Origin: Treponema sp. | GTDB lineage: Bacteria; Spirochaetota; Spirochaetia; Treponematales; Breznakiellaceae | Assembly: GCA_009784975.1 (NCBI GenBank) | Contig: WQXG01000017.1 | Location: forward strand, 1 to 48,025 | Direction: 5' to 3' | Length of the DNA: 48,025 nt | Shown: one piece after another, positions 1-48,025 of the stretch | Layout of the letters: the number at the start of each line of letters is the position of its first letter | How positions within the stretch are numbered: position 1 is the first letter of the stretch | Notes under the pieces: generated by a model | The model's database searches: none | Told to the model about the DNA's origin: nothing | What the model saw: the letters and a program-made list of their open reading frames with translations, nothing else | Translations under genes and position numbers: made by a program

Positions 1-2
1 CC

Positions 3-374
3 CACACCGTAGAAGGCGAAAAACTCATTGATATAATTATAGAAGAATCCGGGGAAGGTGATTTTTTACGCAGCGCAAGGTTATTCGCCGGCAATCACCA
101 TGAACGTTGGGATGGTACAGGTTATCCCCACGGCTTAAAGGGTGAAGAAATATCACTGCAAGGCAGGATTATGGCAGTAGTAGATGTGTACGATGCCCTT
201 GTATCAGATCGTCCGTATAAAAAAGGATTTACTCACGAAAAAGCTGTTGAAATCATCAAAGAAGGCAGCGGAACTCAATTTGACCCTAAGATTGTGGATG
301 TATTTCTTGAAGTCAACATGTTATTTGTTGAAATTCAAAAAGAGATGGATGAAAACGCAGCAAGGGATTTGTAA
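3..374 (+). CDS. HD-GYP domain phosphodiesterase, C-terminal part (5' end outside window)
   Basis: The last 123 residues of an HD-GYP protein. The hallmark block HHERWDGTGYP followed by GLKGEEI is present at about residues 33-50 of the fragment, then the usual DVYDALVSDRPYK helix. HD-GYP proteins hydrolyse cyclic di-GMP. The catalytic HD pair and any receiver domain upstream lie outside the window. The stop codon at 372-374 is one base before the ATG of the hybrid kinase at 376, so the two are probably cotranscribed, which links a sensor kinase system to c-di-GMP turnover. Family call is firm; specific partner is inference. Confidence 0.9.
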   Translation, partial: HTVEGEKLIDIIIEESGEGDFLRSARLFAGNHHERWDGTGYPHGLKGEEISLQGRIMAVVDVYDALVSDRPYKKGFTHEKAVEIIKEGSGTQFDPKIVDVFLEVNMLFVEIQKEMDENAARDL

Positions 375-375
375 A

Positions 376-3300
376 ATGAAAAAAAACGTTTGGAAAAACC
401 TTGAAAACAAAATTGGATTAATGCTGCTCTTTGTCGCGGTAATTGCGTCTATCGGTATTTATCTTATAAATTATACTCAATTCTATTCATTAATACTGAA
501 TGATCTTGAACAAGACGCCGTAAACCTTCACAGTTATGCGGAAGAAGTGATCGATATGCGTATTTTTACTGAAATAAACACGATTGAGGATCAAAACCTT
601 GAGCTTTATATAAACACGCACAGGCAGTTGGATGAAATCAGGCGCATGGCGAATGCCAAGTTTCTGTATACTATAAAGTTAAACGATAATAACGAATATA
701 TTTATTTGATAGACGGTTTGGATAAGGACGATGAAAACTTTTCTCATGCGGGCATGCTTGTCGAAGACGAATTCCTTGCGGAATTAGATCTGAACATGAA
801 AGACGAAATAAGAACCAGCGAAGGAATCATGATTACGGATTACGGATACTTGTATTCGATGTCTTTTCCATTTCATGACAATGAAGGAAACGTTATAGGC
901 GTTATCGGAATAGACTTTGATGTCGAGCAGCTTTATCATTCAATGAACCGCGCAAGGCGAATGTCCATATTTTTCACATTGATTTTAGGACTTATTTTTA
1001 CCGTTTCAACTCTTTTTACAGTAAAAAAAATAGTTAAGCATACTGAAAAAGTATTTAACAGAATGATAATAGAGATCAAACAGCGTGATGAAACGATGCA
1101 GGCAGTTAATAGAATAGCAACCCTGCTGCTTACTGTGGATAGCAATGAAAACGCTCCCATTCAGCTTATTAAAAGTTTAGAGATTATAGGCCGCACTACA
1201 AATGCCGATCGCGTTCATATCTGGCAAAATGAAATGAAAGACGACGAACTGTACTATGTCTGTACTCACAGTTGGTTCAGTGAAGCTGAAGAAAAAAACG
1301 CGGTTACGTTCAAGAATTTCAAAGCTGCCTATAATGACAAACATTTATGGAAGCGGAAGGTTATGAGCGGTGAGTATATCAACAGTGTATATTCTGAAAT
1401 GCCGCCGGACGATAGAGAATATTTTCGGGTACACGGCGCCAGTTTAAAGTCGGCAGCCATAATACCGCTGTTTTTGGAAGATCAATTTTGGGGAATGTTC
1501 AGCATTGACCATTGTAAGATAGAGAATACATTTAATGAGGAAGAAATTGAAATCCTTCGATCCGTAGGTTTGATGATAGTAACCATAATTAACCGCATCA
1601 AAATGAGAGAAGAAATAGATACCGCGTACAGACACACAAAAATATTATTGGACAGGACGCCGCTGTGCTGTCAGGTATGGGACGCGAATGTAAATAAAAT
1701 TGAATGTAACGAAGAAGCCGTCCGGCTTTTTGGGTTTAGGGATAAACAGGAATATTTAAAAAGGTCACATGAGCTTTATCCGGAATATCAGCCGGATGGA
1801 ATGCTTTCTGTTGAAAAAGCAAAAAGGTATGTTTTACAGGCGTTTGCTGAAGGTGACTGCGGACCATTTAACTGGACGTATAATATGCTTGACGGTACAA
1901 TTATGCCCGCTGAAGTTGTTTTAAAACGGATTAAATACGAAGAAGAATATGTCATAGCAGGATATACGCGTGATTTGCGCGAACATTACAAAATGATGGC
2001 AGAAATTAAACGGCATGATGAAATAATGCAAGCGGTTAATAAGATAGCATCCCTATTGCTTACTGTGGACAGCAAAGAAAATGCCCGCACTTTGCTTGTA
2101 AAAAGTTTGGAGATTATAGGCCGCACCACATATGCTGACCGCGTTCATATTTGGGAGAGCGAAGAGATAGACGGCGAGTTATACTATGTCTGCACTCATC
2201 ACTGGTTCAGCGAACGCGGAGAAAAGGAAGCGGCAGCATTCACGAATCTCAGAGCCAGGCATCATGACATGCCCTGGGGGCAAAAACTTATGCAAAACGA
2301 GTGCATCGGCGGTGTATTCTCAAAAATGGAGCCGCACGAACAGGATCGCATACGGGGGATGAATTTAAAATCATTTACGGTAATCCCTTTATTTTTGGAT
2401 GGCCGGTTTTGGGGAGGTTTCAGTATTGACCATTGCGAAATGGAATATGTGTTTAACGAAGAAGAAATTGAAATCCTGCGGTCGGTAGGTTTGATGATAG
2501 TAACCGAAATTAATCGCAACGTTATGAAAGCAGCGGCTGAGCACAGCAGTCAGGCAAAGAGTATATTCCTCTCCCAAATGAGCCATGAAATACGCACCCC
2601 CATGAACGCGATTCTGGGTATTGCACAGATGCGGCTGCGCAATGATACTCTTTCACAAGATGTGGAAAATGGGTTTGTAAAAATATATGAATCCGGCAGC
2701 TTATTGATGAACATTATTAATGACATTCTTGATTTTTCCCAAATTGATGCCGGCAAACTGGAGATCATTCATACTCAATATAATGTTCCAAACATGATAA
2801 ACGATGTCGTGCAAATGAACCGCCTGCGATATGACAGTAAACCAATTGAATTTAAGCTAATAGTAGACGAAAATATGCCCGTTGAATTAATCGGCGATGA
2901 ATTGCGTATCAAGCAAATACTTAATAACCTGCTTTCCAATGCCTACAAATACACGGACTCAGGCGTTATATGTTTTTCAATTTCAGTTAAAGATGAAGAT
3001 GAAAGAAACAATGAAACTGTGAGACTCACTGTAAAAGTAAGCGACACAGGACAGGGTATGAACGAGTCGCAGCTTAGCAGCCTTTACGAAGCCTATTCAC
3101 GGTTTAACCTTGATGTAAACAGCGGTATTGCCGGTACAGGTCTTGGAATGAATATCACAAAACGTCTTGTAAGAGCCATGAACGGTGAAATAAATGCAAA
3201 AAGCGAAATAGGCAAAGGAACCGAGTTCACTGTTTCTCTGCCGCAGAAGAGATGCGGCTTGCAAGTATGCGGCAGCGATATAGCTGCAAAACTGCAGGCC

Positions 3301-4404
3301 TTTAGTTTCCATAATAAACTGATTTCAAAAACACCGGAATTTACATATAAAAAAATATCTGAAGGCAGAGTCCTGATTGTAGACGATATAAATATTAATT
3401 TGCTTATCGCCCGCGAAATGCTGCAACCCTATGGGCTGCATATCGAAACCGCCGATAACGGATTGGAAGCCGTAGAAAAAATCAAAAATGACGGAAACTA
3501 CGATATTGTTTTAATGGATCATATGATGCCTGTTATGGACGGCTTAAAAGCGACTAAACTAATACGTGAATGGGAAGCATCTTGCAGCGAAGCTTCCCGC
3601 ACAGAACAAAATCAGTGCACGCGAATTCCCATTGTTGCTCTGACAGCCAATGCCGTTTCGGGGCAGGAAGAAATGTTTTTGGCAAACGGTTTTGACGCAT
3701 TTATCGCAAAACCGATAGACTCATCTTTATTAGACCAGGTTGTAATGAGGTTTATAAAAAATGTTAAACATCTTGATGTTAAACATCTTGATGAATCGCA
3801 GCTTGCAAATAAAACAATTGATTTTTTTAAAATGGAAAAAATATTTATATCAGACGCAGAAAACGCGATAAGCGTGTTAGGAAAACTTTCCAAAGAAATA
3901 AGCAGCCTTGAAGGCAAGAATTTGGAATCCTATATAATTGCAGTCCATGGTATAAAAAGCGCCCTTACCGGCATCGGCGAAAAATCGCTGTCCAATTTGG
4001 CATATAAACTGGAGCAAGCCGGAAAAAACAGGAATTACAATTTAATGGCAAGCGATACCCCTGTGTTAATGGAAGCGCTCTTAACTTTGGTCAAAGATTT
4101 CAAATCAGAAGAAACAATATCCCAAACTTCCTCATCCCAGGATATATCCGGGGATGTATCCGGCGATATATCGCGCGATGTATCGCAGGAAGATACAGTT
4201 TTTCTTCATGAAAGACTTGAAGAAATAAAAACAGCGTGCGAAGATTATAACGTGAAGTCCGCTAAAAAAGCATTAGCCGATTTAAAGCAAAAAACCTGGC
4301 CGCGCAGGATAACCGATATAATCGAAGAAATCTCGATTGATTTATTATGCGGGGAGTTCAAAAAGGTTTTAATCACCATTGAAAAATACAAAGCTGAAAT
4401 TTAG
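376..4404 (+). CDS. Membrane hybrid sensor histidine kinase (sensor, GAF, PAS, GAF, HisKA, HATPase, REC, Hpt)
   Basis: 1342 residues from the ATG at 376; AAGGGA upstream supports this start over the longer in-frame ATG at 184, which would overlap the HD-GYP gene by 190 bases. Membrane segments at about 12-31 and 195-215 bracket a periplasmic sensor region. Two near-duplicate GAF domains (about 235-405 and 545-715) flank a PAS-like domain. HisKA follows with SHEIRTPMNAILG, phosphoacceptor His737; HATPase has GDELRIKQILNNLLSNA and GTGLGM. REC has acidic pair D1003/D1004 and phosphoacceptor Asp1048 in LMDHMMPVMDG. An Hpt domain carries His1191 in VHGIKSALTGIG. A helical tail of about 65 residues closes the protein and recurs in the two paralogues downstream. 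The architecture implies a His-Asp-His relay ending on a separate receiver, plausibly the one encoded next. Signal sensed is unknown. Confidence 0.93.
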   Translation: MKKNVWKNLENKIGLMLLFVAVIASIGIYLINYTQFYSLILNDLEQDAVNLHSYAEEVIDMRIFTEINTIEDQNLELYINTHRQLDEIRRMANAKFLYTIKLNDNNEYIYLIDGLDKDDENFSHAGMLVEDEFLAELDLNMKDEIRTSEGIMITDYGYLYSMSFPFHDNEGNVIGVIGIDFDVEQLYHSMNRARRMSIFFTLILGLIFTVSTLFTVKKIVKHTEKVFNRMIIEIKQRDETMQAVNRIATLLLTVDSNENAPIQLIKSLEIIGRTTNADRVHIWQNEMKDDELYYVCTHSWFSEAEEKNAVTFKNFKAAYNDKHLWKRKVMSGEYINSVYSEMPPDDREYFRVHGASLKSAAIIPLFLEDQFWGMFSIDHCKIENTFNEEEIEILRSVGLMIVTIINRIKMREEIDTAYRHTKILLDRTPLCCQVWDANVNKIECNEEAVRLFGFRDKQEYLKRSHELYPEYQPDGMLSVEKAKRYVLQAFAEGDCGPFNWTYNMLDGTIMPAEVVLKRIKYEEEYVIAGYTRDLREHYKMMAEIKRHDEIMQAVNKIASLLLTVDSKENARTLLVKSLEIIGRTTYADRVHIWESEEIDGELYYVCTHHWFSERGEKEAAAFTNLRARHHDMPWGQKLMQNECIGGVFSKMEPHEQDRIRGMNLKSFTVIPLFLDGRFWGGFSIDHCEMEYVFNEEEIEILRSVGLMIVTEINRNVMKAAAEHSSQAKSIFLSQMSHEIRTPMNAILGIAQMRLRNDTLSQDVENGFVKIYESGSLLMNIINDILDFSQIDAGKLEIIHTQYNVPNMINDVVQMNRLRYDSKPIEFKLIVDENMPVELIGDELRIKQILNNLLSNAYKYTDSGVICFSISVKDEDERNNETVRLTVKVSDTGQGMNESQLSSLYEAYSRFNLDVNSGIAGTGLGMNITKRLVRAMNGEINAKSEIGKGTEFTVSLPQKRCGLQVCGSDIAAKLQAFSFHNKLISKTPEFTYKKISEGRVLIVDDININLLIAREMLQPYGLHIETADNGLEAVEKIKNDGNYDIVLMDHMMPVMDGLKATKLIREWEASCSEASRTEQNQCTRIPIVALTANAVSGQEEMFLANGFDAFIAKPIDSSLLDQVVMRFIKNVKHLDVKHLDESQLANKTIDFFKMEKIFISDAENAISVLGKLSKEISSLEGKNLESYIIAVHGIKSALTGIGEKSLSNLAYKLEQAGKNRNYNLMASDTPVLMEALLTLVKDFKSEETISQTSSSQDISGDVSGDISRDVSQEDTVFLHERLEEIKTACEDYNVKSAKKALADLKQKTWPRRITDIIEEISIDLLCGEFKKVLITIEKYKAEI

Positions 4405-4414
4405 GAGAATCGTG

Positions 4415-4774
4415 ATGAAAACGGTTTTTGTAGTTGACGACTGCAGCATAAACTTAATGATGGCAGATGAGGCTTTAACGGATCATTATAATGTGATTAC
4501 AATCTCATCCGCTATAACAATGTTTGAAATTTTCAGCGATCTCATCCCTGATATGATTCTGCTGGATATAATGATGCCTGATATGAACGGGTTCGATGTT
4601 TTGGAACGGTTAAAATCCGATGTACGATACAAGGAAATTCCTGTCATCTTTTTAACAAGCGTTAACGATGCCGCTAAAGAGGCTCGCGGTTATGAAATGG
4701 GTGCGGTGGATTTTATTAAAAAACCATTTTCAAAGCAGATACTTCTTGACCGTATAAAAACGGTTTTAGAATAA
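4415..4774 (+). CDS. Stand-alone CheY-like response regulator receiver
   Basis: 119 residues, a single receiver domain with no output domain. Visible receiver residues: acidic pair D8/D9, phosphoacceptor Asp51 in LLDIMMPDMNG, the LTS switch region and the KKPF lysine. TAGGAGA at 4402-4408 places the start at ATG 4415. It lies 10 bases after a hybrid kinase and 16 before another, both ending in Hpt domains, so it is the natural acceptor of their phosphate. Whether it acts on motility or on the HD-GYP protein cannot be told from sequence. Confidence 0.9.
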   Translation: MKTVFVVDDCSINLMMADEALTDHYNVITISSAITMFEIFSDLIPDMILLDIMMPDMNGFDVLERLKSDVRYKEIPVIFLTSVNDAAKEARGYEMGAVDFIKKPFSKQILLDRIKTVLE

Positions 4775-4790
4775 AGAGGGGTGGTCCAGA

Positions 4791-7151
4791 GTGCCTCTAT
4801 TGATAGGTATATTCATTTCGGTTGCGCTCATCTTTGCGCTCATCGTTATTTTAGTGTTGTTTATGTTTTTCAAAAGCAAAAAGGCTGCATTGATTAATAT
4901 GAACGAAGCAAAGGCTGAACAAGAGAAGTTGATGCTGATGCTTAACACCTCTCCAATGAGCGTTGTGCTGTTTGACGCGAATCTCAATATAATTGATTGT
5001 AGTGAATCGACTTTAGTCCTCCTGGGACTTGCAGATAAACAGGAATATAAAAACCGGTTTTATACGGATTGTAATCCCGAATACCAGCCGGATGGCCAAC
5101 GTTCCGGCGAAAAAGCAGAAAGCTATCTGCGCGAAGCATTTGAAACCGGTTATTGCTTTTTTGAATGGACATTAAAAAAACCGGATGAAGGTTCTTTGAT
5201 CCCCACCGAAGTTTGGCTTTTCCGCGAAAAGTTCGGTGATGATGATGTGGTAATCTGCTATACGAAGGATATGAGAGAGCAAAAGGAGCAGGAAAAACAG
5301 CGCCTGGAAGCGGAAAACGCCAATAAAACGAAAAGCGTATTTTTATCGCATGTAAGCCATGAGATACGCACACCCATGAACGCGATACTCGGCACAGCAG
5401 AAATTGAATTGCAAAAGGAAGATACCGCGCCGGAAATTATGGAAGCATTCAACATTATATACAGCTCCGGGAATTTGCTGTTAAACATTATTAACGACAT
5501 CCTTGACCTTTCAAAAATCGAAGCCGGTAAGCTGGAAATCATCTGTGATAAATATGACATTCCAAGTATTATTTACGATACTGTGCAGCTGGTTCTCATG
5601 CGTTATGACAGCAAGCCTATAGAGTTTGTCCTTAAAATAGACGAGAACACGCCGCTTGATTTGATCGGTGACGAGCTTCGCATCAAACAGGTAATAAACA
5701 ATATTCTTTCCAACGCCTTTAAGTATACTGAAAAAGGAACTGTAGAGCTGTCGGTTAGTGTGGAACCTCTTGTTGATTCAAAATGCGAAACACATTGTGT
5801 ACTTGTCTTGCGTGTGACCGATACCGGGCAGGGAATGACGGAAGAACAGGTAAATAGACTGTTCGACGAGTACACGCGCTTTAATATCAACGCTAACCGT
5901 ACTATAGTCGGTACCGGCCTGGGTATGCACATAACTAAACGTCTATTGGACGCAATGAATGGCCAAATTACCATTGAAAGTGAACAGGGAAAAGGTTCTG
6001 TGTTTACTGTACGGCTTGTGCAAGAACGTATCGGCAGCAGCGTATGCGGCAGCGAATTGGCGCAGCAGTTGCGCAGCAACCGTTTTAAAGGCATATTAAA
6101 ATCAAACAGAGCGCAGATAATACGTGAGTATATGCCTTATGGCAGTGTGCTTGTTGTAGACGATGTTGAATCTAACCTGTATGTGGCAAGAGGCATGATG
6201 CAGTCATATGGTTTGACAATCGAAACTGTTTTAAGCGGTTCTGGGGCTGTAGATAAAATTAAGGAAGGAAATAAATACGACATTATATTTATGGACCATA
6301 TGATGCCGGTAATGAACGGGATAGATACAACAAAAATAATACGCGACTTGGGATATACTAACCCTATTATAGCGTTGACAGCCAACGCTGTAGCGGGAAC
6401 ATCGGCTATGTTCCTGGAAAACGGCTTTGACGGCTTTATGTCCAAACCGATTGATACACGCGAGTTGAATTCCCTATTGAACCGTTTAATCCGCGACAAG
6501 CAGCCGCACGAAACAGTTGAGGCTGCACGGAAGTTAATGAAAAGCCAAAAACCTGCCAATAACACGGCTAATGGTTCGTTATATAAAAATGATTTTTCTA
6601 AAATAGTTATGCAGGATATTAAAAAAGCACTTTCTGTTTTTGAAGACATCCTGCCAAAGTTGAATGAAAGCGAAGCTGCGCGGGAAACTTCGTTGCAAAA
6701 AGCAAGTTTAAGCTTGTTTACTATAACTGTACATGGCATGAAAAGCGCTCTTATGAACATCGGTGAAACACAACTGTATGCTGCCGCGCTCAAACTGGAA
6801 CAGGCGGGGGAAGCCGGGAAAGTAACAGAAATTTTATCCGATACACCATTATTTATGAATGCGCTTAGGACAGTAATCGAAAAACATAAACCAAAGGAAG
6901 CAGACAATAACGATGAATTATCCGATGAAGACAAGATTGTCCTTTCGGAAAAGCTCATCGAGATAAAAACAGCATGTGAGCGTATTCAAAAACGAGCCGC
7001 CAAAACAGCGCTGGATGATTTAAAAAACAAAAAATGGTCTTGCGAGGTAAATGAACTTTTGGATGAAATATCACTGTACATATTGCACGGTGAATTTAAA
7101 AAAGCTGCGGCTGTTGTGGAAAACAGTAAACATACGAGAGAAGATAAATGA
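4791..7151 (+). CDS. Hybrid sensor histidine kinase (TM, PAS, HisKA, HATPase, REC, Hpt)
   Basis: 786 residues with a GTG start at 4791; AGAGGGG at 4775-4781 is the likely ribosome site. One strongly hydrophobic segment at about 3-27 anchors it; there is no periplasmic domain, so sensing is probably through the cytoplasmic PAS domain (about 45-160). HisKA has SHEIRTPMNAILG with His190, HATPase has GDELRIKQVINNILSNA and GTGLGM, REC has Asp502 in FMDHMMPVMNG, and Hpt has His648 in VHGMKSALMNIG. The PAS, kinase and tail regions are clearly paralogous to the kinase at 376-4404. The stop overlaps the ATG of the next gene (ATGA at 7148-7151), indicating translational coupling. Confidence 0.93.
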   Translation: MPLLIGIFISVALIFALIVILVLFMFFKSKKAALINMNEAKAEQEKLMLMLNTSPMSVVLFDANLNIIDCSESTLVLLGLADKQEYKNRFYTDCNPEYQPDGQRSGEKAESYLREAFETGYCFFEWTLKKPDEGSLIPTEVWLFREKFGDDDVVICYTKDMREQKEQEKQRLEAENANKTKSVFLSHVSHEIRTPMNAILGTAEIELQKEDTAPEIMEAFNIIYSSGNLLLNIINDILDLSKIEAGKLEIICDKYDIPSIIYDTVQLVLMRYDSKPIEFVLKIDENTPLDLIGDELRIKQVINNILSNAFKYTEKGTVELSVSVEPLVDSKCETHCVLVLRVTDTGQGMTEEQVNRLFDEYTRFNINANRTIVGTGLGMHITKRLLDAMNGQITIESEQGKGSVFTVRLVQERIGSSVCGSELAQQLRSNRFKGILKSNRAQIIREYMPYGSVLVVDDVESNLYVARGMMQSYGLTIETVLSGSGAVDKIKEGNKYDIIFMDHMMPVMNGIDTTKIIRDLGYTNPIIALTANAVAGTSAMFLENGFDGFMSKPIDTRELNSLLNRLIRDKQPHETVEAARKLMKSQKPANNTANGSLYKNDFSKIVMQDIKKALSVFEDILPKLNESEAARETSLQKASLSLFTITVHGMKSALMNIGETQLYAAALKLEQAGEAGKVTEILSDTPLFMNALRTVIEKHKPKEADNNDELSDEDKIVLSEKLIEIKTACERIQKRAAKTALDDLKNKKWSCEVNELLDEISLYILHGEFKKAAAVVENSKHTREDK

Positions 7152-9090
7152 AGAAAGATAAACAAAAGACAACCCTTAAGTTCTCTTTTGTTTATGTATT
7201 GTTTTTTTTATCTTCAATAACTATGTTCATTGTCGCTGTTATATTTTCTTTTTTTATGAAAAACATTGAAAAAGAAAGAATCGACAGCATCCAAAACTAT
7301 TTACGGGTTGCGGCTCAACGTGCTTCGGTTTACCTTACGGTGGAAGAGCTGGATTTGTTCCATACAGCGGAAGATATGGAAAGACCCGAATGGGAAGAAA
7401 TACGAGTTAGGCTTAAAAAGTTTGCCGAAGAAACCGCGGTACTCTACGTATACTATTGGCGCTATGATGGCGGAGACTACATCCACCCACTGTATACGAA
7501 CTTCCAAGTCTGATTAACGACACCGCGCAGCTAAACCGCCTGTGGTTTAATTCAAAATCACTCGACTTTATTGTGAATGTGGACAAAGAAACACCGCACA
7601 CGCTGTTCGGTGATGGACTGCGCATAAAACAAATCCTCAGTAAACTGCTTTCCAACGCCTACAAATACACGGAAACAGGCGAAATCAGAATGTCGGTGAC
7701 TGTTGAACCGTCGGTATCTATCGAACCGAAAGACAAAAGCGATAACGTGACACTCATTTTGCAAATAAGCGACACTGGGCAAGGGATGACCCAGGCTCAG
7801 CTTAAGAAGCTTTTCGACGCTTACACACGGTTTAATGCTGAAGAAAACCGTGATGTAGTGGGCACAGGTTTGGGAATGAACATTACCAAGCACCTTGTTG
7901 AAATGATGAAAGGTGTTATAAACGTAGAAAGCGAAGCCGGAAAAGGCACTGTGGTTACCGTCCGTCTGCCGCAGAAAAGCTGCGGCGGCAGAATATGCGG
8001 CGCCGGTATTGCTGAAGAACTTAGGACATTTAGTTTTAGCAACAAATTAATTTCAAGAATGGCGAAAATTGTACATAAGCAAATGCCTGGCGGCAGAATT
8101 TTGGTTGTTGATGATGTGAATGCGAATTTGTACGTGGCACAGGGGCTGATGCAGCCATACGGTCTGCATATCGAAACGGTTAACAGCGGTTTTAAAGCCA
8201 TAGAAAAAATTAAGAATAACGAAGAATTCGACATTATATTCATGGATTATATGATGCCCAAAATGGACGGTATAAAAGCGACAAAAATCATACGCGAAAC
8301 AGGCTATACGAAGCCCATCGTCGCGTTTACTGCCAACGCTTTTGTTGGGCAGGCGGAAATGTTTTTAGCAAACGGTTTTGACGCTTTTATCGCCAAGCCT
8401 ATAGACTCATACGAGTTGGATCAAATATTGAAGCGTTTTATAAAAGACAATGAGGCAACGCAATCCATTCCCCTTGCGACGCAATCCATTCCCCCCGCGA
8501 CGCAATCCATTCCCCCCGCGACGCAATCCATCCCGATTGATTCATCAAAAGTGAAAAAAATATTTATTTTAGACGCGGAAAACACGATAACCGTCCTGAA
8601 AGAACTGTCAGCAAAATGGCATGTAAGACCTGACAGCCTTAACGATGAAGAACTGGAATCGTATATTGTTACCGTGCATGGAATAAAAAGCGCGCTAAAC
8701 AGCATCGGCGAGAAAGAATTGTCCGCTGCCGCTTATAAATTAGAGCAAGCCGGCAAGTGCCGGGACTTTAATTTGATAGCAAACGAAACCCCCGCATTTT
8801 TTAATGCGCTTTTATCGTTGGTTGAAAAATTCAAAACACCGGAGGCTGACCATACAATCGAAATGTCAAACGAAGATAAGGAGTTTTTGCGCAGAAAACT
8901 GGGCGAGATTAAAGCAGCGTGTGAAAAGTTCAATGTTAAAGCCGCAAAAAAAGCACTGGCTGATTTAAAACAAAAAACATGGCCGCCCAGGGTAGATGAT
9001 ATTTGCGATAAAATCTCCGTTACCTTATTATGCGGGGAGTTCAAAAAAGCCGCGGCTGAAATTGAAATTTTCATCGGCAATCACCGGTAA
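7148..9090 (+). pseudogene. Third hybrid histidine kinase, inactivated by internal deletion and frame shift
   Basis: The gene starts in frame as a membrane sensor (hydrophobic segment about 13-37, then a soluble stretch ending in VYYWRYDGG) and stops at TGA 7511-7513. From about 7495 a different frame continues with YELPSLINDTAQLNRL, which aligns to the linker between HisKA and HATPase in the two intact paralogues, then HATPase (GDGLRIKQILSKLLSNA, GTGLGM), REC (FMDYMMPKMDG), a short repeat linker, Hpt (VHGIKSALNSIG) and the shared helical tail up to 9090. The rest of the sensor, any second membrane segment and the whole HisKA domain with its histidine are missing. A deletion joining two distant points out of frame explains this. 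A GTG at 7573 could in principle start an orphan HATPase-REC-Hpt protein of 505 residues. Confidence 0.85.
8455..8538 (+). repeat. 21-bp tandem repeat, four copies, in linker after REC
   Basis: Four consecutive 21-bp units beginning at 8455, 8476, 8497 and 8518. Units 2 and 3 are identical; units 1 and 4 differ by a few bases. In frame they encode a seven-residue repeat (ATQSIPP type) between the receiver and Hpt domains of the broken kinase. The intact kinase at 376-4404 has different short repeats at the equivalent linker (KHLDVKHLD near 3767-3790 and a DISGDVSGD-type run near 4141-4190). Confidence 0.92.
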
Positions 9091-9094
9091 TCAC

Positions 9095-9123
9095 TTGACA
9101 ATTTTCGCCATATTTCATATTAT
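9095..9123 (+). promoter_or_regulatory. Promoter of tRNA-Gln
   Basis: TTGACA at 9095-9100, a 17-base spacer and TATTAT at 9118-9123. Transcription would start near 9130, about six bases before the tRNA. Near-consensus boxes and ideal spacing make this one of the clearest promoters in the window. Confidence 0.85.
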
Positions 9124-9135
9124 ATAAAGGTGCCA

Positions 9136-9206
9136 TCCCCGGTTGTGTAATGGTAGCACGGCAGTCTCTGGATCTGCTTGTGGGAGTTCAAATCTTCCCT
9201 GGGGAA
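9136..9206 (+). tRNA. tRNA-Gln (anticodon CUG)
   Basis: A full cloverleaf can be drawn by eye. Acceptor TCCCCGG pairs with CTGGGGA at 9199-9205 with one G-U; D-stem GTGT/GCAC encloses a loop with GG; anticodon stem GCAGT/TCTGC has a U-U at its inner pair; the loop CTCTGGA gives anticodon CUG with U33; the variable loop is four bases; T-stem GGGAG/CTTCC encloses TTCAAAT. The discriminator would be A9206 and CCA is not encoded. A strong promoter lies just upstream. The 3' 21 bases (9186-9206) are repeated exactly at 9403-9423. Confidence 0.88.
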
Positions 9207-9435
9207 TTAATTATTTGATAGAGATTTAACTTATTCAATTTTATGTAACAATTAAGAGGCAAAATAAGCGTGAAGATTTGAACTCCCGTAGTGCCGTGCC
9301 CCGGAAAAGGCGAAAGCCTTTGGAGGGGTTGAGGTGCATGGATGCACCGAAAGGCACGGAGGCGGACCTGGAAGGAGGCAATAGGATGTTGCCGACTGGA
9401 AGGTTCAAATCTTCCCTGGGGAACAAAAATAAGGT
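9207..9435. repeat. tRNA-Gln-derived fragments: 3'-end direct repeat and inverted T-arm copy
   Basis: No convincing protein gene. The last 21 bases of the tRNA (9186-9206) recur exactly at 9403-9423. The T-arm block 9182-9197 recurs inverted at 9272-9287, and just after it, on the inverted strand, comes a short piece resembling the tRNA D-arm region (GCACGGCA). Between these copies sits the folded element at 9294-9359. The arrangement looks like the scar of insertion at, or rearrangement of, a tRNA 3' end, a common attachment site for mobile DNA. Confidence 0.75.
9294..9359. other. Compact folded element, predicted three-way junction
   Basis: A closing stem CCGTGCC (9294-9300) with GGCACGG (9353-9359) encloses two perfect hairpins: AAAGGC-GAAA-GCCTTT (9306-9321, a GNRA tetraloop) and GGTGCA-TGGA-TGCACC (9333-9348). 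It could be a structured RNA or the body of a small repeat element flanked by tRNA fragments. No known RNA family was recognised and strand is not settled. Confidence 0.6.
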
Positions 9436-9509
9436 CAAATTCTCTTTGAATTGCTAATCTCACACAGAGGCACAAAGGTCACAGAGCACACGGGGGAAGA
9501 GGCAAACTG

Positions 9510-9665
9510 CTATTTATATCGCTTTATGCATTCTCTAACAAACAATACAACTATAACTAACAAAAAAAGGATTGGAAATATGATTAGCCATGGGTACACC
9601 TTAATAAGGGTAACCGAAACAATCAGTAATATTAATAAAATTATAGCAAGCAGCCAGCCTATCAT
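9510..9665 (-). CDS. Small two-helix membrane protein, 51 aa
   Basis: A 51-residue reading frame on the minus strand beginning MIGWLLAIILLILLIV, with two hydrophobic helices (about 3-21 and 25-43) split by KVYPW, and a basic C-terminus (RECIKRYK). There is no Shine-Dalgarno sequence, but TATAAT lies exactly seven bases upstream of the ATG (plus-strand ATTATA at 9673-9678), the leaderless arrangement seen at other genes here; the -35 is weak. A 103-residue frame on the plus strand across the same bases has no protein-like composition and was rejected. No family recognised; could be a small inner-membrane protein or a toxin-like peptide. Confidence 0.5.
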   Translation of the reverse strand: MIGWLLAIILLILLIVSVTLIKVYPWLIIFPILFLLVIVVLFVRECIKRYK

Positions 9666-9789
9666 ACTTTTAATTATATGTTATAGGAGGCGGGAATTGC
9701 CAGTAGGGCGGGAGGTTTTTCTAAACACTCAGAGTTTTATAGCCCGTAGCCTTGACATTTGATAATTCATGCTATATCGTCTATAATAC

Positions 9790-10122
9790 ATGGAACAATC
9801 TAATAACAAAAGAATAATTAAATATTTATTTCTTGTTATAATAATTCTTTTTTCCATTTCTACCGTTGGATGCATGACATTTTTAGAAATATTTTTTGGG
9901 ATACTTGCCGAAAGTACTGTTGAAGCTGATTCCAAAGGCCTAAAAAGTTATACTGTAAATATATATTATGAAACTGCAAATAATACAACGAGAACTGAAA
10001 TTTACGTTGTAGACGCAACATCAAGATGGGATGCGGAAAAAAAAGGAAAAGAAAGATTCAGAATGCGTTTTCCGCATGCTAATATAAAGAGGATCCTTGT
10101 TACTGGTCCTTATAAGAGATAG
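9790..10122 (+). CDS. Putative small lipoprotein, hypothetical
   Basis: 110 residues. The N-terminus has lysines, a hydrophobic run and a relaxed spirochaete lipobox ending STVGC, so Cys28 is the likely lipidated residue. The mature part is short, soluble and of no recognised family; it contains a YTVNIYYETAN strand pair and a basic end. There is no ribosome site before the ATG. TTGACA at 9752-9757 and TATATC at 9773-9778 could drive a nearly leaderless transcript, while TTGATA (9759-9764) with TATAAT (9782-9787) is a better-spaced pair that would start inside the gene; this ambiguity is unresolved. It begins the island after the tRNA. Confidence 0.6.
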   Translation: MEQSNNKRIIKYLFLVIIILFSISTVGCMTFLEIFFGILAESTVEADSKGLKSYTVNIYYETANNTTRTEIYVVDATSRWDAEKKGKERFRMRFPHANIKRILVTGPYKR

Positions 10123-10165
10123 GGATATACATAATAACAGCTCCTTATGAAAAAAAGACCGACTA

Positions 10166-10918
10166 TTACAATCCTTTTACATATTCTTTTAACATTTCCT
10201 TTATATTTTCATCGCAAACGATCTCCACTTCTTTTCCATTTTTATATATTCTTAAAATATAACTACTATTGGAATATGATATTTCAATGAAATTATTTCC
10301 TTTCTTTAACCCATAGCAAATAATTGTTTTTTCTATAAGCCGTTTAAGTATTAATTTTTTATAATCAAATATTCCATTAATAATGCTTTCTTTAATTCTA
10401 TAATTATTATCTTGTTCGTAAAATATTATTTTATTTTTATAAATAAGATATTTTAATTTTATTTTTTGCAAAAATTCAATAATTATTGATTTTATACCAA
10501 TTATTATTACTAATACTATAAAAGGTGTTAAAATTATTAAAACAAAGAGCGATATTATTCTTAATAATAATCCATCTCTAACATAACTAAATTTAAGATC
10601 ACTATTATATAATATTAATATTCTTTGACCAATTCTATAATGTCTATTCATTAATAAACCATTTATTATTCCACCAAGTCCACCTGTACTTCTATTAAAC
10701 GATCTATTATATTTTTCTTCATTATATTTAAAAGAGTAAATAATTCTATTAAAAGAACCACCTCCAGGTCTATATATACTTTCTATATTTGTAATCTCTC
10801 CGTATATTTTTTCATTATTAAATCCTAAAACAATCAAATCTTTTTGGAAATTTCCAAAAATGTATACGGTTATTGCTAAACATAAAATATAAATAGTTAT
10901 ATATATTTTTCTTCTCAT
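10166..10918 (-). CDS. Two-helix membrane protein, DUF3592-like
   Basis: About 250 residues from the ATG at 10918. A first hydrophobic helix (about 6-22) is followed by a strand-rich domain with GEITN, YSFKYNEEKY and ILYNS motifs that resemble DUF3592 membrane proteins, then a second helix (about 120-145) and a basic cytoplasmic tail. An upstream ATG at 10936 is rejected because it lies between the -35 and -10 boxes. Very AT-rich codon use, with many ATA and AAT codons, contrasts with the flagellar and lipid genes and suggests recent acquisition. It sits 78 bases after the 399-residue gene on the same strand; a protective partner role is only a guess. Confidence 0.6.
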   Translation of the reverse strand: MRRKIYITIYILCLAITVYIFGNFQKDLIVLGFNNEKIYGEITNIESIYRPGGGSFNRIIYSFKYNEEKYNRSFNRSTGGLGGIINGLLMNRHYRIGQRILILYNSDLKFSYVRDGLLLRIISLFVLIILTPFIVLVIIIGIKSIIIEFLQKIKLKYLIYKNKIIFYEQDNNYRIKESIINGIFDYKKLILKRLIEKTIICYGLKKGNNFIEISYSNSSYILRIYKNGKEVEIVCDENIKEMLKEYVKGL

Positions 10919-10927
10919 ACAAGTGTA

Positions 10928-10956
10928 ATTATACATAATAAAATATATTTAGTCAA
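10928..10956 (-). promoter_or_regulatory. Promoter of the 10166-10918 gene; fixes its start
   Basis: Read on the minus strand: TTGACT at 10956-10951, exactly 17 bases, TATAAT at 10933-10928, then nine bases to the ATG at 10918. A transcript from here would have a leader of about 1-3 bases and no ribosome site. Confidence 0.78.
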
Positions 10957-10996
10957 TATTTAAATCAAGATATTGGCAATATATTAAAAAACATTT

Positions 10997-12196
10997 TTAT
11001 TCATTTATTCTTTCCAAAATGTTATAAGCTTCTGTAACCTTATTAATTAACTGTTCAGTTATAGATGGAGCAATTTTCCCAAATTCAGAATTTGCAATAT
11101 CTCCCTGTATTTGTTGTTTTATTGCTGTCTTTGTTCGCAATGCTCCTCGTCTGCCAAGAGAATAATACCTTCCGTTTCTGCCAATAGATATTTTTATTCC
11201 TCTTTCTCCGATATATCTAATTCCTCCTTGAAATATTCTTTTAGAAATAAATCCTGCAACTAATACTGTCGTATTAAATATTCCACCATTATAATTACCT
11301 TCAAGAAAATCATCAATTATTAGCAATAAATCTGCAGTAAAAGTAATAGTACCAACAACTCCAGAAACTTGAATTGCACCCATCGCCAAAAATATTAAAC
11401 TTGCATTAGAGGATATTCTGCTTGCATCAATTAATAATTGTCTTCTAGCTTGTTTCCATATCATTCTTATTTGTGATTGAGCTGCTTTATTACCTAATAA
11501 TACTTCATTAAACAACCAAAATAAATTAATTGATCGAACATGTGAAATAATAAAATTCCAAAAATCCTGAATAGGATTATCAGACCCGGCAAAAGGATTA
11601 AATTGTACCGGAATAGAATAATAATTTGTATCAGTTAAATTCAATCCTAAATATTGAATTGTATAACATAATTCATGTCCGTATATTAGAATATCATTAT
11701 CGGATAATTCGTTAAATAATCTTAATGTATTATTGTTAAGGTTGTTGCATGAATTATATAAATAATTAAACATATCCAGAAACTTGTTAACTAAATAATT
11801 CCTTTGTATATGAAGACAAAGTTCGTTATATTCATTATATTTTGAATTATTAAATTTTATTATCATTTCCAGTAAAGATTTTAACAATTCATATAATAAT
11901 ATTCTGTCATTATTAGTAGTATTATTTGTAATATTCCTTTCTTTTAAAGTATAATCAACATATATATTTTGTATTTCATGATAATTATCAGAAAATACTC
12001 CAGGATTATTTTCATTTTTTTTACTCAAAATAGCTTCAGGTTGTAATCTTGCAGCAGATGCATTAATTTTAGTAAAAGAGCCAGCGTTAGCCCTATTTTT
12101 CGTAATTAATTGATTCTTATCGAAATTATTGTTTAGGTAATGAAAAAACCTGGAATATTTACAGAAATTACCTAATAATTCATTACTTGCTGGCAT
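10997..12196 (-). CDS. Large AT-rich hypothetical protein with hydrophobic C-terminal region
   Basis: 399 residues, not assigned to any family. The N-terminal half is Asn/Tyr-rich and helical. At about 260-330 there is a cluster of hydrophobic segments (LIFLAMGAIQVSGVVGTITF, then LLLIIDD and FNTTVLVAGFIS), followed by a Gly/Arg-rich stretch (GGIRYIGERGIKISIGRNGR) and a helical end. This pattern, a soluble leader plus a membrane-inserting module, is compatible with a secreted or tail-delivered membrane-active protein, but that is inference. It carries its own promoter and is followed by a DUF3592-like membrane protein. Base composition is among the most AT-rich in the window. Confidence 0.55.
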   Translation of the reverse strand: MPASNELLGNFCKYSRFFHYLNNNFDKNQLITKNRANAGSFTKINASAARLQPEAILSKKNENNPGVFSDNYHEIQNIYVDYTLKERNITNNTTNNDRILLYELLKSLLEMIIKFNNSKYNEYNELCLHIQRNYLVNKFLDMFNYLYNSCNNLNNNTLRLFNELSDNDILIYGHELCYTIQYLGLNLTDTNYYSIPVQFNPFAGSDNPIQDFWNFIISHVRSINLFWLFNEVLLGNKAAQSQIRMIWKQARRQLLIDASRISSNASLIFLAMGAIQVSGVVGTITFTADLLLIIDDFLEGNYNGGIFNTTVLVAGFISKRIFQGGIRYIGERGIKISIGRNGRYYSLGRRGALRTKTAIKQQIQGDIANSEFGKIAPSITEQLINKVTEAYNILERINE

Positions 12197-12203
12197 TGAT
12201 TAT

Positions 12204-12233
12204 ATTATACAATGAACGATACAGAATAATCAA
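12204..12233 (-). promoter_or_regulatory. Promoter of the 10997-12196 gene, leaderless arrangement
   Basis: Minus strand: TTGATT at 12233-12228, an 18-base spacer, TATAAT at 12209-12204, then seven bases to the ATG at 12196. No Shine-Dalgarno sequence is present between them. Confidence 0.72.
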
Positions 12234-12250
12234 GTACAGCAATATTTCAT

Positions 12251-12279
12251 TTGACAAACGGTTTAATATATAATAATAT
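12251..12279 (+). promoter_or_regulatory. Promoter of the tape-measure paralogue
   Basis: TTGACA at 12251-12256 with TAATAT at 12274-12279 (17-base spacer); TATAAT also occurs at 12277-12282. A ribosome site CGGAGG at 12288-12293 precedes the ATG at 12299, so this gene is led by a normal if short leader. Confidence 0.65.
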
Positions 12280-12298
12280 AATATAAACGGAGGTTAAA

Positions 12299-13450
12299 AT
12301 GTCTGACGAAAATAGCATTTTTAATGAAATACTCACTGAACTTCATGATGTAGGTGATAAACTTCTTGATAACAAGGGAGTTATTAAAGATTTTACAAAT
12401 AAAATTATGGAGGATTACCGTAATCTGGCATTAGATAATCTATCACAGGTAGACGAAATAATAAAAGGACACACAAATGCAATAGTCGAACAAGAGCAAA
12501 AACGCCGGCAGGCGGTTAAAGAAACCACAAAAATCGAAGAAGAAAGAAATGAAGTTTTAAAAGAATCAATAGAACTTGAAAGTGAATTAATTGAAACACA
12601 AAAAAAACGTGAAACAGAAACTAAAATATTATCTGAGAGCAGCTTGGACAATTTGAAAAATGTCAGCAAAGCTACTCTTGATGCTTACGAATCTATTTCA
12701 AGATCAATTCTGGATATAAAACGCAGAGAGGTAGAAGAAAAAAAAGAGCTATTAAACAAGGAATTGGAAAATATCATCAGCACGCTAAACAAGGAAAGAG
12801 AAAAAAGATTAATTGAAGCAGGATTTGCAATTGATAACAATGCCCGAAGTCTTGAAGCACAATTAGAGGCAGCCCGTAATATAGGTGATCAAGCCTTAGC
12901 ATACCAATTAGAAAGACAAATACTGGAAAAAGAAATAAACGATGAATTTGACAGATTGGCAGAAGAAGCAAATAAAGAGGCTGCACAGAAAAAAGCAAAG
13001 CTGGAATATGATGTAGCAAAACAGGAACATGCAAATAAAATTATTAACGCTGTAACATCTTCTGCGCTGGCAATAGTACAGGCTTTTAAATCAGCAGGTA
13101 ACCCAATACTTGGTGCAGTTTTTGCAGGATTAACAGGAGCCGCAACTGCTGTTCAGCTTGCAGCAATTAAAAACAATCCGCCTAAAATGCCGTCTTTTTC
13201 TGCTGGCGGAATAGTTCCAGGTTCAAGTTTTACAGGAGATAAAGTAATTGGGAATTTAAATTCAAGGGAAGGTGTATTTACCCTGGAAGACCAAAAATAC
13301 TTTTTTTATCAGATACAGGGGCGTAAATTAGGCGGCGGTGCGACTAACACAACAATAATTGTTCAGCTTGATGGACGCGAAATAGCAAAAAATACAGTAA
13401 ATCTTGTAAACGATGGGTTTTATACCATTAAAGCAAGGGCTATAAGATAA
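12299..13450 (+). CDS. Phage tape-measure-like coiled-coil protein, paralogue of 21245-22591
   Basis: 383 residues. Residues about 60-250 are charged heptad-type coiled coil; about 252-290 is a hydrophobic Ala/Gly-rich segment (SSALAIVQAFKSAGNP onward); the C-terminus has the tape-measure signature FSAGGIVPGSSFTGDKV followed by LNSREGVFTLEDQ. The last 85 residues are closely similar to the tape-measure protein of the tail operon, including the shared ending NDGFYTIKARAIR. It is isolated from the tail genes, on the opposite strand and convergent with the operon's last gene. It could be an alternative tape measure, a remnant of a second tail locus, or a C-terminal module exchanged by recombination. 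Confidence 0.75.
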   Translation: MSDENSIFNEILTELHDVGDKLLDNKGVIKDFTNKIMEDYRNLALDNLSQVDEIIKGHTNAIVEQEQKRRQAVKETTKIEEERNEVLKESIELESELIETQKKRETETKILSESSLDNLKNVSKATLDAYESISRSILDIKRREVEEKKELLNKELENIISTLNKEREKRLIEAGFAIDNNARSLEAQLEAARNIGDQALAYQLERQILEKEINDEFDRLAEEANKEAAQKKAKLEYDVAKQEHANKIINAVTSSALAIVQAFKSAGNPILGAVFAGLTGAATAVQLAAIKNNPPKMPSFSAGGIVPGSSFTGDKVIGNLNSREGVFTLEDQKYFFYQIQGRKLGGGATNTTIIVQLDGREIAKNTVNLVNDGFYTIKARAIR

Positions 13451-13475
13451 TCATAAGAATGGCGCTAATAATGTT

Positions 13476-13988
13476 TCAATTGTTTTTTTCATTAAAGATT
13501 GTATTATTTACATACGTAATATCTGATGAATTTAATTCTGGGTAAAAATAATTACTGATAGTACAATTATTATGAAATTCCCATGTTGTCGAAAACAACG
13601 GTGGAATTCTTGGATTGTTTTTTGATATAAAACTTGGTTCACCATATTTTTCTGTTAATAAATCATTAATTTTATTATACTTTTCAAATAGTTTGCTTTT
13701 ATTTTTAAAACTTATATAAACAATATAAAACCTATCATTATAAAAAAGCAAATCCAACCAAACCTCTTCATCCATAAATATACCGTATGCAGTAATACTA
13801 TTTTCAGTCAAATGCATAATAAATTCTTTTTCTCTTAAAATTGATGCCGCTGTAGATATATTTTCTCCCCATGTTATATCGAAGAAACCGTCAAGATCCA
13901 TTTTTATGGGTTTCGTCTCACATCCAGTTAAAACAATTAAAAAAGCAGCAATTCCTAAAATCAACAAATATTTAATTTTCTTTTTCAT
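13476..13988 (-). CDS. Putative lipoprotein, intact copy of a duplicated gene
   Basis: 170 residues from the ATG at 13988; GAGGAG at 14001-13996 supports this over an ATG 15 bases upstream, which overlaps that site. Signal peptide with basic start, hydrophobic core and lipobox VLTGC (Cys22 or near). The mature domain starts GFFDITWGENISTAAS and has aromatic-rich strands (VWLDLLFYNDRFYIVYISF) and a LTEKYGEPSF motif. The same pattern, a small exported domain reading DITWG and a tyrosine-rich sheet, appears in a second, broken copy at 14605-15102. No function recognised. Together with the 189-residue gene between the copies it forms a cassette at the end of the tail operon; an immunity-like role is speculative. 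Confidence 0.7.
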   Translation of the reverse strand: MKKKIKYLLILGIAAFLIVLTGCETKPIKMDLDGFFDITWGENISTAASILREKEFIMHLTENSITAYGIFMDEEVWLDLLFYNDRFYIVYISFKNKSKLFEKYNKINDLLTEKYGEPSFISKNNPRIPPLFSTTWEFHNNCTISNYFYPELNSSDITYVNNTIFNEKNN

Positions 13989-14005
13989 CGTAAATCTCCT
14001 CATGT

Positions 14006-14575
14006 TTATTTTTCATCATTTTCCCAATTCAATGTTTCTATCAGCCTGTCGGTTAATTTACCAACAAGTGTTCCAAGTGCCCTGCCTATATTCTTTGCTA
14101 TTACATCTTCTCTCAAGCCTCTGGTTAGCTTTCTTGCCGCTACATTGTTTACGCTCCAATTTATTAAAAATGAAGCAGCCCATCCAGATACATCTTGAGT
14201 AAATTTATTCCAATCTCCTGTCTTTATTAAATCGTTGATTATAGGAGTCCAATCTACAACAATTTTAATTCCTTCAATAACAAGACCTATTTTTCTAAAT
14301 TTTTTGGCATAAAAAGTCAATGAAATAACAGGTCCCCAATCACTTATTGTTTTTAACACAATATCGAATTGGTTTTCTGACATATCCTGTCCAATTTGTA
14401 ATTGAGCAAGCTTTTGAAATCCTTTATTAAAAATATTCTGTATTCTTTCACATATATATTCTGCGATTTTTAACTTAATTTCTTCTAGTTTTTTCAGTTG
14501 TTCTCCAAAATCCTCTATATTCTTCCTTTGGAATCTAAGAAATTTTATATATGGATCATCATCTACATCCCGCAT
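14006..14575 (-). CDS. Small helical protein with amphipathic/hydrophobic C-terminal half
   Basis: 189 residues. The N-terminal 80 are charged helices; from about 90 there are alternating hydrophobic helices (WGPVISLTFYAKKFRKIGLV, DVSGWAASFLINWSV) and a Gly-spaced end (NIGRALGTLVGKLTDRLIETL). The spacing of Gly and Ala in a hydrophobic helix resembles glycine-zipper or colicin-type membrane segments, though no family is assigned. It lies between the two copies of a lipoprotein gene and in line with the tail operon; GGGGGAA precedes the ATG. A membrane-active cargo is possible but not shown. Confidence 0.6.
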   Translation of the reverse strand: MRDVDDDPYIKFLRFQRKNIEDFGEQLKKLEEIKLKIAEYICERIQNIFNKGFQKLAQLQIGQDMSENQFDIVLKTISDWGPVISLTFYAKKFRKIGLVIEGIKIVVDWTPIINDLIKTGDWNKFTQDVSGWAASFLINWSVNNVAARKLTRGLREDVIAKNIGRALGTLVGKLTDRLIETLNWENDEK

Positions 14576-14604
14576 TGTTCCCCCAGTTCTCTAATAATGT
14601 TTAA

Positions 14605-15102
14605 TTATTTTTCTTTAAAGATTGTATTATTTTCATATCTAAAAGTTAATGAATTTATTTCTGGAATAAAATAAGTAATGATATTGCAATTGTTATTAAA
14701 TTCCCAGGTTTTCTTTAACCAAAATGAACGATCTCTTGATGTAAAACTCGGTTTACCATATTTTTCTTCTAATAAATCAGTTATTTTATTATACATTTCA
14801 AACAGATTGCTTTTATTTACAAATCTAATAGAAGTAGAATAAAATCTATCATTGCGAAAACGTAAATTTAGCCAAGCCTCTTCATTCATAAATATACCTA
14901 TAGCATCAATACCAAATTCATCCAAATGCATCCTAAATTCTTTCTCTCTTAAAATTGATGCCGCTGTAGATATATTTTCTCCTCATGTTATATCGAAGAA
15001 ACCGTCAAGAGCCATATTTATTGGTTTTGTCTCACATCCAGTTAAAACAATTAAAAAAGCAGCAATTCCTAAAATCAACAAATATTTAATTTTCTTTTTC
15101 AT
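14605..15102 (-). pseudogene. Second lipoprotein copy with in-frame TGA at a conserved Trp
   Basis: Reads from ATG 15102 as a signal peptide and lipobox (LTGC) identical to the copy at 13476-13988, then GFFDIT, then TGA where the intact copy has TGG for Trp (DITWGEN). After the stop the frame continues intact to 14605 and still matches its paralogue (GIFMNEEAWLNLRFRNDRFY). One base change explains the break. Reading TGA as Trp is rejected because TGA terminates other genes here. An internal start at ATG 14931 would give a 108-residue protein without signal peptide. Confidence 0.8.
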
Positions 15103-15125
15103 CGTAAATCTCCTTATGTTTATTT

Positions 15126-16316
15126 TTACACAATCGTCCCCAACTCTTTAAATACCTGCTCTCTTTCCGCGTAATCTTGCTTTGTGTATAACTGCATTCC
15201 CGCAGATTTTAATTTATTTTGGAAATATTCAGAAAAATCAGGGGGAAGATGTTCCAGGGCTTTTGGGTCGTATTTTTCATAAAAATCCAGACTTAAAGAA
15301 TTTGCCAATTTAATCATAGGTTCTGGTATAGATTTTATATGTTTGGATAATTTTTTTACACCGATTTTCTTTACGATATAAGGCGCTTCATAAGTACCCA
15401 AAATATCTATGTCCGGCAAATATGGAATTTTTCTTGTTTTTCCGGTAATAACTTCATCTATAAAAAAGTTGTATTTTGTCTGAAACGAAGGTGTTACATT
15501 AGAAAAATATTCGTCTTTCATTTCATTGTATATTTTGGAATTCAAATTATATAATAATTTATTGGAACCTATCCAGGTCATGCCTATTAATGGGTAAACT
15601 ACCTGAACATCATAAACTTTGCTCATAGAACAATCTAAAACTGCAGAAGATAATCCTAGCATATAATATATAGTTTCTATACTGTCTGTCATTAATCTTC
15701 CGTCTGCGGCTAAACTGATATTATTTTTATCTGCAAATAATAAAGATCCTAAATTATAATAACCGATAGGATAATGCGGAAATAAACATTCTCGTGCATT
15801 TGTAATTACCGAATTAGCGCCTAATTTTTTTGATATTGTGCTATCAACACGAAGAAAATTTCCTTCTTCTTTTTTCTCTGTTTCAAATTCTATTGAATAC
15901 GGCACAAGTTCTGGACACATTATTCTGAGTAAAGTTGAATCTGTCCCTCCGGAAAAATTAAGTACCCAATTAGATCTGGGCTGTCTTTCATTATCTTCTC
16001 TTGCATGCTCTGCATGGACATCATTGGTATTAACTATAGATTTAATTTGTTCCAGAGTATTTTTACCTACATCAAAAGCAAAATAAATGCTGTTATATTT
16101 CTCTAATACCAATGCGCTTACTGTAATTGCAATCATATCATTATTTATAATTACCGGGAAAGCAGATGTTGCAAAAAATTCAAAATTAGATTTAATGCCT
16201 TCTATATTGTCAGCTATTTGAATTGAAAAACCATAATCATTTATATCTGGATTGCTTGCAATAAGACTTGTTTTTTTTAAACTTCTTGTCTTTCTATATT
16301 CATTATTTACATTCAT
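15126..16316 (-). CDS. PP-loop ATP pyrophosphatase-family enzyme in tail operon
   Basis: 396 residues. The PP-loop signature NFSGGTDSTLL occurs at about residues 120-130 (SGGTDS at 122-127), as in asparagine synthetase, QueC-like, GMP synthetase and related enzymes that adenylate a substrate before amidation or similar chemistry. The roughly 110 residues before it do not look like a glutaminase domain, and no CxxC zinc site typical of QueC is seen. The C-terminal 120 residues are helical and unassigned. AAGGAG precedes the ATG and the gap to the tail-fibre gene is only 10 bases, so it is a true member of the tail operon. Likely jobs are modification of a tail or cell-surface component or of a small molecule; substrate unknown. 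Confidence 0.75.
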   Translation of the reverse strand: MNVNNEYRKTRSLKKTSLIASNPDINDYGFSIQIADNIEGIKSNFEFFATSAFPVIINNDMIAITVSALVLEKYNSIYFAFDVGKNTLEQIKSIVNTNDVHAEHAREDNERQPRSNWVLNFSGGTDSTLLRIMCPELVPYSIEFETEKKEEGNFLRVDSTISKKLGANSVITNARECLFPHYPIGYYNLGSLLFADKNNISLAADGRLMTDSIETIYYMLGLSSAVLDCSMSKVYDVQVVYPLIGMTWIGSNKLLYNLNSKIYNEMKDEYFSNVTPSFQTKYNFFIDEVITGKTRKIPYLPDIDILGTYEAPYIVKKIGVKKLSKHIKSIPEPMIKLANSLSLDFYEKYDPKALEHLPPDFSEYFQNKLKSAGMQLYTKQDYAEREQVFKELGTIV

Positions 16317-16326
16317 ATTTTACTCC

Positions 16327-17397
16327 TTATGCATTTGCCCAGTATAAAGACATAACATTATAAACCCTTGTTTGAATTGAACCTGGTATACCTCTAAGAT
16401 TACAGGTTACTGTAAGTTCAGCACATATCTTATAAACCAATATTTTTCCTGATGGAATTGTACCTGTTGGCTGATTACCTGTAATATTTATTGCTACATG
16501 TGTATTCATAAAATCAAAATTTTGAACAAAATTAACTTCAGGATTAATTAAATATTCTTCATCTCTGGTAAACCAGTAATTATCAATAATATTTAATGAA
16601 TAATTCCACTCAATTATACCCATAGAATTTACCGGTACATGAGAAGCGCTAGGGTCAACTGAATTTCCAATATTTATGGTTATATTACCCCAATCTACAG
16701 ATAATGAAGAAGCCTTTGTCGGCGGATATAATAAATGAAAAATTAAACTTTGATAAATATTTTCTGTTGATGCTATCTGGGTTGCGCTTTTATTTGCTTC
16801 TGTTATAATATCATTATTAAAACTTCTGGTATTTGCGCTAAGAGCGCTATCTGCCTGTGTTGAATGCTGTACTGATACAGGCATTGTAGTAGTACCATTG
16901 ACTTCAAGCCTTCGCCGTGAGCTTAATAATCTGTGATCTATATAAGTATTGTCATTTCCTCTCCCATAAAATCTTCTTACTCCCGTAGGATCTTCTATAT
17001 CAATCTGCCCGGCAGCTACTTTACCAAATTCGTCTAATGCAGCAACCCCGTTAGCAACACCTCTCTCAGCCTTTTTTATTGTAATATTTGCCAAATCATC
17101 TGTATATTTTTTTGCGCTTGCAAGCGTGTTTTTATCGCCTTTTATTCTATCCTGCTTTTCTTTGGCATCTATTGCATCCTGAGCAGACTTGGTACGGAAC
17201 GGTGAACCTTCGCCGCTTCTCCAGTCTTCGAATAATTCCCGGATACTCCTTTTCCCATCAGCGGATAATTGGATAATGTCGTCATTTTTAAAACCTTCAG
17301 CATTGTTGATAAAAACAATCTCGCCTCCTTTGGGTATTATTTCCTTTACATTTTCGTAGTTATAAATTTCGTATCTTTGTCCTATAACATTTGCCAT
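16327..17397 (-). CDS. Putative tail fibre protein
   Basis: 356 residues. N-terminal part opens with a compact domain (about 1-75), followed by a helical linker (SAQDAIDAKEKQDRI) and a central fibre-like region with VAALDEFGKVAAGQIDIEDP and repeated TQADSALSANTRSF-type motifs typical of phage fibres. The C-terminus is strand-rich and could be the receptor-binding tip. The start overlaps the stop of the hub gene by 16 bases, with GAGGAGG before the ATG. Position after the hub and before the last gene fits a side or tip fibre. Confidence 0.65.
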   Translation of the reverse strand: MANVIGQRYEIYNYENVKEIIPKGGEIVFINNAEGFKNDDIIQLSADGKRSIRELFEDWRSGEGSPFRTKSAQDAIDAKEKQDRIKGDKNTLASAKKYTDDLANITIKKAERGVANGVAALDEFGKVAAGQIDIEDPTGVRRFYGRGNDNTYIDHRLLSSRRRLEVNGTTTMPVSVQHSTQADSALSANTRSFNNDIITEANKSATQIASTENIYQSLIFHLLYPPTKASSLSVDWGNITINIGNSVDPSASHVPVNSMGIIEWNYSLNIIDNYWFTRDEEYLINPEVNFVQNFDFMNTHVAINITGNQPTGTIPSGKILVYKICAELTVTCNLRGIPGSIQTRVYNVMSLYWANA

Positions 17398-19478
17398 TTT
17401 TTAGCCTCCTCTTTCCACACGTCACTTACCTCTCTTACTCTTACATCAATTGTTGATATGCCTGTCTGAGTGTCAAGATCGACACGCAAGATTTGACATC
17501 GTACTTTATCGGCAAATTTACGGCTGCCAATATTTTCTTTCTCATCGTTTATCAAAGCAATATATTCACTGGTATTGCCCAGTGCTATTGTTTTTTCTCT
17601 TTTTGCATCATCTATTAGACGAATTAAACTGCGTTGTTGTTTGGTATATTCTTTCCCCGGGATACGAAAATCAATATGCCTGATATCATACACGCGAAGA
17701 TTAAACCATTTTTCACCATGTAATTTAATGTTTTTAATAACAGGACGTAATTTTATAAAATCTTCCAGCAATAAATTGCTTTTAAACTCTGCGCCTTCTT
17801 CATCAGCCAGCAAAGTATTGGAAGTCCATTCTTTTTCTACACGGTATTTATCCAGTATATCCATACGTTTTAAAGTGTCGATCCAGTGTCTGCCGGAGTT
17901 TTCCACGTAATTATGACGGTATTCTATATTAGTATGAGTGCCATACAGTTCTGCATTCCAGTCAATTTCAATTTCATTTAAATTAAGTATTTCAAAACAA
18001 TGGATATCAGGATCCTCTTTCCGATTAGGATTATCCAGCCTTGCTGTGTATTTATTTTCATAAACCTGAAACTGAAAACCAATCGCGCAGCCGCTCTGTA
18101 TTTTTTCTATAGCTTCGTATACCGTAACGGGGTTGTCAAAAAGAATTCCCATTTCATAATAATTAAGAGGGGCTAATTCTTTATCAATTTCAAGAATATC
18201 TTCTTGTTCGTAATATCTGTCACCATCTATTGGAACATCTGAATATTCATATAAAATATCTTTTATAATTTCCAGCGGAGTTAATTTATTATTAAATACA
18301 CCATCCATACGGACTTCATTCATTTGATTTGTACGTTCAATCCCCTGTTTTGCAATATCCCATCGTAGAGTTATGATTCCATTATCTAAAAAATTTACTA
18401 TATCTCCCGGCGGAGGTTCATCTTCTATTTCAAGTCCTTCTTTCCATCCATCCCAATCTTCAAAATCAGGATTACCGCTAGCGGTACTGCGGTAAATCGT
18501 TGTCCAGCCATCAACAGATATTGTATCTCCTGTTTCACCGTTAGGGTCTGCAATTTTTCCGCTGGTCATTTTTACCTGAATACGATCCACTCTTGTAATT
18601 TCACTGGAAAACCGAAAACGGTATTGCTCTAAATAACCATCTTCATCTTTAGGCTCATTATCCTTTGCAAATATTTGTTTTCCATGAAGACAAACACCGG
18701 GAACCCCAAAGCAGCTGCCATAGGCTTCCTGCATATCTCTGTCAATAAGGTTATCATCAATATGCGGATATTTTTTATCATCAAATTTTTGGTCAGGTAT
18801 TTTTGCAGAAAGCCGTTCTCTTTTATCTTTAAGATGAAAATCGGCTTTTTCCAGATTTACGGAAATATTCGCGATATAATATTGCGCAACAAGTTTTAAA
18901 ATCAACGGTAAAACATCTTCTTTTGCATCATCACGAACAGCGATAAACAAATTAAATTCATTACCAAAAAGATTTTCTACATCATCAAATTGTCCGTTTG
19001 TGTTATCAATAGAAATAGTAGCGCTGTTAAATTTCATTTTATCGTAAGTAAAAACATCCGCGCTTTGTTCTGCTTTTAATCCGGATAAAAGACCCGGACG
19101 GTACATCCTTTCATTCAGTAAAACAGGACTGCTGTTTGTAAACCCGTACAAAACACCATATCTATGTGAAATATATATATAAGGACTGCTCCAATTTTCA
19201 AACCGCACATATATTATGGAACGTGCATTAACATAACCGCGTTTATTTCCCGGCATTGTACGTAAATCATCCAGAGAATCAAACAAATTATATTCTCTTT
19301 GGTCTATTATAACATTACTGATATTTATTACAGTTCTATTGAATGTGTCTTCCATAAATGGAAGTAACTCACCCACAGCATACAGACAAAAGCACCATAT
19401 TCCAGGCTCTACAGCGGTAAAAGCCGATTTAATAGGCTGAGTATACTCGATTTCTGCAAATGACACTAATTCTTTCAC
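17382..19478 (-). CDS. Putative tail hub / tail-tip protein
   Basis: 698 residues, GTG start with GGAGG about 14 bases upstream. Size, mixed alpha/beta character and position after the tape measure and distal-tail genes fit the hub (Tal/gp27-like) of a siphophage tail. N-terminal part contains structured strands with INISNVIIDQREYNLFDSL and a SATISIDNTNGQFDD motif of the sort seen in phage hub proteins; a C-terminal stretch (LRVYDIRHIDFRIPGKEY, LGNTSEYIALINDE) resembles hub domain IV. No catalytic lysozyme or peptidase motif was recognised. Three-base gap from the preceding gene. Confidence 0.65.
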   Translation of the reverse strand: MKELVSFAEIEYTQPIKSAFTAVEPGIWCFCLYAVGELLPFMEDTFNRTVINISNVIIDQREYNLFDSLDDLRTMPGNKRGYVNARSIIYVRFENWSSPYIYISHRYGVLYGFTNSSPVLLNERMYRPGLLSGLKAEQSADVFTYDKMKFNSATISIDNTNGQFDDVENLFGNEFNLFIAVRDDAKEDVLPLILKLVAQYYIANISVNLEKADFHLKDKRERLSAKIPDQKFDDKKYPHIDDNLIDRDMQEAYGSCFGVPGVCLHGKQIFAKDNEPKDEDGYLEQYRFRFSSEITRVDRIQVKMTSGKIADPNGETGDTISVDGWTTIYRSTASGNPDFEDWDGWKEGLEIEDEPPPGDIVNFLDNGIITLRWDIAKQGIERTNQMNEVRMDGVFNNKLTPLEIIKDILYEYSDVPIDGDRYYEQEDILEIDKELAPLNYYEMGILFDNPVTVYEAIEKIQSGCAIGFQFQVYENKYTARLDNPNRKEDPDIHCFEILNLNEIEIDWNAELYGTHTNIEYRHNYVENSGRHWIDTLKRMDILDKYRVEKEWTSNTLLADEEGAEFKSNLLLEDFIKLRPVIKNIKLHGEKWFNLRVYDIRHIDFRIPGKEYTKQQRSLIRLIDDAKREKTIALGNTSEYIALINDEKENIGSRKFADKVRCQILRVDLDTQTGISTIDVRVREVSDVWKEEAKKWQML

Positions 19479-19481
19479 TTG

Positions 19482-20549
19482 TTACCAAAACCTCCATATT
19501 TTTACATGACCTGATGATATGGGGGGAAAAGGCATGCTAGGACGAGGAATTGTTGAATGCCTGTTAATTTCATATAAACGACTAAAATTAGCATTAATTT
19601 CTAGATATCTTCCTGCTGCTCCGCCTAGTCCTCCAAAGGATTCTACCGCATTATCTCCAGGTTGACCTCTTTCACTATCATTAAAATTAATAGCATAACC
19701 ACCTCCGCTATTAATAAAAAAACCACCAACTCCACGTTTGCCGCCAATCGCTGTTACAATACCTTCAATACGGCTATGTCCTCCTGCTCCTCCTCCTCCT
19801 CCATTTGGATAACGTAAACCTGAAAGAATCCGCCCATCTTGACCTTTTCCGCCATCTTGTCCTAATGAAATTCTTTTAAATCCGCCATTCCAAAAAAAAG
19901 TTCCTGTAATAGCAGTTACTATTTCTCCATCTTGACCTTCTCCGCTAGAAATATTATTATCCTCTGAGTGACCAAAACCACCTTTTCCACCATTACCACC
20001 TTGAATATCATAACGATATGCTCCGGCAGGCAATAAAACTTGCTCATTATGTCTTGGGGTTCCAGTCCAATTTACTTCTGTTAAAAAACCACCAGTTTCT
20101 GGTATTTTTTGTTTTCTGTTAACAAACTCCATCGCATTAAAACTATCCAGAATAACTTTTCCATTATAACGACCATCAACAAAGAAAAATTTCGCAATTA
20201 CCCTGTCATTATTAAAATAAAAACCGCCCTTATCAGCTGACCATGTGCCTGGCTGAGTACTATAAACAAAAGAACATGTATCACCTTCTTCTGATGCCTT
20301 AGCATGAATGTAGTTAACAACATTATTAGTAAGAGAACCTGTCGGTGTTTCATCAGTTTCAATATTGTAAATAATATGATTGATCGCTAAGCAGCTTTCT
20401 TTTTTTATTACAGGTTCTCCATGATCATTAATATCCGCAAGTTCCAACATAATAAACCCGCGCCCTTGTGTCTGCACAAGGGATATAAGAATCCTCCAGT
20501 CATTAAAATTTGCTTCTTTTTCATTTGGTATTTCTACTTTTACACCCAT
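19482..20549 (-). CDS. Glycine-rich tail-tip or receptor-binding-like protein
   Basis: 355 residues. The first 180 residues hold a strand-rich domain ending in NGKVILDSFNAMEFVNRK. From about 200 to 330 the protein is dominated by GG, GGxGG and GQDG motifs (GGNGGKGGFGH, GGGGGAGGHSR, FGGLGGAAGRYLE), recalling polyglycine-II lattices of phage receptor-binding adhesins such as the T4 gp38 class. ATG directly follows the TAG of the preceding gene. Adhesin role is inference from composition and position. Confidence 0.6.
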   Translation of the reverse strand: MGVKVEIPNEKEANFNDWRILISLVQTQGRGFIMLELADINDHGEPVIKKESCLAINHIIYNIETDETPTGSLTNNVVNYIHAKASEEGDTCSFVYSTQPGTWSADKGGFYFNNDRVIAKFFFVDGRYNGKVILDSFNAMEFVNRKQKIPETGGFLTEVNWTGTPRHNEQVLLPAGAYRYDIQGGNGGKGGFGHSEDNNISSGEGQDGEIVTAITGTFFWNGGFKRISLGQDGGKGQDGRILSGLRYPNGGGGGAGGHSRIEGIVTAIGGKRGVGGFFINSGGGYAINFNDSERGQPGDNAVESFGGLGGAAGRYLEINANFSRLYEINRHSTIPRPSMPFPPISSGHVKIWRFW

Positions 20550-21248
20550 CTACCTTGCCTCCTGCCATGACAATGAACTGCTGTAATAAAACCCGTTTTC
20601 GTTACGTTTAGGCAGCGAAACATCGCTGACATTAAGCGTTGAATACATTGGGGGAAACTCCTCCCTTGCATCAGGATACGGGTCTATAATATGCGGTTCA
20701 ATATTTAAAACCGCATCAACATACTCTGTAATGATCTTTTTTTCTTCTGTTGATATCCGCGGGAAACTGGCAGAAAAACTGTTCAAAGTTTTACGTCTGA
20801 CTCCGAAAACCTGACCGCCAAAGGAGCGGGAACTTTCGCTAAAAAGAATTTTTCCTGTTTCAGGTCCTGCTTCAAATCTTGGCAATAAAGTTTTGCATCC
20901 CAAAAACAAATAACCAAGATATAAATTTTCCGTACTTTCTAAAATAAGTTTAAAACCATTAATAAAAAGAATTTCATCAAAATTAAAAATAGTTATTTTA
21001 TCATTTATTAGACCTGAGCATGATCCTTCCTGCGTTGTTAATTCATAACGGAAAGCATTTGTATACCCGATACAAAGTGAATCAACAAGAACAGAATTGA
21101 TACCATAATCCCCGGTTATTTTAATATTATTCTTTGAAAATATCGCTGTAAGTTCAAGCATAGGATCATAAATATTGTACAAACTGGAGCCTACAACAGG
21201 ATCATCTCCTGATAATTCGGCTTGTTCATTTTTATAATAAATATTCAT
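20550..21248 (-). CDS. Putative distal tail protein
   Basis: 232 residues, strand-rich, with SLYNIYDPMLELTAIF near the N-terminus and SFSASFPRISTEEKKIITEY in the C-terminal half. Position immediately after the tape measure and before the tip and hub genes, and length of 200-250 residues, match distal tail (Dit) proteins. The start overlaps the tape-measure stop (ATGA). Sequence similarity to Dit cannot be confirmed by eye. Confidence 0.55.
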   Translation of the reverse strand: MNIYYKNEQAELSGDDPVVGSSLYNIYDPMLELTAIFSKNNIKITGDYGINSVLVDSLCIGYTNAFRYELTTQEGSCSGLINDKITIFNFDEILFINGFKLILESTENLYLGYLFLGCKTLLPRFEAGPETGKILFSESSRSFGGQVFGVRRKTLNSFSASFPRISTEEKKIITEYVDAVLNIEPHIIDPYPDAREEFPPMYSTLNVSDVSLPKRNENGFYYSSSLSWQEAR

Positions 21249-22591
21249 CTGATAGCCCTCGCTTTAATAGTATAAAACCCATCATTAACCAGTTCAACAG
21301 TGCTTTTTGCAATTTCTCTGCTGTCAAGCATAACAACCAAGGTCGCATTCATAGTCCCGCCGCTTAGTTTACGTCCCTGAATTTGGTCAAAGAGATATTC
21401 CTGATCATCAAGGGTAAATACGCCCTCACGGGAGTTTAGCATGGCAGGGACTCTGTCGCCTGAAAAGCTGATACCGGGGACGATGCCGCCGGTGGCAAAA
21501 CTGGGTTTTGAAGACGCTACCTTTCCAATGCCAATCGCACCGGTAAGAGCGGCAAAACCAATTGCTTTAAGGTTCAAAGGCCACGGGCTGCCAGCTAAAG
21601 CCGTAACAATAGATTGAGCCGCTGATGCAATAGCGGCATTTAACTTAATTCTCCATTCTACAATTGCTTGTTCCTCTGCAAGCTCTTTTTCCCTTTCTGC
21701 CATTGCTTCATTAAGCTCTGTTTGTTGTGCAGCATATTCTTCTTCTATCTGGTGTCTTTGTAATGCTCTTTGCGCTTGATAGATTAATACTTCGTCTCCG
21801 GTCCTTTTTGCTTTTTCCAGGTCTTCTTCATACTGCGCTTCGGTCGCTGCTGATACGAAGCCGAGAAAGTGCAGCTGCGCTTGCATTTCTTCATTTATGA
21901 GAGCTATCTTTTCTTGGTGATATTCCTTTAGATTATCTATATCATCTTTTAATCTATCCTTTTTTGCTTTACTGGAACTATTTATCATTGATTCAAAAAT
22001 ATTGCCAAAAAATTTGCCTATTTCAGCAGCATTATCTTTTATTGCATTTTTTAAATCATTTAACACCGGACTGTTTTTTAATCGTTTAAAAACAGAATTA
22101 TTTGCTTCCACAGTTTTTTCTGACCAATCTATAATTGCTTTTCTCATTTCTTCTTTAACTTCTTCATTTGCTTCTTGCCATTCATCCGTTTCTATCACTA
22201 AATTATAAATCAATTTACTTATTTCTTTCTCTTTTTTATCTTTATCAAGTTTATTATTTTTAAGGATTTTCATTATTTCTTTTTCTTTGTTTTTATCTTT
22301 TTCTTCATTTTTATATATATTATCAAAATAATATTTTAATGAATCATTAAGCGCTGAACTCTCTTCTGTTTTTAAATCAAGCATATTTTTAATATCAATA
22401 AATTGACGCAATAATATTTCATCTCGTTCTTTTTGTACAGTCTTTGATTCGGAAGATGTTGATTGTAAATTATTTGGAATTATACAGGCTATTTCTTCAA
22501 GTCTTGCCAATTTGTCAGTTAAATCCTGAACTACAAGCACCATAGCTTTTAAAGCGGCATTTGTTTCTAAATAATTATTAACTACATCCAT
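21245..22591 (-). CDS. Phage tail tape-measure protein
   Basis: 448 residues. Coiled-coil rich up to about 330 with long Lys/Glu heptads, then a hydrophobic Ala/Gly segment (LNAAIASAAQSIVTALAGSP), then the C-terminal signature FATGGIVPGISFSGDRVPAM followed by LNSREGVFTLDDQEYLF. This GGIVPG...GD...LNSxE pattern is typical of tape-measure C-termini. If the length rule of about 1.5 angstrom per residue holds, the tail would be short, roughly 65-70 nm. GGAGG precedes the ATG at 22591. A paralogue with nearly the same last 85 residues lies at 12299-13450. Confidence 0.78.
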   Translation of the reverse strand: MDVVNNYLETNAALKAMVLVVQDLTDKLARLEEIACIIPNNLQSTSSESKTVQKERDEILLRQFIDIKNMLDLKTEESSALNDSLKYYFDNIYKNEEKDKNKEKEIMKILKNNKLDKDKKEKEISKLIYNLVIETDEWQEANEEVKEEMRKAIIDWSEKTVEANNSVFKRLKNSPVLNDLKNAIKDNAAEIGKFFGNIFESMINSSSKAKKDRLKDDIDNLKEYHQEKIALINEEMQAQLHFLGFVSAATEAQYEEDLEKAKRTGDEVLIYQAQRALQRHQIEEEYAAQQTELNEAMAEREKELAEEQAIVEWRIKLNAAIASAAQSIVTALAGSPWPLNLKAIGFAALTGAIGIGKVASSKPSFATGGIVPGISFSGDRVPAMLNSREGVFTLDDQEYLFDQIQGRKLSGGTMNATLVVMLDSREIAKSTVELVNDGFYTIKARAIR

Positions 22592-22626
22592 ATCTATCCT
22601 CCAAAAATAATTGCTCGCTTTTTCTA

Positions 22627-24489
22627 CTATCTAAATTCTGCTCTCCAAAATCTGGTATTATATATATATGTTCCTGCTCTTTTTCCATTTCTATCATAAA
22701 AACGAATAAAATCTTTATACCGCCAATTTGATTCTTCAGAGGAAGAAAGACGAAGACGAACATTGGAACCTATAACTATAATAACATTATCTATACCAAT
22801 ACGAAATGCATCATTTCCTACATAACGAACACTTTCAGAAATGACAATGTTTTTTATCCCTCTGTTATAAAACGCCATATCTCCTATAGATGTAACACTG
22901 TTACCAATAATAATACTATTAATACTGATGTATTTAAAAAAACCGCCAAAAGAATTCCTGCGAATATTTACAATCGGCTCATCCCAAACGGTATCAATAA
23001 CAATAGAACCTCCTTTACCATTATAACTGTATATATGACCTTTTTCCATTGTGATAGCATTGTATAATTCCCATTCATCTCCGGACAAAGCCCTGAGCCG
23101 CAGAATCCCTGTTTGCTCTCCAATTTGTGTTCGTAAAATAGATGCTAATTCTGCTTCGCTGGCATTCGAAGTATGTGAACTATAGTTGTCTATCCTTGCA
23201 ATCCGTATCATTAATTTTTCAGAAATATCATCAATATTAATATTTGCAATGCTCACTGTTTGTTTATTATCATCAAGAAAAAATATCTCTGGTTTTTTGT
23301 CTAGTCCAAATCTCCAGGCACTTCCTGTTGAAAAAGTTTTGCTTCCAATTACTTTATTTTTTTCATTTAACAATTCAATAGTAATATTAAACACATGTCC
23401 CATTGTTTTAAACGGATCCAAGTTGGTAATACTTTGCTGCGGCCAGTTAGCAAGCCCCCAAGCATTTTTTCTGCCTGTAGCTTCCAGGCTAGTGTATATT
23501 GTTTGCAAGGCTCTTTCCACCGAATAAGCCCAAGGATATGAGCAGCGTAAATTAGTATGTACATTAAAAGTTGCAGTTTCATTCTCGTAATCATGCACGC
23601 CTTGTTCAATTTCCGTAGAATAAAACAAAGTATACGCAAGAGCGGTGTCCTTAAATAAATCACTAAAATACTGCTCTGTTTCTGTAAGCCGCTCTATCCA
23701 CTCCCTCCGCCATTGTATATCATTACGGACTGCTGCACCCATATTTTCGTTGGTTATATTAGCGCTTACCGTAGACGACCTATTAACCGCCTCCAGCAAT
23801 CTCGGATCCAAAGCCGCTGCCTGATAATAATAACTTAATGCCGCAACTTCCGTTCCCTGTCTTTGCGCTGTTATCCCCCTTGCAAGCGCTGCCTCTGCTT
23901 GTACTTGTGTAGGGACAGATTTTTTTAGCTCTGCAAGTCCTGCCTCTGTCAGCGTTACTCCTAGCTGTTCAAGCAGCTCGGCAGAAGCCTCCTTTACAGA
24001 AGAAAGGTTTTCCAGCGATTGTGCAGTTGCTGCTCTTGGCGGGAAAGAAGCTTTACGTTCGCCTGTTTCTACATCTGATACAGAAAGTTCCAGCATATAG
24101 GTGTTTGCCGTTCTGTTTACTGTTCCTGTTAAAATAAAACGTGCATTTGTTAATTTGCCAATACTTATAAAATCTTCATCTGAATAGTACCCTGATAAAG
24201 ATTTTGTCTGCTCTGCAAGTATTGTTTCCAAATTTTGCCGGTCAATTATAGTCATTGCGGAGTATTTGTTAAAATCACCCGTAATGGAACCTTGAATTAA
24301 AGAGAGTATCCATTGTTCGTTAGGCGCAAGTCCTCGTCCTGCAGGTTCAAGAACCGCAATAGTTATTCCTTTACCGCCGTCTCCTGTGAACATAGGTTGT
24401 GCAGGCTGGGTATTTTGGGACGGAGTTGAAACGCAGGTGAGGAACGGCAGGAGAAGAGACAATAGAAAAATATAGGCTATCCTTTTCAT
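22627..24489 (-). CDS. CsgG/LpoB-like lipoprotein with BspA-type leucine-rich end, within tail operon
   Basis: 620 residues. Signal peptide with relaxed lipobox (LPFLTC, Cys19). Residues about 40-185 resemble the CsgG/LpoB/FlgO fold: GITIAVLEPAGRGL, TIIDRQNLETILAEQ, ARFILTGTVNR and LSVSDVETGE. About 190-240 is a helical repeat with QRQGTEVAALSYYYQAAALD. The C-terminal 110 residues carry BspA-like leucine-rich repeats (NSVTSIGDMAFYNRGIKNIV, ESVRYVGNDAF). Family members act at the outer membrane as secretion or synthase activators. The gene is embedded between the tail chaperone and the tape measure, with AAGGAGG inside the end of the upstream gene and a one-base gap, so cotranscription is nearly certain. 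Not a normal phage component. Confidence 0.8.
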   Translation of the reverse strand: MKRIAYIFLLSLLLPFLTCVSTPSQNTQPAQPMFTGDGGKGITIAVLEPAGRGLAPNEQWILSLIQGSITGDFNKYSAMTIIDRQNLETILAEQTKSLSGYYSDEDFISIGKLTNARFILTGTVNRTANTYMLELSVSDVETGERKASFPPRAATAQSLENLSSVKEASAELLEQLGVTLTEAGLAELKKSVPTQVQAEAALARGITAQRQGTEVAALSYYYQAAALDPRLLEAVNRSSTVSANITNENMGAAVRNDIQWRREWIERLTETEQYFSDLFKDTALAYTLFYSTEIEQGVHDYENETATFNVHTNLRCSYPWAYSVERALQTIYTSLEATGRKNAWGLANWPQQSITNLDPFKTMGHVFNITIELLNEKNKVIGSKTFSTGSAWRFGLDKKPEIFFLDDNKQTVSIANINIDDISEKLMIRIARIDNYSSHTSNASEAELASILRTQIGEQTGILRLRALSGDEWELYNAITMEKGHIYSYNGKGGSIVIDTVWDEPIVNIRRNSFGGFFKYISINSIIIGNSVTSIGDMAFYNRGIKNIVISESVRYVGNDAFRIGIDNVIIVIGSNVRLRLSSSEESNWRYKDFIRFYDRNGKRAGTYIYNTRFWRAEFR

Positions 24490-24490
24490 A

Positions 24491-25243
24491 CTACCTCCTT
24501 TTCATCCTTGCGTTTTTTTCTATGCTTTTTTTGTTTTTATAGTCTTCAAACAACGCCCATGCGCGTATGTCTATATCACGCATATTGTGATCTGTAAAAA
24601 CTCCGCGAATATGATCATGGGGGTTGTCTTTTCCGTTTTCTGCAAGGATAGCCGCTTCCAGCAATTGGTCATCAGATATTTTCTTTATGTCAGAAATATC
24701 GTTCCCGTGAGCCCATGCTGTAAGAAAACCAAAAGTGTCTTCCGGCAGGATAAAACCCATAAATAATTCCAAATCATCAATTTGTTTTTTTACTTCCAGC
24801 TGCTGCTGTTTGGACCAGCTTTCGCCATGTTGTTTTACATTTTCTATTATTTCTTCCAGTTCTTTCCGTTTGTCTTTAATTACAAAATCATATATTCCTA
24901 CAAGGGCTGCTATTTCATCAAATACCGGTTTATTCATTACCGCGCGGATAAGTTTTTCCTGATAATTACGCAGTTCAATTAACTGCTGGCGCGAGGGCAT
25001 ACTATCAGTTTCCTTGCGGTCTATGTTGCTGAAATTTCCCAGCGCCAGAATTTGCGTGGCATTTAAACAGCGCAGTTCGCACCAAACAGGTGTTCCGTTG
25101 AATGGAACAGGAACTAGATGAAACATTGCCCCCCGGATAATTTCCAGGGGGTTGTAACCCTGCGGCAAAACAGTTTTTCCGCCGTTTTGTGTTTTTTCGC
25201 TGAGTACCTTTTCTATTAAAACGCGCACTTGTTTTTCGTTCAT
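24491..25243 (-). CDS. Putative tail assembly chaperone-like protein
   Basis: 250 residues, mostly helical, no membrane segment or signal. It begins MNEKQVRVLIEKVL and has a central charged helix pair (KRKELEEIIENVKQHGESW). Placement between the tail-tube gene and the tape measure is that of tail assembly chaperones, which are helical and bind the tape measure. The start shares one base with the stop of the upstream gene (TAATG). Function is by position only. Confidence 0.5.
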   Translation of the reverse strand: MNEKQVRVLIEKVLSEKTQNGGKTVLPQGYNPLEIIRGAMFHLVPVPFNGTPVWCELRCLNATQILALGNFSNIDRKETDSMPSRQQLIELRNYQEKLIRAVMNKPVFDEIAALVGIYDFVIKDKRKELEEIIENVKQHGESWSKQQQLEVKKQIDDLELFMGFILPEDTFGFLTAWAHGNDISDIKKISDDQLLEAAILAENGKDNPHDHIRGVFTDHNMRDIDIRAWALFEDYKNKKSIEKNARMKRR

Positions 25244-26244
25244 TAAATATCTTCTATATGCAGGGCATCATATTGATCCCATGTGTACTGCGGAACCAAA
25301 AACGAAGGGCTTGTTTTACCATGTTCGTCTCTGGGTTCTGTTGCTTTAATGTTATAGCTGTAATTTGCCCATGCCTTTGCTTCGGCAGGTACATCGCCCT
25401 CGCTGCCCGTGCAGTTTGGGAAAATACGCCGTTCCATAGCGGTTATCTGATCCATTGTACTTGTTCCATGTCCGTACAACGGAAGGAATATTTCGCATGT
25501 AAATGACGGACTTGCCCTAAATTCCGAATTCGGGATAATATACAAACTTGGGGTATTGGCTGTACCCGGTATCAATTCACCGCCCTGAATCATATTGGTT
25601 AATTCATCATCTTTGAATTTGGTTGCAAGCGCGAAATTTACTCCAAGTATATTTCCGGGCAGTACCATGCGGGTAACTGTACCGCGATTACCTTCAAGAT
25701 CGATCTGCTCGTCTTCCCTTCTGTCGTAGGCAAATCCGTATGAGATATCATGATCATCAAAGTCTTTTACCCAATAACATCCAAACCCTCCGTGTTTACG
25801 GCATTGCCCAAAATCCAGAGCCCCTGCAAGTTCACCTTTAATCTGGATTTCTGTCTTAAAAATGATAATTTCCGGATGCCGAGGTATTTCCACTTTCTCT
25901 ACAACGGATGCTTTAAACAACAACCGCTTTGTTTTAGGATCAACGCCGAATTCAACGCCGGGAAAACCTGAGGCATTCAGCGCCGCTGCTGCATTTTCAG
26001 GTGTAAGATTAGCCGGTGTGTAATTGTTGAAATCAACAGTATCTTTCACCCAGTCTCCATTGTTAAGCTTTACACTCAATTCTGCCTTGTTTTGTGCATC
26101 AAGCACATTAGTAATGTCAATGATGCCTGTAAAACCAAGCGTCCTTTCTGCGGTAGCTGCTGTCCGGTTACTGTCGGGATTGTTCCGTTTGATCCGCCTG
26201 GCAAATGCCGCAAATCGTCCATATACTTCTTTGTTTTCTATCAT
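25243..26244 (-). CDS. Putative major tail (tube) protein
   Basis: 333 residues, strand-rich, no signal peptide. The N-terminal region has a phage-structural flavour: KAELSVKLNNGDW, then TPENAAAALNASGFPGVEFGV followed by LLFKASV, the AALNA...V pattern common to tube and sheath proteins. Later YDRREDEQIDLEGNRG and LPLYGHGTSTMDQ are unassigned. AAGGAG precedes the ATG. It follows the small completion protein and precedes the chaperone, as expected for the tube. A sheath is less likely because no second tube gene follows. Confidence 0.55.
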   Translation of the reverse strand: MIENKEVYGRFAAFARRIKRNNPDSNRTAATAERTLGFTGIIDITNVLDAQNKAELSVKLNNGDWVKDTVDFNNYTPANLTPENAAAALNASGFPGVEFGVDPKTKRLLFKASVVEKVEIPRHPEIIIFKTEIQIKGELAGALDFGQCRKHGGFGCYWVKDFDDHDISYGFAYDRREDEQIDLEGNRGTVTRMVLPGNILGVNFALATKFKDDELTNMIQGGELIPGTANTPSLYIIPNSEFRASPSFTCEIFLPLYGHGTSTMDQITAMERRIFPNCTGSEGDVPAEAKAWANYSYNIKATEPRDEHGKTSPSFLVPQYTWDQYDALHIEDI

Positions 26245-26287
26245 CTGTTTTCTCCTTGTTATTTGTTCCGCTTATAGCGGTATTTCA

Positions 26288-26644
26288 CTAAATTAACCTG
26301 CGGGGATACTCAAATACCCGCTCCATCGAAATAGTCTGATTTTCCTTATCTTCCTCAATCCCGGACCATTCATTCCGTCCGCGTTCCATATACCCGTTTA
26401 TCAGTTTTCTTTTTAAAAGCCGGGTTAGTTCGTTTGTTATATATTGTTCCAGTAATTCAAAAGAGCCGTGTTCCGCAAAGGCTTTTACCCTTATACGTAC
26501 GGTTTCGCTGTCTTTCTCCCTGTCTTTTTCCGATTCTGGCTTAACTACCGCATAAGGCGTTAATGGCGCCTGCATATCATCAGCATATAATACAACATTG
26601 GGGATGGAGCCTTCACGCAGCCGGTTAATTATGTCATTTACCAT
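26288..26644 (-). CDS. Putative tail completion/terminator protein, first gene of the tail operon
   Basis: 118 residues. The layout, an N-terminal helix (VNDIINRLREG), LTPYAVVKPESEK, a strand IRVKAFAEHGSFELLEQYI and a C-terminal basic end, resembles tail completion or terminator proteins that join neck and tube. AGGAGG precedes the ATG. The 43-base gap to the next gene contains a hairpin CCGCT/AGCGG (26268-26280). As the first gene after a promoter with no portal or head genes upstream, it sets the left limit of the tail module. Confidence 0.55.
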   Translation of the reverse strand: MVNDIINRLREGSIPNVVLYADDMQAPLTPYAVVKPESEKDREKDSETVRIRVKAFAEHGSFELLEQYITNELTRLLKRKLINGYMERGRNEWSGIEEDKENQTISMERVFEYPRRLI

Positions 26645-26669
26645 GGTTACCTCCTGTGTTTATACCGGA

Positions 26670-26697
26670 ATTTTACCATATTTTGCGTTTTTAGCAA
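26670..26697 (-). promoter_or_regulatory. Likely promoter of the tail operon
   Basis: Minus strand: TTGCTA at 26697-26692, 16-base spacer, TAAAAT at 26675-26670, then about 25 bases to the ATG at 26644 with a ribosome site. The boxes are moderate matches. It is divergent from the lipoprotein promoter at 26739. Confidence 0.5.
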
Positions 26698-26738
26698 GAA
26701 GAATTTTAACAATAAAAGTATTTTTTTAGCCCCGCCCC

Positions 26739-26767
26739 TTGACTGACAGCCATTAAAACATTATCTT
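26739..26767 (+). promoter_or_regulatory. Promoter of the 26796 lipoprotein gene
   Basis: TTGACT at 26739-26744, 17 bases, TATCTT at 26762-26767; a TATAAA lies slightly downstream. AAGGAGA at 26784-26790 is the ribosome site for ATG 26796. Confidence 0.55.
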
Positions 26768-26795
26768 ATAAATATAAACCCTAAAGGAGAAAAAC

Positions 26796-27137
26796 ATGAA
26801 AAAAGCAATTAGTATTATATTTATTACGGCAATTTTATTTGCATCTACCGGTTGTACAACAAGTTATCACATTCAAACTTTTTCTAATGATGTAGAAACA
26901 TTAACTTCCAGAACGGTAGATTCAATAAATGCAGAAGGAAAAGTCACTCAAAAAATAGTATACGAAGGCAAATTCAGAGCATCTGATTATGAAACAGCAA
27001 TGCAAATGGCAAAAGAAGCTGGCTTCACAAAAGTGCTGTCGATAGAATACGGTACCTCTCTCTATCTTGGTTTCATTGGATTAAAATGGGTAGAAATACG
27101 CTGCGTAAGAGACGCAGAAGAAACAGAGAGCCAATAA
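26796..27137 (+). CDS. Small lipoprotein, TRL-like
   Basis: 113 residues. Signal peptide MKKAISIIFITAILFASTGC with lipobox STGC (Cys20). The mature domain is about 90 residues with KVTQKIVYEGKF, YETAMQMAKEAGFTKVLSIE and a C-terminal strand LGFIGLKWVEIRCV, a helix-strand pattern like TRL-type small bacterial lipoproteins. It diverges from the tail operon across 151 bases. Role unknown; probably outer-membrane associated. Confidence 0.7.
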   Translation: MKKAISIIFITAILFASTGCTTSYHIQTFSNDVETLTSRTVDSINAEGKVTQKIVYEGKFRASDYETAMQMAKEAGFTKVLSIEYGTSLYLGFIGLKWVEIRCVRDAEETESQ

Positions 27138-27190
27138 AAACTGTAACTACCTGGACTATTTCATTTATATTTGAATGATAAAAACTCTCC

Positions 27191-27406
27191 CTAATTATCC
27201 ACCCGATAAGCAACATTAAACCCCGAACTGCCGGAATAAATTATATTTCCGCTTATTCTGTAGGCGACATTGTAGCCGCTGGAACCGGAATATATTCTGG
27301 TGCCGCCGGAATATTCCTCGCTTAAGAGAATATCTAAAATTAATTCGCAGCCTGTAAGAGATAAAACAACCAATGAAAGAACAATTATAGTCAGCAGTTT
27401 TTTCAT
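27191..27406 (-). CDS. Very small lipoprotein with two-copy repeat
   Basis: 71 residues. Signal peptide and lipobox SLTGC (Cys20), then a short mature part of 50 residues containing two near-identical 15-residue units, IYSGSSGYNVAYRI and IYSGSSGFNVAYRV. AAGGAGG precedes the ATG. Function unknown; the repeat suggests a strand-forming surface peptide. Confidence 0.65.
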   Translation of the reverse strand: MKKLLTIIVLSLVVLSLTGCELILDILLSEEYSGGTRIYSGSSGYNVAYRISGNIIYSGSSGFNVAYRVDN

Positions 27407-27470
27407 TATAAACCTCCTTACTTATAAGCTAATAACAAACCAACTATATGTCAAGTTTCATATTTTTAAC

Positions 27471-27521
27471 AAAAAAAAAGCAGATTAACACAGGTTTTAT
27501 CAAAAACCCATATTAATCTGC
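27471..27521 (-). terminator. Rho-independent terminator of the ligase-ACP-synthase gene
   Basis: Minus-strand read: GCAGATTAA (27521-27513 strand copy) pairs with TTAATCTGC over nine bases, the inner part pairs further (GGGTTTTTGATAAAACC region), and a run of nine T follows (27479-27471). It lies 23 bases past the stop at 27544. Confidence 0.82.
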
Positions 27522-27543
27522 CGTTAAGAAGCGACGGTTATTC

Positions 27544-30500
27544 CTAATTCCCCTTAGGCAACGTAATCCCCATCTTGTCTGCAAGTTCTTTAACTTTTGC
27601 AAGCGCATGATCAATCTGGCTCTTATTGTGACAGCTTGTCAGACAGAAACGCAGACGCGCTTTGTTTACCGGAACTGCGGGATACACAGCAGGCGGAACA
27701 AATATGCCGTTTTCAAAGAGAGCCTCAGATAATGCGAATGCGTCGGAATCGCCGCCGACAAGAACAGGAGCAATCGGACTTTCTGAAGCCATGCAAATGT
27801 TAAGATTGTATTCTTTTGCTTTGGCAACAAAGTAATGAACATTTTCCTGAAGCTGTTTTACAAGCGAATTATCTTTTCTTATAACACGAATTGCTTCAAG
27901 AGACGCTGCTGCAAGAGCGGGGCTAAGACCGACAGAAAAAACAAAACCTGGCAGTGAATATCTTAAATATTCAATAAGCGATTTTTTTCCGGCAAGAAAA
28001 CCGCCGCAGGTGCCAAGACCTTTGGACAATGTGCCCATTTTAATGTCAATATCACCCGGTTTAAGATTAAAATAATCATCAACACCGCCGCCGTCTTTTC
28101 CGATAACGCAGCTTGAATGAGCTTCGTCTACCATGAGGAACAGTCCGAATTCTTTTTTAAGCTTTACAAATTCGGGAACAGGCGCGATATCGCCGTCCAT
28201 GCTGTATACACCTTCGATAATAAGCAGAACTTTTTCGAATTTATTGCGCAAAGATGAAAGAATTGCCCTTGCTGTTTTATAATCATTGTGAGGGAACAGC
28301 CTGCTTGTAGCGCGGCTTAATTGAATACCCTGGCTAACAGAGTTATGCGACAATACATCGTATAAAATTAAATCCTTGTCGCTGCAGAAATTACCTACAA
28401 AAGTAACATTCGTAGAGTGACCGCCAACAAGAACAATCGCATCTTCCGTGTTTTTCCATGCCGCAATTTCTTTTTCAAGTTCTTCGTGTATTGTTTTTTC
28501 GCCGGCAAGCAAACGGCTTCCGCTCGCGGATGTGCCAAGTTCCTGTACGGCTTTAATCGCAGCCTGAGAAACCTGCGGATGACCGCTTAACCCCAGATAA
28601 TTGTAGGAACCAAAGTTTAATACTTCTTTTCCGTAAACTATTGACGTGTCACGCAATGTGCTGTCATGAGGAATAAAATACGGATTTTTCGCGTCTTTAA
28701 GAGTTTCAAAACGCGCCTTAAACGCTTTGTATTCCGGAGTATCATCAAAGTTGGTTACAGGTTTTACATCGGTATTTGCGGCATTGTTTCTTTGCGCAGG
28801 CAATGTGCCGGAAAGTTTTTCGAGCAGCAGAGTGCTTACCTCATTTGCGGTTCTGCATTTGTAGTAATCTGCTTCTTCTATTAATACTCCGAATCTTGTT
28901 TCTGCCATTACAAGCAAACCAAGACTGTCAAGACTGTCGCCGCCCAGATCATCGATAAAGCGCATATCATAGCCGATTTTATCGACAGTTGTATCCAGAA
29001 CTTCCGCGAAACATTTTACTACCTGTTCGCGAATCTGCAGGAACTGTTCGCTGTTACCGTCTGCTTTAATTTCTGCAGCAGCAGCGCTTGCCGCGCCGGG
29101 GTGCACCCCTTTTGCTTTTACGTTTAAATCAAGTTCTGTAACAGGGAACCTCTTGGTTTCGATTAATTCTTTTAATTTTTGACGGCGTACCTTAAAACCA
29201 TTTGCAAGCGGCATGGGTTCATTTGCTACATATAATTGTTTAATCTGTTTCATAACAGGAAGCTGCGCATTAACAGCAACAACGCTGCCTGCAATATCGG
29301 TGTACTTATCGCTTGTTACACCTTCCTGAAGTTCAACGACCAGCGCAATATCATCATTACCTTTATTGTTAATGCCAAGAATACAGTATCTGCCGACAAA
29401 AGCCATGTTATCGAACATATCTTCAAGTTCATCAGGATAAATATTTTCTCCCGATTCGTTAAGAATAACTTCCTTGCACCTGCCTTCGATAACAAGAGAG
29501 CCTTTTTCAAAATGCGCAATGTCACCGGTATGCAGCCAGCCGTCTTTGTCAACATCGGCAGATGTAAGTTTTCCGTTTTTCATAAGCCCGATATGCATAG
29601 ACTCTCCTTTTAAAAGGAGTTCTCCTGTCTGCGCTTCTTTTCCGTCCGGATCAACAATTTTGCCTCTAAAGCCCTGCATAAGCGGACCTGTCGTTCCGTT
29701 AATCCTGTTAATAAATTTTGTACCGGGTTCAAATGCGATAATACCGCATTCGGTCATCCCGTAACCGATTGTCGCAACATGGCCAAGACCGTTAATAAAC
29801 TTAAGCGAGTCTGTGGGAACATGAGTGCCGCCGACACAAATCCAGTGGAAAGTGTCGCCAAAAAGTTTTTTTACAATTGGCTTTGTTATTTTTCTTCTTA
29901 CAAAAACATCTCCCGCTTTGGGAGCAATCTTTTGTACAAAAAGACCAATCTTTAAAAGAAGCTTAACCAGTTTTTCTTTTTTGGGTTCTTCATTGCGAAT
30001 CTTCCGCATTACGCCGTTCTTTAAATTGTTGATAAGCAGCGGAACCGATACCATGTGAGTTACGCCGATCTTCTGACAAGCGCCCTGAATTGATGCCGGG
30101 GTCCTGTCTTTCATGAATACGATAGTTGTATTCAGACACGGATAGGCAATACACAATGTGATAAAACCAAGAATATGGTGCATTGGTAAAAACGCAAGAG
30201 CTTTTACAAGTGTAGGCGCGGAAACAATGCGCTTATCCTTAAGGAAAGCATGGTAAAAGCCTTCCAGCTGCCAGGAAATCGCGTTTCCGTTAAAAACAAT
30301 AACTTTTGATGTAGCGGTTGTTCCTGATGTGCAAAGAGCCAGCTGATCCGCCCATTGAGGCGCAAATACTGCCGGCTGATTTACGGATTTCAGTTCGTTA
30401 ACAGGAATCTGTATAACATTGTTTTTTAGCGCAAGATTTTCCCTGCCTAAAATTGTTTTTGCCCCCGAGCTTTCGATAATGTAGTCAATCATTTCTTCCT

Positions 30501-30840
30501 TATGATTGATATCGATCAGAACCGGCTTATAGCCTGCCATAAGCAATGCCCAGAAGCACACCTGCCACAGATGAGAATTGTCCATTGAAAGACCGACAAA
30601 AGACCCAACCTGATCCTTACCCAGCCTTTGCGACAAATACGCAGCCATGCTTTTTACATTTTCATTCAGTATGCGGTAAGTGATTGTGACAATTTCGCCG
30701 GAATCGTCAAGCCATTGGCTTGCAGGTGAATCCAGAAAATCGCCCGTCATAACTTCATACATACTACCCATGTTTCTTGGTTTACTACCATTTTTCCCAA
30801 ACAATCGATCAAAACGTTCTTTAATAATCTTACTTTGCAT
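27544..30840 (-). CDS. Fusion: AMP-dependent acyl ligase - acyl carrier protein - PLP alpha-oxoamine synthase
   Basis: 1098 residues in three parts. Residues about 1-560: adenylate-forming ligase with LCTSGTTATSKV, GYGMTECG and DGWLHTGD. About 600-690: acyl carrier domain with DDLGGDSLDSLG, phosphopantetheine serine Ser636. About 700-1098: alpha-oxoamine synthase (AONS/KBL/serine palmitoyltransferase family) with YNYLGLSGHP, SGSRLLAGE, IIEGVYSMDGD, VDEAHSSCVIG and the PLP lysine Lys940 in GTLSKGLG. Expected chemistry: activate a fatty acid, load it on the ACP, condense it with an amino acid with loss of CO2 to give a long-chain amino-ketone. Serine would give a sphingoid precursor; glycine or alanine are equally possible. 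AAGGAG precedes the ATG. A divergent SDR that could reduce the ketone starts 69 bases away. Confidence 0.9.
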   Translation of the reverse strand: MQSKIIKERFDRLFGKNGSKPRNMGSMYEVMTGDFLDSPASQWLDDSGEIVTITYRILNENVKSMAAYLSQRLGKDQVGSFVGLSMDNSHLWQVCFWALLMAGYKPVLIDINHKEEMIDYIIESSGAKTILGRENLALKNNVIQIPVNELKSVNQPAVFAPQWADQLALCTSGTTATSKVIVFNGNAISWQLEGFYHAFLKDKRIVSAPTLVKALAFLPMHHILGFITLCIAYPCLNTTIVFMKDRTPASIQGACQKIGVTHMVSVPLLINNLKNGVMRKIRNEEPKKEKLVKLLLKIGLFVQKIAPKAGDVFVRRKITKPIVKKLFGDTFHWICVGGTHVPTDSLKFINGLGHVATIGYGMTECGIIAFEPGTKFINRINGTTGPLMQGFRGKIVDPDGKEAQTGELLLKGESMHIGLMKNGKLTSADVDKDGWLHTGDIAHFEKGSLVIEGRCKEVILNESGENIYPDELEDMFDNMAFVGRYCILGINNKGNDDIALVVELQEGVTSDKYTDIAGSVVAVNAQLPVMKQIKQLYVANEPMPLANGFKVRRQKLKELIETKRFPVTELDLNVKAKGVHPGAASAAAAEIKADGNSEQFLQIREQVVKCFAEVLDTTVDKIGYDMRFIDDLGGDSLDSLGLLVMAETRFGVLIEEADYYKCRTANEVSTLLLEKLSGTLPAQRNNAANTDVKPVTNFDDTPEYKAFKARFETLKDAKNPYFIPHDSTLRDTSIVYGKEVLNFGSYNYLGLSGHPQVSQAAIKAVQELGTSASGSRLLAGEKTIHEELEKEIAAWKNTEDAIVLVGGHSTNVTFVGNFCSDKDLILYDVLSHNSVSQGIQLSRATSRLFPHNDYKTARAILSSLRNKFEKVLLIIEGVYSMDGDIAPVPEFVKLKKEFGLFLMVDEAHSSCVIGKDGGGVDDYFNLKPGDIDIKMGTLSKGLGTCGGFLAGKKSLIEYLRYSLPGFVFSVGLSPALAAASLEAIRVIRKDNSLVKQLQENVHYFVAKAKEYNLNICMASESPIAPVLVGGDSDAFALSEALFENGIFVPPAVYPAVPVNKARLRFCLTSCHNKSQIDHALAKVKELADKMGITLPKGN

Positions 30841-30854
30841 TAAATACTCCTTAA

Positions 30855-30868
30855 TGGTCTAAAGACCA
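30855..30868. promoter_or_regulatory. Palindromic operator candidate between divergent lipid genes
   Basis: TGGTCT-AA-AGACCA, perfect six-base arms, in the 69-base gap between the divergent starts at 30840 and 30910. It lies just upstream of the ribosome site of the minus-strand gene and near the presumed promoter of the plus-strand gene, so one bound repressor could act on both. TATGAT on the minus strand (about 30880-30875) is a possible -10 for the fusion gene. Confidence 0.5.
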
Positions 30869-30896
30869 ACTACTATCATAACACAAAAAAAAAGTA

Positions 30897-30902
30897 TATA
30901 CT
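30897..30902 (+). promoter_or_regulatory. -10 box of the SDR gene, leaderless arrangement
   Basis: TATACT seven bases before the ATG at 30910, with no Shine-Dalgarno sequence. The -35 region is poor, which fits regulated expression, perhaps with the nearby palindrome. Confidence 0.5.
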
Positions 30903-30909
30903 AGCATAC

Positions 30910-31710
30910 ATGAATGAAAAAAGTGTCATAATCATAACCGGTGCATCAAGAGGGATTGGACGTACAACGGCTGGACTTTTCCAGGAAAAAGGATATATTG
31001 TATACGCGATATCACGAAACGTATGTGAAGTAGAAGGGGTAAATTTCATTAAATGTGATGTTACCGACGGAATCAGGCTAAAACAGGTCATAGACGGCAT
31101 TTTTGACGTAGAAAAGCGTATAGATATACTGGTAAATAACGCAGGCGGGGGTATTTCAGGCTCGGTAGAAAAAACCGCAACCCCGGATGCCAAAAAACTG
31201 TTTGACCTTAACTTTTTTGCCTCCTTTGAAGCCATAAAATACGTAGTTCCGCACATGAGAAGCCGTAAAAGCGGCAAAATCATCAATATAGGTTCTGTGG
31301 CAGGGGCAATGCATGTCCCGTTTCAAGCCTTTTATTCGGCAAGCAAGGCGGCAATGGAAGCGCTTTCAAACTGCCTAAGGGGCGAACTGGCGCCTTTTGG
31401 CATAAAAGTCACAACAATTATGCCGGGGGACACTCAAACCGCATTCACAGATGCCCGAGAAAAGGACTTTGAAAAAGACGATCCTGACTACGGGGAGCGT
31501 ATTTATAAGTCAATAACAATGATGGAAAAAGATGAACGCAACGGAATGCCGCCCTTTAAGGTAGCGCAAACAATATATAGAGCCGCGAAATGCAAAAATC
31601 CCAAGCCAACCTATACCGTAGGATTTTCTTACAATTTTTTTGTCTTTCTTAACAAAGTGCTGCCAAAACAATTTGTACAGTTTATCCTCAATATAATGTA
31701 TGCAACTTGA
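30910..31710 (+). CDS. Short-chain dehydrogenase/reductase
   Basis: 266 residues, classical SDR. Cofactor motif TGASRGIG at 10-17, NNAGG at 76-80, and catalytic Ser129, Tyr142 and Lys146 in the FYSASKAA block. PGDTQTAF follows. The C-terminal 30 residues are hydrophobic (NFFVFLNKVLPKQFVQFIL), suggesting membrane association, as in sphingoid-ketone and other lipid reductases. Divergent from the ligase-ACP-synthase fusion and followed by an acyltransferase-like gene and an acyl-CoA ligase, so reduction of the amino-ketone product is the attractive role, by context only. Confidence 0.88.
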   Translation: MNEKSVIIITGASRGIGRTTAGLFQEKGYIVYAISRNVCEVEGVNFIKCDVTDGIRLKQVIDGIFDVEKRIDILVNNAGGGISGSVEKTATPDAKKLFDLNFFASFEAIKYVVPHMRSRKSGKIINIGSVAGAMHVPFQAFYSASKAAMEALSNCLRGELAPFGIKVTTIMPGDTQTAFTDAREKDFEKDDPDYGERIYKSITMMEKDERNGMPPFKVAQTIYRAAKCKNPKPTYTVGFSYNFFVFLNKVLPKQFVQFILNIMYAT

Positions 31711-31754
31711 CGTATATTATAACTTTTGTCATTATGTAAATAGAGAGGATTGTT

Positions 31755-32648
31755 ATGTTTTCAAAAAAACGCTGTGACGGAACTCATTTAAAAAATTTGC
31801 ACTTCTTTACCCAATTATTGCCGTATCTTATGCCGAAACGCTCGGATGCTGTCATTTATTTTGAACAGGAATTTGATGTAACCCGTACGCTTGAATATGT
31901 CCGCAGAAAAAGAAAAGAAATTGAAGGAAATAAAATCAGCACTTTTTACATTATTCTGTATGCCGCAATCAGGGCAATTGCCCAAAGACCTAAAATGAAT
32001 CGGTTTGTATCGGGGCACCGTTACTATCAGAGAAACCGAATTTCCTTTAATTTTGTGGCAAAACGGGAAATGACCGATGAAGGCGAGGAAGTGAATGTTA
32101 CCATGTCTTTTTCGCCATTGCTGTCAATGGAAGATTTTTTTAAAAAAATTGACGATCACATTTCAAATATCAAAAAAGGAAAATCTACAGGTTCGGAAAA
32201 GGTCAATTCGCTTCTTACCAACCTGCCGCGTTTTTTAATCAAATTTATAGTAGGGTTGATTCTTTGGCTTGACTATAACAACATGCTCCCAAAATCGCTG
32301 ATTTATTCGCTGCCCTTTTGGTGCACCATCTTTTTTACCAATGTCGGCAGCGTAGGCATTGATGCCCCTTTTCACCATAACTTTGAAGTGGGCAACTGCG
32401 GTATTTTCTGCGCCATAGGAAAAATTCGCAAGGAAAACTGCCTTAAATCTGACGGTTCTGTAGAAAAAAGAGACAAGGTAAAAATCACCTTTACATACGA
32501 TGACAGAATAACAGACGGTATTTACTGCGCGCGCGCCATCGACATGGTGCGTGACCTTGTAGAAAACCCCGAAAAACTGGAAATTCCAATGGAATTGACG
32601 CAGGAACAATTGGATAAACTATGTCTTGCCAAGAGCGAACTAATGTGA
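31755..32648 (+). CDS. CAT/E2-fold acyltransferase-like protein lacking the catalytic histidine
   Basis: 297 residues with the fold pattern of 2-oxoacid dehydrogenase acyltransferase and chloramphenicol acetyltransferase proteins: FYIILYAAIRAIAQRPKMNR, RISFNFVAKREM, FTNVGSVGIDAPFHH and near the end the HxxxDG-type motif. Here that motif reads DDRITDG with Asp250 where catalytic His is expected. A hydrophobic stretch at about 155-190 could touch the membrane. GAGAGG precedes the ATG. Either another residue serves as base, the protein binds acyl groups without catalysis, or the family uses different chemistry. Position between SDR and acyl-CoA ligase suggests a lipid acylation step. Confidence 0.75.
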   Translation: MFSKKRCDGTHLKNLHFFTQLLPYLMPKRSDAVIYFEQEFDVTRTLEYVRRKRKEIEGNKISTFYIILYAAIRAIAQRPKMNRFVSGHRYYQRNRISFNFVAKREMTDEGEEVNVTMSFSPLLSMEDFFKKIDDHISNIKKGKSTGSEKVNSLLTNLPRFLIKFIVGLILWLDYNNMLPKSLIYSLPFWCTIFFTNVGSVGIDAPFHHNFEVGNCGIFCAIGKIRKENCLKSDGSVEKRDKVKITFTYDDRITDGIYCARAIDMVRDLVENPEKLEIPMELTQEQLDKLCLAKSELM

Positions 32649-32679
32649 GAATATAAACGTAATAAGGAGAAAATTAAAC

Positions 32680-34386
32680 ATGTACGAAAAACAACCCTGG
32701 TTGAGTCATTTCGGCGAAACACCAGCCACCCTGAATTATCCCCCCGATTCCATGTATGGATTAATCAAAAAAGACTGTGAGAAAAATCCTGATGCTGATG
32801 CAATTATCTTTTTTGGATTAAAGACCTCGAAAAGTCTGCTTCTTAAGCAGATTGATCACATGAGCCGCAAGTTTGCCCAGATTGGCTTTAAAAAAGGCGA
32901 TACTGTTATTGTCTGTCTGCCGAATATACCTCAGGCTGTTGTGACATTGTATGCCCTTAACAGGCTTGGAGCCATCCCTGCGCCCATTCATCCGCTTTCC
33001 GCTCCCGGCGAAATAGAAATGTTTGCGAAACTTGTTTCCGCGAGAATGGCTATTACTCTTGACGGATTTTATCCCCGTTTTGCCGCAGCGCAGGCAAACG
33101 CTAAATTCGAAAAAACCATTGTTTGTTCCATAAAAACAGAGATGAGTTTTCTTACAAGCATTGGATTTTTCCTTGCTATCGGCCGCAAGATAAAACCTGT
33201 TCCGTATTCCGACACCATTATTAAATGGACAGACTTGCAGTACACAGGAAAAGAAAATGTCCAGGAACTTGAACAGCCCGATCCTTCAAAAGACCAGGAT
33301 TTGGCAGTAATTTTATTCTCCGGCGGCAGCACTTCCGTATCCAAGGCAATTATGTTATCCAACAAAAACTTAAATGCCCTTGCATTGCAAATGGATGCGG
33401 CAGGCGGTCCTCTTGTTGTAGGGGATAAAATGCTTGCTATTCTTCCCGTATTCCATGGCTTTGGTCTTGCTGTCTGCGTTCATGCGATGCTTATATCTTC
33501 TGGAACCTGTATCCTTATTCCCAAATTTAAATCCGAGACTCTGGCAGCCCTGATTAAAAAGTATAACCCGCAATATATGGCAGGTGTTCCTACCTTATAT
33601 GACGCGCTTGCGGCAGATAAAAACTTTAATAAACTGAACTTAAGTTCTTTTAAAGGGTTCTATGGCGGCGGAGATACAGTATCCCCGGAAATAAAAAAAC
33701 GCTTTGATGCCGTAATAAAAAAAGGCGGCAGCTCTCTCATGCTGCGCGAAGGTTACGGGCTTACAGAAGCTGTAACTGCCAGCGCCATTGTACCGCGCCA
33801 TGAATACCGCGATAATTCATTCGGCGTTCCCTGCCCCGACACCTGGCTAAAAGTTGTTAAACCGGGCACAGAAGAAGAATGTGAATGTATGCAGGACGGA
33901 GAAATCTGTATATCAGGTCCTACTGTAATGCTTGGGTATTACAAAGAACCGGATTTAACAGCACAGGTACTTAAAAAACACAGCGATGGAAAATCCTGGA
34001 TTCATACCGGCGATATCGGCTGCATGGACAAGGACGGATTTTTCTATTTTAAACTGCGCGCCAAGCGTATCATTAAAACATCAGGTATTGCGGTCTATCC
34101 GTCCCAAATCGAAGATGTTATCAACAAACATGAAGCTGTGCGTCTTACCTGCGTTATAGGCATACCAAGCAGCAGCCAGGGCGAAGCACCCAAAGCATTC
34201 GTTCAGCTTAAAGATGGAATTGAAGGAACAGAAGAGCTTAAAAAAGATATTATTGACAGCTGCATAAAACATCTTATGCCGTATTCCCGTCCGCGAACAA
34301 TCGAGTTTATCGATCAAATGCCAATGACCAATGTAGGCAAAGTGGCATTCCGCGAGCTGGAAGAAAGAGAGAAAGCAAAAGAATAA
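32680..34386 (+). CDS. AMP-dependent acyl-CoA synthetase / ligase
   Basis: 568 residues. Adenylation motifs: a non-standard core loop LFSGGSTSVSKAIMLSN in place of TSGTTGxPKG, GYGLTEAV, HTGDIG and the hinge FKLRAKRIIKTSG, followed by the C-terminal lid and VGKVAFREL. Typical size for medium or long-chain fatty acid CoA ligases. AAGGAG precedes the ATG. Cotranscribed with the SDR and CAT-fold gene (gaps of 44 and 31 bases); it probably supplies acyl-CoA for N- or O-acylation of the lipid base. Confidence 0.88.
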   Translation: MYEKQPWLSHFGETPATLNYPPDSMYGLIKKDCEKNPDADAIIFFGLKTSKSLLLKQIDHMSRKFAQIGFKKGDTVIVCLPNIPQAVVTLYALNRLGAIPAPIHPLSAPGEIEMFAKLVSARMAITLDGFYPRFAAAQANAKFEKTIVCSIKTEMSFLTSIGFFLAIGRKIKPVPYSDTIIKWTDLQYTGKENVQELEQPDPSKDQDLAVILFSGGSTSVSKAIMLSNKNLNALALQMDAAGGPLVVGDKMLAILPVFHGFGLAVCVHAMLISSGTCILIPKFKSETLAALIKKYNPQYMAGVPTLYDALAADKNFNKLNLSSFKGFYGGGDTVSPEIKKRFDAVIKKGGSSLMLREGYGLTEAVTASAIVPRHEYRDNSFGVPCPDTWLKVVKPGTEEECECMQDGEICISGPTVMLGYYKEPDLTAQVLKKHSDGKSWIHTGDIGCMDKDGFFYFKLRAKRIIKTSGIAVYPSQIEDVINKHEAVRLTCVIGIPSSSQGEAPKAFVQLKDGIEGTEELKKDIIDSCIKHLMPYSRPRTIEFIDQMPMTNVGKVAFRELEEREKAKE

Positions 34387-34394
34387 AGCACAGA

Positions 34395-34575
34395 GAGCAA
34401 AGAGCAAAGTTACAAAAGAGCAAAGAGCAAAGTTACAAAAGAGCAGAGAGCAAAGTTTTTGTTTGTAATCTCAACTTGAACCACAAGCTAAACTTTCAAA
34501 CTTTGCTCATTGTTCTTTGCTCTTTGTTCATTGTTCTTTGCTCTTTGCTCTTTGTTCACTGTTCTTTGCTCTTTG
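34395..34575. repeat. Short tandem and inverted repeats between convergent genes
   Basis: Two identical 23-bp units (34395-34417 and 34418-34440, GAGCAAAG type) and a degenerate third, then about 40 bases of unique sequence, then an array of the complementary words (TTCTTTGCTCTTTGTTCA type) from about 34501 to 34575. The two halves can form a long hairpin, which may serve as a bidirectional transcription block. The right half runs into the PlsC gene and encodes its last residues. Confidence 0.8.
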
Positions 34576-35290
34576 TAAGCTGCTCCCCTATCGCCGAGTA
34601 AATTCTGTCACAGAGAACTGTCTTTTTTTCTTCCGGGGGGAGGTTTACTGTTTCTATTACAGGAAGAAAAGTAATTTTTACATTAACGCCTCTTACAACA
34701 CGTTTGTTTTTTTCGAAAATATCATAACTGCCCTCAATTGCAACAGGAACAATCGGCGAAAGAGATGTAGTGGCAAGTTTCAGGGAACCCGGATGGAAGG
34801 GAAGAAGCCCTCTTCCTCTGGAACGGGAACCTTCAGGAAAAATAATCATCCCGCCGCCTGCCTTTATCCGCTCTACTCCCTTGTTAATCGTTTTAATGGC
34901 TTTTCTGACATTTTTTCTGTCAATAAATAAACCTCCCAGCATATAAATCCAGGCATTCAGAAAGGGAACATACAGCAATTCTTTTTTGGCGACAAAACCG
35001 AACTGGCGCCCGCAATAGGCAAGCAATAAAGCGATATCAAAGTAGCCGCAATGGTTGCTTACAAAACAAACACTGCCCTGTTTGGGGATATTTTCCTTCC
35101 CTGTAACGTTTACTTTGGCGCCGGTTAATTTTACAATAGAAAATGCCCACCCCTGGGCAATCCGGTAAATAACATTTGCCATGCTTTTTCTTAACCCTAA
35201 AAAATAAAATACCAAAGCAACAAGACCAAAGGGCATTAAAAAAACAAGGGCAAAAGCAACATAACTAAATACAATTATAGTCTTAAACAT
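34556..35290 (-). CDS. plsC: 1-acyl-sn-glycerol-3-phosphate acyltransferase
   Basis: 244 residues. N-terminal hydrophobic helix (about 5-32), then the acyltransferase motif NHCGYFD with His80 and Asp85, and FPEGSRSRG with the substrate-binding Glu-Gly, plus PIVPVAIEGS. The family transfers an acyl chain to lysophosphatidate at the inner membrane. The last residues (TKSKEQ) are written by the repeat array at 34501-34575. Convergent with the acyl-CoA ligase gene. Confidence 0.9.
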   Translation of the reverse strand: MFKTIIVFSYVAFALVFLMPFGLVALVFYFLGLRKSMANVIYRIAQGWAFSIVKLTGAKVNVTGKENIPKQGSVCFVSNHCGYFDIALLLAYCGRQFGFVAKKELLYVPFLNAWIYMLGGLFIDRKNVRKAIKTINKGVERIKAGGGMIIFPEGSRSRGRGLLPFHPGSLKLATTSLSPIVPVAIEGSYDIFEKNKRVVRGVNVKITFLPVIETVNLPPEEKKTVLCDRIYSAIGEQLTKSKEQ

Positions 35291-35297
35291 AATACAG

Positions 35298-35326
35298 ATT
35301 ATCCATCATTTTTAACAAAAAAACAA
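35298..35326 (-). promoter_or_regulatory. Promoter of plsC, leaderless arrangement
   Basis: Minus strand: TTGTTT at 35326-35321, 17 bases, GATAAT at 35303-35298, seven bases to the ATG at 35290. No ribosome site. Confidence 0.6.
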
Positions 35327-35374
35327 CCGGGAATTTTTACCGGCACAGTTGCCGCCGGCAGTTGCCGCGGGCAC

Positions 35375-35401
35375 TTGACATTTGTTGGTAATAATTACAT
35401 T
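35375..35401 (+). promoter_or_regulatory. Promoter of fhs, probably leaderless
   Basis: TTGACA at 35375-35380, 15-base spacer, TACATT at 35396-35401, then eight bases (ATCAAAAA) to the ATG. No Shine-Dalgarno sequence. Confidence 0.55.
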
Positions 35402-35409
35402 ATCAAAAA

Positions 35410-37131
35410 ATGGCGAATGTTAAAAAATTCTCTGGCAATGATATCGATATTGCTCAATCAGTATTTCCGCAAAATGCGCTGCATATAAATGATGTGGCAG
35501 AAAAATGCGGTATCCCCGGCAATTTTATCGAATGTTACGGAAACTACAAGGCTAAAATTGATTATGACTTTTTATCAAATAACAATAAAAAAGACGGGCA
35601 TTTAATCCTTGTAACTGCCATAAATCCCACACCGGCAGGAGAAGGCAAAACAACCACAACGATAGGCGTTGCGGACAGCCTGTCCCGTATCGGAAAAAAA
35701 GCGGTAGTTGCCTTAAGGGAACCTTCTTTGGGACCCATTTTCGGCGTAAAAGGCGGAGCTGCCGGCGGCGGCTGGGCGCAGGTTATCCCAATGGAAGATC
35801 TTAACCTGCACTTTACAGGTGACTTTCATGCCATTGGAGCCGCCAATAATCTTTTAGCCGCAATGATAGACAACCATATTTATCAGGATAATAAACTTAA
35901 TATCGATCCGCGTAAAATCCTCTGGCGCAGATGCATGGATATGAACGACCGCCAGCTTCGTTTTATTAACGACGGTCTTGGTGGAAAGGCAAACGGGTTT
36001 CCGCGGGAAGACGGATTTGACATAACCGCCGCTTCTGAAATAATGGCAATTCTTTGCCTTGCAAGCAGTATTGAAGATTTAAAAACAAGGCTTGGGCGCA
36101 TTATAATCGGTTACACTTACGGCAAACGCGCTGGCAACGTGTCAGAAGAGCAGCCTGTAACAGCTTCGCAGTTAAATGCGCAGGGAGCCATGGCAGCTCT
36201 GTTAAAAGATGCCTTAAAACCAAACCTTATACAAACACTGGAAGGCACTCCCGCTTTTATACACGGCGGACCTTTTGCAAATATTGCTCACGGCTGCAAT
36301 TCAATCATGGCAACGCGCCTTGCCCTTAAATGCGCCGACTATACAGTGACAGAAGCCGGCTTTGGCGCGGACCTTGGCGCGCAGAAATTTCTGGATATCA
36401 AATGCCGTTTTGCGGGGCTTAAACCATCTGCTGTAGTTATTGTAGCTACCGTCCGCGCGCTTAAATCGCACGGCGGCGTGAAAAAAAGCGAACTTGAAAA
36501 AGAAAACCTCTCTGCTCTGGAAGCCGGCATCCCAAATCTTCTGCAGCATGCAGAAAATATTACCAAAGTTTATAAACTGCCTGCGGTAGTTGCAATTAAT
36601 GCGTTTCCCAAAGATACAAAAGCAGAAATAGAACTCGTGCAGAAAAAATGCAAAGAAGCGGGCGTTAATGCCGCAATTTCTGAAGTATGGGCAAAAGGCA
36701 GCGAAGGCGGCGAAGAGCTTGCAAAAGAAGTAGTACGTCTTTGCGAAGAGCAAAACAATTTTGAGTTTTCCTATGATGTAAATCTTTCCATAAACGAAAA
36801 AATAGAAACGATTGCGAAAAAAATCTACCGCGCCGACGGCGTTGTTATCCTGCGTGATGCGCAAAAGCAAATTAACAAAATAGAAAAAATGGCTCTGGAT
36901 AAAGCGCCGGTTTGCATGGCTAAAACCCAATACAGTTTTTCTGACGATGCAAATCTTTTGGGCGCGCCGCGCGGGTGGCTGCTAACAGTAAGAGATGTAA
37001 AATTGTCGGCAGGCGCGGGATTTATTGTTGTTTTTACAGGAGAGATAATGACAATGCCCGGTCTTCCTCCTGTACCGTCTGCCGAAAAAATCGACGTAGA
37101 CAATACAGGAAAAATATCCGGATTATTTTAG
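35410..37131 (+). CDS. fhs: Formate-tetrahydrofolate ligase
   Basis: 573 residues, slightly longer than the usual 555-560. Joins formate to tetrahydrofolate using ATP, giving 10-formyl-THF; a key step of the methyl branch of acetogenesis and of one-carbon supply. Visible hallmarks: the P-loop [11 protein letters not shown] (73-83), [44 protein letters not shown] and [19 protein letters not shown]. The stop overlaps the stop of the convergent gene by four bases. The gene stands alone here, without other folate-pathway genes beside it. Confidence 0.97.
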
Positions 37132-38126
37132 TTTTCGAAAGTTGCGATAATACGATAGGGTCCTGTTACATTGCTGTCATAACCCTTTACCCTGAAAATA
37201 TAAGTCTGGTTCGCTTCTACAGGAATTTCTATCCGCGCATTGAGTCCTTCGCCGCTGTCATCGTCGGAAGTTATTAATTCATAGGAGGAAGTATAGGCTT
37301 CCATGAATGTGTCCAAACTGCTTGTTGTTTCTACAGCAACACGGCCTCTTCTTGTTGGTCTTACGCTAAACCAATAATCTGCCCCGGAAGCAATGTTTCC
37401 TGACTGAAAAGTGCCCAAACGCATCTGAACAGGATTGGGGAAAGATCTTACATTGGCAGAAATCCGGTACGGACCGCTTTCGTCGCCATAAGCTTTCAGT
37501 TTAAAATAAAAAGTTTTACCGGCGCTGACTGCAAGTTCAATCCTTGCATTCAAATCTTCGCCGCCGTCATCATCGCTTGCTAAAAAGTGAAAGTTTTCAT
37601 TGTAAGCTTCCAAAAAAGTGTCGGTGTCACCTGTAGTTTCTACAATAAGAAGACCCGGGCTTGTTGTCTGAATAGAAAACCAGTATTCTTCGCGACTTAC
37701 AATGTTTCCATCCTGAGAAACACCGATACGCATCGCGCTCATTGACGGCATGGGTTTATAATCCGCGGAAATCTGATACCTGCCGCTTTCGGTTTCGTTG
37801 TATCCCCTTAATTTAAAAAGATAAACAGTATTGGCTCTTGAAAGCATTTCAATTTTTGCATTGTAACCTTCACCGCCGTCATCGTCTTCCATGAGAAGCT
37901 TGCGATCGGAATCATAAGCTTCAAGATAGGTATCGGTTTGGCCGGTTGTTTGTACGATTAAAATTCCGCTGTCTCTGGTTCTTACGCTATACCAAATTTC
38001 CTGACCTTCTGCCAAAACCCCGCTAATAACAGATCCTGTCTGCAATTCCTGGATATTTTGAGCAAAAACGCTCCCGGTTACCAAAAACGCGGACACAATA
38101 ATAAAGCACAATATTTTTTTAGACAT
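37128..38126 (-). CDS. Exported protein with three PPC-type beta domains
   Basis: 332 residues. Signal peptide of about 22 residues ending VFAQ. The mature protein is three tandem repeats of roughly 100 residues (about 28-130, 134-230, 235-332), each with GxxWYSVRT or EYWFSIQT, a DTFLEAY core, an acidic loop DDDGGE followed by NARIE, and a closing GRYQISA or GPYRISA. This is the bacterial pre-peptidase C-terminal (PPC) fold, here free of any protease. The acidic loops could bind calcium. AGGAGAG precedes the ATG. It follows MotB by 55 bases and may be a periplasmic or outer-membrane binding protein. Confidence 0.85.
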
Positions 38127-38181
38127 ATTAACTCTCCTAAAGGATATAATGATATTAGATAATACAGGTTACACTTTATTT

Positions 38182-38919
38182 TTACAAGTGCCCTTCGTCT
38201 ACTATAATGATGTTTACTCTGCGGTTTTGCGCGCGGCCTTCTTCGGTTTCATCAGATGCAACGGGGACAGTAGCGGCAAATCCTGATATTTGAAAACGAT
38301 TTTCATTTATGCCAAGCGCGGAAAGATAACGAAGCACTGCTCTTGAACGCTCCATTGACAGCTGCCAATTGTCCTCCCACGGACCTGCCGGGTCAACATC
38401 TGTGCCGTCGGTATGCCCTTCTATCCTGAATTTTCTGGCGCGAAGTTCGGGAGAGTCAAGATAAGTTCCCAGCCGTAAAAGCGTTTCTCTTGTTGCTTCT
38501 ATATTTATTCGCGCGCTTGCAGGATTAAAAAAAGCGTCTCCTGCCAGCGTTATAACAAGACCGCGTTCATCGTGGGTTATTTTTATTTTATTGGTGCGGA
38601 TTTCCGGAGAAAAGATAGAGACAGCGCGGCGCAATGCAGTGCCCAATACCCTGCCTCTTTCCATGGACGGCAATGACATTATTGTGTTACCCAAATCTGC
38701 GGCACGGCCTGATGTAATGGTGAGCCCGCCAGCCATGGAGCCGATACCGCCCGTCCTCATTGATTCAGAAATTGCTTCAAGCTGCCCCTGGGTAACGTCA
38801 TCGGGATTAAATAGAATAACAAAGAAGCAGAGCATCAGCGTAATCATATCGGCATACGTGGTTAGCCAATCGTTTGCTCCGCCGCCTTCTATATCCTGCT
38901 TCCGCTTTTTTCGCGCCAT
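38182..38919 (-). CDS. motB: Flagellar motor stator protein MotB
   Basis: 245 residues. Short basic N-terminus, a single membrane helix with TYADMITLMLCFFVILF in which Asp24 is the expected ion-binding residue, a plug/linker, and a C-terminal OmpA-type peptidoglycan-binding domain (FRIEGHTDGTDV, SMERSRAVLRYL, NRRVNIIIV). With MotA it forms the ion-driven stator of the periplasmic flagella. Two-base gap from MotA. In other spirochaetes fliL and fliM usually follow; here the operon stops. Confidence 0.95.
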   Translation of the reverse strand: MARKKRKQDIEGGGANDWLTTYADMITLMLCFFVILFNPDDVTQGQLEAISESMRTGGIGSMAGGLTITSGRAADLGNTIMSLPSMERGRVLGTALRRAVSIFSPEIRTNKIKITHDERGLVITLAGDAFFNPASARINIEATRETLLRLGTYLDSPELRARKFRIEGHTDGTDVDPAGPWEDNWQLSMERSRAVLRYLSALGINENRFQISGFAATVPVASDETEEGRAQNRRVNIIIVDEGHL

Positions 38920-38921
38920 GA

Positions 38922-39713
38922 TTAATCCTTGAGCAGTTCATTTTCCAACTGCTTGCGAAGAGTGGGATTCAGGAAGGCAAGTAATTTCATCGCAAGAATA
39001 CGCGTATTCTCGCCGGCTTGTATGGAAAGAATACCCTCGATGATCATTTCCTTTACAATCGTTTCATAACTATCATGACCCTGCAATTTTTTTGCCCAGG
39101 GCATAACTGTTGTATTGGCAATAATTGAACCATAAAGAGTAGTGATAAGAGCCATCGCCATGTTGGGACCAATTGACGCTTTATCTTCAAGGTTAGATAA
39201 CATGTTAACAAGACCGATAACCGTTCCCATCATTCCGAAACCGGGAGCGAGAGCAGCCCATCCGTTAAGCATGTTGATATTTATGGCATGCCGCTGCTGC
39301 ATTTGGTTTAATTCCAGTTCCATTAGGTCTCTGATAATTACCTGATCGGTGCCGTCTACTACAAGACGCAGACCCTTCTTCATGAATTCATCATCAAGGT
39401 CTTCAAGTTCGTCTTCCAGAGCCAGCAATCCTTCACGGCGCGCTTTTTCGGAAAACGCGACAAGCTTTTGAATAATTGCCTGTTCATTATATGACGGAAC
39501 GCTGAAAGTACGCCTGATAACACTAAAAGCGCCAAGCGCAGTAGACCACTTGTTGGCGACCATAACGGCAAAATAAGAACCAACTATAACAAGGGCAAAA
39601 GAGGGCAAGTTTAAGAGACGAATTAAACCTGAAATACCGCCGGCAGTATTTATCGCGGTAAATATCAACATGCCAAAAGCGCCGACTATACCAACAATTG
39701 TTGCAAGATCCAT
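38922..39713 (-). CDS. motA: Flagellar motor stator protein MotA
   Basis: 263 residues with four membrane helices, two at the N-terminus and two in the C-terminal half around PGFGMMGTVIGLV and TTLYGSIIANTTVMPWA, and a cytoplasmic loop between them that contacts FliG. Proline and glycine positions of the proton/sodium path are in place; ion type cannot be judged. Four-base gap from flbD. Confidence 0.95.
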   Translation of the reverse strand: MDLATIVGIVGAFGMLIFTAINTAGGISGLIRLLNLPSFALVIVGSYFAVMVANKWSTALGAFSVIRRTFSVPSYNEQAIIQKLVAFSEKARREGLLALEDELEDLDDEFMKKGLRLVVDGTDQVIIRDLMELELNQMQQRHAININMLNGWAALAPGFGMMGTVIGLVNMLSNLEDKASIGPNMAMALITTLYGSIIANTTVMPWAKKLQGHDSYETIVKEMIIEGILSIQAGENTRILAMKLLAFLNPTLRKQLENELLKD

Positions 39714-39717
39714 ACTT

Positions 39718-39930
39718 TCACTCCTGTATCACAGATGGACTGCCTGAAAACAGGCTTAACCTTTTGCGGTAATCGTCAATTTTTCCCAATACATCATCCG
39801 CTTCGTCCCGGACAATATGGGTTTTCCCTGACAGCATTACCAGCATGGTATCGGGACGGACTTCTATACATTCAATCTGATGAGGATTAACATAATACTC
39901 CGTCCCGTCCAACCGGGTTACTTTTATCAT
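39718..39930 (-). CDS. flbD: Flagellar protein FlbD
   Basis: 70 residues, beginning MIKVTRLDGTEYYVNPHQIE and containing the conserved VRPDTMLVMLSGKTHIV core. This small protein lies between hook and stator genes in spirochaetes and Gram-positives; its exact role in spirochaetes is not settled. Confidence 0.93.
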   Translation of the reverse strand: MIKVTRLDGTEYYVNPHQIECIEVRPDTMLVMLSGKTHIVRDEADDVLGKIDDYRKRLSLFSGSPSVIQE

Positions 39931-39962
39931 AACCTTTTTTTAGTGAACAGTGAATAGTGAAC

Positions 39963-40002
39963 AGCGGACAGATTAAAATCCACCCGCTATTTACTGTCCG
40001 CT
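39963..40002. repeat. Intra-operon hairpin between flgE and flbD
   Basis: AGCGGACAG (39963-39971) and CTGTCCGCT (39994-40002) form a perfect nine-base stem with a 22-base loop in the 87-base gap of an otherwise tightly packed operon. The left flank has AGTGAACAGTGAA-type repeats like those at 34501-34575. No T-run follows on the minus strand, so it may process or attenuate the mRNA rather than end it. Confidence 0.7.
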
Positions 40003-40017
40003 ATCCGCTTCTCCTTA

Positions 40018-41418
40018 CTATCTCTTCAGCGTTAACAGTTCCTGTAATAACTGATCCGCCGTTTGAATTGTCTTTGAATTTGCCTGAAAACCGCGCTGGG
40101 TAACAATCATGTCTACAAATTGATCCGCCATATCCACGTTGGACATTTCCAGCGCGCCCGCAACAATCTTTCCTTTTCCGGCAATGCCCGAAGGACCGAT
40201 GTTTGCAAGACCTGAGTTATTTGACATACGGAAAGTATTATCGCCCGCTTTTTCAAGTCCTCCCTGGTTGGCAAAACTTGCTATCGCGACCTGGGCTATA
40301 GTTCTGGAACTGCCGTTTGAATAAATACCCGTAACAATGCCGGATGCGTCAATTTTAAAGTTATCAAGGTAACCCATGGTGCGGCCGTCCTGCTCTACCA
40401 TTTTGGTGGAACTGGCTTCTGCATACTGGGTAATTGAATTGGTAAAACCGCCTACTTCGCCCAGGTCGAAAATGAACTCCTGCCTTACAGGGGTGCCGTC
40501 TTCATTTGGGGTGGCGCTTTGAATATCAAAAGCAACCCTCATCTGCACCTGTCCCGAAGCGCCGGAAATATTTCCGTCTCCGTCTTCTGCGGAGAGCAAG
40601 GTTCCGTTATTGGAAAAATTAACTGTAAATGAAGACGGACCGTCTGCTGCGGGCGCTTCTTCCCCGTAACCGATTGTGGTATTTGTAGAAACTTCATTCT
40701 GCGGATTGACAACAACTGCCGCATTCCAGCTATTGGCTGTTCCCGGCGCTCTTGTAAATTCAACCTGTAAAATATGCTTGTCGCCGAAAGAATCAAAAAC
40801 ATCTATCGTTGTAGACCATGTCGATCTTAAAATCTGATCCCCTGTGGGATTTTCCGGCAATTCAGGAATTCTTTTATCAAGGTTACATGCAAATTTAACC
40901 ACTGTGGTAGCTCTTGCCGGATCTTTGCCGCCGATAGGAATTTCAAGCTGTTCAACAGGACGTGAAACATCCAGTACGCTGTAGCCTTCGATTTCCCTTG
41001 CCATCCAGCCCATTACCTTCATTCCGTTTGCAGGATTAACCATAATGCCTTCTGCATCAAGAGAGAAAGCGCCCGCTCTTGTATAGAGCTGAGTGCCTCT
41101 GTCATCAAGAACAAAAAAACCGTTTCCTGTAATCGCAAGGTCTGTCTGAACTCCTGTGGTCTGCAAAGTACCCTGAATATGAAGAGTATCAATCGATGCA
41201 ATTGACATCCCAAGACCTACTTCTTTGGGATTTACGCCACCCAGATCTTCTGTTGGACGCGCCGCACCCTGCAGCTGCTGATAAATAAGATCCTGAAAGT
41301 TAACCCTGCCCCGCTTAAAACCTGTCGTATTGATATTGGAAATGTTGTTACCAATAACATCCATTCTGGTCTGATGATTCTGAAGACCGGAAACGCCCGA
41401 AAATAATGACCGCATCAT
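40018..41418 (-). CDS. flgE: Flagellar hook protein FlgE
   Basis: 466 residues. N-terminal rod/hook signature [20 protein letters not shown] and C-terminal [20 protein letters not shown] with [13 protein letters not shown]. Counting from the ATG at 41418 gives Lys165 (GGKDP) and Cys178 followed by Asn179 (FACNL), the residues that in T. denticola FlgE form the lysinoalanine cross-link between hook subunits; the agreement also supports the first of the two adjacent ATG codons as the start. AAGGAG precedes it. Confidence 0.97.
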
Positions 41419-41434
41419 AAATTTTTATTCTCCT

Positions 41435-41875
41435 TTATTCAGCAAAAACCTTGCTGACTTGCTCCCAATTATAAAAACTACCGTTTACCAATACTTGTGG
41501 TATTTCTCCCCTGGTAACCGCCTGAACTGTACCCTGAATAACACGCTCTCCTTCTACAATTTCCACATTTTTTCCAAGCGATGTTGACGCTTCGTTCCCC
41601 ATAAGCATAGCTGCAAGTTTGGAAAAATCTTTTGACATATTTGTCATTTGTTCCAGCGTGGAAAACTGCGCCATCTGAGCAATAAACTGCTTGTCTTCCA
41701 TAGGCGCTGTTGGATCCTGATATTTTAACTGGGTAATAAGGATAGATAAAAAATCATCCCTGCCCAAACTTTGCTGAGCCTGCCGTGATGGATTTATACC
41801 GGCATTAAAATCACGAACGAAACTGTCAAGCTGAAGCCTGTCTTCCGCATTTAACATCGGTCTTGAAATTTCCAT
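41435..41875 (-). CDS. flgD: Flagellar hook assembly scaffold protein FlgD
   Basis: 146 residues, the short spirochaete form. The FlgD N-terminal signature FLSILITQLKYQDPTAPMED and QMAQFSTLEQM is intact. It caps the growing hook and leaves when the hook is complete. Tight spacing to its neighbours (12 and 16 bases) and AAGGAG before the ATG. Confidence 0.94.
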   Translation of the reverse strand: MEISRPMLNAEDRLQLDSFVRDFNAGINPSRQAQQSLGRDDFLSILITQLKYQDPTAPMEDKQFIAQMAQFSTLEQMTNMSKDFSKLAAMLMGNEASTSLGKNVEIVEGERVIQGTVQAVTRGEIPQVLVNGSFYNWEQVSKVFAE

Positions 41876-41887
41876 ATATTCTCCTTT

Positions 41888-43171
41888 TTATGCCAACATG
41901 TTTATTGAGCCCAATCGATCCAAAAAATCAGATAAGGCTATAGTTTCCGCTTCTGCATCATTTGACCGGGTTTCATAACTTGATGCAGCCATTTGCAGCT
42001 CCTGCCAGTCATTTTTGTCTTCAGAAGCAAGCGATAAATCCAGGTTTGCGTCCGCAAAACCGAATTCCTTAAAAGCCTGTTCCAGAGAAGCAAGTTCCTT
42101 TTTAAAGGCATTCATGGCTTCTTCGCTGTCAACAAGAATATAACCCGTAATCTTGTTTTCGGTCATTTCCAGGCGTATCTTTACATTTCCAAGACTTTCG
42201 GGCCTTAAAGCCAGCTTAATGGTGGCTTCCCCTCCGTCGCGAAGAGCCATTGAAGCATGACGGACAATATCGCCGTTTAAATTGTTGTGTAATTCCCTTG
42301 CAAGCATGTTTTCCAGCGCGGATGAAAAGTTTACGGGAGCGGGTTTTACATCCCATGTTGTTTGAGCGTTCTGGACGCTGGAATCACCCAGACGCACTTC
42401 CATAATAATTTCCTTTACAGGGGCTTGATTTACCGTGTTTAAAACACGCGGCGCATCTGTAAAAGTTCTGTTGTCCCTGATCTCAAAGGAAACTTTGTCG
42501 CGGCGTGAACGAAACTCATCAAGTCTGGAAAGTGACTGTTTTGAAGATTTTACAACAAGACGATCTTTTTCTCCTGCCAGGTTTTCTTTTTGCCCAGGCA
42601 GCTGCCCATTATGCGAAAATTCAGTTCCTGTTTTTACATTAAAAAGGGAGTTTTCAAGAGCTGCTTTTTCAATTTTGGCAAACTGCCGCAGTTCCTGCGT
42701 GTTTTCCGGCTTTTTTTCTTCGATAATCTGTTTTGCGGCTTCAATTACTTCCGGCTTAATTTCCATGCCCTGTTTGTTTACATTTTCTTTTGCCAAAGAA
42801 AAAACATCTTTATGCGTTTTTGCCTTTTCAAAAGATAATTCCAATTCGCCTGTTTTTTCTGCGGACATTTCCAAAGAAAGGCCTTCGGTCTGAACAATCC
42901 CGATTAATCCGCTATGAGATTCATTTGACAGTAAAATATCAGAAACATCAAAATTAATGTCTTCTGTATTACCGGAAAGATTTCCCGGGAAATTAATTTT
43001 AACATCAGATTGATCGGGGTTTACTGCCTGAACATTCATTAATCCGGCAAGAATTTCCGCAAAACCAACAGGATAGTCTTCGCTGTCTAAAGGCGCAGCT
43101 TCCTCGTGTTTTTTTACAGATTCCAATTCTGTTTGTGCAACTGGTGCAGTGTAGTCGGCAATGGCTATCAC
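41888..43171 (-). CDS. fliK: Flagellar hook-length control protein FliK
   Basis: About 427 residues. Long low-complexity N-terminal ruler region and a C-terminal Flg_hook domain with LRDGGEATIKLALRPESLG, ITGYILVDSEEAMNAFKK and LEQAFKEFGF. Start choice: AAGGAGG is followed four bases later by TTG (43174) and seven bases later by an adjacent in-frame GTG (43171); the GTG has the better spacing. Conserved place between FlbB and FlgD. Confidence 0.92.
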   Translation of the reverse strand: MIAIADYTAPVAQTELESVKKHEEAAPLDSEDYPVGFAEILAGLMNVQAVNPDQSDVKINFPGNLSGNTEDINFDVSDILLSNESHSGLIGIVQTEGLSLEMSAEKTGELELSFEKAKTHKDVFSLAKENVNKQGMEIKPEVIEAAKQIIEEKKPENTQELRQFAKIEKAALENSLFNVKTGTEFSHNGQLPGQKENLAGEKDRLVVKSSKQSLSRLDEFRSRRDKVSFEIRDNRTFTDAPRVLNTVNQAPVKEIIMEVRLGDSSVQNAQTTWDVKPAPVNFSSALENMLARELHNNLNGDIVRHASMALRDGGEATIKLALRPESLGNVKIRLEMTENKITGYILVDSEEAMNAFKKELASLEQAFKEFGFADANLDLSLASEDKNDWQELQMAASSYETRSNDAEAETIALSDFLDRLGSINMLA

Positions 43172-43229
43172 CAACCGGCCTCCTTAAAAGAAGTTTTATC
43201 CGGAAGATAGCCTGGGGGATCCCCTAAAA

Positions 43230-43841
43230 TTACAGATTGGGCGGGCGGCCTGCCATTTTTCTTTGCAGTTCTGCAGCGCGCGCCGGATCCATCAGGGAGA
43301 ACCAGAAAGCAACAATCGATGCCGTCCCTTCTGCCTGTGCAATTTCCTCGGTCTTCCGGAGTACGTCGATAGCATCCTGGTCATCCAACTCTGCCATAAT
43401 GTTAACCGCATTCTGCGGCGGCATTCCTGTCAGATACCGGGCGATTTGCTCGACATTCCTATCCTTATTTTCGGCATCTAAGCTTTGAGCTCTTAGTGAA
43501 TTCGAAAGGTCTTCAAGCGCAATTTGCCTGTCTTCCAGTTCCTGTGCCATTTGCACTATTTCCCCGAACCGGCTGTCCAATTCCCTTTGGCGGGTATCCA
43601 TTTCCATATTCCGTAAATCAAGGGCTTCCAGCCGAATAGCAAGCCTTTCGGCATCAATATTCAGGTCATCCCCCGTTGTTCTGGGCTGAGATCTGCCCTC
43701 TCCGGGTATAAACGGAAGCAATCCGTAAACAGGGGCTAATACGCCCTTTGCGTCAATAACATTTAGATAATCGAACCATATAATGCCGCCCACTGCCAGA
43801 ATTATTACGAGCAGCAAAAGAATAATAGATCTGCCAACCAT
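43230..43841 (-). CDS. flbB: Spirochaete periplasmic-flagellar collar protein FlbB
   Basis: 203 residues. N-terminal membrane helix (about 5-25), a coiled-coil middle (residues 60-125) and a C-terminal MgtE/MotE-like domain with ARYLTGMPPQNAVNIMAELD and SLMDPARAAEL. In Borrelia FlbB is the base of the flagellar collar and is needed for stator assembly. GGGAGA precedes the ATG. The next gene upstream is divergent, so fliJ, fliI and fliH, usual neighbours in spirochaetes, are not attached here. Confidence 0.9.
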   Translation of the reverse strand: MVGRSIILLLLVIILAVGGIIWFDYLNVIDAKGVLAPVYGLLPFIPGEGRSQPRTTGDDLNIDAERLAIRLEALDLRNMEMDTRQRELDSRFGEIVQMAQELEDRQIALEDLSNSLRAQSLDAENKDRNVEQIARYLTGMPPQNAVNIMAELDDQDAIDVLRKTEEIAQAEGTASIVAFWFSLMDPARAAELQRKMAGRPPNL

Positions 43842-43935
43842 ATTTTTTCTCCCAAATCAATATACCCTAAATTTCGGTAAAAAAGAACACAACCTGAAAC
43901 ATATCCCTATTAAAATGTATCATGTTTTGCCGGGC

Positions 43936-43964
43936 GTGACTATCGCCATGATTTTTGTTAAAAT
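43936..43964 (+). promoter_or_regulatory. Promoter of the V-ATPase D gene, leaderless arrangement
   Basis: GTGACT at 43936-43941, 17 bases, TAAAAT at 43959-43964, then five bases to the ATG at 43970. No Shine-Dalgarno sequence. Confidence 0.5.
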
Positions 43965-43969
43965 AGGTT

Positions 43970-44602
43970 ATGGCGCATGAGCAAATTGCCCCAACCAAAA
44001 GCAATCTCTTAAAAACCAAAGAAAGGCTGAATATTGCCCTGGAGGGCTTTGAACTGCTGGAACAAAAAAGGGAAATCCTGGTTTCGGAACTTATGCGCAA
44101 AGTTGAGCTTGTTAAAATACTGGAACGCGATCTTGATAAACGGACGGAATCTGCATACCCCTGCCTGAAAAGGATGCTGGTTGTGGTGGGGAGGGAACGC
44201 GCCAACAAACTGGCGCAAAATGTCTCCTACCGGTATGAATTCAGGGAAAAACAGGTAGTTTGCGCCGGTATGAAACTGCCGGGGCTGGATATAGAACTTC
44301 CATCAATGGAAATTAAATATTCCCCTGTAAATTCATTTGCAGAATGTGATGAAACCGTGATAGAATTCTTTGAGTTGCTCAAAATATGCACAGAATTGGC
44401 AGCCGTAAAGACCATAACCTGGCGTCTGGCACGAGAAGTGAAACGGACACAAAGGCGGGTAAATGCCCTGGAAAAAATGGTGATCCCTGCGGCGCAAGAA
44501 ACCAAAGTATATATTGAGTCTGTACTGGAAGAACGTGAAAGAGACGCTTTCTATACCAGCAAGTTACTTAAAAAGAAAGGAGCATCAGCCTCAGCCAGAT
44601 GA
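43970..44602 (+). CDS. atpD: V-type ATP synthase subunit D
   Basis: 210 residues. Two long antiparallel helices characteristic of the central stalk D subunit: N-terminal APTKSNLLKTKERLNIALEGFELLEQK and C-terminal RREVKRT-type region (LAREVKRTQRRVNALEKMVIP) with EERERDAFYTSKLLKKK. It links ATP hydrolysis or synthesis in the V1 head to the membrane ring. It stands alone, without subunits A, B, I or K nearby; overlap with the next gene (ATGA) shows coupling to the stress protein. Confidence 0.93.
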   Translation: MAHEQIAPTKSNLLKTKERLNIALEGFELLEQKREILVSELMRKVELVKILERDLDKRTESAYPCLKRMLVVVGRERANKLAQNVSYRYEFREKQVVCAGMKLPGLDIELPSMEIKYSPVNSFAECDETVIEFFELLKICTELAAVKTITWRLAREVKRTQRRVNALEKMVIPAAQETKVYIESVLEERERDAFYTSKLLKKKGASASAR

Positions 44603-45081
44603 AGTCACTTATTTCCCATATAGTCACCGCAGTAACAGGATCAGACGCCTCAATTTTGGCGGCAAAATATGCCATAGTTCTGGCTAAACAATATCATTGT
44701 AAATTAACCGCAGTATATGTCGTTGATACAGCGACAATAAGGCAGCTTACATTGAGCAAGATTTTTATTCAGGAAGAAGCCGCTGAATATGAAAAAAGCC
44801 TGGAAAATAACGGCAGCCGCTATCTTGCCTATGTTGAAGAGCTGGCTCATGCAAAAGGCGTAAAAGTAGAAAAAATTATCCGTAAAGGGGCAATCTATAC
44901 GGAAGTTCTTCATGTAGCGGAAGATAAAAAAGCGGACATCATCCTTCTTGGAGGCTGGGAAAAAAATACAAAAACCAGAGACATTATAGGACATTCCCAT
45001 CGTGAAATTATGGCAAATTCAAAATGCTCGGTTTTACTTGTAAAGGAGCCGAACATTGATCAAATTTATAAAAATGTTTAA
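44599..45081 (+). CDS. Universal stress protein (UspA family)
   Basis: 160 residues with the Usp alpha/beta fold: HIVTAVTGSDASILAAKYAI at the start and the nucleotide-loop motif GGWEKNTKTRDIIGHSHREI near the end, a slightly divergent GxxGxxxxxxxxxG(S/T). ATP binding is therefore likely. Coupled to the V-ATPase D gene, which may place it in energy-stress control. Followed 15 bases later by a flavodoxin-like gene. Confidence 0.88.
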   Translation: MKSLISHIVTAVTGSDASILAAKYAIVLAKQYHCKLTAVYVVDTATIRQLTLSKIFIQEEAAEYEKSLENNGSRYLAYVEELAHAKGVKVEKIIRKGAIYTEVLHVAEDKKADIILLGGWEKNTKTRDIIGHSHREIMANSKCSVLLVKEPNIDQIYKNV

Positions 45082-45096
45082 AGGGCAAGGTTTATT

Positions 45097-45504
45097 ATGA
45101 GAATTGCAATTGTAAGCGCGCCGGCTGCAAGAAGAGAGATACCGGATTATATCAGCGCATTGGCAAAAGGAATGCAGTCAATGGGACACCGTGTGGACAT
45201 TATTAATGCATGGACAGAAGACGGCATGAGACTTCCGGGTTATGAATATATTGCGGTTGTATCTGAGCCTCAATCAATATTCTCCGGCAGGATTTCGGAA
45301 AAAATAACAAAGATACTGGGCGCGGGAAGTTCACTCGTTGGAAAAAAAAGCGCAGCGTTTATAAAAAAGGCCGGCTTTTGCTCCAACCGCGCTCTTGCCA
45401 ATCTTATGAAAGCAATGGAAAAAGAAGGGATGTATATTAACTGGAGCGATATTTTATTTAATCCGCCCCACGCTGAAGCCATGGGTAAATATATTGGTGC
45501 GTAA
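45097..45504 (+). CDS. Flavodoxin-like hypothetical protein
   Basis: 135 residues, alpha/beta pattern starting MRIAIVSAPAARREIPDYIS, then GHRVDIINAW and YEYIAVVSEPQSIFSG. The layout resembles flavodoxin and NAD(P)H-quinone folds, but no FMN-binding loop can be named. The neighbouring J-domain gene starts five bases past its stop. Confidence 0.65.
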   Translation: MRIAIVSAPAARREIPDYISALAKGMQSMGHRVDIINAWTEDGMRLPGYEYIAVVSEPQSIFSGRISEKITKILGAGSSLVGKKSAAFIKKAGFCSNRALANLMKAMEKEGMYINWSDILFNPPHAEAMGKYIGA

Positions 45505-45509
45505 GGAAA

Positions 45510-46202
45510 TTGGATAACTATTATAAACTGCTTGATATTAAACCGGGAGCCAGCGCTTCTGAAATAAAAAAAGCATTTAGAAAAAAAGCAAAACAGCTCC
45601 ACCCCGATATCGCAGGCGATGGACAATCGGGAGCTGCGGGCGAAACACCGATGCAAAAGCTTCTTAAAGCCTATGAAGCATTGTCAAATATGGATCATCG
45701 CTTTGAATTCGAAAAAATAAAAAAAGACAATTTTGATTACCGTACATGGCTAAAAGAACAAGGTGATCCGCGCAGTATGGCAAAACTTGTTTTTTACGAA
45801 CTTATGCGCATGGAAGAAGATCGCGCCATTGAAATCTGGCGGGAAAACGGCGGTCTTGATTTTAACCTGCAAAAAAATATGGAAAGAGCAGACTGGATGG
45901 ATTGCCAGTATATTCTCGCAGAAGAGCTGGATAAAAGAGGTTTTTCTTTGGAAGCATTTAAGCTGATAACAGCACTCCTTGCCGAAGAAAGACAGCGTCC
46001 TTACTTTAATCTTTTTACCACGGAAATTTACAGTTACCTGAAAAAAATGGTTAATAACAGATTAAAATTTCAAATTGATCCTGAAACATGGATAAACTGC
46101 ATGGAGGTCTTGATTGGCATAGGCTTTTCAGTGCATGATGAAAATGGTTTTAAAAAATCTATGGCAAATACATTAAAACAAATAAGGAGATCCCGCGGGT
46201 GA
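45510..46202 (+). CDS. J-domain (DnaJ-like) co-chaperone
   Basis: 230 residues with a TTG start at 45510, AAGGA just upstream. The N-terminal J-domain is complete: YYKLLDIKPGASASEIKKAF and the HPD motif at 31-33. The remaining 160 residues are helical with no Gly/Phe or zinc-finger region, so this is a class III J protein that would direct DnaK to a specific client. The stop overlaps the GTG start of map. Confidence 0.85.
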   Translation: MDNYYKLLDIKPGASASEIKKAFRKKAKQLHPDIAGDGQSGAAGETPMQKLLKAYEALSNMDHRFEFEKIKKDNFDYRTWLKEQGDPRSMAKLVFYELMRMEEDRAIEIWRENGGLDFNLQKNMERADWMDCQYILAEELDKRGFSLEAFKLITALLAEERQRPYFNLFTTEIYSYLKKMVNNRLKFQIDPETWINCMEVLIGIGFSVHDENGFKKSMANTLKQIRRSRG

Positions 46203-46972
46203 TTCGCCTTAAAAATGAAAAACAAATTAATGGCATAAGGGAATCCTGCAAGATGCTCTCAGCAATGTACAGGGAACTTATCCCGCTTGTAAAACCCGGT
46301 GTTCAAACCCTGGAAATCGACAAATGGGTGCGGGACTGGGTAAAAAAAGCCGGCGGCAAACCTGCTTTTCTGGATTACGCTCCGCGTAAAAAACCTTTCC
46401 CCGCCGCTATCTGTATTTCCATTAACGATGAAGTGATCCACGGCATCCCGTCAAAACGGCGTATACGCGAAGGAGATTTGGTCTCTCTTGACTGCGGCAT
46501 CGACCTTGGCGGTTTTTTCAGCGATCAGGCTATCAGTATCGAAGCGGGAAAAGTCAGCAAAGAAATAAAAAAACTCAATTCCGCAACCTGCGAAAGTATG
46601 TATAAGGGAATAGCGGCAATAAAAGCCGGAGACAGACTCCTGCAGATTGCCCGCGCTGTTGAAGGATTTATTAAACCTTTTGGATACGGAATAGTAAAGG
46701 AATACTGCGGGCACGGCGTTGGACTTGCTCTTCACGAAGATCCGCATGTCCCGAATACCCCGCACGGAGCAAACCCAAAAATGAATAACGGGATGGTTTT
46801 TGCCATTGAGCCGATGATCAATCTGGGCTCCCCCGATGTGGGAGTTCTTGACGACGACTGGACAGTCGTCACTTCCGACGGCAAAGTTTCTGCCCACTGG
46901 GAACATACGGTTGCTATTTTTGGGGGGAAGACGGAGATACTTACGGAAGCGTTGGAGCAGCTGGTTTTGTAA
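46199..46972 (+). CDS. map: Type I methionine aminopeptidase
   Basis: 257 residues from GTG 46199. Removes initiator Met from nascent proteins. The full set of metal ligands matches the E. coli enzyme by position: Asp98, Asp109, His172, Glu204 and Glu235, with His81 and His179 as catalytic histidines. Motifs HGIPS, LDCGIDLGG, GHGVGLALHEDPHVPN and EPMINLG are intact. A short type Ia enzyme without N-terminal extension. The GTG overlaps the TGA of the J-domain gene. Confidence 0.96.
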   Translation: MIRLKNEKQINGIRESCKMLSAMYRELIPLVKPGVQTLEIDKWVRDWVKKAGGKPAFLDYAPRKKPFPAAICISINDEVIHGIPSKRRIREGDLVSLDCGIDLGGFFSDQAISIEAGKVSKEIKKLNSATCESMYKGIAAIKAGDRLLQIARAVEGFIKPFGYGIVKEYCGHGVGLALHEDPHVPNTPHGANPKMNNGMVFAIEPMINLGSPDVGVLDDDWTVVTSDGKVSAHWEHTVAIFGGKTEILTEALEQLVL

Positions 46973-46988
46973 AAGTGCTAGAGTCACT

Positions 46989-47148
46989 CCACTCCGTACA
47001 GGCATGGCGGTCTGCGGGGCTGCGTGCCGCAAAAACTTTTGCAAAGAGCCTGCCTATGAGCCTGCTGCGCAGTCTCTCCGGCAGAGAACGGCAAAAGATT
47101 GTTTTTGCGACCCGCAGCCCCGCAGCCCGCCATGCCTGTACGAAGTGG
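46989..47148. repeat. 160-bp imperfect inverted-repeat element (48-bp arms)
   Basis: Left arm 46989-47036 and right arm 47101-47148 are reverse complements at 44 of 48 positions, with a 64-base loop that also pairs at its base (TTTTGC/GCAAAA). GC-rich relative to its surroundings. The small reading frames on both strands here (about 60-70 codons) follow from the palindrome and are not genes. It looks like a non-autonomous mobile element (MITE or REP type) and could end transcription of the map operon. Confidence 0.85.
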
Positions 47149-47177
47149 GTTGTGATTTAACAATTTTAAAATGTGGA

Positions 47178-47234
47178 AAGTGGTAGCAGCTGATACCACT
47201 TCCCCAAACCGGTAGCAGCTACCATTTTCCGGTT
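47178..47234. repeat. Two adjacent small hairpins
   Basis: AAGTGGTA/TACCACTT (47178-47201, loop of eight) and AACCGG/CCGGTT (47207-47234), the second with an inner GGTAGCAGCTACC palindrome at 47211-47223. The word GGTAGCAGCT occurs in both. The remaining bases up to 47368 show no gene. Confidence 0.7.
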
Positions 47235-47368
47235 CAAAAAACGTTTGTGTAGTGAAATTTCTGTAAACTTTAAAAAAAATTGCAAAAATCCCATTTCTCG
47301 GTCAAGCACCACGCATCTGTGCGCCATTAATAGGTATGACTTTTTTCAAAGTTAAATCTATTTTTTAT

Positions 47369-47394
47369 CACGGAGCGTCAGTTGTCGCTCTGTG
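47369..47394 (+). promoter_or_regulatory. Hairpin directly upstream of the Rpn ribosome site
   Basis: CACGGAGCG (47369-47377), loop of eight, CGCTCTGTG (47386-47394), one G-U pair. The stem abuts AGGAGG (47395-47400) before ATG 47405, so it could control translation initiation. Confidence 0.6.
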
Positions 47395-47404
47395 AGGAGG
47401 CTTT

Positions 47405-48025
47405 ATGAAACCTAACAAGAAGCACAAAGACAGTGTTTTCTCCACTCTCTTCAATAACCCGGAGGCTTTAAGGGAGCTCTACTCGGCTATTGAAGGAATT
47501 CCTATCCCGCAGGATGTGCAGATCGATATTAATACCCTTTCAGATGTACTCATCAGAGGGCAAATTAACGACTTGTCGTTTACAATCGACAATCGGCTTG
47601 TAGTTCTTATTGAGCATCAAAGCACTATAAGTGAAAATCTGCCTCTGCGCTTGCTGGAGTATATCGGGAAAGTGTACGAAAAAACGGTAAAATACGAAAG
47701 ACGTTTTCAGAAAAAACTTACTAAAATCCCCAAGCCTGAGTTTATCGTATTATACAATGGCAATGAGGCGTTTCCTGATCACAAGGAACTTCGGCTTTCC
47801 GATGCTTTCATGGACGATCAAGGGTTGAAACTCTCTTGTACTGACGAGCTGCCACTGGAACTGGTCGTACAGGTTTACAATATCAATCAGGGACATAATC
47901 CGGAGATGCTTAAAAAAAGCGCAACCCTTAACAGCTACAGTTTTTTGATAAGCAAGATTTGGGAATACCGGAACAGTAAATTTACACTTGAAGATTCATT
48001 AAAATATGCGATACAATACTGTATA
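47405..48025 (+). CDS. Rpn-family PD-(D/E)XK nuclease / putative transposase, 3' end outside window
   Basis: The first 207 codons are open and run off the end. Motifs of the Rpn (recombination-promoting nuclease) family are visible: DSVFSTLFNNPEALRELY, INTLSDVLIRGQINDLSF, VVLIEHQST (the catalytic E-x-Q block), LRLLEYIGKVYEK and FIVLYNG. These proteins promote RecA-independent recombination and are often multicopy in gut spirochaetes and Bacteroidales. AGGAGG and a hairpin precede the ATG. Confidence 0.9.
   Translation, partial: MKPNKKHKDSVFSTLFNNPEALRELYSAIEGIPIPQDVQIDINTLSDVLIRGQINDLSFTIDNRLVVLIEHQSTISENLPLRLLEYIGKVYEKTVKYERRFQKKLTKIPKPEFIVLYNGNEAFPDHKELRLSDAFMDDQGLKLSCTDELPLELVVQVYNINQGHNPEMLKKSATLNSYSFLISKIWEYRNSKFTLEDSLKYAIQYCI

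Follow-up and report, generated by a model that had tools for sequence, protein, structure and literature searches.

A siphophage-type tail operon without linked head genes in a Treponema genome, which may serve its host as a variant of the tailocins

The window analysed here is the whole 48,025-nucleotide stretch of contig WQXG01000017.1, from a Treponema sp. genome that is 95% complete (G000). It carries ten minus-strand tail-operon ORFs that are separated by 0-43 bases or overlap by 1, 4 or 16 bases. All ten are open, and the coding share of positions 15126-26644 is 99.2%. The gene order, tight spacing and open frames of the original prediction are thus confirmed, as is the SGGTDS motif of the last gene. 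Both ends of the operon are bordered by genes that read as chromosomal. The features are given below with identities to two head-bearing relatives (G039 and L014) and to G002 which, with G111, is one of two further genomes containing a headless tail locus.

26288-26644, minus: tail completion/terminator-like protein (118 aa); 38, 35 and 33% identical to the first tail gene of G039, L014 and G002
25243-26244, minus: tail tube protein (333 aa), by fold
24491-25243, minus: protein in the place of the tail assembly chaperone (250 aa), assigned by homology and by an order of genes shared with head-bearing phages
22627-24489, minus: lipoprotein (620 aa) with CsgG/LpoB-like N-terminus, TPR-like middle and BspA-type LRR end
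21245-22591, minus: short tape measure protein (448 aa); phrog_24676, 6e-10
20550-21248, minus: distal tail (Dit-position) protein (232 aa), named by position
19482-20549, minus: Gly-rich tip protein (355 aa); weak PHROG minor tail protein match (0.0096), homologues at the same place
17382-19478, minus: tail hub/tip protein (698 aa), named by position; 51-59% identical to the hubs of G039, L014 and G002
16327-17397, minus: tail fibre (356 aa); PHROG tail families, 1.1e-5 and 4.5e-5
15126-16316, minus: PP-loop (SGGTDS) enzyme (396 aa), adjoining the fibre; by motif, with phrog_424 PAPS reductase at 0.0022
14605-15102, minus: broken second copy of the 175-aa lipoprotein gene (81-84% DNA repeats D1 and D2; upper end by eye)
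13476-14003, minus: small lipoprotein (175 aa); signal and lipobox read by eye, no Pfam match
12299-13450, plus: orphan second short tape-measure-like protein (383 aa); 42% identical over 275 aa to the L014 tape measure

The tail genes form a real siphophage-type tail operon. The predicted fold of the tube protein finds its best matches in siphophage tail tubes of the SPR type (PDB 8xkn and 8ygm), which are presumably kin to those of SPbeta; identity over aligned residues is 17%, and the protein has 333 aa here against 242. The tube profile had no match among PDB sequences, and hence the identification rests on the fold and on a relative (L066) with matches to Ig-type major tail proteins. At the tube, then, the tail originally predicted proves to have a siphophage fold and not a non-tail one. 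Beyond the tube, tape measure and fibre, tail identity comes from homology and from a gene order common to head-bearing phages. The PHROG labels of the completion protein are neck-type 'head protein' families (0.0043 and weaker), the chaperone-position protein matches no family in Pfam or PHROGs, and the hub gave one chance match as a profile against PDB sequences and no tblastn match in 50,697 phage records. No sheath family, the mark of contractile injection systems (R-tailocin, eCIS, PLTS), was recognised with Pfam, PHROGs and NCBIfam among the ten proteins, most of which match no family.

The island had been described as devoid of capsid, portal, terminase, integrase and lysis genes, and our searches agree. 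None of these families was recognised in the ten genes (Pfam, PHROGs, NCBIfam), head, integrase and lysis families were not found in nine neighbouring ORFs (Pfam), and tblastn found no counterpart in the window for any of 20 head, connector, integrase and lysis-region proteins; as a control, 10 of the 20 queries matched at least one control locus, partly themselves. The linked capsid, portal, terminase and integrase that would mark an intact prophage were thus not found at this locus. A tRNA-Gln gene was considered as an attachment site and rejected: its 21-base 3' end (9186-9206) recurs once, 217 bases on (9403-9423), with no further copy in the window at up to three mismatches. No lysis gene was recognised at any of the three headless loci, and no G039-lineage capsid or terminase was found in the three genomes that hold them (95, 83 and 87% complete), the terminase query being insensitive in that it recovered only its own source. 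The G039-type portal profile strongly matches a solved portal (9gb5, 9.7e-29) and the capsid profile weakly matches a solved major capsid protein (9gay, 0.0021); neither protein has a tblastn match in phage records or an informative PHROG match. These searches bear on the notion of a gene-transfer-agent-like device whose head is encoded elsewhere in the genome. A tail unlinked to recognised head genes and a retained completion protein would suit such a device, but we hold it very unlikely: four head-gene queries (G039-type MCP, the insensitive TerL, PF03237 terminase and PF04860 portal) all failed to match the 95%-complete G000.

Related tails do occur linked to heads, a linkage that the original prediction had left for other genomes to reveal: head genes are present in all ten IMG/VR contigs found and at four genomic loci (at one of which, G161, only neck genes were read). 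Nevertheless, such tails do not always lie within full prophages, as the headless loci of G002 and G111 attest. With the phages or prophages G039 (IMGVR_UViG_3300027864_000006), G196 (IMGVR_UViG_3300002449_000009) and G192, the window shares its gene order through to the fibre, and the completion protein at the start of that order was found in G039 and G196. In these three, capsid genes are present and the tape measures have 762-1067 aa, whereas the window has no recognised head gene and a tape measure of 448 aa. An endolysin was recognised in G196 but not in the window island, and the CsgG-type lipoprotein of the window operon is found neither in G039 and G196 nor in the tail of G192. Over 12 head-bearing relatives with complete ORFs, tape measures span 762-1113 aa. 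The headless block of G002, which sits between lepA and a transporter gene (flanks named by reading), has a 440-aa tape measure and the same lipoprotein family in the same slot; G111 is without the lipoprotein and its tape measure has 1264 aa, so that the short form belongs to two of the three headless loci. A tree of tube and chaperone sets the three headless loci apart from ten head-bearing rows (96/96), and the chaperone alone supports their grouping (99/95). The tube alone leaves it undecided, and a test chosen after the tree had been seen does not reject the joint grouping (p-AU 0.418). Towards the tip the affinities are different: the Dit-position protein is 67% identical to that of the head-bearing phage L014 and 55% to that of G002, and the tip genes are no nearer to G002 than to head-bearing phages.

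The closeness of these tails to head-bearing phages makes it possible, if on the doubtful side, that the island is a decapitated prophage remnant, from which head, lysis and integration genes have been deleted and in which the tail genes are not yet broken. Several observations fit such decay. The operon is patchily distributed: among 39 genomes of the genus, of which 11 reach at least 90% completeness with contamination no higher than 5%, two carry it, at different sites, and a further genome (G024) has hub fragments only. The lipoprotein copy near the window operon is broken, and upstream of the G111 locus there persists a possible gp10-like neck gene (32% over 63 aa), which tblastn did not recover. 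Against decay, neither the window nor G002 has a broken tail ORF despite protein identities of 29-60% between them; both blocks start with the completion gene, and nothing upstream of it was recognised as a phage remnant; and they have in common a short tape measure and a captured lipoprotein seen in no head-bearing locus read.

Another way to supply a head would be for the tail to join capsids that capsid-forming islands at other sites of the genome produce, acting as tail donor for head-only satellites. On contig C28, G002 indeed has an element without a tail that comprises integrase, terminase, portal, protease and capsid. However, PF04860 portals exceed the cut-off in 36 of 195 family genomes, so one co-occurrence among three headless genomes is nothing unusual; no PF04860 portal was found in G000, and two single-contig genomes with two such elements each are absent among the matches to the window tail. 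On these grounds the head-only element was set aside as the tail's partner in any main reading, and we consider this arrangement very unlikely.

The lipoprotein embedded in the operon was originally described as CsgG-like, and a CsgG-like N-terminus does stand, although the match (0.003, 17.3 bits) falls below the Pfam cut-off of 20.8 bits. LRR_5 is over its cut-off (1.1e-8), TPR and LRR chains were matched in PDB, and the lipobox was read by eye. Its G002 counterpart, encoded at the corresponding position, is 53% identical, and the two pair as sisters (94/94) when 11 relatives are compared in a tree of their first 480-520 residues. It is not as odd an extra gene as was argued: the slot is occupied by other lipoproteins in three of the ten head-bearing IMG/VR contigs. 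Nor does the family mark tail operons: the other nine relatives of the tree, at eight loci and read from 13 strong matches outside the two tail operons, all lie outside such operons. At one of these eight loci (L076) a neighbouring ORF weakly resembles a fibre (31% over 84 aa).

The PP-loop enzyme was thought to have no place in a standard tail, a claim that finds no support in that form. Its sole relative found, in one other of the 195 family genomes (G012), is encoded immediately after a fibre-like gene in a prophage that also has terminase, portal, protease and capsid, and the enzyme thus adjoins the fibre at two loci. Of the two extra genes to be looked for with the operon elsewhere, the lipoprotein recurs in G002; the one relative found of the enzyme is that of this head-bearing prophage. 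Sequence searches of viral contigs, phage records and PDB gave no match, and a fold predicted from three rows (mean pLDDT 37.8) was too poor for searching.

In other bacteria, headless phage tails are a familiar kind of weapon, and the window tail may likewise be a particle with which its host kills or delivers, most likely a variant of the tailocins. Specifically, and with moderate confidence, we propose that the island derives from a siphophage and functions in the manner of an F-type tailocin, with a flexible headless tail, a possible immunity lipoprotein and a PP-loop enzyme acting on the fibre or its receptor. F-type tailocins (F-pyocins and the Listeria F-type bacteriocins) have siphophage-type tail genes in phage order, as does the window, and are without head, packaging and replication genes, none of which was recognised at the window either; linked integration genes are likewise not recognised there. 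Unlike them, the window has no recognised lysis cassette within the island, a 448-aa tape measure, a spirochete host, and a CsgG-TPR-LRR lipoprotein and PP-loop enzyme in its operon. F-type tailocins are released as particles that kill related strains, as those of the window may be. Given the absence of a linked lysis cassette, we liken the island to F-type tailocins in its working and do not class it as a member. The lack of recognised lysis genes counts against the tailocin reading, as tailocins exit by lysis according to a passage of PMC12090994; so do the patchy distribution and the closeness of the tip genes to head-bearing phages.

A headless flexible tail would be built from tube, chaperone, short tape measure, tip, hub and fibre; by the lambda ratio of tape-measure residues to tail length, the 448 residues of the tape measure would make it some 65-70 nm long. 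The fibre would pick the target cells, probably close relatives, and the PP-loop enzyme might act on the fibre or on the fibre's receptor. The surface lipoprotein, presumably co-transcribed, could shield the producer from its own tails, an immunity modelled on phage superinfection-exclusion lipoproteins. Ltp of phage TP-J34 is one such phage-borne surface lipoprotein, to which ours may correspond by its position and by a lipobox read by eye. The reported target of Ltp is the tape measure protein, and in the window the tape measure gene adjoins the lipoprotein gene; the latter lies in the tail operon, whereas a passage of PMC3952083 places ltp in the lysogeny module. An improbable variant would have the window and G002 lineage own a lysis-independent, non-contractile spirochete siphotail, with the outer-membrane lipoprotein as its dedicated partner, either an exit or anchor piece or an immunity factor; it would then belong to the host and differ from bacteriocins that lysis releases.

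Selection on the tail alone, as originally argued, is plausible. The third codon position is the most changed in all nine genes shared with G002 (codon-position differences were used, the sequences being too diverged for dN/dS). This excess and the open frames could date from a full-phage stage preceding head loss and the distribution is patchy, so that such selection is unproven. A limited open-access literature search found no title on a phage tail-like particle in spirochetes. If the tailocin-like reading is true, these islands would be a competition or delivery device for gut spirochetes, and the combination of no lysis genes with an embedded lipoprotein poses a testable question on release and self-protection.

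Some minor observations concern the window at large. Promoter and terminator scans returned numbers only slightly above chance (74 against 62.4 expected, sd 8.0, and 16 against 9.0 expected, sd 3.0). PADLOC matches near the operon were weak and not accepted as defence genes: PDLC03001 gop to a 189-aa protein (0.0065), and JukA to residues 195-287 of the second tape-measure-like protein (9.7e-6), whose gene had been missing from the earlier list. Finally, the lipoprotein gene at 13476-14003 has a truncated duplicate in the 108-aa ORF at 14605-14931, with 81-84% DNA identity.

The original prediction of a headless tail operon was right: a reading of the ORFs in the window finds the ten genes where they had been placed, each an open frame of the minus strand, running from completion protein through tube, chaperone, lipoprotein, tape measure, distal tail protein (Dit), Gly-rich tip, hub and fibre to a PP-loop enzyme (hub and Dit are named by position). 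Neighbouring genes stand 0-43 bases apart or overlap by 1, 4 and 16 bases, and the coding share of 15126-26644 reaches 99.2%. The genome (2.60 Mb, 73 contigs, estimated 95% complete) carries the operon between signal-transduction genes with tRNA-Gln on the left and AMP-ligase-like and other metabolic genes on the right, all named from our reading of the sequences. GC content falls to 22-32% between positions 10 and 17 kb of the window, against 28-47% (mostly >35%) elsewhere. The 21-base 3' end of the tRNA-Gln occurs as an exact repeat at 9186-9206 and 9403-9423, 217 bases downstream, and might be likened to a small insertion or attachment scar. A second, short tape-measure-like gene stands orphaned on the opposite strand (12299-13450, plus); it is 42% identical over 275 aa to the tape measure of the head-bearing phage L014 and is possibly left over from a second tail, or a spare part for one.

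Relatives were sought with the hub in 39 same-genus genomes (3 matching), with Dit in 195 genomes of the family (10), and with the chaperone in the same 195 (8) and in 390 of the order (9), yielding 14 genomes in all. Three of these, including that of the window, are headless:

G002:C6, 121113-132557: completion, tube, chaperone, CsgG-LRR lipoprotein, 440-aa tape measure, Dit, Gly-rich tip, hub, fibre, 157-aa gene
G111:C28: tube, chaperone, 1264-aa tape measure, Dit, tip, hub, fibres

Head genes accompany the locus in four others: in G192 and G089 as homologues of capsid and portal, in G154 on the contig with the chaperone (its Dit sitting on a different one), and in G161, where only neck genes were read. 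G024 has hub fragments only, and six (G099, G100, G102, G126, G181, G347) are unclassified for heads, their contigs being too short or read too briefly. Four scans of IMG/VR gave 10 distinct contigs, every one with head genes by homology or PHROGs. The capsid and portal families of the head-bearing G039 phage, first named from gene order, hit as profiles the solved structures of a major capsid protein (9gay, 0.0021) and of a portal (9gb5, 9.7e-29); neither has a tblastn match among phage records, nor does the window hub among 50,697 such records. The capsid profile found only its sources (G039, G196, G192) and nothing in the three headless genomes, while the terminase query matched its own source only, so that its misses elsewhere say little. 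Since such a headless tail is carried by three or more genomes of this spirochete family, it is not an isolated accident.

The G002 locus, flanked by lepA and a transporter gene (again our reading), is the closest to the window, with identities of 52% (tube), 58% (chaperone), 53% (lipoprotein), 55% (Dit) and 59% (hub). Of the two extra genes to be looked for in other treponemes, G002 has the lipoprotein, which occupies the same slot, and no PP-loop gene. At the G111 tail locus there is no CsgG-type lipoprotein, and an upstream gene is weakly gp10-like (32% over 63 aa), a similarity missed by tblastn.

The third codon position differs most in all nine genes shared by the window and G002 (0.57-0.67 of codons, compared with 0.20-0.52 for the first and second positions), with the smallest excess in the fibre and the Gly-rich tip. 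This shows protein-level constraint somewhere in their history, not necessarily after head loss. Constraint after head loss is argued for by the absence of recognised head, connector, lysis or integration remnants in the window or the G002 island, by the short tape measures (448 aa in the window and 440 aa in G002, versus 762-1113 aa in the 12 head-bearing relatives whose genes are complete) and by a broken gene copy adjoining the operon; patchiness, different sites, tip exchange, the G024 fragments and the long G111 tape measure argue against it. The best reading, to which we give about even credence, is a device working like an F-type tailocin without a linked lysis cassette. A decapitated prophage ranks below it, as a less probable origin. 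The criteria used, as excerpted from PMC12090994, are headlessness, repeated independent origin and release by lysis; because the linked lysis cassette of F-type tailocins was not recognised here, the island is called tailocin-like in its working and is not filed as a member.

A tree of 13 rows built on tube and chaperone together (569 columns) sets the three headless loci apart from 10 head-bearing rows (support 96/96), as does the chaperone only (99/95). The tube-only tree leaves them unresolved beside a head-bearing clade, without rejecting a constraint that joins the three (p-AU 0.418). The hubs of the window and G002 pair (91/90) and nest with those of head-bearing G039 and L014 (100/100), and the window Dit lies beside that of L014 (88/96). 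From these patterns, the tube end of the operon forms a lineage of its own, with tips exchanged with head-bearing phages.

The terminase family PF03237 matches G002:C28 and nothing in the other two headless genomes, and that contig carries a compact element:

L091 (G002:C28), 2121-9649: integrase, HTH, TerS-like, TerL, portal, LuxR-type regulator, prohead protease, HK97 capsid

Two single-contig genomes hold two similar elements each (L124-L127), whose capsids and terminases share 74-79% identity with those of the G002 element; a TerS-like gene is present in 4/5 copies, and no tail or lysis gene was seen in any. Such elements resemble capsid-forming satellites, for which a tail like this one might act as donor. 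For the window this link is unlikely, since neither double carrier is among the Dit or chaperone matches in the 195 family genomes, and PF04860, over cut-off in 36 of them, is absent from the window's genome.

The window lipoprotein reads as a lipobox and a CsgG/LpoB-like domain, the latter scoring below the Pfam cut-off, with a TPR-like segment in the middle and a BspA-type LRR at the end. Thirteen strong paralogue matches lie outside both tail operons, and none of the nine read (eight loci, five genomes) belongs to one; the lipoprotein therefore appears to come from a host family that the tail operon has captured. One paralogue locus, L076, has a neighbouring ORF with a weak fibre-like match. 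The window and G002 tail lipoproteins are sisters (94/94, on the first 480-520 residues), which agrees with a capture predating the split of the two operons. The same slot, after the chaperone and before the tape measure, holds other lipoproteins in three of the 10 IMG/VR contigs, all of them head-bearing. These lipoproteins are small and mutually different, match no Pfam family and had their lipobox read by eye:

L062, 10849-11787: slot lipoprotein
L064, 8557-9102: slot lipoprotein
L065, 10708-11196: slot lipoprotein

These are candidate exclusion lipoproteins, and their presence there makes the slot a general cargo position. Immunity against its own tail would be the preferred role for the window lipoprotein.

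The PP-loop enzyme has one relative among the 195 family genomes, an interrupted frame in G012 (36% and 45%, two pieces), whose first 19 bases overlap the end of a fibre-like gene, itself 35% identical to the L014 fibre along 85 aa:

L087 (G012:C6), 8418-13405: prophage segment with a fibre-like and PP-loop pair separating portal from prohead protease

This prophage has terminase, portal, protease, capsid and serine recombinase; the portal/prohead-protease interval is an unusual place for a fibre. With fibre beside PP-loop gene in both instances, the pair looks like a phage cassette, and an economical guess for the target of the enzyme would be the fibre or its receptor. In the G039 phage, likewise, tip and hub are separated by a TAGT-type glycosyltransferase together with a radical-SAM enzyme, and a second radical-SAM enzyme lies further on. 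At L007 (8381-10001 and 18549-19226), a spirochete phage has a TET-associated glycosyltransferase and two radical-SAM genes among its tail genes.
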